This document shows, one piece after another, positions 1-35,043 of a stretch of DNA of 35,043 bases (position 1 is its first letter; each line of letters starts with the position of its first letter). A program made the position numbers and the translations under genes. Under the pieces are notes generated by a model, which was not told the origin of the DNA, made no database searches, and saw only the letters and a list, made by a program, of their open reading frames with translations. The stretch comes from Leisingera sp. JC1 (GTDB lineage Bacteria; Pseudomonadota; Alphaproteobacteria; Rhodobacterales; Rhodobacteraceae): positions 89,881-124,923 of the forward strand of contig NZ_LYUZ01000002.1 of assembly GCF_001679925.1 (NCBI RefSeq), in the 5' to 3' direction.

Positions 1-18
1 CCTTTGACCTGACCGCCG

Positions 19-780
19 ATGGTTGACCCGCGAACCAAGTTCGATCTGGCAGGCCGGACCGCCTGCATCACCGGCGCTAGCTCTGGTCTGGGCCGGCGGG
101 CAGCAATCGCGCTGGCCGCAGCCGGGGCGCAGGTGGTGGTGGTGGCGCGGCGGGCGGAGGCTTTGGAAAGCCTCTGCGCGGAGATCGGCCCGACGGCCGC
201 ATATGCGGCCGCGGATGTGGCGGACCGCAGCGGGCTGGAAGCGCTGCGGCAGGCGGTCTCCGCCCCCTTCGGGGCGCCGGACATCCTGGTGCATGCGGCG
301 GGCGTCAACACCCGGCAAGCCGCGGATGAGGTGACAGCGGAGGGCTGGGATCAGACCCTGGCGCTGAACCTCTCGGCGCCCTTCTTCCTGAGCCAGGCGC
401 TGGTGCCGACGATGAAGGAGCGGGGCTGGGGGCGGATCGTCAATTTCGCCTCGCTCCAGACAACCCGCGCCTTTCCCGGCGGCATTGCCTATGGCGCCAG
501 CAAGGGCGGGATCGGCCAGCTGACCCGCGCCATGGCAGAAGCCTGGTCGCCTCTTGGTATCACCGCAAACGCGATCGGGCCGGGGTTCTTCCCGACTGAG
601 CTGACCCAGGCGGTATTCGAGGATGACGCCCGCGCCGCCCGCAATGCGGCGCAGACCTGCATCGGCCGCAACGGGCGGCTGGAGGACATCGATGGGCCGC
701 TCCTGTTCCTATGCTCGGAGGCGTCGGCCTATGTCACCGGACAAATCCTGATGGTTGACGGGGGGTTCACAGCGAAATGA
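19..780 (+). CDS. SDR family NAD(P)-dependent oxidoreductase
   Basis: Classical short-chain dehydrogenase/reductase of 253 residues, a usual length for the family. The N-terminal cofactor loop TGASSGLG is near residues 18-25, an HAAGVN segment replaces the usual NNAG, and the catalytic pair is Tyr158 and Lys162 in YGASK. The C terminus carries the VTGQ...VDGG signature. It should oxidise or reduce a hydroxyl/keto group in the cytosol; the substrate cannot be read from sequence. Its stop overlaps the next start by ATGA, so it is the first visible gene of a six-gene operon ending at 4387. Because the operon contains a sulfopyruvate-type decarboxylase, a role as a hydroxy-sulfonate 2-dehydrogenase is an attractive inference. 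The upstream context is cut off, so the start at 19 is the only one that can be judged. Confidence 0.93.
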   Translation: MVDPRTKFDLAGRTACITGASSGLGRRAAIALAAAGAQVVVVARRAEALESLCAEIGPTAAYAAADVADRSGLEALRQAVSAPFGAPDILVHAAGVNTRQAADEVTAEGWDQTLALNLSAPFFLSQALVPTMKERGWGRIVNFASLQTTRAFPGGIAYGASKGGIGQLTRAMAEAWSPLGITANAIGPGFFPTELTQAVFEDDARAARNAAQTCIGRNGRLEDIDGPLLFLCSEASAYVTGQILMVDGGFTAK

Positions 781-1757
781 AAGCCTTGGTTTATGAAGGG
801 GTTGAGACGCTTGCGCTGCGCGACGTTCCGATGGCAGCGGGCCGGGATGGTGAGCATCTGATCCGCATCCGCGCCTCCGGCATCTGCGGCTCGGACATGC
901 ACGCCTACTTGGGCCACGACAACCGGCGGCCCGCGCCGCTGATCCTGGGGCATGAAGCTGCCGGCGTGATCGAGGACGGCCCCCAGGCGGGCCGCCGGGT
1001 AACGATCAATCCGCTGGTGACCTGCGGCAGCTGCGCTGCCTGCGCGTCGGGGCGCGAAAACCTCTGCACCAGCCGCCAGATCATCTCCATGCCCCCGCGC
1101 GAGGGCGCCTTTGCCCAGTTCGTGGCGATGCCGGAGCGCAACCTTGTGACAGTGCCAGAGGAGGTACCCCTGGAAAAGGCCGCTCTGGCCGAACCGCTGG
1201 CGGTCAGCTGGCACGCCGCCCGGCTGGCGCTGGAGGCGCTGCATCCAAGCACAGAACGCCGCGCGCTGGTAATCGGCGGCGGCGCCATCGGCCTGGCAGC
1301 TGCATTGGCGCTCAGGGCGATGGGGGTGGAGGAGGTGACCATCCAGGAGCCGAACGAAGCGCGCCGGGCCTACCTGACGGACCGCTGCGGGCAAAAGGCG
1401 GTGGCAGAGTTCAAGGGAATGGTGCCGCTGGTGGTGGACGCCGTGGGCTATGCCGCCACCCGCGCCGCGGCCTCAGCAACTGCCGCGCCCGGCGGGGTGA
1501 TTGCCCATGTCGGACTAGGTGAGGACGCGGGCGGCTTGGATATCCGCCGCATGACGCTGCAGGAAATCACCTTCATCGGCACCTACACCTATACCGCGCA
1601 GGATTTCCGCGACACCGCGCAGGCAATCTTCGACGGCCGCCTTGGCCCGCTGGACTGGCCTGAACAGCGGCCGCTGTCGGACGGCGCCGCCGCCTTTCGC
1701 GACCTTCGGTCCGGTGCGGTGGCCGCCCCCAAGATCATCCTCGACCCCTGGGCCTGA
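777..1757 (+). CDS. Zinc-dependent alcohol dehydrogenase (medium-chain, sorbitol/threonine dehydrogenase-like)
   Basis: Medium-chain zinc dehydrogenase of 326 residues, slightly short for the family (about 340-350). Catalytic zinc ligands are visible as Cys37 in GICGSD and His59-Glu60 in GHE. Four structural-zinc cysteines follow at 83, 86, 89 and 97. The Rossmann motif VIGGGAIG lies near residue 166. It probably oxidises a secondary alcohol of a small polyol or hydroxy acid with NAD(P). It overlaps the preceding SDR by four bases, so translation is probably coupled. A paired SDR and zinc dehydrogenase upstream of a sulfopyruvate-type decarboxylase recalls the two stereospecific dihydroxypropanesulfonate dehydrogenases of known pathways. 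That link is inference from context, not from a substrate-specific motif. Confidence 0.92.
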   Translation: MKALVYEGVETLALRDVPMAAGRDGEHLIRIRASGICGSDMHAYLGHDNRRPAPLILGHEAAGVIEDGPQAGRRVTINPLVTCGSCAACASGRENLCTSRQIISMPPREGAFAQFVAMPERNLVTVPEEVPLEKAALAEPLAVSWHAARLALEALHPSTERRALVIGGGAIGLAAALALRAMGVEEVTIQEPNEARRAYLTDRCGQKAVAEFKGMVPLVVDAVGYAATRAAASATAAPGGVIAHVGLGEDAGGLDIRRMTLQEITFIGTYTYTAQDFRDTAQAIFDGRLGPLDWPEQRPLSDGAAAFRDLRSGAVAAPKIILDPWA

Positions 1758-1787
1758 GCCCGCGCGCCAATCAAACGGAGAGCAACC

Positions 1788-2219
1788 ATGTATGACAAAA
1801 TCCTGGTTCCCATGGCCCTGGATCACGGGGTTTCTGAAACGACGCTGGAGGCCGCCGCCACCCTGTGCAATCCGGGCGGGCAGATTACCGCCCTGCATGT
1901 CTATGAGGCGGTGCACAGTTCGGTCACCGCCTACCTGGATGAAGACACCATGCGCGAAGGCTTCGACAAGGCCCGCCAGCTGCTCGCGGCCAAGACCGCA
2001 GGCCTGGACAATGTGACGGCGGAAATCGTCAAGGGCCGCTCTTACCGCGCCATCATCGATTACGCGGAGCAGCACGGCGTGGACTGCATCGTCGTCGGCT
2101 CCCATAAACCGGGGCTCAGCGACTTTTTCCTCGGCTCGACAGCGGCCCGCGTTGTCCGCCACGCCCCTTGCGCGGTCCACGTTTGCCGGACCGCCTGCCC
2201 CCGAAACACGACACCCTAA
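1788..2219 (+). CDS. Universal stress protein, UspA family
   Basis: Single Usp domain of 143 residues. The N terminus YDKILVPMALD and the C-terminal nucleotide-loop segment (GSHKPG followed by FLGSTA, near residues 105-122) are typical of ATP-binding Usp proteins, and HAPCAVHV is the usual closing strand. A ribosome-binding stretch (GGAGAG) precedes the ATG. It sits 30 bp after the zinc dehydrogenase and 16 bp before the decarboxylase alpha subunit, so it is co-transcribed with catabolic enzymes. Usp proteins bind ATP/AMP and modulate partners under stress. Whether this one acts on the neighbouring enzymes is unknown. Confidence 0.9.
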   Translation: MYDKILVPMALDHGVSETTLEAAATLCNPGGQITALHVYEAVHSSVTAYLDEDTMREGFDKARQLLAAKTAGLDNVTAEIVKGRSYRAIIDYAEQHGVDCIVVGSHKPGLSDFFLGSTAARVVRHAPCAVHVCRTACPRNTTP

Positions 2220-2235
2220 GCAAAGGCAACCGACC

Positions 2236-2742
2236 ATGAACATAGACAAGAGGATCGCTGACGATCTGGCCGCCAACGGCGTTTCCTTCGTCACGACCGT
2301 GCCCTGCAAACAACTGGCCGGTGTGATCGAAGAGATCGACCATCGCGACGACATCTTCCACATACCCTCCAATAAGGAGGATGAGGGCATGGGGCTCTGC
2401 GCCGGAGCCTGGATGGGCGGCAAGCGCCCCGCCATCATCATGCAGAACACCGCCATCGGGGTCACCATCAACGCGCTGGCAACGCTGATCCAGTATTACC
2501 GGATGCCCCTGCCGATGCTGATCTCCTACCGCGGCGAGTTGCGGGAGCCGGTGGCCTGCCAGGTGGAGATGGCGGTGCACACCAAGGCGCTGCTCGCCCA
2601 GCTCAACATCCCGGCCTACCACTTCCACTGGCAGAAAGATGTCGAGGAACTGGACAACATCCTGAAATACACCTTCATGTGCAACAAGCCCGTTGCCATC
2701 CTGACCGACGCCAATTTCTGGGGAGGCTATGGCGACCAATGA
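2236..2742 (+). CDS. comD: Sulfopyruvate decarboxylase-type enzyme, alpha subunit (TPP PYR domain)
   Basis: The 168-residue pyrimidine-binding half of a split thiamine-diphosphate decarboxylase, the same size as archaeal ComD. The conserved segment NKEDEGMGLCAGA near residues 48-60 contains the glutamate expected to contact the cofactor pyrimidine. IIMQNTAIG and LISYRGELREP are also family hallmarks. I chose ATG 2236 over an upstream in-frame start at 2152 because the family begins here, an AAAGG stretch lies just upstream, and the longer start would run into the Usp gene. It overlaps the beta subunit by ATGA. ComDE converts sulfopyruvate to sulfoacetaldehyde and CO2. Phosphonopyruvate decarboxylases are close relatives, so substrate assignment is probable rather than certain. 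Confidence 0.88.
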   Translation: MNIDKRIADDLAANGVSFVTTVPCKQLAGVIEEIDHRDDIFHIPSNKEDEGMGLCAGAWMGGKRPAIIMQNTAIGVTINALATLIQYYRMPLPMLISYRGELREPVACQVEMAVHTKALLAQLNIPAYHFHWQKDVEELDNILKYTFMCNKPVAILTDANFWGGYGDQ

Positions 2743-3293
2743 TCCGTTCCGAAATCCTGAAAGAGATCGCCCCCATTCTCCGCAGCCAGCTGGTGGTCTG
2801 CAACATCGGCATTCCATCACAGGAGCTGCATGCGATCGACGACCAACCCACCAATTTCTACATGCTGGGCACCATGGGGCTTGCCTCCTCCATCGGCCTA
2901 GGGCTGGCGCTGGCACAGCCGAAACCGGTGATCGTGATCGATGGTGACGGCTCAATCCTCACCAACCTCGGCACCCTGCCCACCATCGGCAACAACGCCC
3001 CCGGTAATTACATCCTGATGATTATCGACAACGGCTCCTACGGCTCTACCGGCGACCAGCCGACCTATACCAGCCAGAGCACCGATCTGGCCGGCATGGC
3101 CCGCGCCGCCGGCTGCGCCCGGGTGGTCGAGGTGCAGGACAAGGACACCGGTCCGGCGCTGGAGGAGGCGCTGGCCAGTGGCGAAGCAACTGTGCTGGTG
3201 GTCAAATGCGACAGCGGCAACGCCAAGATGCCGGTGATCACCATGGACCCGGTGGTGATCCGCGACCGCTTCATGAAGGCCGTGGCCGGCTGA
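2739..3293 (+). CDS. comE: Sulfopyruvate decarboxylase-type enzyme, beta subunit (TPP-binding domain)
   Basis: The 184-residue PP domain of the split decarboxylase. The diphosphate/magnesium motif starts at IDGDGS near residue 66 and ends in the NNAPG...IIDNGSYGSTG segment, which matches ComE-type proteins well. MGLASSIGLGLAL precedes it as in family members. The ATG at 2739 overlaps the alpha stop and leaves a compact protein; an earlier in-frame start at 2679 would intrude 64 bp into the alpha subunit. It pairs with the alpha subunit to form the active site at the subunit interface. The next gene overlaps its stop by one base (TGATG). No sulfoacetaldehyde acetyltransferase (Xsc) is in the window, so the fate of the product must be encoded elsewhere. 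Confidence 0.88.
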   Translation: MIRSEILKEIAPILRSQLVVCNIGIPSQELHAIDDQPTNFYMLGTMGLASSIGLGLALAQPKPVIVIDGDGSILTNLGTLPTIGNNAPGNYILMIIDNGSYGSTGDQPTYTSQSTDLAGMARAAGCARVVEVQDKDTGPALEEALASGEATVLVVKCDSGNAKMPVITMDPVVIRDRFMKAVAG

Positions 3294-4387
3294 TGGGTGC
3301 AGGCGCCATCCACTCTGCCGAGGATGCCCGCCGCCTGGCCCGGCGGCTGCTGCCCTGGATGGTGTTTGACTATATCGATGGGGCCGCCGGGCAGGAAACC
3401 GGGGCGGCGCGCAACCGCGCCGCCCTGGATGCCATCACCCTGCGACCCCGAATCTTGCGTGATGTCAGCCAGCGCTCGCTCGCCACCCGTATCTTCGGCG
3501 CCGAGGCGGACCGGCCTTTTGGGATTGCCCCCATGGGCATGTGCAACCTCGCAGCCCCCGGCGCCGACCTGATGCTGGCCCGGCTGGCAGCGCGCTACCG
3601 GGTGCCGCATGGGGTTTCCACCGTCGCCTCGACCCCCTTAGAAACCATTCTGGAGGCGGCAGAGGGCTACGCCTGGTTCCAGCTCTATTTCAGCGGCGAC
3701 GGCACCGGCACCTTCAAGCTGGCCGAGCGCGCCCGCGCGGCCGGATACCAGACGCTGGTGCTGACGGTCGACGTGCCCGAGGTCGGCCGCCGCCCGCGCG
3801 AATTGCGCCACGGTTTCAAAATGCCGTTCCGCATCGGCCCGCGGCAGTTCCTGGATTTTGCCCTGCACCCGCGCTGGTCGCTGACAACCCTGCTGAAAGG
3901 CAAGCCTGTGATGGCGAACTTTGAGATGGAGGGATATGAATTCGACCGCACCGAAAGCCGTGCCCGGGCCACCTGGGAGACGCTTGCCCGGCTGCGTGAT
4001 CTCTGGCCCGGAAAACTGGTGGTGAAAGGCGTTCTGGACGTGGAAGACGCCCGCGCGCTGGTATCGGCAGGCGTTGACGCCATTCAAGTCTCAAGCCATG
4101 GCGCGCGGCAACTTGAGGCTGCACCCGCTCCGATTGAAATGCTTGCGAAAATCCGCTCCTCGCTAGGGCCGGACTTCCCTATTTTCTATGACAGTGGAAT
4201 CCGGTCAGGCGAGGATGTTCTCAAAGCTCTTTCACTGGGGGCAGACTTTGTATTCGCCGGACGAATTCTGCAGTTTGCTATCGCCGCTTCAGGAGAGACG
4301 GGGTTGGAGCAGTTATGGAATGCCCTGAGCCAGGAGCTGAGTATAGCGATGGCGCAAACCGGACGAACTGTGCTGAACGGCGATTAA
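3293..4387 (+). CDS. FMN-dependent alpha-hydroxyacid oxidase/dehydrogenase
   Basis: A 364-residue TIM-barrel enzyme of the lactate dehydrogenase/glycolate oxidase family. FDYIDGAAG at the N terminus, APMGM near residue 80, WFQLY near 125 and the active-site histidine His269 in SSHGARQLE are all present, followed by DSGIRSGEDVLKALSLGAD and the GR flavin-phosphate segment. The canonical SNHGGRQLD is slightly altered (S for N, A for G, E for D). These enzymes oxidise L-2-hydroxyacids to 2-keto acids, passing electrons to oxygen or a membrane acceptor. It is coupled to the decarboxylase beta gene by TGATG. The inferred substrate is sulfolactate, giving sulfopyruvate for ComDE. An upstream in-frame start at 3206 was rejected because it lies inside comE. 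Confidence 0.92.
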   Translation: MGAGAIHSAEDARRLARRLLPWMVFDYIDGAAGQETGAARNRAALDAITLRPRILRDVSQRSLATRIFGAEADRPFGIAPMGMCNLAAPGADLMLARLAARYRVPHGVSTVASTPLETILEAAEGYAWFQLYFSGDGTGTFKLAERARAAGYQTLVLTVDVPEVGRRPRELRHGFKMPFRIGPRQFLDFALHPRWSLTTLLKGKPVMANFEMEGYEFDRTESRARATWETLARLRDLWPGKLVVKGVLDVEDARALVSAGVDAIQVSSHGARQLEAAPAPIEMLAKIRSSLGPDFPIFYDSGIRSGEDVLKALSLGADFVFAGRILQFAIAASGETGLEQLWNALSQELSIAMAQTGRTVLNGD

Positions 4388-4665
4388 CAACACCGACAGT
4401 TCAAATACACTTCAAAGAGTGGGCGCTTCGCTCTGGAGGAAACCATTGCGACGGACGTAGACAACTCCGCTGAGAAGACACTGCTCATAGACACGCGGCC
4501 AACCGAGAGCCTTCGGAATACAGTCCAGAACGAGCCATCTGCGCGCGCCAGGCAGAAATGCGCTGGCATATCACCACACAGCTTTCGAAGCCTGAAACAC
4601 GCCACCTGCCGGAAATCTATTGATTTTGACCAATACCGGAACCTCTTCCGAGGTTCGGGTCCTGC
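4388..4665. other. Intergenic region between convergent operons, with hairpin
   Basis: This 278 bp separates the end of the FMN dehydrogenase gene (+) from the end of the metalloprotease gene (-). A hairpin at 4639-4656 (GAACCTC, loop TTCC, GAGGTTC) extends by further pairs around one mismatch. It is placed to serve as a weak bidirectional terminator, although no T-run follows on either side. GC content is lower than in the flanking genes. A 73-codon minus-strand frame at 4384-4605 begins with GTG and ends with the residues NCRCC. I see no family in it and list it only as a candidate worth testing. The plus-strand frame continuing in phase after the stop at 4387 is also open but has no start. 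Confidence 0.5.
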
Positions 4666-5961
4666 TTAATCCGGTACCCGAGTCCGCACGGAATGTGCAT
4701 GGCTGTCTTCACCCGCTTCCTCCAGACGTGGCCCGGCATGAACCAAACCAATCCCCCGCATCCGGAAATTGCCTTCGATGATCGAATGGAACGCTCCGCC
4801 GGTTGAGTTACTGTCAACCAGCAAAAGCGCCTGCGCCACCGCTGCATAGGTCAGCGCCTCAGCATCCAGCATGCTCCACGCAGCTGCCAGATAGGAGCCC
4901 AGAATATCCCGGGCCTCCAGAAGCGCAACACGGAAACCCTCAGGATCATCGGCATAGCGGGCATCGAACAGTGCCTGCATGACCTCTCCATAATGGGGAC
5001 TGTCTTCCAGCTGGTCGGACAGATCCTCCATTTCAGGGGTAATCAAACCATGCACCAGAAGCCGTTCGTGAAAGATGTCCACCAGGATATCGAACATCGC
5101 CCCGGTCAGGGGCTCCGACAGCGCGTGCTCGCTGCTCCATCCGCAAACGAAATCATCCAGCAGCCGGGTGTTCGCTGCCATCCGGATTTGCGCATTCCCT
5201 GCAAGCTCTGCAAACCGGTTCAGCTGGTTGAATGTGTACAGATTGCCCTTGGTGTTCTCTAACAGGTCTTCGACCACCGATCCGAAATGCAGGGAGGCAA
5301 TCAGCGCAACCATATCCGCCGCAGATTCATGAAACCCGTAGTATTCACCGGGAACATCTTCCAAGACCGGCATCCCTGCGATGCTGTAAATAATGGCGTG
5401 GCCGATCTCATGAGCAACAACATCAAAGTTCAGGCTGTAAGCGCGGTACTCACCGCCGTGTTCATTGGTGCCGCCCGTTTCAAGAAACCCCCAACCGATA
5501 TGGGCATTATCCAAGCTTGGCAGCAGGGACAGTTCCAGCCGGTCGTAGTCGCGGGCAAAGTGCCAGGGTATTTCGTGGCCGAAATACTCTTCCCATACAT
5601 CTAGGGTGAAATGCGCCGCTGCAAAAAGGTGTGCCGCTTCAAACCGAGGATCAGATGGCGGGATATGAAGGAAGTGCCCGTCTGCATCCGGTTCCGGCGC
5701 CGCGTGAATATCCCCGTGCCAAGGCGGCAGATACATGCCCTGTCCTTCAGGCCCCTGCACAATTGCGCCATAGGGGATCATCTTGCCCAGCGCATTTACC
5801 GTATACATCCGCGGTCCTGACGGCCCCGGACCGATGCTACCCGGGGGCGCGGAAATCTCAACAAGCTCCAGCACCGGCTTGTCCGTTCTGAACGGCGATT
5901 GCGGAAACAGCAGGAACCGTGTTCCCGGTGCCTCCTGTGCCGCCTCAAAGGTGTCGTCCAT
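4666..5961 (-). CDS. Gluzincin-type zinc metalloprotease associated with YcaO/TfuA
   Basis: A 431-residue protein with a zinc protease signature: H184-E185-IGH188 followed 24 residues later by Glu212 in HESAAD, the arrangement of a gluzincin (HExxH plus ExxxD). No signal peptide or membrane segment is seen, so it probably acts in the cytosol. The start has a good ribosome-binding site (TTGGAGG, five bases from ATG). It is the last gene of an operon with YcaO and TfuA, 24 bp after TfuA. In RiPP pathways a protease usually removes a leader peptide, so this could be the maturation protease of the modified product. That is inference. The first 130 residues match nothing I recognise. Confidence 0.85.
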   Translation of the reverse strand: MDDTFEAAQEAPGTRFLLFPQSPFRTDKPVLELVEISAPPGSIGPGPSGPRMYTVNALGKMIPYGAIVQGPEGQGMYLPPWHGDIHAAPEPDADGHFLHIPPSDPRFEAAHLFAAAHFTLDVWEEYFGHEIPWHFARDYDRLELSLLPSLDNAHIGWGFLETGGTNEHGGEYRAYSLNFDVVAHEIGHAIIYSIAGMPVLEDVPGEYYGFHESAADMVALIASLHFGSVVEDLLENTKGNLYTFNQLNRFAELAGNAQIRMAANTRLLDDFVCGWSSEHALSEPLTGAMFDILVDIFHERLLVHGLITPEMEDLSDQLEDSPHYGEVMQALFDARYADDPEGFRVALLEARDILGSYLAAAWSMLDAEALTYAAVAQALLLVDSNSTGGAFHSIIEGNFRMRGIGLVHAGPRLEEAGEDSHAHSVRTRVPD

Positions 5962-5985
5962 AGTGCCTCCAATCCTGCGGAGGTT

Positions 5986-7350
5986 TCACTGGCCCCGGCC
6001 TGCCTCGCCGCTGCGGCCTGATGCGGGCCCCATTTTGCACTCATGATGATACATGAATTCTCGCCGGATCAGCTCGTAGAATTCCGTAATCTCAATTCCT
6101 ATACCCGCCGCGTATGCCTTTAAATCCTCCGGAATGTCCTGACGGAGACGGGTTTCGAAATACCAAGCCACTGTCCGCAACCGGTCCGCCTGCTGCATGG
6201 AAATGCCCGGCTGCACACATCCCGAGGCCTGCTTCCTTTTGGCATCGGCCCGCGCTTTCAGGCTGGCATAGGCACCTGCCAAACGGAGCTCCGCCAGCAA
6301 GCGGGGTTCCAAGCCGCCCTGCACCGCGCTGGTAGCCGCAGCGGCTCGCGCCGCCTCGCCCAGTTCCGCCTCGTATTGCGCAGCGGTCAGCCCATTGGCC
6401 TGCAGCCACGTCTGCAAGTCCTTGCTGCGGACCAGGCTATGTGCCTGCCGGTGGCTGTTCAGCTGCGCCAACAAGGCTTCCCGTCCGGGCTGAATAGCGG
6501 ACCTCTGCGCCTCTTGCAGCGCCAGGAAACGCAGCGCCGCCCGGTTCAGGAACGCAGCATAACGCTCCGGCTCCAACCGCAACTCATCCAGCACCCTGCG
6601 GTCCGCGTCCTGCAAGCTGCACTCCTGCTTTTCAGCCCGGCGCACCAGCCCTTGCCATGCAAGAGTCTGCTCCATCGGCTCGCACACCTGGACCGCAATC
6701 GTCTCTTCCTTGCCGGAAAACTCTGACATTCGAGCCAGCATTTCCTGCGCGTCCTTGCGTTTGGCATCCACCGCGTCTGTCTTCACCCAGGCCGCAAACC
6801 GGTCCCGCCAGGATGACTTTGGAAGATCCGCCAGTATTCGTTTCCAGGTCCGCTGCTGATAGTAAAGCGCCTTGGCGGCCTGCAAAACAGCTCCCGCCTG
6901 CACCGCGTCCAGAACCGAACCGCTTGCCGCATGCTCCACCGTCGCGCGGATCGAAACCATTGGTTCGCTCAGCGGCGCATAGCCCAGCTCCGCCGGGCTG
7001 TGCAGGACCGCGACTTCGTCATCGTCGATGATTGCGCCTGAGGCATAAGCCTCATAAATCCTGCCGACGCCAATCATACCAAAGGCCGACAGCTCTGCCG
7101 CCCGCAAGGCCCCCATGCTGGCGCTGCCGAACACGGTTATGCCCTGCTCCATCGCCCATAGAATCTCCTTGTGCCAGACTGAAGGCACCCCTTCAAAGTA
7201 GCCGTCGATCAGTCCGATTGCTGCGGCGCCCTGGCGCGCTGCTTTGTAGATATCCCCCTGACCGGCAGGGGGGAGAACAATGGCGCCGGGCAACAGGGCT
7301 TTGGTCTCCTCCTCCCCGATGGTCGGTCCGGCGAACACCACAGCCGTCAT
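5986..7350 (-). CDS. TfuA-like protein, partner of YcaO
   Basis: The first 170 residues are a TfuA domain: VVFAGPTIG at the start, then IGLIDGYFEGVPSVWHKEI, GSASMGALRAAEL and IYEAYASGAIIDDDEVAVLH. The remaining 280 residues are a helical extension rich in Ala, Gln and Arg that resembles no domain I recognise. TfuA proteins work with YcaO enzymes. In methanogens the pair installs thioglycine in methyl-coenzyme M reductase, and in the trifolitoxin cluster it takes part in peptide modification. TfuA is thought to help deliver sulfur. The ATG overlaps the YcaO stop by ATGA, so the two are translationally coupled. At 454 residues it is about twice the size of a minimal TfuA. Confidence 0.9.
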   Translation of the reverse strand: MTAVVFAGPTIGEEETKALLPGAIVLPPAGQGDIYKAARQGAAAIGLIDGYFEGVPSVWHKEILWAMEQGITVFGSASMGALRAAELSAFGMIGVGRIYEAYASGAIIDDDEVAVLHSPAELGYAPLSEPMVSIRATVEHAASGSVLDAVQAGAVLQAAKALYYQQRTWKRILADLPKSSWRDRFAAWVKTDAVDAKRKDAQEMLARMSEFSGKEETIAVQVCEPMEQTLAWQGLVRRAEKQECSLQDADRRVLDELRLEPERYAAFLNRAALRFLALQEAQRSAIQPGREALLAQLNSHRQAHSLVRSKDLQTWLQANGLTAAQYEAELGEAARAAAATSAVQGGLEPRLLAELRLAGAYASLKARADAKRKQASGCVQPGISMQQADRLRTVAWYFETRLRQDIPEDLKAYAAGIGIEITEFYELIRREFMYHHECKMGPASGRSGEAGRGQ

Positions 7351-8552
7351 TGACTTGCCTCCGCCGCCCGCAAAGCCCGCGCGCCAGCGATGAAATCAGG
7401 ATCGTCGTGCGGCGCTTCCAGCCCGGGGATCACGGCGCGCACCACGGACACGCCCAACCCGGGACGCGACAGGTCAACAGTCAGCACCTGCATCATTCCG
7501 GCTGCTTCCAGCCTGTTCAGCAGCCAGCACTGATCCTCTTCGAAAGAAGGGGAGGAAAAAGCCGGGCAATCCTGAAACCTGGCCGCGGCCTCGCACTGCA
7601 AAAGCAGACGGCGAACGTACTGAGCGCGCTCAGCGGCCGCTGCAGGCGTGAATTCCTCCGGATCCAGATCGTCGCGCGCTCCGGAAATATAGGTCAGGCG
7701 GGTCTGTGCCGCCTCCGTCAGTGCTCTCAGCAGGGCAATGGCCCGGTCCGGATGACAGCCGCTGCCAATGCCGATATGGCCGGCCCCGCTGCCTGCCTCG
7801 CAAATCATGCAAAGAAACGCCGGAACCCCGATGTCAGAAGTGATGTCCCATATACCTGCGTCCAGCCCCGCCGCAGCAAAGCGGTCCAGCGCGTCTTGGC
7901 AGCGCGCGTCATCCATCGTGGCCGGATCAATGCGCGGTCCCGGCGCCGCATGGTGCCACAGGGTGATCGCATCGCGTTCAATCAGCTCGCAGATCGCATG
8001 GCAGGAAGCTTCTGCAAGGCTGTTGCCCGACGCCAGCCCGTTTGTAGTGCGCGGGAACGCCCCTTGCCCGCCGCTGGGAGGACCAGTATAGTCAGTATCC
8101 ACCATTTCATAGGGCAGCCAATACCGGTTGCCAGTTGCCAGATCGGTGCCTTCGATCCACAACATCCGCTGTTTCGGGTTAAAGCCCGCACCGGTCACAC
8201 GCGGCAGCCGTGCCACATCCGCAACCAGTGCCTCCTTCTGCAAATCCAGAAAGCTGGCGGATCGCAGCGGCAGGGTAATCCGCTCTGCATGCCAGGCCTC
8301 AATAGCCTCCATCACGCCGGAGGCCTGCGCGGCCTCCAGTGTCAGCCCCTTGCCCAACGACACTGCAACCGACCGGGAGTTTGGCCGCGTGACCATAACC
8401 GTGGGCAGGCCCACCCTGTCCAGCCCCGTCAGATTAGCAATCCGGGTAATCCCCATATCTGTCAGATGCGGGCGCACCCTTGCCAGTGTCTGCGCTGGAT
8501 CACACAGACGGTGGGTGTCGTGCAGATAGCCTTTTTGCTGCGCCTCAGGCAT
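7347..8552 (-). CDS. ycaO: YcaO-domain protein (ATP-dependent backbone cyclodehydratase/thioamidation enzyme)
   Basis: YcaO fold with the three glutamate-rich ATP/magnesium segments visible: GVMEAIEAWHAE, CHAICELIERDAI and LLRALTEAAQTR. NLTGLDRVGLPTVMVTRPNSRS near the start is typical of YcaO proteins encoded next to TfuA. The C terminus is not proline-rich, unlike azoline-forming YcaOs, which fits the thioamide-forming TfuA-dependent class. I prefer the ATG at 8552: a GAGG lies eight bases upstream and family members begin with this KGYxxxTHR region. An in-frame ATG at 8621 and a TTG at 8627 would add 23-25 residues. It is the first gene of the operon with TfuA and a metalloprotease. The substrate is unknown. 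Confidence 0.92.
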   Translation of the reverse strand: MPEAQQKGYLHDTHRLCDPAQTLARVRPHLTDMGITRIANLTGLDRVGLPTVMVTRPNSRSVAVSLGKGLTLEAAQASGVMEAIEAWHAERITLPLRSASFLDLQKEALVADVARLPRVTGAGFNPKQRMLWIEGTDLATGNRYWLPYEMVDTDYTGPPSGGQGAFPRTTNGLASGNSLAEASCHAICELIERDAITLWHHAAPGPRIDPATMDDARCQDALDRFAAAGLDAGIWDITSDIGVPAFLCMICEAGSGAGHIGIGSGCHPDRAIALLRALTEAAQTRLTYISGARDDLDPEEFTPAAAAERAQYVRRLLLQCEAAARFQDCPAFSSPSFEEDQCWLLNRLEAAGMMQVLTVDLSRPGLGVSVVRAVIPGLEAPHDDPDFIAGARALRAAEASQ

Positions 8553-8698
8553 CTGGCAGGCCTCACTGTCATAACAGCCGCGGAAAGTCTGACGCTGTCC
8601 AAAACAGCGGTTGGCAGCCATAGCCAAAGGATGACCTGCCGCAGGCTAGCGGTCAACAACAGGGCAGTCAGATGGCGAAAGCCATGACACCCCTGCCC

Positions 8699-9751
8699 CT
8701 ACTGATGCGGCTGAAAATCGAAAACAGGCACGAAACTTGCAGGTGCCAGTGTCTGGTCCAGCAAGTCCTCTGACACCGTGCTGCGGTCGAAAATCCTGAT
8801 GGCAGGCCCGGCATGTTTGAAACGCAAACTGCCTTCGATTCCACGCACTGCCATTTCGACCGCAAGCCGTCCTTGAAGCACAGGAAAATCCGTTGGCGCA
8901 GCTATTATGCGATCGCGAAGAACCCCGCGGTAGACCGCATGGGTCATGTAGTCTGAAACAACCTGAACCTGTTCCTGCATGCCGCGGGCGCGCAGCACCG
9001 ACACTGCGGCTTCCGCAGCAGGCGCGGAACCAGCTATGTAGTCCAGATCCGGAACCGCATCCAGCGCCTCCTCGACCAGCCGCACCTGGATTTCACGCCC
9101 GGTATCGCCATATTTTGTAACCGCGATCTTGGCTGAACTGTCAGCAAGCGCGGCGCGGAACCCCTCCTCGACAAAAGCCACCCAGCCCGCCTTCGCCGGC
9201 CCTGGAAACCAGGCGACCTTGACTTCAGGTGCCCCCTTCGGATGGCGTGCAGCGATGAGTCTGCCTGCCTCGGCCCCCATCTCCGTCCAGGACACTCCCA
9301 CTTTGGCCGTGATCCCGGCATCGGCAATGTCATTCACAGCAGCAATCACCGGAACAGAAGCCGAAATCCGCTCCACCGTGCTGGTAAGGTCGGCGAAAGA
9401 TACAGTTCCAAGGATCAGCGCATCGGAACCGTCGGCGACACAAGCCTCCACCTGCTGAATTTGCCGCCTGAGGTTGGGATAACCGCCTGCTTCGACCAGC
9501 TTGAAAGACACTCCCAGCCGAGCGGCTTCTGCCACCATCCCGTAGTTAACGCTGAGCCAATATGCATCTTTCAAGTGCGGGTAGGCGATGCACAGGCGCC
9601 ATTCCTGCGCCGCCCGTTCGAGCGGTGCATACTCCACTTCCTCCAGCCCGCTGCCGTAGTCAAAAGCGGTCCGCGGCACCTGCAGCCGCCAGCTGTCCGC
9701 AGCCGCCATTGTGCTGAAACACGTAAAAAGCAGTAGCCACAAAGCGCGCAT
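8699..9751 (-). CDS. torT: TMAO reductase system periplasmic sensor protein TorT
   Basis: A 350-residue periplasmic-binding-protein fold of the sugar-binding type with an N-terminal signal peptide (MRALWLLLFTCF...AAADS). After the signal come WRLCIAYPHLKDAYWLSVNYGM, ALILGTVSF, VIAAVNDI and DYIAGSAPAAEAA, as in TorT. TorT binds trimethylamine N-oxide and presents it to the sensor domain of TorS. ATG 9751 has an AAGGGG ribosome-binding site six bases upstream. A much longer in-frame extension to 10045 would run through torS on the other strand and is not credible. It is transcribed away from torS with 94 bp between the two starts, so the pair shares a promoter region. TorR is the next-but-one gene. 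Confidence 0.88.
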   Translation of the reverse strand: MRALWLLLFTCFSTMAAADSWRLQVPRTAFDYGSGLEEVEYAPLERAAQEWRLCIAYPHLKDAYWLSVNYGMVAEAARLGVSFKLVEAGGYPNLRRQIQQVEACVADGSDALILGTVSFADLTSTVERISASVPVIAAVNDIADAGITAKVGVSWTEMGAEAGRLIAARHPKGAPEVKVAWFPGPAKAGWVAFVEEGFRAALADSSAKIAVTKYGDTGREIQVRLVEEALDAVPDLDYIAGSAPAAEAAVSVLRARGMQEQVQVVSDYMTHAVYRGVLRDRIIAAPTDFPVLQGRLAVEMAVRGIEGSLRFKHAGPAIRIFDRSTVSEDLLDQTLAPASFVPVFDFQPHQ

Positions 9752-9808
9752 GAAGTCCCCTTCTCCGGGAGTGGAGGATAGGCAGCGGGACGGAAAAGGG
9801 AAATTCAA

Positions 9809-9827
9809 ATTTGCGAAATCCGCAAAT
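9809..9827. promoter_or_regulatory. Inverted repeat in the torT-torS divergent promoter region
   Basis: A perfect 7-bp inverted repeat, ATTTGCG, spacer AAATC, CGCAAAT, lies 18 bp before the torS start and about 58 bp before the torT start. It is AT-rich compared with its surroundings. It could be an operator for a dimeric regulator or a short mRNA hairpin in the torS leader. It does not resemble the tor-box decamers found upstream of tmoX. No regulator can be named from the sequence alone. Confidence 0.45.
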
Positions 9828-9845
9828 GCAGGCGAAAGTTCCTGA

Positions 9846-12776
9846 ATGTTAGGAAAGCTCGGCCTTGGCGGAAAACTGAGCCTCGCGTTTATCGTTATTG
9901 CGGGGTTGCCGACCCTTGCCGGCATTCTGGGGCTGGTTGAACTACGTGTGCTTGCACGCCGCCAGGCAGAAGTGATCAGCCAGACAATTCCCGCCATCGC
10001 AGAAGTGCGCGGCATGGCAGAGGAAAGCACCCGAATCATAGCCATTGCCCCGGAACTGGCCGGTGTCGCAACCCAAGCGGAACGGGCAAACCGGGCGCAG
10101 TTTCTGTCCGCTCAGGTCGAGGCGCTCACCCGGCGGCTGGACGCGCTGAAGCGTGGCGGCATAGCCGGGTCCAGCCGCCTGCGGGAAACCGTTACTGATG
10201 CCGCAAGTGTACTGGCGTTGCTTGATGAACTGGTGGAAACGCGCATCGCGCTGCACAGCGGGCTCAAACAATTGACCACCCGCAACTTGACCGCCGCAAA
10301 CAACCTACTGAGCATGGCCGACACGCTGGTTGCCAATGCCGAGATGGGAACAACAGCCGTCATTTCAAGCCTGTACGGACCAGGCACGTCTCCGGTGGAG
10401 GAGCAGGCCCGCACCGATATGCTGGACAAGCTGATAGAGGTGGACCTGTTCCAGCTTGGCCTGATGTTCGAACTTAGATCGCAAACTGCTGAGATCGGAC
10501 TGCTGATCAACCGGATCGAAGAGGCAGGCAACGAGGCCGAACTGCAGGAGATCGAGAGCGCACTGACCAGCCGCTTGGACATCGTTTCCCGCCGGATCAA
10601 GGCAATTCGCGATCCCGGCCGCCGCCAGCAGGCTGAAGGCTATGCCACCCAGCTGCAATCCGTGACGGAAGGCAACGCCGGCCTTTTTGGCCTGCGAGCC
10701 CGCATCCTCACCACCGAAACCCGCATCAACACACTGAAGCTGGAACTGCAGAACACAGCGCTTCGGCTTGGTGATGAGGCCTCTGCCGTCGCCGATCAGG
10801 CGCAGGCGCGGGCGATCAGCTCGGGGCATGCTGCCGCAGCTGACATTCAACGGGCACAGCTGCGCAATGGGTTTGCTGCCGTCACCGGCTTCCTGCTTTC
10901 ACTGGCTGTCCTCTGGTTTTATGTGCGCGGCAGCATCACCCGCCGCCTCAACCAGCTGGCAGCCACCATGGCCGCACTAATGCGCGGCGAACTGGATCAC
11001 CCGGTCCAGCCCCGCGGGCAAGATGAGATAGCCCGTATGGAAGCGGCCGTGGAAGTGTTCCGCCAGCAAGCACTCGACAAGCAGGAGCTGGAAAAGGTCC
11101 GCGACCGCAACGAACAGGAACTCAGGGAACACCGCAACAACTTGCAATCTCTTGTCGACGAACAAACGGAACGGCTGCGGGAAGAAGTGGAGGCACACGA
11201 CGATGCCCGTCAGAAGGCCGAAGCTGCCGATCAGGCGAAATCTGAATTCCTGGCGATGATGAGCCACGAAATCCGCACCCCGATGAACGGCGTTCTGGGC
11301 ATGCTGCGCAACCTCTCTGACGAAGGCCTGCCGCCCGGGCAAATGGAACGCCTGCGCGCGGCGCTGGTGTCGGGCCAGAACCTGCTGAAAATCCTGAACG
11401 ACATTCTGGACTACTCCAAAATCGAAAGCGGCGCGCTGAAACGGGAAGACGTCACGTTTTCACTGCGCGATCTTGTGGACGAGATCATTGTCCTGCTGCG
11501 CCCCAGTGCCGACAGCAAAGGAGTTCATCTGTGGCTGGATGCACCTGCAGACCTCCCCGGCGTTGTTAAAGGAGACGCCGCCAAGCTGAGGCAGATCCTG
11601 TTCAACCTGCTGTCGAACGCACTGAAGTTCACGGACACGGGCGAAGTCATCCTGCGGGTTCGCAGAAATGGCGGCACTGCCGGGCATCACCGGGTTGCCT
11701 TCGAGGTCAGCGATACCGGCAAGGGCATTTCCCAGGAGGCCAAGGTGCGCATTTTCGAAGCATTCGAGCAAGAAGACCCGGAAACCGCCCGCAAATTCGG
11801 TGGAACAGGATTGGGCCTGGCGATCAGCAGGCATTTTGCCCAGGCAATCGGTGCCCGCCTGTCCCTGGAAAGCACCAAAGGCGTCGGCTCTGTTTTTACC
11901 CTGGCAGTGGAACTTGCGCCCGGCGATCCTGCAGACTTGAAGCCGGAAGACCCGCCGGCTCCGGTCAAGCTGTCTGGCCCCCCGTTGTCGGTTCTTGTGG
12001 TGGAAGACAATGAGATCAATCAAATGGTTGCGCAGGGCTATCTGGAACGTATGGGCCACAGCTGCCAATGCGTGGCAAGCGCAGAGGAAGCACTGGCGAT
12101 CCTGCCGGAGACCCGGTTCGACTTAGTGCTGATGGATGTCAGCCTGCCTGGTATCAGCGGCACTGAGGCTACCCGCCGCCTGCGCGCAATGACAGATCCG
12201 CGACTGTCAAATCTTCCGGTCATAGGCATCTCCGCGCATGTTCAAGAAGAGCAGATCGAATCCCATTTGCTGGCCGGGATGAATGGTTTCGTGGCCAAGC
12301 CAATCTCACCGGAACGTCTTGCCAAGGCGCTGCAAAGCATCACACAGGGCCACGAAGGCGCAGTTTACTTGTCAGCTCGCCAAGTCTCTCCCGGACAGGA
12401 CAGGAGATCCAGCCTGCTGCGGCAGATGCAGGAGAATATTCAGGATCTGGGCGAGGAGCGGGCCATTGAAATTGCCGCGCTGTTCCAGCAGGAACTTCCC
12501 AAAAGTGTTGAGAAGATGGACGCCAGCCAAACAGCGCATGACCTCGCACGGCTGGCGCAGGAAGCCCATCGCGCGAAGGGCGCCGCCAGCAGTTTCGGTC
12601 AGCAGGACCTGGCCAGTCTTCTGGCAAAACTCGAGAAGTCCGCCACCGATGGCAGCCAGGCCGCCACCGCTGAGCATATGGGCGAGCTGAGCACACTAGC
12701 GCCGCAAGTTTTGGAGGCTCTGTCCAGAGTGCTGCGCGACTATGGCCATCAGCCCAAGGGAGCAGTGAACACGTAG
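9846..12776 (+). CDS. torS: TorS-like hybrid sensor histidine kinase/response regulator
   Basis: A 976-residue membrane kinase with the full TorS order. The N-terminal membrane segment is near residues 10-30 and a helical periplasmic sensor domain follows to about 335. The second membrane segment is near 340-360, then HAMP and a coiled coil. HisKA has His474 in SHEIRTP, and the HATPase has NLLSNALKF and GGTGLGL. The receiver has Asp764 in LMDVSLPG, and a C-terminal Hpt domain has His908 in [13 protein letters not shown]. TorS senses the TorT-TMAO complex and phosphorylates TorR by a four-step relay. It is divergent from torT. It ends 28 bp inside the convergent torR gene, so the two genes share 3' coding sequence. 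The ribosome-binding site is weak. Confidence 0.9.
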
Positions 12777-13441
12777 CCTTCACCGTGCACAGTGGTGATG
12801 ATCCGGGGATTTGCAGGGTCTTCTTCCAGCTTGCTGCGCAGGCGCCGGATCAGCACATCCACAGTCCTCGGGTTTGCCCCGTACTGACGATGGGTGACCC
12901 GGCTCATCAGCGCGTCGCGCGTCGCGACCTCACCCGCCCGGCCAACCAGCATATCCAGCACTTCAAACTCCGCACGGGTCAGCGGAATACTGTCACCCTC
13001 AACTGTTTGCAGATGCCGCGCAGCGACGTCGAACCGGAATTTTCCAAAAGTATAAACCCGCCGCGCAAGGCGCCGAGCCTCCTGCGTGCGGCGCAAAAGG
13101 TTCTTTAGCCTGGCCAGAAGTTCGCGCCGGTTGAATGGCTTGCAGACATAGTCATCCGCGCCAAGTTCCAAGCCTACAATTCTGTCGACTTCGTCATCCC
13201 GGCCGGTCACCAGAATGATTCCAATGTCCGATTTGGCTCTCTGTTCCCGGGTAATCTGCAACCCGTCCTTGCCGGGCAGATTGATGTCGACCAAAAGCAG
13301 ATCGACATCCCGTGTTTGCAGGACCCGTTCCGCCTCTTCGGCGGTCTCGGCCTGCGAAACGGCATAGCCTTGCGCATCCAGATAGCTGGCAAGAGTGCTC
13401 CGGGTGACCGGCTCGTCCTCAATGATCAAGATATGCGCCAT
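12749..13441 (-). CDS. torR: TorR-like response regulator (OmpR family)
   Basis: A 230-residue two-domain regulator. The receiver domain begins [12 protein letters not shown], with phosphorylation site Asp52 in [18 protein letters not shown] near residue 75 and Lys in DDYVCKPF near 100. The winged-helix DNA-binding domain carries [24 protein letters not shown] and HGEGYVF. The resemblance to E. coli TorR is clear, especially VDINLPxxxGLxxTRxxR and [25 protein letters not shown]. I chose ATG 13441; a TTG start at 13459 would add six residues with no better ribosome-binding site. It faces torS, overlapping its end by 28 bp, and is divergent from tmoX across the 184 bp region that holds two tor-box-like repeats. 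Both genes are therefore plausible direct targets. Confidence 0.9.
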
Positions 13442-13499
13442 GCAGGTCCCGCACCCCAACTTTCCCTTCAGTTAACAAATTTTAACATACATGGCCAGC

Positions 13500-14573
<1,074 letters not shown>

Positions 14574-14596
14574 TTTCCCGCACGAACGTCAATCAG

Positions 14597-14618
14597 CCGG
14601 GGCGGCCCGCTGCCCCGG
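14597..14618 (+). promoter_or_regulatory. Intercistronic hairpin between binding-protein and ATPase genes
   Basis: CCGGGGC at 14597-14603 pairs perfectly with GCCCCGG at 14612-14618 across an eight-base loop, 23 bp after the tmoX stop and 25 bp before the tmoW start. No T-run follows. Such hairpins after binding-protein genes commonly act as 3' stabilisers or partial terminators that leave the binding protein more abundant than the membrane components. That role is inferred here. Confidence 0.5.
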
Positions 14619-14643
14619 AATCCCTGCTAAAGAAAGTTAAGCC

Positions 14644-15675
14644 ATGACCGCCGCCACCCCCGTCATTTCCTGCAAAAACGTCTGGAAACTGTTTGGCGCC
14701 AATCCGGAACAGTACCTGAAATCCCTGAGCGGCAACCCGGGTTTTGATGAGATCCGCCAGGCCGGCTACATCGCCGCGGTGCGGGACGTTTCCCTGGATA
14801 TTGCCAAGGGGGAAATGCTGGTGATCATGGGCCTGTCCGGCTCTGGAAAGTCGACCTTTGTGCGCTGTCTTTCCCGGCTGATCGACATCACCGGCGGCGA
14901 GGTCAAGGTCGAAGGGCAGAACATTGGTGAAATGTCCGAGAAAGAGCTGATAGACCTGCGCCGCAACAAGATGGGCATGGTGTTCCAAAGCTTCGGCCTG
15001 CTGCCGCACCGCACCGTGCTGGATAACGTTGCCTTTCCGCTGGAGATGCGCGGACAGGACCGCCACGAACGCCGCGCCCGCGCGCTGGAGGTGATCGAGC
15101 TGGTCGGTCTTTCTGGACGCGAAGACTATTTCCCGCGCGAGCTGTCCGGCGGCCAGCAGCAGCGCGTCGGCATCGCCCGCAGCCTGGCGATCGAGCCTGA
15201 CATCTGGTTCCTGGATGAACCGTTTTCGGCGCTGGACCCGCTGATCCGCCGCGAGATGCAGGACGAATTCCTGCGCCTGCAAGAAATGCTGGGCAAGACC
15301 ATCGTCTTTATCACCCATGACTTCGACGAGGCCCTGCGCCTTGCCGACCGCATTGCCATCATGAAGGACGGCGTCGTGGAGCAATGCGACACCCCTGACC
15401 AGATAGTGCTGAACCCCGCCACCGAATATGTCGCCAAGTTCACCGAGGAAATCGAGAAGTCCCGCGTGGTTCACGCAGGCGTTCTGGCGCACGAAGTCAA
15501 CGGCCACAGCCTGACAGGCGATCCTGTCGGTGACAAGCAGACCATTGCCGAACTTGCCCGGCTGCTGGTCAACGACAGCCGCGACTTCCTGCCTGTGGCC
15601 AACAACACCGGCACTCTGGTTGGCGCAATGAACCGCCAGGAAGCACTCGACGTGCTGCTGGGAGCAGGGTCATGA
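14644..15675 (+). CDS. tmoW: ABC importer ATP-binding protein, quaternary amine/TMAO type
   Basis: A 343-residue ATPase of the ProV/OpuAA class. Walker A GLSGSGKST is at residues 63-71, the Q-loop in MVFQSFGLLPHRTVLDN near 115, signature LSGGQQQR at 167-174, Walker B and D-loop (WFLDEP then SALD) from about 188, and the switch histidine in FITHDFDEA near 222. The family's typical N-terminal extension before the core (KNVWKLFGANPE) is present. The last 70 residues are a CBS-like regulatory tail, shortened compared with ProV. It energises import through the following permease, which it overlaps by ATGA. Confidence 0.9.
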   Translation: MTAATPVISCKNVWKLFGANPEQYLKSLSGNPGFDEIRQAGYIAAVRDVSLDIAKGEMLVIMGLSGSGKSTFVRCLSRLIDITGGEVKVEGQNIGEMSEKELIDLRRNKMGMVFQSFGLLPHRTVLDNVAFPLEMRGQDRHERRARALEVIELVGLSGREDYFPRELSGGQQQRVGIARSLAIEPDIWFLDEPFSALDPLIRREMQDEFLRLQEMLGKTIVFITHDFDEALRLADRIAIMKDGVVEQCDTPDQIVLNPATEYVAKFTEEIEKSRVVHAGVLAHEVNGHSLTGDPVGDKQTIAELARLLVNDSRDFLPVANNTGTLVGAMNRQEALDVLLGAGS

Positions 15676-17636
15676 CAGACCAGACGATGACACCTGCAGG
15701 TAATCCTCAGACCTGGACGCGGAGCCGGACAGGCTGGACCATTTTCATCGCAGCTTGCCTTCTGGCCATTGGTAATTCGGTTTTGCCTGCCGGGCTGGTG
15801 CGGCCGCCGGAGTGGCTGGTCCTCCCCTTCGCTGACTGGATCAATGCACTCTTCGTGTTTGTCCGCGACGATCTGGGCCTTCTCTACCTGACCCGCGCCT
15901 TTGCCGATGGCGTCGAATGGCTGCTCGATGTGACCGCCAACCTGCTGTACGGCAAGAACCGCTGGCCCCGTATCGGCCCCATTCCATGGACCGTAATCGC
16001 CAGCATCGGCTTTGTCATCGGCTATGCCCTGCAGGGCTGGCGGCTGTCGCTGCTGACCGGCGGCACCTTTGTCTGGATTGCCGTCATGGGACAGTGGAAA
16101 TGGGCGATGGAGACCCTGTCCGTGATCGTCGTTGCCGCGCCGTTCTCGATTCTGTTCGGTCTTGTCATGGGCATTCTCGCCTGGCGCTCCAAGACTTTTG
16201 AAAGGATCCTGAACCCGGTCCTGAATATCGCGCAGAGCCTGCCGCACTTCGCCTATATGATCCCGGTCGTCGTCTTTATCGGCGTCGGTCCCAAGGCAGG
16301 CGCCATCGTCACCATCATTTTCTCGGTGCCGCCAATGATCCGCATGTCTCTGTTGGGCCTGCGTAAGGTCCCGCATGAGGTGATCGAAAGCGGCCATATG
16401 TGCGGTTCCACCCGCTGGCAGCTGCTGCGCCACGTGCGCATCCCAACAGCCCGGACAGAGATCCTGGTCGGTGTGAACCAGGTGATCATGCAATGCCTTG
16501 CCATGGTGGTTCTGGCCAGCTTCATCGGCATGCCGGGCCTCGGCCAGAAACTGCTCCAGTTGCTGCAAGCGCTGAAAATCGGCCGCTCGGTCGAGATCGG
16601 CATCACCATCGTTCTGCTGGCGGTCATGCTGGACCGCTGCACCAAAGCATGGGCCACCAAACAGCCCGAGCATTTCGAAAAAGGCACATCCTTTGCTGTG
16701 CACAACAAATTCCTGCTGCTCGGCATTGGCCTATCGCTGGCTTGCCTGGTACTGGCGCAGTTCATCCCGCTGATGGACCAGATCGGCCGCCGCGATGCTT
16801 TCACCATCTCCAAACCGATTGATGCAGTCGCAGACTGGTTCATCGTACTGATCGACCCGGTGACCCAGTGGCTCCGCTGGTTCCTGATCACTTGGGTGCT
16901 GATTCCGATCCGTGACGCCTTCCTGTGGATGCCCTATGCTGCCGTCCTGGCGCTGCTGGCAGCTGCCGGCTGGGCCATCGGCGGATTGCGCTCCGCTCTT
17001 GTGTGTTTGGGTTTCTTTGGCCTCATCGCCATGTCCGGCTGGTGGGACCGCGCCATGATCACCGTCTACACCGTGGTGGTCGCGGTCTCGATCGCCGCAG
17101 TAATGGGCTTTCCGCTGGGGATCTGGGGCTCTTTCAACGAAAAGCGCGCAAGCATCGCGCTGCTGATCTGCGACACGCTCCAGACCTTCCCCAGCTTTAT
17201 CTACCTGATCCCGGTCGTCATGCTGTTCGGCGTCAATGACGTGGCCGTGGTCGGCGCGGTGATTCTGTTCGCTGCGGTGCCGCTGGTTCGCTACACTATC
17301 GAAGGGCTGCGCCAGGTGCCGGAAACCTTGATCGAGGCTGCCGATATGTCCGGTGCCACAAAGATGCAGACCCTGTGGAAGGTGCGGCTGCCGATGGCAT
17401 TGCCGACCATTATGGTCGGGGTCAACCAGTCGGTGATGTTCTCGCTGTTCATGGTGATCATCGCAGCCTTCATCGGCACCCAGGATCTCGGCCAGGAAAT
17501 GCAGCGGGCGCTGTCCTCCACCGATGTGGGCAAGGGCCTGGTGCTGGGCCTTGCCGTTGCCTTCATGGGGCTGATGGTGGACCACCTGGTGTCCACCTGG
17601 GCACGGTCCAAGAAAGAAGCACTGGGACTGGAGTAA
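15672..17636 (+). CDS. tmoV: ABC importer permease with two fused transmembrane domains
   Basis: A 654-residue inner-membrane protein holding two complete BPD-type permease domains. The first spans about residues 130-330, with the coupling loop EVIESGHMCGSTRWQLL followed by IPTA. The second spans about 440-645, with ETLIEAADMSGATKMQTL followed by LPMA. Several additional hydrophobic segments join them. A single polypeptide can therefore supply both halves of the channel, where ProW-type systems need two copies. The start overlaps the ATPase stop (ATGA). The downstream regulator gene begins five bases after the stop, so it is probably in the same transcript. Confidence 0.87.
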   Translation: MTDQTMTPAGNPQTWTRSRTGWTIFIAACLLAIGNSVLPAGLVRPPEWLVLPFADWINALFVFVRDDLGLLYLTRAFADGVEWLLDVTANLLYGKNRWPRIGPIPWTVIASIGFVIGYALQGWRLSLLTGGTFVWIAVMGQWKWAMETLSVIVVAAPFSILFGLVMGILAWRSKTFERILNPVLNIAQSLPHFAYMIPVVVFIGVGPKAGAIVTIIFSVPPMIRMSLLGLRKVPHEVIESGHMCGSTRWQLLRHVRIPTARTEILVGVNQVIMQCLAMVVLASFIGMPGLGQKLLQLLQALKIGRSVEIGITIVLLAVMLDRCTKAWATKQPEHFEKGTSFAVHNKFLLLGIGLSLACLVLAQFIPLMDQIGRRDAFTISKPIDAVADWFIVLIDPVTQWLRWFLITWVLIPIRDAFLWMPYAAVLALLAAAGWAIGGLRSALVCLGFFGLIAMSGWWDRAMITVYTVVVAVSIAAVMGFPLGIWGSFNEKRASIALLICDTLQTFPSFIYLIPVVMLFGVNDVAVVGAVILFAAVPLVRYTIEGLRQVPETLIEAADMSGATKMQTLWKVRLPMALPTIMVGVNQSVMFSLFMVIIAAFIGTQDLGQEMQRALSSTDVGKGLVLGLAVAFMGLMVDHLVSTWARSKKEALGLE

Positions 17637-17640
17637 TGCT

Positions 17641-18708
17641 ATGACACTGCACTCCAGCGACTTCGGCCCCGCCCCGATCCGCCGCTTCGGCTTCCTGCTG
17701 TTTCCCGGCTTTCCGATGGCCTGCCTGACCGCAGCTATCGACACGTTGCACACCGCAAATGAGCTGGCCGGGCACCAGGTTTTCAGCTGGTCGCTTGTGA
17801 CCGAGACCGGCGCACAGGCAACAGCCTCCGCTGGCGTGCCTTTTGCGGCAGACTGCAGCCTTGCTGAAGCAGACGCCATGGACTGTCTGTTCCTGCTTTC
17901 CGGGCCAGAGGCCGTGTTTGATGACCCGGTCCCCGGACACGGCCGGCTGCGATACCTGGCACGCCACGGTATCATCCTTGGCGCGGCCGCGGGCGGTATT
18001 TTCCCGCTTGCCCGCAGCGGTGTTCTGTCCGGGCGGCGCTGCGCTGTCCATTGGAGCTACCGCAACGCCTTTGAAACCGCCTTTCCGGATTGCACTGCTG
18101 TGGACAGGCTGGCCGTGCGTGACGGGCCGGTTCATACAATTTCCGGAGCCGCTGCGATGCTTGACCTGGCATTGGAGCTGACCGGGAACGCACTTGGCGA
18201 GGCTGCTATGAATGAGGTCGCCTGCATGTATCAGCATCCTGTCCTGCGCAGCGGCAGCGCACGGCAAAAAATCCCCGTTCTGCAAAGCGGCCGCACGGTT
18301 GATCAAATGCCGCCTGCGGTCAAGCAGGCGATGTCCATCTTTTCGGAGAATGTCGAAACTCCTGTCGGCATCCGCGAGGTCGCCCGCATGGCCGGAATTT
18401 CTCCGCGCCAGCTGGAGCGCAGTTTCCGCACCGCCACAGGCCTCAGCCCTGGCGAGTATTACCGCCGCCAGCGCCTCAAGACCGCCAGGCAGATGGTGCG
18501 CTATTCCTGGGACAGCATCTCGGACATCGCTCATTCTGTTGGCTATGCCAGTTCCTCGACGCTGACGCTGCATTACCGCAAATTCTATGGTGTCACGCCC
18601 GTTCAGGACCGCAAACAGACTTTTCTTCCCGAAGCCGGAATTCCGGCCCGAAACCGCCCCGCAGCAGACCAGTGCCCGGCCAAGACTATCACGCTTTCAT
18701 CAGGATGA
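17641..18708 (+). CDS. GlxA family transcriptional regulator (DJ-1/PfpI-like domain plus AraC HTH)
   Basis: A 355-residue regulator. Residues about 10-190 form a class I glutamine amidotransferase-like (DJ-1/PfpI) domain, FGFLLFPGFPMACLTAAID at the start and GVLSGRRCAVHW later. Where many GlxA proteins have a CTGAF nucleophile turn, this one has AAAGGIF, so the domain is probably a ligand sensor rather than an enzyme. Residues about 235-325 are an AraC double helix-turn-helix, with GISPRQLERSFRTATGLSPGEYYR and SVGYASSSTLTLHYRKFYGVTP. GbdR/CdhR-type relatives control choline, betaine and carnitine catabolism. Being the last gene of the importer operon, it may respond to a methylated amine; the effector is not known. 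Confidence 0.88.
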   Translation: MTLHSSDFGPAPIRRFGFLLFPGFPMACLTAAIDTLHTANELAGHQVFSWSLVTETGAQATASAGVPFAADCSLAEADAMDCLFLLSGPEAVFDDPVPGHGRLRYLARHGIILGAAAGGIFPLARSGVLSGRRCAVHWSYRNAFETAFPDCTAVDRLAVRDGPVHTISGAAAMLDLALELTGNALGEAAMNEVACMYQHPVLRSGSARQKIPVLQSGRTVDQMPPAVKQAMSIFSENVETPVGIREVARMAGISPRQLERSFRTATGLSPGEYYRRQRLKTARQMVRYSWDSISDIAHSVGYASSSTLTLHYRKFYGVTPVQDRKQTFLPEAGIPARNRPAADQCPAKTITLSSG

Positions 18709-18777
18709 AGGCAGCTCAACCCGGCCTGTACCCTCGCAAGCGATGGCCTGCGCTGCATATTGAAGGCGCGCACGCCA

Positions 18778-19770
18778 CTAAAATACCGGCTGCGTGCGAT
18801 GGTCAGGGTAGACAACTGCCAATTGGCCGGGCTCAAACAGATCCAACGTTTTGCGCCAGGTCCGGCCAAGCCACAGCAAATCCACTGACAGATCGCCAGG
18901 GTGATAGGCCGCAGTGTACAGCGTGCCAAAACCCTTGTCGAAAGCCAGTGAGTACAGTGGCGGCTTGAGGAAAGTTCCGACAAATTTTTCCTTGGTTTCC
19001 GGATGCAGCGTCAGCCGGTGCAGCAAAAACCGCTCCCTTTCAACAGAGGCCGTTAGACGAGCATGACTGGTCCATTCAACGCGTTCCTGATGATTGGTCG
19101 CAACCGCCGCATGGGTGATCAGGGTCGGACGGTCGGGTGCAAGAAAGGCGGTGAAGTAGTTCCGGTTGCGGTCCAGTACCGTCACATTATAGCTCATGTG
19201 GCAGGGCACGCGCCGCAGCACATCCTTTGCCTCCTCGATGGTTGAGCAGGTCTGCAACAGATACCTGAGGATGAGCGGCACCCCAAAGCCGTCGCCCACG
19301 GCCCGGCGCCCGCCGAAGGTCAGCGAGACGCAAAGCCCGGCATCGTTCACCCCGTCCAGCAAGCCGAACAGGCCGTCCGAGGTCCCCATGACCTGCCGCC
19401 CATTCCAACCGGTCTTCAGATACACCGCATCAAAGGCCGAAGGGTTGTAATCATAATTGCGCACCAGCAGCGGCTCCCTGCCCTGCCAGATGGCCTGGCT
19501 GCAGCCTGCCAGATAACGCGGCGGGCAATAGAAACTGAGGAACCGGGATTCCAGATCGCCGCCGCCAACGGACGCGCACAGCTGATCATAAAGCCCCACC
19601 ATCTCAGGCATATGTGTTTGCAGCGCACGACGGCATTCGGCATAGGTTGGACGGCCAGAGAGGCCTTCGCTGGCCCACCAATTCAAGTAGGCTGTGCGGT
19701 ATTCGGAAAAGAGCCCGGACAGCACTTGCCCCGGCTCCGTTTCCTGCATGGCGCGGAATGTCAGTCTCAT
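18778..19770 (-). CDS. C45 family autoproteolytic acyltransferase/hydrolase (Ntn fold)
   Basis: A 330-residue protein of the acyl-CoA:6-aminopenicillanate acyltransferase/linear amide hydrolase type. The likely nucleophile is Cys90 in AGCSQAIW, followed by LLVRNYDYNP, the usual strand after the cleavage site; maturation by cleavage before Cys90 is expected. GLLDGVNDAGLCVSLTFGGR and a late ATNHQ segment are also typical. Members transfer acyl groups to, or hydrolyse, amides of small molecules. It is the last gene of a four-gene operon, five bases after the ATP-grasp gene, and thus probably acts on the amide made by that ligase, either as acyltransferase or as trimming hydrolase. The substrate is not predictable. 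Confidence 0.83.
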   Translation of the reverse strand: MRLTFRAMQETEPGQVLSGLFSEYRTAYLNWWASEGLSGRPTYAECRRALQTHMPEMVGLYDQLCASVGGGDLESRFLSFYCPPRYLAGCSQAIWQGREPLLVRNYDYNPSAFDAVYLKTGWNGRQVMGTSDGLFGLLDGVNDAGLCVSLTFGGRRAVGDGFGVPLILRYLLQTCSTIEEAKDVLRRVPCHMSYNVTVLDRNRNYFTAFLAPDRPTLITHAAVATNHQERVEWTSHARLTASVERERFLLHRLTLHPETKEKFVGTFLKPPLYSLAFDKGFGTLYTAAYHPGDLSVDLLWLGRTWRKTLDLFEPGQLAVVYPDHRTQPVF

Positions 19771-19775
19771 TCAGC

Positions 19776-21227
19776 CTACATAATCTTGAACGCCGGGTCC
19801 TCAAAGGCCTGTGCAGACGGCAGCGGGCGCGCCGAATAGGCGTTCTTGATGCCGTCGATCCAGCGTTTCGATTTCTCGGTCAGCTGGAAGCCCTTGGTCA
19901 TAGACCGGCCCCGGGTGACAAGAATGCCCAGATCGGCGCCTTCATAGCGGTAATCGCCTGCATTGGAGATCCGCAGGAAGAATGCCTCATCCTCGCTTTC
20001 GACAGCGCGGCGGTGATAATCGAAACGGTCGAACACCACTGATCCGTCCGGCAGCATCTTATATATCCCGGATTCCGGCGCGTGGGTTACGATATCCACT
20101 GTGTCCTCGGTGTGCTTGATCACCATCTGCGACCAGGAATCTATCATGTCCGGGTCAGCCCAGCGGGCATTCAGTTCCCCCACATCCAGCTTGAACGGTT
20201 TCTTGGAGAACTCCAGCAGGTGGAACAGGAACAGCGGCGCGTCCGCATGGGCAAAGGCAGCGTGGTTGGTCATCGAGGACGCCCCGGTGATCCGCGGGTT
20301 CAGCTCGCCCAGCCAAATATCGCCAGTCTTCTTGTCGATCAGGAAGTCCAGCTCAAAATATCCGCGATAGCCCTCCTTGCGCAGCTGCTCGCCGAATTTG
20401 AAGGTCAGCTCGCGTGCCTTTTCGCGTGTCTTAGGTGGAAAGGCAGTAGAGAAAATCTCATTGCCGCACCAGCCGCCCCGGTAGGGCGTCAGTTCCTTAA
20501 AGCCGACAAGTTCTGTCATCAGCGGCCCGACGATTGTGCCTTCGGAGGTGCAGCAGGCCTCGATCGCCGAGCCGCGGCAATCGATCCGTTTCATGATCTT
20601 GATTTCGCCCTGGCCGACGATCTCATGCTCATGCTTGCGGAAATCAGCCTCCGTCTTGATGAAGAACGTGGTGTGGCCGGAATCCCCGAAGGCGCTTTGC
20701 AGCACCAGATCACTGCCAAGATCCGCCTTCTTGCAGATCTTCTTCAGGTGATCATAGCTGTCGACCTTTGAAAGCGTATTCGGAACTGAGGGCACGCCGG
20801 CCTTGTTGCCGACCCGCACGGTCTCAATCTTGTTATCCATCTTGGTGCGCAGCTTCGCCTTGGGGAACCACACCTCACCGCCAAGTTCCTTGGCCAGCTT
20901 CTCAGTCTTTTCATCGAACATCAGGAACACAAACTTGGGCTTGCCGCCGCGCGCCTTGACGTAGTCGATGACCTCCTTGTGCTGCAGCAGGTAGTTGTTG
21001 ATGTCCTCGATGGACTGGAATTCGTCATGCGGCAGCTCAGACGGCACCAGCACGTTCGGGTGGCGGCCGTCGAAACAGTCCATGTAGCAGATATACTTGA
21101 AGTTCTTTACCCACTCGTCGAGCCCGAGAAGATTGAAGTTGGTCGCTGAGACAAAATAGACCGGGTCCGTATTGGTATGGAAATAGCGGCGGATCTCCGA
21201 AATGTTGTTCAGAACTTTCTTCGGCAT
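19776..21227 (-). CDS. ATP-grasp ligase
   Basis: A 483-residue protein with an ATP-grasp fold at about residues 115-330. It has a nucleotide-binding lysine-rich segment (DNKIETVRVGNKAGVPSVPNT), a glycine-rich loop in FGDSGHTTFF, and the metal-binding end GELNPRITGASS near residue 308. The last 120 residues are not a domain I recognise. ATP-grasp enzymes join a carboxylate, through an acyl phosphate, to an amine or thiol. The ribosome-binding site GGGAGA is clear. It lies 56 bp after the PLP decarboxylase and five bases before the C45 enzyme. The simplest reading is that the decarboxylase makes an amine that this ligase couples to an acid, which is inference from order and family only. Confidence 0.85.
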   Translation of the reverse strand: MPKKVLNNISEIRRYFHTNTDPVYFVSATNFNLLGLDEWVKNFKYICYMDCFDGRHPNVLVPSELPHDEFQSIEDINNYLLQHKEVIDYVKARGGKPKFVFLMFDEKTEKLAKELGGEVWFPKAKLRTKMDNKIETVRVGNKAGVPSVPNTLSKVDSYDHLKKICKKADLGSDLVLQSAFGDSGHTTFFIKTEADFRKHEHEIVGQGEIKIMKRIDCRGSAIEACCTSEGTIVGPLMTELVGFKELTPYRGGWCGNEIFSTAFPPKTREKARELTFKFGEQLRKEGYRGYFELDFLIDKKTGDIWLGELNPRITGASSMTNHAAFAHADAPLFLFHLLEFSKKPFKLDVGELNARWADPDMIDSWSQMVIKHTEDTVDIVTHAPESGIYKMLPDGSVVFDRFDYHRRAVESEDEAFFLRISNAGDYRYEGADLGILVTRGRSMTKGFQLTEKSKRWIDGIKNAYSARPLPSAQAFEDPAFKIM

Positions 21228-21283
21228 GTATCGTCTCCCAGTGAATTCAATTTTTCGTTGGATTTCTGTTTCTTGGCGGGCGT

Positions 21284-24028
21284 CTATTTCTTGACTGACT
21301 TCAGGGCCTCCTTGGTGAAAACGCGCAGCCCCAGATCAGCGCGGAATCCGTGGATTTCGCTCACATCAAGCGCCCGCATGAACGACAGGATCTCCGGGCT
21401 TATGACCTGCCCCGGCACCAGGATCGGAAAGCCTGGCGGGTAGGGAATGATGAAGCTCGACGAAACCAGCTCTTCACCCGCTTCCAGCCGCTGCATCAGG
21501 TTGTCATCTGTCGGGATGTAATCGCAGTTGTCCTCGTTGTAGGCGAGGAAGAAAGCGGTGCGGATGTCGCCCTCCGGCGTTTCCTTGCCCGCCCGGAACG
21601 CATCGTGGAACCGGCTGAAATCCGGCAGCGGCGGCACATGTTCCACCAGCGCCGACACCCGGTTGTCAAACGACCGGCGCTCCATCTTAGAGGCATCGTC
21701 CAGCAACTCATCCAGATCGTTGGCTATCTCAACCAGCACCTCGATCAGGTAAGCAACCGAAGACCGGGTAGTGCCGATGTTGGTCATGAACAAGACAGTG
21801 TTGCGCGATGTCTTGTTGATCTGGATCCCGTATTTGTCCATCAGGATCTTGGTCTTGAAGGTATCACCATCCCAGCCTGTGCCACCTACCGCCAGAGTGA
21901 CGCGGGTCGGGTCCAGCACAAATTCATCCTGGCTCCACATCGACCATTTGTCGATCCAGCCGTGATCCGGGTCGTAATAAGCCTCCACCCCGCTCTCGCG
22001 GAACTGCTCCGGAATCATGTCGCCGGCGGTCAGCACTTTGAAGTACTTGTTCAGCAGCGGGTGTTCACTGATCGCCCGGCGGATCGACATCGCGCTTTCG
22101 ATTTGTTTCTGAACGAACTCGAACCCCTCAAGCTCCACCTGCCGGCGCCCGACATCCAGCGAGGCAATGATCTGATAATTCGGCGAGGTCGAGGTATGTG
22201 TCATGTAAGCCTCGTGGAAGGCCTGCTCGACTTCGCCCTTAAAATCCTGGTCATTCACATGGATCATCGACCCCTGCCGCAGCGAGGTCAGCGTCTTATG
22301 GGTGGACTGGGTGGCATAGGCCCGCACCCGCGCATCAGGCGGCGGCACCAGCCGGGTATTCAGCCAGGTCTCCTCATCCGCGTCCTTCAGCATCTCCTGC
22401 TGCGCCTCCCAGGCCTGCACCGTCTCCGGGGTGCGCAACGTTTCCCGCAACGTGTTGGCCACCCCCATCGCCGTGCGCTGGCGGTAGGTCGGGTCAAAGC
22501 GGGCAAAAGCAAACCAGGCCTCGTCCCACAGGAAGATCAGATCTTTCTTGATCGCCAGGCATTCCTCCATCACCCGGCGCACGTTGTAGACGATGCCGTC
22601 AAAAGTGCAGTTGGTCAGCAGAACCATCCGCACCCGGTCCAGCTTGCCGGCTGCTTTGAGCCGCAGCAAGGTGTGCTTGATTTCGCGCAGCGGCACCGCC
22701 CCGTACATCGAATGCTCATGCAGCGGGTAGCTGTCCATATAGGCCACGCTGGCACCCGCCAGCACCATTCCGTAGTGGTGCGATTTGTGGCAGTCCCGGT
22801 CCACCAATACAATGTCGCCGGGGCGGACCACCGACTGCACCACGATCTTGTTGCAGGTCGAGGTGCCGTTGGTGGCAAAGAACGTGTGCTTGGCGCCAAA
22901 GGCGCGCGCGGCCATGTCCTGCGCTTCCTTGATAGGGCCGCGCGGCTCCAGCAGGCTGTCGAGCCCGCCGGAGGTGGCCGATGTTTCCGCTAGGAAGATG
23001 TTGGAGCCGTAAAACGCCCCCATGTCCTGAATCCAGTGCGAGCGGCTGATCGACTTGCCGCGGCTGATCGGCATCGCGTGGAACACGCCGGTGGGCTGCT
23101 TTGAGTATTCCTTGAGCGCAGTGAAGAACGGCGATTTGTAGCGCCGGTCGACCCCGCGCAGAATGTTCAAGTGCAGCTCCTGGAAATCCTCCTGATTGTA
23201 GAACACCCGGCGGCAGCGGCCCAGATCCAGCCCCGCGATATCCTCGGCTGAGCGGTCGGTGACCAGATAGGCGTCCAGCTCCGGCCGGATCTTCTCGATC
23301 AGGCGGCAGGCTTCGGGGCCGTATTCATGAGGGGCGATGGAATCGACTTCCTCCCCCTCGCTCACGCGTGTCAGGTACTGGTTCAGGATCGGCAGTTCGA
23401 TCTTCGATTTCAGCGACAGTCCGGGGCGCACCACCACGGCCTGCACATTGTGGTTGAACAGGATGCCGATCAGCGCATCCTCCAGCGATGGCACAATCAC
23501 CGGCTCATAGATGAACGGGTCCTCAATCCTCCGCATCCGCAAGAGGTTCTGCCGCAGGAACCGCTCCTGCGATTCCGACACGTCATCAACGATCAGTACC
23601 TCGAAATAGGGCCGCCCCAGCGCCCGCGCCTCGGGCGCAAGCGACGCTTCGTCCTCATAGTCTTCGTTGTCAATCTCATCTGAGGACAGCGGAATGGACC
23701 GCCGCCGGTAAGCGCCGGAGGTCAGCGCCCGCGCGATACGGCGCACCGAAACCGCCAAGTCTTCCACATTGCCGTGCTGCAGCAGCCTGCGCAAATGCTC
23801 GAACGCATGAATGCCCGGAAACGCCCAATATCGTTCAATCGGCGCCAGCACATCGAACAGATGCTCCGCCGCGGCCATCAGTTTCTCGCTCTGACGGCCC
23901 TCCTGACGCTGCCGGGCCAGCCCCTCGGCCGACTCCCGTAGCGAACTCCATCTGTCCGCCCGCAGTTGGGTTGCACTGTAATAATCCCGGATCGACGGCA
24001 AAGCCTTCCTTTGCGGCTGCAAGTTCAA
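21284..24028 (-). CDS. Orn/Lys/Arg-type PLP decarboxylase, enlarged
   Basis: A 914-residue fold-type I PLP enzyme related to bacterial inducible arginine/lysine/ornithine decarboxylases. The Schiff-base lysine is Lys578 in STHKTLTSLRQGSMIHV. FFATNGTSTCNKIVVQ, DRDCHKSHHYGM and DEAWFAFARFDP upstream are the cofactor-binding segments. A receiver-like wing domain (VLIVDDVSESQ) lies near residues 145-260. About 140 extra helical residues precede it, making the protein some 150-200 residues longer than AdiA or CadA. Translation starts at TTG, preceded six bases away by a near-perfect AAAGGAGG. The amine product cannot be chosen among agmatine, cadaverine, putrescine or another. The gene is second in the operon. 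Confidence 0.9.
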   Translation of the reverse strand: MNLQPQRKALPSIRDYYSATQLRADRWSSLRESAEGLARQRQEGRQSEKLMAAAEHLFDVLAPIERYWAFPGIHAFEHLRRLLQHGNVEDLAVSVRRIARALTSGAYRRRSIPLSSDEIDNEDYEDEASLAPEARALGRPYFEVLIVDDVSESQERFLRQNLLRMRRIEDPFIYEPVIVPSLEDALIGILFNHNVQAVVVRPGLSLKSKIELPILNQYLTRVSEGEEVDSIAPHEYGPEACRLIEKIRPELDAYLVTDRSAEDIAGLDLGRCRRVFYNQEDFQELHLNILRGVDRRYKSPFFTALKEYSKQPTGVFHAMPISRGKSISRSHWIQDMGAFYGSNIFLAETSATSGGLDSLLEPRGPIKEAQDMAARAFGAKHTFFATNGTSTCNKIVVQSVVRPGDIVLVDRDCHKSHHYGMVLAGASVAYMDSYPLHEHSMYGAVPLREIKHTLLRLKAAGKLDRVRMVLLTNCTFDGIVYNVRRVMEECLAIKKDLIFLWDEAWFAFARFDPTYRQRTAMGVANTLRETLRTPETVQAWEAQQEMLKDADEETWLNTRLVPPPDARVRAYATQSTHKTLTSLRQGSMIHVNDQDFKGEVEQAFHEAYMTHTSTSPNYQIIASLDVGRRQVELEGFEFVQKQIESAMSIRRAISEHPLLNKYFKVLTAGDMIPEQFRESGVEAYYDPDHGWIDKWSMWSQDEFVLDPTRVTLAVGGTGWDGDTFKTKILMDKYGIQINKTSRNTVLFMTNIGTTRSSVAYLIEVLVEIANDLDELLDDASKMERRSFDNRVSALVEHVPPLPDFSRFHDAFRAGKETPEGDIRTAFFLAYNEDNCDYIPTDDNLMQRLEAGEELVSSSFIIPYPPGFPILVPGQVISPEILSFMRALDVSEIHGFRADLGLRVFTKEALKSVKK

Positions 24029-24078
24029 AACCTGCCTCCTTTCTGTCGCGTCAGGACCTGCGCCGCCTTCCAGTCCGG

Positions 24079-25047
24079 TTAATCAGAACCCGTTTTTCCA
24101 GGAAAAACGGAAAAATGATGCGGCGAATGTAACGTCTGCTCAAAATTCTCAATCGAGCTGCGCGGGTCGGAGGACTGCAGCCCGCGCTGCGATCCCTGAC
24201 CAGGCGTCTCAAGCGGCCCCAGCGTTTTCAGATAGGCATCAGCCCCGCTGGTGCGGTCGTAAACAGTGAACTCTGCTTCCCGGTCGCGGAAGCTCTTCAA
24301 AACCTGGCCCAGCCCCTTGAGCCCGGTTTCGCGCTGGCGCCGGACCTGATCCAGATCGATTTCGATCGGGAACATATCCTCCTGCCCCGCCGACTGATGC
24401 AGCACGGTGGCTGAAGGATCCACCACAAGCGAACGACCGACACCGCCGGCGCTCAGCCCGTTGACATCAAAAACATAGCACTGGAACTGGGCTGCCGTAG
24501 CCCGCGCGATGGCAATCTCCGCCTCCCGGTCGGTGGTGCCGGTCAGCACCGGGTGCAGCAGAACTTCCACTCCCTGGCTGGTCAGCTGCCGAGTGGTCTC
24601 CGGGAACCAGATGTCATAGCAAATCGAGAGGCCGAACCGGCCCACCTCGGGGACATCGAACACGCAGAACTCAGTGCCCGCAGAAATTCCTGCCTCATAC
24701 GGGCGGAACGGAAACATCTTGGAGTACTTGGCGACAATCTCACCTTCCGGATTGATCACGACAGATGTGTTCAGGATCCGGCCGTCTTCGGTTTTTTCGA
24801 ACATGGACCCCGGGATCAGCCAGATGCCAAAGCGGCGCGCATCTTCCTGAAACTGCTGCAATGCATCGTTGGGAAAGGGTTGCGCGAACTGATCCAGCGG
24901 CCCGTAGGGGGCAAGTTCGGAAAACAGAACCATCTGCGTCCAGGGAAACCGGGCCATCAAGATCTCAATTCGGTGACGCATGGCTTCGACATTCGAGTGA
25001 AGCGCAGAGACATGCATCTGAACACCAGCAATAGCGAAAGGTGTCAT
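24079..25047 (-). CDS. Carbon-nitrogen hydrolase (nitrilase superfamily amidase)
   Basis: A 322-residue nitrilase-superfamily enzyme with the full catalytic triad: Glu44 in FSELAPYG, Lys110 in YSKMFPFRPYE and Cys143 in ICYDIWFPE. RSLVVDPSATVL near residue 205 closes the core. The last 55 residues are a low-complexity tail outside the fold. It hydrolyses an amide, carbamoyl or nitrile group in the cytosol. Relatives include N-carbamoylputrescine amidase, which would make sense beside an arginine-type decarboxylase, but this cannot be proved from sequence. It is first in the operon, with 50 bp to the decarboxylase. The ribosome-binding site is weak (GGAG 11 bases upstream). Confidence 0.9.
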   Translation of the reverse strand: MTPFAIAGVQMHVSALHSNVEAMRHRIEILMARFPWTQMVLFSELAPYGPLDQFAQPFPNDALQQFQEDARRFGIWLIPGSMFEKTEDGRILNTSVVINPEGEIVAKYSKMFPFRPYEAGISAGTEFCVFDVPEVGRFGLSICYDIWFPETTRQLTSQGVEVLLHPVLTGTTDREAEIAIARATAAQFQCYVFDVNGLSAGGVGRSLVVDPSATVLHQSAGQEDMFPIEIDLDQVRRQRETGLKGLGQVLKSFRDREAEFTVYDRTSGADAYLKTLGPLETPGQGSQRGLQSSDPRSSIENFEQTLHSPHHFSVFPGKTGSD

Positions 25048-25442
25048 ATTGGGCGGAACTCCAACTGTATTTGTTGCAACCAGTCTATTTGCGGTCTGAG
25101 CCCTTGGCTAGAGCGTTTCCCCTTTCCCTCGGCTATGATAGTTGGAGACAGGTTCCACTATACCAGTGTGCGCACGAACCACTGCCAAGCAATGTTTTGG
25201 CCGCTTGGAAATTAATCCGCCGTGCCGGCGTTCAAATCCAGTCCTTTGTCGCAGTTCGCCAGCCAGCAGTGCCGGACTAGAGGTTCCAGGCCTTAGACGC
25301 CTACCACCTATAATTTCTATTCTTTTTGTGGTACTTTCATCCTGAGGGAGAGTGTTGCGGGAGCTGGTAAGGCGAGGTTTGCAGCCGGCCCGTTACCGAA
25401 AGGTCTTCTGATGTTGTTTCCATAGCCACGGGAGTATGTGTT
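25048..25442. other. Divergent promoter region between the C-N hydrolase operon and the pentapeptide protein
   Basis: A 395 bp gene-free stretch that must hold promoters for both directions. The hydrolase side carries TTGCAACAAATACAGTT on the minus strand close to the start, without a convincing -35/-10 pair. The part near 25300-25335 is AT-rich (TATAATTTCTATTCTTTTTG) and contains a TATAAT hexamer at about 25310-25315, which could be a -10 box for the plus-strand gene. I see no known operator or riboswitch. Confidence 0.4.
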
Positions 25443-26312
25443 GTGGCCGAGTCTCTGCTGAGTTTTTCCGAAGTGCTGTTGTTTGGACGCCCCCTGAGTG
25501 ATCTGCAAATCAATGCCGCAGACGCGGACGATGAAGAAAGCGTGCGCGCGGCTACTGATGCAAGCCTGGACCTGACTAAAAACGTCAGCGAAGTGGACGG
25601 GGTCGATCTTGCGCTGAACGACAAGGTTTTGGTGCGCCTCAACGGCTCAAAAGAAAACGGAATTTACCAGGCTGCCGCGGCCCAAGGAAGTAACTTTAAG
25701 CTGGAGGGGCGCCAAACAATTGAGAAAGGTAAGAGAGTTTCAGTTTCAGAGGGGGACGAACTAGGCGGAACAACTTGGGTTCAGAGAAAGGAACCTGACA
25801 AGCAAGTTTTCAAGGAGTTCAAACCGCGTCGCGGCCGGGGCAAGAACAATTTCTTGAAAGGCCAGTTCGGCCCGGATGCCAAGCTCGCGCGCATTTATGG
25901 CTTCTCTTACGAAGGCACGTATTTCGAACTGCCGGAGCCTGCCGTTTTTCTTGTTCACGGGGACGGCGAGAGTGCTACGGGCAAACTGCCTGACAAAACA
26001 GAGGTCCAGGTCTCACGCGCCCCTCTGAACCCTTCCGTGACGGGGGTTGCCTCAGCTGAATATCAGTTCGCAAACGACATTATGGTCTGGGACTATGACA
26101 AAGCCGACTACTCAATCCGCTTTGATGTAATGACGGGTATGTTGGAGCAGATACTTTTGGATGTCTACTTCGGCGGTGGACCTGACATTAGCGGCGCGAA
26201 GGTCAGCGGCGCCAAGGTGAGCGGTGCCAAAGTCAGCGGCGCTAAGGTCAGCGGTGCAAAGGTCAGCGGCGCCAAGGTGAGCGGGGCAAAGGCGCGCGGC
26301 TCCGGCGACTGA
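25443..26312 (+). CDS. Unrecognised protein with C-terminal SGAKV pentapeptide repeats
   Basis: A 289-residue protein starting at GTG, with GGGAG eight bases upstream. Residues about 30-75 (VRAATDASLDL, then VDGVDLALNDKVLVRLNGSKENGIY) resemble a short module common in phage tail and other adhesion-type proteins. The middle is charged and shows no known domain. Near residue 235 the sequence becomes DYSIRFDVMTGMLEQILLDVYFGGG, then seven SGAKV units and the basic end RGSGD. Read as AKVSG, these fit the pentapeptide-repeat consensus, which folds as a right-handed beta-helix, though seven units make only about two turns. There is no signal peptide. Function is unknown. It is isolated, facing a cyclase gene. 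Confidence 0.7.
   Translation: MAESLLSFSEVLLFGRPLSDLQINAADADDEESVRAATDASLDLTKNVSEVDGVDLALNDKVLVRLNGSKENGIYQAAAAQGSNFKLEGRQTIEKGKRVSVSEGDELGGTTWVQRKEPDKQVFKEFKPRRGRGKNNFLKGQFGPDAKLARIYGFSYEGTYFELPEPAVFLVHGDGESATGKLPDKTEVQVSRAPLNPSVTGVASAEYQFANDIMVWDYDKADYSIRFDVMTGMLEQILLDVYFGGGPDISGAKVSGAKVSGAKVSGAKVSGAKVSGAKVSGAKARGSGD
26190..26294 (+). repeat. Seven tandem 15-bp units coding SGAKV
   Basis: Seven in-frame 15-bp units each encode Ser-Gly-Ala-Lys-Val (the last ends in Ala). The DNA copies differ almost only at synonymous third positions (GGC/GGT/GGG, GCG/GCC/GCT/GCA, AAG/AAA, GTC/GTG). Protein identity despite DNA divergence points to selection on the peptide, not to a recent slippage expansion. 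Confidence 0.9.
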
Positions 26313-26339
26313 CCGGCTTATTGGAACCGGTCGAGGCCC

Positions 26340-26370
26340 TGCGGTGCGGCTCACAAAAGCCTGCGCCGCA
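26340..26370. terminator. Bidirectional hairpin between convergent genes
   Basis: TGCGGTGCGGC at 26340-26350 pairs with GCCTGCGCCGCA at 26359-26370 across the loop TCACAAAA, with one bulged base and one G-T pair. It lies in the 66 bp between the pentapeptide-repeat gene and the convergent cyclase gene, where a shared terminator is expected. No strong T-run follows, so it is a weak candidate. Confidence 0.45.
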
Positions 26371-26378
26371 TCTCTGAT

Positions 26379-28148
26379 TCAGAACCCCGCTTTTTTCAAC
26401 CCTTCGACAAAATGCTGGGTATCTTCTTCCAGGCGGTCAGGCTGTACTTTGGCCCAGCGATCCAGTGAAAAGTTCGGGTGGGCCTCGCGGTGCCGCGCGG
26501 CCATGTCCTTCGCCAGTTCCATATTGCCCAGCTGGGCATAGCTTGCGGCTAGCATGCGCTGGCCCTCCGTCGGGTTGTTCATCTTGGTCAGCGTGTCGAT
26601 AACCGCGTCGTATTCCTTAAGATTGTAATAGGCGCCCCCCAGGTGCCACAGGTATTGATCCGGGAAGTAGGGGTTGAGCCGCATCGCCTGCTGGAGGTTG
26701 CTGATAGCAGCTTCGTTGTCGCCGGAGTGCGCCAGCGCATCCGCATAGTCGGACAGCAGATCGGCGTCATTCGGGTTGAGCGCAAGAGCGCGCTGATAGG
26801 CGCCAATCGCAGCGTCATGCTCTTTGCGGTACAGGTGCACAAAGCCCAATTCGCCAAAACCGCGGGCATCGGTCGGATCCAATTCCACTGCCTTTTGCGC
26901 AAAACTCAGAGCTGTATCCAGCGCGTGGTCCGCATCCTTGGCCCAAGAGTACCGCCAATCGATATTCATCGTGCGGGAAATGGCCGCCGACGCCCGGGCA
27001 TAGTCCTGATCCCGCGCCAGAGCCCTTTCGTACAGGGTTTGCGCTTCGTGATTGTCCTGCCGTGTATAGCGGAAGATATACTGCTGGCCGCGCAAAACAT
27101 ATCCATAGGCGGCAAGGTCGGACGGAGCTGTCTGTGACATCCGTTTGCGTTCCTGTGCTTCGATCAACACAGCCGTGGCTGCAACAACGGCGTCGGTGAC
27201 TTCATCCTGTATGGCAAAGATGTCATCGATATCCCGGTCGTAGCGCTCTCCCCAGATGGTTCGGCCTGAATCCGCGTCGATCAGCTCAATCGCGATGCGG
27301 ATCCGGGAGGCTGCCCGCCGGACGCTGCCCCGCGCAACATAGCGCACGCCAAGCTCGCGAGCCGCATCTTGGGGCGGCATCAATCCCGCCTTGAAGAAAA
27401 AAGCGGAATTGCGGGCTATGACAAAGAGGTTTTTGAACTTGGACAGGTTCAGGATGATGTCCTCTGTCAGCCCGTCGGCAAACCAGCTGTCCGTGGGGTC
27501 TCCGCCAAGGCTCGAAAACGGCAGCACTGCAACCGAGGGAATGTCCGGCTGTTGCGGCGGCACGGGCTGATTGGCAGGGCGCAGGGTGGCCGCCATCGCC
27601 GCTCCCTCGATCTCGCTGCGGACACAATAAGCCGGGACAGGTTCCGCGATATTCTTGAGCCGCCGCGGACCCAGAAATTCGAAACCGAAGCGCAAACGGT
27701 TACGGATCTGCTCATAGACTGAGGCACTTACATAGACACGGCCCGGCTCGGCAATTTCCTGCAACCTGGCGGCTATATTGACGTTGTCGCCGTGAATACC
27801 GCGGTCGTCGACCAGGATTTCACCCATGTGGACACCTGCCCGGAACCGCAGTTGCTGATCCTCCGCCCGGCTGCGGTTGTTCTGGTCCGCGATCCGGTGC
27901 AACTCGACCCCGAATTTGACCGCATCAGTAGCGGTTTCGAACAAGGCAAGAACGCCATCCCCCCGGACCGCAACAACCTGACCGTCATGCAGTTGGCAAG
28001 CGGATTCCAGCTGCTCCAGCAGGGACTTCAGCGCGCTGTAGGTGTCAATCTCGTCATTACCCATCAGCCGGGCATAACCGACCACATCAGCAAACAGCAC
28101 CGCGCCAAGCTGACGCCGGACATGATTCTCCTTGTCTTGGCCGCTCAC
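26379..28148 (-). CDS. Class III adenylate/guanylate cyclase with TPR domain
   Basis: A 589-residue protein. Residues about 12-180 are a class III cyclase catalytic domain, with LFADVVGYARLM and VRGDGVLALF (metal aspartates) and HGDNVNIAARLQ (transition-state Asn/Arg). Residues about 205-335 hold a FlgO/TolB-N-like module (SVAVLPFSSLGG...WFADGLTEDI). The rest is a chain of tetratricopeptide repeats. This order is common in Rhizobiales and Rhodobacterales. It should make cAMP in the cytosol, with TPRs recruiting a partner. Translation starts at GTG after GGAGG. The gene stands alone, convergent with the pentapeptide-repeat gene. The TPR part is intact to the stop. Confidence 0.9.
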   Translation of the reverse strand: MSGQDKENHVRRQLGAVLFADVVGYARLMGNDEIDTYSALKSLLEQLESACQLHDGQVVAVRGDGVLALFETATDAVKFGVELHRIADQNNRSRAEDQQLRFRAGVHMGEILVDDRGIHGDNVNIAARLQEIAEPGRVYVSASVYEQIRNRLRFGFEFLGPRRLKNIAEPVPAYCVRSEIEGAAMAATLRPANQPVPPQQPDIPSVAVLPFSSLGGDPTDSWFADGLTEDIILNLSKFKNLFVIARNSAFFFKAGLMPPQDAARELGVRYVARGSVRRAASRIRIAIELIDADSGRTIWGERYDRDIDDIFAIQDEVTDAVVAATAVLIEAQERKRMSQTAPSDLAAYGYVLRGQQYIFRYTRQDNHEAQTLYERALARDQDYARASAAISRTMNIDWRYSWAKDADHALDTALSFAQKAVELDPTDARGFGELGFVHLYRKEHDAAIGAYQRALALNPNDADLLSDYADALAHSGDNEAAISNLQQAMRLNPYFPDQYLWHLGGAYYNLKEYDAVIDTLTKMNNPTEGQRMLAASYAQLGNMELAKDMAARHREAHPNFSLDRWAKVQPDRLEEDTQHFVEGLKKAGF

Positions 28149-28232
28149 AAGCTGTCCTCCCCTCGTGAGAATGGCTGAAGCCGGCTGCTTGCCGGATCCG
28201 GTGCCGTGTAACGCCAGGCAGACCGAAACTGT

Positions 28233-28883
28233 TTAGCTGTCTGGCGGGTCCTGCGGGCCTGGCGGCCAGGACCAGCCGGAGCTTCCTGATCCCAGGAACC
28301 GGGCTGTGCAGGAATCGTCAAGCTCCCTTGCGAGGGCCGCACGGCAGGCGTTCCATTCGCTGCGCAACAACCCAACGCAGATCATGTCATAGTACCGGCC
28401 GTCTGCGAACCAGGCGTCCCGCATGGTGCCTTCAGTTGCGAACCCGGCCCGTGATGTCATCTGCCGGCTGCGCGGGTTGTCGGACCGATAGTAGGATGTA
28501 ACGCGATTTAGCCCGATCTGCCGGAATGCAAAGTCCAAAACCAGTGCCATGGAACGGATACCAATACCTTGCCGGCGACGGCTTTCCTCTATGAACAGTG
28601 CGATGACAGCATCGCGGTTAACAGAGGAGATGTTTTCCAGTCCGGTAATTCCGCAAAGCTCGCCTGTTTCCGCTGTGATGGCAAACCAGTGCCTGCCAGG
28701 GTCCTTGGCAGCCTCTGCAGTTTGCCCCCATGAGGCATCCATGCCCTCGGAATTCAAAGGGGCCCGGGCGGAGCGGTCAAAGCGGGCCAGATCGGCAACG
28801 TTTTGAAACCAGACGGCCATCGAGGCAAAATCGCCTTTCTCAAGCGGCCGGAGCCAAAAAGCTGCAGACTGCCGCTGCGGCAT
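28233..28883 (-). CDS. GNAT family N-acetyltransferase
   Basis: A 216-residue acetyltransferase of the RimJ/RimL-like type. WLRPLEKGDFASM opens the fold, ITAETGELCGITGLENI forms the central strands, ESRRRQGIGIRSMALVLDFAF is the acetyl-CoA loop, and LNRVTSYYRSDNPRSRQMTSRAGFATEGTMRD closes it. I chose ATG 28883 because AGAGGAAA lies just upstream and the domain begins there; the longer frame to 29084 adds a non-homologous stretch. The last 20 residues are rich in Ser, Trp and Pro and lie outside the domain. The acceptor substrate is unknown. Confidence 0.85.
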   Translation of the reverse strand: MPQRQSAAFWLRPLEKGDFASMAVWFQNVADLARFDRSARAPLNSEGMDASWGQTAEAAKDPGRHWFAITAETGELCGITGLENISSVNRDAVIALFIEESRRRQGIGIRSMALVLDFAFRQIGLNRVTSYYRSDNPRSRQMTSRAGFATEGTMRDAWFADGRYYDMICVGLLRSEWNACRAALARELDDSCTARFLGSGSSGWSWPPGPQDPPDS

Positions 28884-29175
28884 TCGCTTTCCTCTTCTTT
28901 GCTTGCGGATCCCGAAACGGGCCTTTGCACCCGGAGGACGAGTCCCTGCCGGACAATACCACATTCTTTCCCGGCTGGGGACGTTCACTGCAGGGTTGTT
29001 TGCGGTGAACACTCTTCCAAGGCCTCCGCGCAACCCTGCGGCGGTGCTGTACCTTTCAGGCCTACCTGGAGCTTCATTCAGCATGGAAGAAGCGCGAGAA
29101 ACGTCAAATTTCTTGAGAGCGCCGTCCGTTTTGGGGTTGCGGCGCGGCGGCGGTAAGATTACATCCCGCCGCAGT

Positions 29176-29252
29176 GGACCGATAGCTCAGCTGGATAGAG
29201 TACTTGACTACGAATCAAGGGGTCGGGGGTTCGAATCCTCCTCGGTCCGCCA
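29176..29252 (+). tRNA. tRNA-Arg (anticodon ACG)
   Basis: A 77-base cloverleaf with encoded CCA. The acceptor stem GGACCGA pairs with TCGGTCC, with discriminator G. The anticodon stem CTTGA/TCAAG encloses the loop CTACGAA, giving ACG. The T arm is GGGGG-TTCGAAT-CCTCC, with one G-T pair. The D stem GCTC/GAGT includes a G-T pair. The ACG anticodon is normally deaminated to ICG and reads CGU, CGC and CGA. Confidence 0.97.
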
Positions 29253-29379
29253 CTTTCTGATTTGTCGGGCGACACATAGTTTTGCCATTTGCGACAGAAC
29301 CTTTCCTTTTTCGTGTCTCCAACATTCCCGCTCGCGCCTCCTGTTCCGCCAGTGGCGAAGCCTTCCCTGATTTTCACTT

Positions 29380-29400
29380 CGGAAGACCTCGTGTCTTCCG
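29380..29400. other. Perfect hairpin downstream of tRNA-Arg
   Basis: CGGAAGAC at 29380-29387 and GTCTTCCG at 29393-29400 form an 8-bp stem with a five-base loop, 130 bp after the tRNA. There is no T-run on either side. It may end a transcript or be part of a small RNA. Confidence 0.4.
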
Positions 29401-29649
29401 GAGGGCAAAGCAGGGTGGGCGCAGCCCGGACTGCGGCCGGGCGGTGATCTGACACACGGGGCCGGAGCGGTGAAATTGGGAGGGGCCCGCGCCTGGCGCG
29501 GGAGGAACCGGATTTCTCCGTGGAGGCTGACGCGCAGCGGCATCAGAACCCGTGTTCAGATTGCCGGCCGGATGGCAGGCGGACCAATCAGACGGAAAAT
29601 GCCAGGCGCGCTAGAGCGGAGCGGAGGCGCGGCTGACCTCTGTGCAAGC

Positions 29650-29671
29650 GATCGCGGTTTCGCCCGCGATC
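29650..29671. other. Perfect hairpin in gene-poor region
   Basis: GATCGCGG at 29650-29657 pairs with CCGCGATC at 29664-29671 around the loop TTTCGC. The plus-strand sequence that follows is AT-rich (ACATTCTAAATTT) but not a clean T-run. A role cannot be assigned. Confidence 0.4.
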
Positions 29672-30011
29672 ACATTCTAAATTTGGCAGGAAGGGCAGGA
29701 GGAAAGCGGCCAGCGTGATCTTCAACTGCCATTCACCACGCCAGCTGCAAACTTACACTGCGGCGGGACAGGTCGCAAGTTCGCCGCACCAAGTGTGAAT
29801 GACATCAGCAGCCCGAACGCGACATTCGTATCAGGTGCGGTGCCAGAACTGCCGCGAGTGCGAAGCATTTTGGCCACATTCCCGAAAGCAGCCCTCCAGC
29901 AGGTGGTATTGGCCTGGCTGGTGTTGCGCTCCTGCCTGAGAGTGGTTGCCTTTGCGGGGCAGTCCAAATGAACTGCAGTTTCTATGAATTTGTTGCCAAG
30001 ATGGCTCAAAC

Positions 30012-30188
30012 TCACTGACCGCCGCGTTCATACTGCAGCCGGGAGCGCTTCAAGCGCTCAATCTTGCTGCGCCGAAGTTCGTTTTCATCTTCCAGGATTT
30101 CACGCGCGGCCCGTGAGGTTTTTTCCATCGCTGTTTTTTTGCGGGACAGGCCGGTTAGCTTCAATTCCTCAATATTAAACTTGGTCAT
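30012..30188 (-). CDS. Small charged hypothetical protein (58 residues)
   Basis: Begins MTKFNIEELKLTGLSRKK and ends RLQYERGGQ. It is highly charged and helical throughout, with a long central stretch of alternating Arg/Lys and Glu, consistent with a short coiled coil or nucleic-acid-binding helix. A GGAG ribosome-binding site sits nine bases before the ATG. I recognise no family and see no membrane segment or signal. A GTG in another frame overlaps its stop (GTGA), but that 97-codon frame has poor codon use and was not accepted. Confidence rests on the start signal and compositional coherence. Confidence 0.6.
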   Translation of the reverse strand: MTKFNIEELKLTGLSRKKTAMEKTSRAAREILEDENELRRSKIERLKRSRLQYERGGQ

Positions 30189-30320
30189 CGTCTAACTCCA
30201 ACGAGGCTGATTGTGGGCAGGTCTATTTTTTCGTGAAAGTTCAGTCCGGAACTTTGCCATGTGTGTCATGGTGCGAATGGAAGGGGCGGCGCTGTGACCG
30301 CGCCATTTGGATGCAGAGGC

Positions 30321-30551
30321 TTACGCAGCGGCGGGGAAGCCCACTTGATATCCCGCGGTCCCCACGGCGGAGACGAATGCGGCGCGGGCTACGCACACAG
30401 GGGTGAGGCAATCCATCGCTGCATCAATTTTCTCAAGCGCAACGTCTCTATTGTGATCAGAAACAGGCCAAGCTTTCTGAAGCCAGAAATGGGCTTGTTC
30501 GATTGTCGAAATTTTCCGTGTCCGCCCCTCGGAGGGCAGAAAAATAGTCAT
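30321..30551 (-). CDS. DUF982 domain-containing protein
   Basis: A 76-residue protein matching the DUF982 pattern: an opening beta strand (MTIFLPSEGRTRKI), ISTIEQAHFWLQKAWPV, then a helix with DVALEKIDAAMDCLTPVCVARAAFVSAV. Proteins of this family are abundant in Rhizobiales and Rhodobacterales and have no assigned function. I chose ATG 30551 over TTG 30578 because the domain begins there and GGGG precedes it. It stands alone on the minus strand between the 58-residue gene and the cold-shock gene. Confidence 0.75.
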   Translation of the reverse strand: MTIFLPSEGRTRKISTIEQAHFWLQKAWPVSDHNRDVALEKIDAAMDCLTPVCVARAAFVSAVGTAGYQVGFPAAA

Positions 30552-30641
30552 GGGTGTACCCCAGGAGATTTCTATCAAGTTTGTTCTTTCGGTGTTGTTT
30601 GGGAATACCGCATCTGAAAACTGTTACGGCAGATACGGAAA

Positions 30642-30666
30642 CGGGAGCATTGCAAGAATGCTCCCG
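30642..30666 (-). terminator. Rho-independent terminator of the cold-shock gene
   Basis: CGGGAGCATT and AATGCTCCCG form a perfect 10-bp stem with the five-base loop CTTGC (minus strand), beginning 25 bp after the cold-shock stop codon. It is followed on the minus strand by TTTCC, a short T-run. Confidence 0.75.
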
Positions 30667-30691
30667 CTAAAGGTTTCAAGCCTGCGGAGGC

Positions 30692-30898
30692 TTACGCAAG
30701 TGCGAGATTGCTGGCGGACTCGCGCCCATCGCGGCCGCTCTCGATGTCGAAAGTCACGGCTTGGCCATCGTCAAGCTGTTGGATGCCAGCGCGTTCCAGA
30801 GCGGAAATGTGGACGAAAACGTCCCGCGATCCTTGCTCGGGAGCAATAAAACCAAAACCTTTTTGAGAGTTGAACCATTTCACGGTGCCATTGGCCAT
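30692..30898 (-). CDS. cspA: Cold-shock protein, CspA family
   Basis: A 68-residue single cold-shock domain. [18 protein letters not shown] contains the RNP1 motif, and [14 protein letters not shown] contains RNP2. It should bind single-stranded RNA or DNA and act as an RNA chaperone. ATG 30898 follows an AAGGAGA ribosome-binding site. A longer frame to 30928 has no such signal. The leader has TTGACA at 30956-30951 on the minus strand as a likely -35 element, and a clean terminator lies downstream, so it is monocistronic. Expression may or may not be cold-induced; several roseobacter paralogues are constitutive or growth-phase controlled. Confidence 0.95.
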
Positions 30899-31309
30899 CG
30901 TGTCGTCTCCTTGAAAAATGCTATCCACAACACGCGATAGCCCGGCCCAGTGTCAACATAGGAACAACTGGGGCCGTTAGGAAACAGAAGGTCGTAGGAA
31001 GAAGCTTTGCCCACTTCAGATGGGTCATCCGATCGGTGATTGCAAGAGGCCAGCGCTGAAATCAGGTGAATATCTTGTGCAGTTGCTTCGCGCGCTCCCC
31101 AGCGCGCCGTTTCCTGGACAGTGTTCATACGAGCTGTTTTGGGCCCTCTGGTTTTCCTGGTTCCAAGCCCGCTAAGGTGGTGGTGAACTGATGAGATCCG
31201 CGGTAGGTTCGCTTGGACCCGATCAACCGTTTCCGCGAATTAGCTTGCCGCGAGGTCCGAGGGGGCACTCGATTTCGGTATGAATTGCTTTGGCCGAGGA
31301 CGCACTTTC
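30899..31309. other. Divergent promoter region between cspA and the ECF sigma gene
   Basis: This 411 bp contains the cspA leader, with TTGACA at 30951-30956 (minus strand) and no strong -10 match 17 bp away. The sigma-factor side shows GGTGAACTGATGAG near 31181, which only loosely resembles the candidate ECF promoter found at 32553. A minus-strand frame at 30880-31128 is open but overlaps cspA out of phase and is not credible. Confidence 0.4.
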
Positions 31310-31852
31310 ATGACCACGCGAAGCGACATCGAGCAACTGCTCGCCCGGACCAGCCTTGGCGACCGCGCAGCGTTTTCCGATCTCTACGATGCAACTTCTG
31401 CGAAACTTTTCGGGATCTGCCTTCGTGTCTTGAAGAACAGAAGCGAAGCAGAGGATGCCTTGCAGGACGCCTATGTCAGAATCTGGCAGAAATCCGCCAG
31501 CTATGCCGCCAATGGCTACAGCCCGATGACCTGGCTGATCACCGTCACGCGGAATCTGGCAATTGACAGGCTGCGGGCACGTAAGGATGGTCCGGCGGAT
31601 ACTGGCGGCCTGGACAATCTGACAGACAGCGGGCCAACACCAGAAGCTGCGGCCGTGGCCGCTTCCGAACGGCGCCAGCTTGGCGTTTGCCTGGATGAAT
31701 TGGACGATGGCAGGGCGGAGGCTGTAAAGGGCGCCTATCTAGACGGCTACAGCTACAAGGAGCTAGCGGCGCATCATGGGGTGCCGCTGAACACAATGCG
31801 GACCTGGCTGCGGCGCAGCCTGCAGAAATTGAAAGAGTGCCTGAGCCGATGA
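31310..31852 (+). CDS. ECF RNA polymerase sigma factor
   Basis: A 180-residue sigma-70 family factor with only regions 2 and 4. Region 2 is at about residues 22-85, with AFSDLYDATSAKLFGICLRVL, EAEDALQDAYVRIWQ and PMTWLITVTRNLAIDRLRA. Region 4 is at about 120-175, with GYSYKELAAHHGVPLNTMRTWLRRSLQKLKECL. I chose ATG 31310, with GAGGA nine bases upstream; ATG 31280 would add ten residues. The anti-sigma gene overlaps the stop by ATGA, the classic ECF arrangement, so the sigma factor should be held inactive until a periplasmic or membrane signal arrives. Its regulon probably includes the downstream fasciclin-MsrB-DoxX genes. Confidence 0.93.
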   Translation: MTTRSDIEQLLARTSLGDRAAFSDLYDATSAKLFGICLRVLKNRSEAEDALQDAYVRIWQKSASYAANGYSPMTWLITVTRNLAIDRLRARKDGPADTGGLDNLTDSGPTPEAAAVAASERRQLGVCLDELDDGRAEAVKGAYLDGYSYKELAAHHGVPLNTMRTWLRRSLQKLKECLSR

Positions 31853-32535
31853 CAGCACCGGAAGATCATAGCGAAGATGCCGCCCGGGCCGGCGAATACG
31901 CGCTGCATCTTCTGGATGCAGAGGCCCGGAGAGCCTTTGAACAGCGGCTGAAGCGGGAGCCGCATTTGCGCCAACTGTTGCGGGAGTGGGAGGAGCATTT
32001 GGCGCTTTTGGCAGAGGAGGTGAAGCCGGTGGCGCCGCCGCCGCTGCTGAAGTCCCGTATCGAGGAACGGCTGTTCCCAGCCGGCTCAGGCAGCCGCCGC
32101 GGCCTCTGGGGCTGGTTCGCGGGTGCGGGTTTGGTTGCCGCAGTGGCAGTTGCTGCAGTTGTCATCCTGCCGCGCGTGACCACCCCGCCGGCGGTGGAGC
32201 CGTCATTTGTGGCCGAAATGGCAGCTGAGGACCGCTCACTGGTGGTTGTTGCGCAATTTGTGCCGGAAACCGCAACGCTGCAGATCCAGCGCCACACGGG
32301 CGCCGCTGCGCCGGGCCGGGCGCTGGAGCTGTGGCTGATAGCCGAAGGCGCACCGGGGCCAGTGTCGCTGGGCGTGCTTCCGGCTGAACCCGCTGCCAGC
32401 CTGCAGGTTTCAGCGGAGCTGGCGGCGCAGATTGCCGGCAGCACCTTTGCCATCAGCGACGAACCGGCAGGCGGCTCTCCGACCGGACTGCCGACCGGCG
32501 CGGTGCTGGCTGCGGGCGCGGTGCAGGAAATCTGA
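31849..32535 (+). CDS. RskA-like membrane anti-sigma factor
   Basis: A 228-residue protein. The N-terminal cytosolic part (EDAARAGEYALHLLDAEARRAFEQRL) matches the anti-sigma helix bundle. A single membrane segment follows (WGWFAGAGLVAAVAVAAVVIL, near residues 84-105), then a periplasmic RskA domain with LVVVAQFVPETATLQIQR, GRALELWLIAEGAPGPVSLG and a Thr/Gly-rich end. There is no zinc-binding HxxxCxxC, so it is not of the ChrR or ZAS type. The start overlaps the sigma stop, which fixes ATG 31849. Signal release is expected to involve regulated proteolysis or a conformational change of the periplasmic part. Confidence 0.88.
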   Translation: MTAPEDHSEDAARAGEYALHLLDAEARRAFEQRLKREPHLRQLLREWEEHLALLAEEVKPVAPPPLLKSRIEERLFPAGSGSRRGLWGWFAGAGLVAAVAVAAVVILPRVTTPPAVEPSFVAEMAAEDRSLVVVAQFVPETATLQIQRHTGAAAPGRALELWLIAEGAPGPVSLGVLPAEPAASLQVSAELAAQIAGSTFAISDEPAGGSPTGLPTGAVLAAGAVQEI

Positions 32536-32552
32536 AAAAATTTCCGCTGGCG

Positions 32553-32582
32553 GTGAAACTTCCTCTGCCGCCTTTACGTGAC
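32553..32582 (+). promoter_or_regulatory. Candidate ECF-type promoter upstream of the fasciclin gene
   Basis: GTGAAAC at 32553-32559 and CGTGAC at 32577-32582 are separated by 17 bp and resemble an ECF-type -35 (GAAAC) and -10 (CGT) pair. They lie just after the anti-sigma stop, about 55 bp before the fasciclin start. An inverted repeat CTGTCAG (32585-32591) and CTGACAG (32616-32622) follows and covers part of the AGGAG ribosome-binding site. Promoter use by the local sigma factor is inference. Confidence 0.5.
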
Positions 32583-32634
32583 TTCTGTCAGCGCCGGGCA
32601 AAACAGCCGGGCCAACTGACAGGAGTTTGACACT

Positions 32635-33186
32635 ATGACCTTTACGAAAACCACGCTGACCGCCCTAGGCTTCGCTGCGGCCTCGACCATGGCTTTTGCC
32701 GGCAACCCTGAGGTGGGCGGCGCGGCAATGTTTGCGGACAAGAATATCGTCGAAAATGCAGCCAATTCCGCTGACCACACCACGCTGGTCGCCGCGGTCC
32801 AGGCCGCGGGCCTCGTTGAAACCCTGCAAAGCGATGGGCCGTTCACCATCTTTGCCCCCACCAACCGCGCGTTCGAGGCGCTGCCGGACGGCACCGTGGA
32901 CACGCTTCTGAAGCCGGAAAACAAGGACGCGCTGACAGAAATTCTGACCTGCCACGCCGTCGGCAAGGAAGTAATGGCAGAGGCATTGCAGGGCATGATC
33001 GAGGACGATGGCGGCGAGCACCCGGTGCCGACCCTGGGCGGCTGCACCCTGCAGGCGACCTATACCGACGGCAAGATGATGCTGGTGGATGAGAACGGCA
33101 ATGTGGCCACTGTCACTATCGCTGACGTGAAACAGTCCAACGGCGTGATCCATGTGATCGACACCGTGATGCTGCCGAAATCGTAA
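32635..33186 (+). CDS. Secreted fasciclin (FAS1) domain protein
   Basis: A 183-residue protein. A signal peptide (MTFTKTTLTALGFAAASTMAFA) ends near residue 22. A single FAS1 domain follows, with SADHTTLVAAVQAAGLVETL, GPFTIFAPTNRAFEALPDGTVDTLL and the closing NGVIHVIDTVMLP. FAS1 domains mediate adhesion or binding at the cell surface. AGGAG precedes the ATG at 32635, ten bases away. Two cysteines are conserved in the mature part (CHA and GGCTL), perhaps forming a disulfide. Its position behind a sigma/anti-sigma pair suggests stress-controlled export. Confidence 0.9.
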   Translation: MTFTKTTLTALGFAAASTMAFAGNPEVGGAAMFADKNIVENAANSADHTTLVAAVQAAGLVETLQSDGPFTIFAPTNRAFEALPDGTVDTLLKPENKDALTEILTCHAVGKEVMAEALQGMIEDDGGEHPVPTLGGCTLQATYTDGKMMLVDENGNVATVTIADVKQSNGVIHVIDTVMLPKS

Positions 33187-33295
33187 CGGCGGCGCATAAT
33201 CGGTCGGTGCTGCCCCGGCTCTTGACAGCCGGGGCAGCATTCCCTTGCAACGGGAACAGGCCGGGCGCGAGCGCCGTGATACCGGAGGAAAGACA

Positions 33296-33757
33296 ATGCA
33301 ACGCAGGACATTCTTTCTGGGCTCCGCGGCCATCTTGCTGGCAGCTCGGGGCTATGCCGAAGACGGCGGCTTTGAAGTCACCCGCACGGAGGCGGAATGG
33401 CGGGCGATGCTGAGCGATGCCGAGTTTCAGGTTCTGCGCAAGGAGGCGACCGAACGGGCCGGATCCAGCCCGCTCGACAAGGAAACCCGCGAAGGTCTGT
33501 ACCACTGCAAGGGCTGCGACCTGCCGCTATATGCCTCCGCAGCGAAATACGACAGCGGTACCGGCTGGCCAAGCTTCTGGGAAAGCCTGCCGGACGCCAT
33601 CGGCACCAAGCCGGACCGCAAACTGTTTTTCACCCGGACCGAGGTGCATTGCCACCGCTGCGGCAGTCATTTGGGCCATATCTTTGACGACGGGCCGCAG
33701 CCGACCGGCAAGCGCCACTGCCTGAACGGGATCAGCCTTGTTTTCAAACCAGCGTAG
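33296..33757 (+). CDS. msrB: Peptide-methionine (R)-S-oxide reductase MsrB, Tat-exported
   Basis: A 153-residue MsrB. The catalytic cysteine is Cys142 in KRHCLNGISLVF. A structural zinc is held by Cys71, Cys74, Cys119 and Cys122. GTGWPSFWESL and SHLGHIFDDGP are family hallmarks. The N terminus MQRRTFFLGSAAILLAARGYA is a twin-arginine signal, so the enzyme repairs oxidised methionine in the periplasm. GGAGG precedes the ATG; a longer frame to 33245 was rejected. It lies between the fasciclin gene and DoxX, so the module repairs exported proteins. The electron donor is not in the window. Confidence 0.95.
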   Translation: MQRRTFFLGSAAILLAARGYAEDGGFEVTRTEAEWRAMLSDAEFQVLRKEATERAGSSPLDKETREGLYHCKGCDLPLYASAAKYDSGTGWPSFWESLPDAIGTKPDRKLFFTRTEVHCHRCGSHLGHIFDDGPQPTGKRHCLNGISLVFKPA

Positions 33758-33782
33758 GTTCGTCTGTAAACAGGACGGTTCC

Positions 33783-34121
33783 TTGCTGCTGATTGCAGGG
33801 CGGGTCTTGCTGGCACTGCTGTTTCTGGCAGGCGCGGGGCAGAAATGGATCAGCCCTGAGACGGCAATGGGACTGCTGGCAAAACTTGGTTGGCCGCAGT
33901 GGCTGGTCTGGCCGGCGATGCTTTACAATGCGCTTGCCGGGCTGGCTCTGCTGGCTGGTTTCGCGATCAGGTGGGTGGCCATCTCACTTGCGGTGTATTG
34001 CATGGTCACAAGCGTGTTCCACCTGCAGCCGGCGGATGGGTGGCAGATGTCCATTTTCGTGAAGAACTGGGCCATTGCCGGCGGATTGCTGGTGCTTGCA
34101 GGCCAGGACAATGGAACCTGA
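33783..34121 (+). CDS. DoxX family membrane protein
   Basis: A small inner-membrane protein of about 112 residues with four hydrophobic segments: LLLIAGRVLLALLFLAGAGQK, then LVWPAMLYNALAGLALLAGFA, VAISLAVYCMVTSVF, and IAGGLLVLAG. The DoxX pattern GRVLLALLFLAG is clear. No ATG begins the frame. I chose TTG 33783 with AGGACGG upstream; another TTG at 33738 lies inside msrB and would add 15 polar residues. Relatives are linked to redox control or sulfur oxidation, sometimes with SodA or MsrB-like partners. It is the last gene of the stress module. Confidence 0.8.
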   Translation: MLLIAGRVLLALLFLAGAGQKWISPETAMGLLAKLGWPQWLVWPAMLYNALAGLALLAGFAIRWVAISLAVYCMVTSVFHLQPADGWQMSIFVKNWAIAGGLLVLAGQDNGT

Positions 34122-34439
34122 CGCCGGGCCGAATGCGTGGAAAAAGTTGGCGAGGGGGAAAGATAGCCGAACTTCAGGTGGGTCTCATCTCTGGGCGCGG
34201 CGGTGGCGTAGCGGCCCCTTGGCGGGTGGAGCAGGAGACACCCGCTCTTTCTGCTAATGGTCGAATTTTCTTCTGCCATGCAGCGGGAGAAAATCGGCGG
34301 TGCAGCGCACTGGCGCGATGATTGCCTGCGAAGCAAAGTTTCAGCACTTCCAGTGTGGGCTCGAACCAAACCACTGCCGCGGTGCGACCGTAGGTCTGCT
34401 CAGAATTGGCGAACGGCAAGTGCCGCCCGCCAACATGGT
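34122..34439. other. Intergenic region before the recombinase
   Basis: This 318 bp separates DoxX (+) from the end of the recombinase (-). Several short frames are open on both strands, but none has a start signal or a recognisable domain. No hairpin with a T-run was found. It may be the remnant of a mobile element end. Confidence 0.4.
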
Positions 34440-35043
34440 TCAAATGTCGATTTGCTCGGCGATGCTCAACGCATCTTCAAGTTCGACACCAAGATATCTG
34501 ACAGTGCTGTCAACCTTTGTGTGCCCGAGCAGGAGTTGAACCGCCCTGAAATTTCCAGTTTTGCGGTAGATTTCCGCTGCTTTGGTCCGGCGCAGCGAAT
34601 GGGTGCCGTATCCGCTGGGCTCCAGCCCAATCGCGGCCACCCAATCCCTCACAAGCCGGCCATATTGGCGTGTTGAGATATGCGGGCGGTCATGAAACCT
34701 GCTGGGAAACATGAAACGGCAGCCGAGAATCTCCGGTGACTTGATCCATGCGGCAATGGTATCCCGCGTGTTTTCAGAGGGTTCAAACTGAACAGGCCGC
34801 TTGGTTTTGCTCTGGATCACGGACACGCGTTCGCGAACGCGATCATCCCTCACCAGGTCGGCGACGGCCAGTTTCACCAAATCGCATCCGCGAAGCTTGC
34901 TATCAATGGCCACGTTGAACAGCGCAAGATCGCGCAGGTTGCCCGCCAGCTCGAGCCGCGCGCGGATCGCCCAGACCTGTTTCGGCAAAAGCGGCCGTTT
35001 CTGGCCGATGATCCGGCCCTTGTTCCAGGCTCTTCGTTTCGGG
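34440..35043 (-). CDS. Tyrosine recombinase/integrase, partial at the right edge
   Basis: At least 200 residues of a tyrosine recombinase catalytic domain. The catalytic residues are visible: Arg in SKLRGCDL, the HxxR pair in THSLRRTK, the second His in LLLGHTKVDSTVRYLG, and the tyrosine nucleophile in that same segment. The frame stays open to the right edge without a stop, reading through KGRIIGQKRPLLPKQVW, so the true start is beyond 35043; an internal TTG at 34988 would cut off these residues. The N-terminal arm-binding domain of phage integrases is absent, as in the short recombinases common in roseobacters. It may act on a nearby mobile element, but no att site is visible. Confidence 0.9.
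   Translation of the reverse strand, partial: PKRRAWNKGRIIGQKRPLLPKQVWAIRARLELAGNLRDLALFNVAIDSKLRGCDLVKLAVADLVRDDRVRERVSVIQSKTKRPVQFEPSENTRDTIAAWIKSPEILGCRFMFPSRFHDRPHISTRQYGRLVRDWVAAIGLEPSGYGTHSLRRTKAAEIYRKTGNFRAVQLLLGHTKVDSTVRYLGVELEDALSIAEQIDI

Follow-up and report, generated by a model that had tools for sequence, protein, structure and literature searches.

A conserved four-gene operon of Leisingera sp. JC1 as a candidate module for the breakdown of basic amino acids through an amide

What might a decarboxylase, an ATP-dependent ligase and two amide-acting enzymes achieve together in a single operon? The question is raised by a 35,043-nucleotide stretch of Leisingera sp. JC1 DNA (the window), in which four intact open reading frames lie on the minus strand, listed here in the order of transcription with the short names used below (CNH for C-N hydrolase, DC for PLP decarboxylase, GRASP for ATP-grasp and AAT for C45 Ntn enzyme):

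24079-25047, minus strand: CNH, first gene, 322 aa, carbon-nitrogen hydrolase of the nitrilase superfamily
21284-24028, minus strand: DC, 914 aa, Orn/Lys/Arg-type PLP decarboxylase of the Rv2531c family
19776-21227, minus strand: GRASP, 483 aa, divergent ATP-grasp ligase
18778-19770, minus strand: AAT, last gene, 330 aa, C45 autoproteolytic Ntn acyltransferase/hydrolase

The coordinates confirm the gaps of 50, 56 and 5 bp reported by the initial annotation, and the catalytic residues that it had described as intact are all found, namely Cys143 of CNH (GLSICYDIW), Lys578 of DC (STHK), GELNPR of GRASP and Cys90 of AAT (GCSQA). CNH, GRASP and AAT start with ATG and DC with TTG, immediately 5' of which lies AAAGGAGG. 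A scan of the operon for sigma70 promoters and terminators gave matches at the level of shuffled sequence.

The four genes are a real module moving as a unit. In 92 dereplicated GRASP loci, AAT was found within 12 kb of the GRASP gene in 89, DC in 85 and CNH in 80, while all four were present in 73, 68 of them in the order of the window. Partner genes were counted by similarity thresholds in loci of at least 12 kb (which leaves out L128, with genes on both strands), contig ends that cut some loci lowered the counts, and since the survey drew on the best 80 of 358 GRASP relatives found, close relatives are over-represented; some genome sets were draws. The four proteins co-vary with r of 0.86-0.94, the values for a neighbouring gabT being 0.31-0.37. 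The set recurs in named Alphaproteobacteria, in the betaproteobacterium Cupriavidus and in genomes from a further class of this phylum, and is thus far beyond chance; the module withstands the test of co-occurrence that the initial annotation had proposed. DC could, from its family resemblance, serve ordinary polyamine synthesis beside three chance neighbours, but the kept order and co-variation of all four genes in many loci make this extremely improbable, and chance neighbourhood was ruled out on the same grounds. Among the papers listed by literature searches, none was found to mention this gene set.

DC is predicted, most likely, to decarboxylate a basic amino acid. It combines the OKR_DC_1 domain (Pfam PF01276, 8.2e-75) with a PLP lysine in STHK that is invariant in 25 aligned members, the domain features of Orn/Lys/Arg decarboxylases of fold-type I. 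By sequence it belongs with the orphan Rv2531c, to which it is homologous over its full length (PDB 9n0n, 9.9e-248, residues 4-910), followed by arginine decarboxylase 6q6i (1.7e-61) and a lysine decarboxylase (5.8e-51). In Roseateles, genes for arginase, ornithine cyclodeaminase, LysE/ArgO and ArgP lie within 10 kb of the DC gene.

GRASP has no Pfam match at 0.001 and is assigned to NCBIfam NF005096, 'biotin carboxylase' (PRK06524), with 758 bits. Its AlphaFold2 model (pLDDT 90.7) matches biotin-carboxylase-type enzymes and PurK with TMq of 0.51-0.64 among the 50 PDB matches listed, and it has both the ATP-grasp fold and the E-x-N-P-R site, the GELNPR motif beginning at residue 307 with E-L-N-P-R kept. 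A biotin carboxylase has a Glu four residues past the Arg of E-x-N-x-R, in RIQVEH, where it plays a catalytic role. In GRASP, however, the RIQVEH of pyruvate carboxylase is replaced by RITGAS, and the column of this Glu holds Ala in 25 members, Cys in two, Ile in two and Val in one, with Glu in none of the 30, so that the NCBIfam name was rejected. The neighbour clusters that were named (only a part, many being unnamed) contain no biotin carrier or carboxyltransferase. GRASP is a predicted ligase, which would join an acid to an amine.

Of the two amide-acting enzymes, CNH (CN_hydrolase, PF00795, 5.5e-29) displays by its motifs the Glu-Lys-Cys triad of the nitrilase superfamily, with Glu44 and Lys110 beside Cys143, its closest solved relative is Nit2 (6.7e-18), and it would be the amidase of the pathway; in five of 12 loci that lack CNH, the fetched stretch contains an amidase-signature gene. 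AAT (PF03417, 2.9e-31; NCBIfam NF040521, C45, 163 bits) would take off the acyl group. Its nucleophile is invariant in two sets of 35 and 31 aligned members, and its structure model (pLDDT 93) has isopenicillin N acyltransferase 2x1c as top PDB match (3.5e-14), so that the conserved Cys and the IAT fold of C45 Ntn acyltransferases/hydrolases are both present.

The module is linked to GABA- and glutarate-type enzymes, regulators and importers, and these recurrent partners look catabolic, pointing to breakdown to omega-amino acids. A gabT-like gene (at least 48% identity) lies within 12 kb in 39 of the 92 loci, against none of 20 fetched loci without GRASP, a non-random sample, and the TIGR00700 cut-off was passed by four of five class III aminotransferases checked (all except that of L127) and by that of L173. 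XRE-cupin regulators and uptake transporters recur across the 92 loci: up to 12 kb from the module, 33 loci have TAXI and TRAP importer genes and 30 have USP; the module's regulator is PuuR-like (136 bits, under the cut-off of 211). Semialdehyde dehydrogenase, ureohydrolase, ectoine-degradation, CoA-transferase or lysine-monooxygenase genes occur near the module in single lineages, and GRASP-C45 was found within a cluster for a racemase, a D-amino acid dehydrogenase, 5-guanidino-2-oxopentanoate decarboxylase, an aldehyde dehydrogenase and a ureohydrolase. A ureohydrolase gene also lies upstream in L134 and L136, that of L136 passing the agmatinase cut-off. In clade II of GRASP, L173 has a glutarate CoA-transferase-like gene (533 bits, under the cut-off of 750), to which L175 has an 83% alike gene, and an acyl-CoA dehydrogenase gene; in L219, a 79% relative of the latter stands next to a lysine-monooxygenase gene, and L174 has an L-lysine oxidase/monooxygenase gene (1.2e-287).

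Some observations sit less well with such a breakdown. Ureohydrolase linkage was seen in only three of the 92 loci. The genome of the window has 18 class III aminotransferase matches and no TIGR00700 match at 1e-80, and the operon of the window adjoins betaine-transport genes. Clade II is not cleanly set apart, its member L145 having gabT, SSADH and DC.

Our preferred reading, which we hold tentatively and with less than even confidence, is that the operon is a catabolic module converting a basic amino acid to an omega-amino acid (GABA or 5-aminovalerate) via an amide. DC would decarboxylate arginine or ornithine most likely, and lysine in some relatives; GRASP would then spend ATP to couple the amine to a carboxylic acid, for which glutamate is the best guess, and the acyl group would shield the amine, as PuuA does in the putrescine pathway of E. 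coli. After oxidation of the other end of the amine, CNH and AAT would cut two amide bonds, and the freed GABA or 5-aminovalerate would be processed further by a transaminase of GabT type and a semialdehyde dehydrogenase. We infer in this scheme the substrate, the ligated acid, the order of the steps, the bond cut by each hydrolase and the oxidising enzyme; none of the recurrent neighbours that were named is an oxidase (many rare clusters being unnamed), which leaves the oxidation step without an enzyme. The chain of decarboxylase, ligase and amide enzymes drawn by the initial annotation is thus a fair reading of what the survey identifies as one unit. Its suggested end product, a modified polyamine, osmolyte or signal, is weakly supported, since the partners look catabolic, and is most tenable in a nif-linked branch in rhizobia.

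In this branch, relatives of the module lie on plasmids of root-nodule bacteria, DC-GRASP-C45 lying directly beside nifHDKEN and divergent from it in L101/L224 and nifH lying about 25 kb from the module on the L096 plasmid. A sigma54-type site with at most one mismatch occurs in the 700 bp upstream of DC at six of seven rhizobial plasmid loci (L101 has two mismatches), over a background of 0.060 per kb per strand, and is preceded in five of the seven by TGT-N10-ACA, 69-106 bp further upstream; no sigma54 site lies within 400 bp upstream of CNH in 76 loci from the best 80 of the 358 relatives. Importer, amidase and regulator genes follow the rhizobial operons. All this would suit biosynthesis, with GRASP joining the amine made by DC to an acid, AAT as acyltransferase and CNH trimming the product to a secreted or stored amide, a reading that is possible though improbable. 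Equally improbable is its root-nodule version, in which bacteroids make a rhizopine-like compound, to be recovered by the peptide importer, amidase and serine hydrolase encoded downstream. However, partners outside rhizobia look catabolic, the seven loci are one clade, the DC frame is shortened or split in three of them (L096, L097 and L101), a scan of L224 gave no nifH site at one mismatch, and nifH is established on the L101/L224 and L096 plasmids and not for the other five among the matches listed (60 of 155). Moreover, the available part of one study reports that arginine catabolism is important in bacteroids, through a transamination network leading in nodules from arginine to GABA and succinate (PMC7268258), so that sigma54-type control, although it may be biosynthetic, fits breakdown too. 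The biosynthetic reading is therefore weaker than the catabolic one and holds up best in rhizobia.

A glutamate dehydrogenase gene lies close to the rhizobial operons, and four of five looked at carry a similar promoter-like site; both bear on a different substrate. DC would here use an acidic amino acid or the gamma-amide of one, GRASP joining glutamate to an amine before decarboxylation and hydrolysis of the resulting GABA amide, with glutamate converted to GABA as the net result. Cleavage of omega-aminoacyl amides is a reaction of C45 enzymes, insect Tan being an example. DC relatives without GRASP adjoin genes for aspartate-alanine (AspT-type) antiporters, which hints at an acidic substrate, a DctA/GltP-like symporter gene (under cut-offs) adjoins the Cupriavidus operon, and the residue at Lys578+6 is Arg in DC and Ser in arginine and lysine decarboxylases. 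We nevertheless think this unlikely: DC is closest to those very enzymes, arginine and lysine genes recur nearby, and an ordinary glutamate decarboxylase would be a cheaper route.

The absence of an oxidase from the named neighbours and the usual linkage of an amidase would both be accounted for if DC were itself a PLP- and O2-dependent carboxamide-forming monooxygenase-decarboxylase, for which the available part of one report provides a precedent in Cap15 (PMC7497351). CNH would then cut the carboxamide, DC and CNH replacing DavB and DavA, a quite unlikely arrangement; as doubtful is its second part, in which GRASP and AAT would add and remove a shield on the other amine. An L-lysine oxidase/monooxygenase gene adjoins CNH, AAT and GRASP in L174/L193, in a genome without DC at 1e-20. 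However, this triad stands beside a DavB-type gene at one locus and at none of 13 others (from 11 genomes), nor at L191 (G340), and DavB linkage as a rule was rejected. Two genomes (G079 and G105) hold a DC operon together with a DavB-type gene, so the two are not mutually exclusive. The hydrolases linked to other DavB genes (L218 and L219) are 26-29% identical to CNH, whose identification as DavA (5-aminovaleramidase) was likewise rejected, the catalytic motifs of DC look like those of ordinary decarboxylases, and nodules, in which one branch may be active, contain little O2. The boldest combination, an undescribed ATP-dependent, amide-shielded pathway from basic to omega-amino acids, with an Rv2531c-type PLP enzyme as carboxamide-forming oxygenase-decarboxylase, a new family of ATP-grasp amine ligases and a branch recruited to rhizobial plasmids under NifA/sigma54, seems just as hard to credit.

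Should the preferred catabolic reading be right, Rhodobacterales and some nodule bacteria would possess a so far unrecognised way of drawing nitrogen from arginine or lysine, which would bear on the use of host amino acids by bacteroids. One of the closest parallels to the module is the Puu (gamma-glutamyl putrescine) pathway of E. coli, which has, like the module, an ATP ligase for an amine, an amide hydrolase, a GABA transaminase, a semialdehyde dehydrogenase, an XRE-cupin regulator and an importer. The Puu ligase, however, is glutamine-synthetase-like rather than ATP-grasp, and the module differs in its C45- and nitrilase-type hydrolases and its built-in decarboxylase; there are no homologues of PuuA, PuuB, PuuC or PuuD among the four genes by Pfam and NCBIfam and no PuuB/PuuC-type gene among the named neighbours, only the regulator and GabT being alike. 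The DavBATD route from lysine to glutarate, in which an amidase of the C-N hydrolase superfamily is followed by GabT/GabD-like steps, resembles the module in both respects and, at one locus, in a monooxygenase, but has no counterpart to the ligase and the C45 enzyme. Biotin carboxylase and PurK have the ATP-grasp fold in common with GRASP, which differs in lacking the Glu of RIQVEH. The bacteroid network uses transaminases, ureohydrolases, decarboxylases and dehydrogenases, and the available part of its description mentions no ATP-grasp or C45 enzyme (PMC7268258). Finally, Rv2531c of M. tuberculosis (PDB 9n0n/9n0o), an orphan amino acid decarboxylase whose activity is described as not clarified in the available part of its source (PMC12910592), is of the same full-length family as DC. 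Two orphan families, the Rv2531c-type decarboxylases and the ATP-grasp 'biotin carboxylases' of NCBIfam, now receive a hypothesis of function.

Four minus-strand genes in the window (18778..25047), encoding a C-N hydrolase (CNH), a PLP decarboxylase (DC), an ATP-grasp ligase (GRASP) and a C45 Ntn enzyme (AAT), are a real, widespread and uncharacterised module. The initial annotation saw this four-gene unit correctly, and its open reading frames, strand, gaps (50, 56 and 5 bp) and catalytic residues (Cys143, Lys578, GELNPR and Cys90) agree with the sequence. DC starts with a TTG codon preceded by AAAGGAGG. With GRASP as query against one-genome-per-species contigs, the best 80 of 358 relatives were kept, the nearest being from Leisingera sp. 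ANG-M7 (100% identical). More distant relatives were contributed by genome draws, in which genes of the NF005096 type (the NCBIfam 'biotin carboxylase' model matching GRASP) were found in 29/149 genomes of the family, 11/385 of the class, 11/398 of the phylum and 8/274 of the class of genome G456. Dereplication at 95% protein identity reduced 121 fetched GRASP loci of at least 12 kb to 92, of which 89 have C45, 85 DC and 80 CNH within 12 kb of GRASP. The complete set is present in 73 loci, always on the same strand and mostly ordered CNH-DC-GRASP-AAT (68 loci; CNH-GRASP-AAT-DC in three, DC-CNH-GRASP-AAT in two). Pairwise distances of the four proteins correlate at 0.86-0.94 across 80 dereplicated loci with all four full-length; in the 24 of these with the GABA transaminase gene gabT, the values are 0.90-0.97 among the four proteins, against 0.31-0.37 with gabT.

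Of the 80 loci from the contig scan, only L004 and L005 share the window's flank with the betaine permease. The features flanking the operon are:

8699-10045, minus strand: TorT
9846-12776, plus strand: TorS-type hybrid kinase
13560-18708: ABC transporter of the choline/betaine type, its double permease 654 aa long, then a GbdR-like AraC regulator
26190-26292: 15-bp repeat, about seven copies, at the end of ORF 25443-26312 and encoding an SGAKV repeat
26379-28148: ORF resembling a fusion of TPR-like repeats with an adenylate cyclase domain, judged from translation only

TorT and the kinase are a TMAO-sensing pair adjoining the betaine transporter. The GbdR-like regulator is convergent with the operon, and a GbdR-like gene likewise lies near the operon homologues in L145.

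DC shows full-length homology to Rv2531c (9.9e-248), the activity of which had not been clarified according to a review (PMC12910592), the next matches being arginine (1.7e-61) and lysine decarboxylase (5.8e-51). The window's own genome also encodes a second, distant Orn/Lys/Arg-type decarboxylase (L192, contig C136; 29% identity). GRASP matched no Pfam family at 0.001, and the relatives of its confident structure model are generic ATP-grasp proteins; because the Glu of RIQVEH is missing from 30/30 members, 'biotin carboxylase' is a misnomer. Locus L103 has another GRASP-like match, diverged and partial, between GRASP and C45 (11619-12623). The fold of AAT is that of isopenicillin N acyltransferase. 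CNH belongs to the nitrilase superfamily, and its closest solved relative is Nit2.

GRASP clade II includes all five no-DC loci entered in the tree, and also L128 and L145, though these have DC. L037 and L095 lack DC nearby, yet fall outside clade II (L095 from the tree, L037 from 88% identity). No DC was found in genomes G838, G780 and G776 at 1e-20. The CoA-transferases of L173 and L175 are closest to the succinate-glutarate type (L173 at 533 bits, below the cut-off of 750); L173 also has an acyl-CoA dehydrogenase, and L174 an L-lysine oxidase/monooxygenase. Genome G857 carries two GRASP copies, one per clade (L176 without DC, L194 with DC). In L215, L216 and L217, genes resembling lysine oxidase (55-60%) have ureohydrolase genes no more than 4 kb away, and L215 and L216 also have an AruI-like gene, a possible arginine oxidase route; the match in L217 consists of two pieces.

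In the DC tree, the seven loci from rhizobial plasmids group as a single clade, with nifH linkage known for L101/L224, where it adjoins the module, and L096, where it is ~25 kb away on the same plasmid. A sigma54-type site (at most one mismatch; background 25 per 417,032 bases, both strands counted) lies within 700 bp upstream of DC in 6/7 loci and within 210 bp in five of these; in L097, where the annotated DC start is internal, it is 628 bp off, and the L101 site has two mismatches. TGT-N10-ACA precedes the site by 69-106 bp in L096, L097, L099, L103 and L223, with none at a comparable position in L101 and L102. Glutamate dehydrogenase near these operons has a similar upstream site in 4/5 loci inspected. 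The positive control, L224 nifH, gave no sigma54-type site at one mismatch, only TGT-N10-ACA at -185. In the Rhizobium leguminosarum plasmids (L096, L097, L101), the DC frames are shortened or split, and perhaps decaying.

AspT-type antiporters adjoin DC homologues in L149, L150, L151 and L163, where CNH, GRASP and AAT are absent; aspartate 4-decarboxylase is also present in L149 and L151, and HdeA/HdeB in L149. This is a possible acid-resistance offshoot. Given the AspT neighbourhoods of such GRASP-free DCs, which nest within operon DCs (97/93), the DC substrate may be acidic.

The initial annotation had suggested a route that could make a modified polyamine, an osmolyte or a signal, a direction most likely misread, the neighbourhoods being mostly catabolic. 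A gabT-like gene (at least 48% identity, within 12 kb) occurs in 39/92 loci against 0/20 control loci; within the same distance are TAXI and TRAP genes (33/92 each), an XRE-cupin regulator (32/92), USP (30/92), SSADH (12/92) and a ureohydrolase (3/92). A frequent layout is regulator-TAXI-TRAP-USP-CNH-DC-GRASP-AAT with gabT divergent (L012, L016, L020, L028, L032). The module is thus probably catabolic. For one decarboxylase, one ATP ligase and two amide-cutting enzymes, the simplest reading would be amine shielding, in which ligation would be followed by transformation and then unwrapping. Amidase-signature genes in 5/12 loci without CNH (L099, L101, L102, L145, L223) suggest that an amidase matters, although some further loci have them too. 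An oxidase is missing; the named recurrent neighbours include none. This gap would vanish if DC were, by analogy, a carboxamide-forming oxygenase-decarboxylase, but the basis for this is one locus and that analogy, and DC and a DavB-type (lysine oxidase/monooxygenase-like) gene occur together in two genomes.

In L131 and L132, from genomes of another class, an ectoine-degradation cluster encloses all four genes. In Shinella and Roseateles, an arginine-to-GABA-type cluster contains GRASP-C45, the Roseateles DC lying elsewhere on the plasmid, close to arginase and ArgP. A ureohydrolase is upstream of the operon in L134 and L136, with one unnamed ORF intervening in L136. GABA and 5-aminovalerate would be the common end points.
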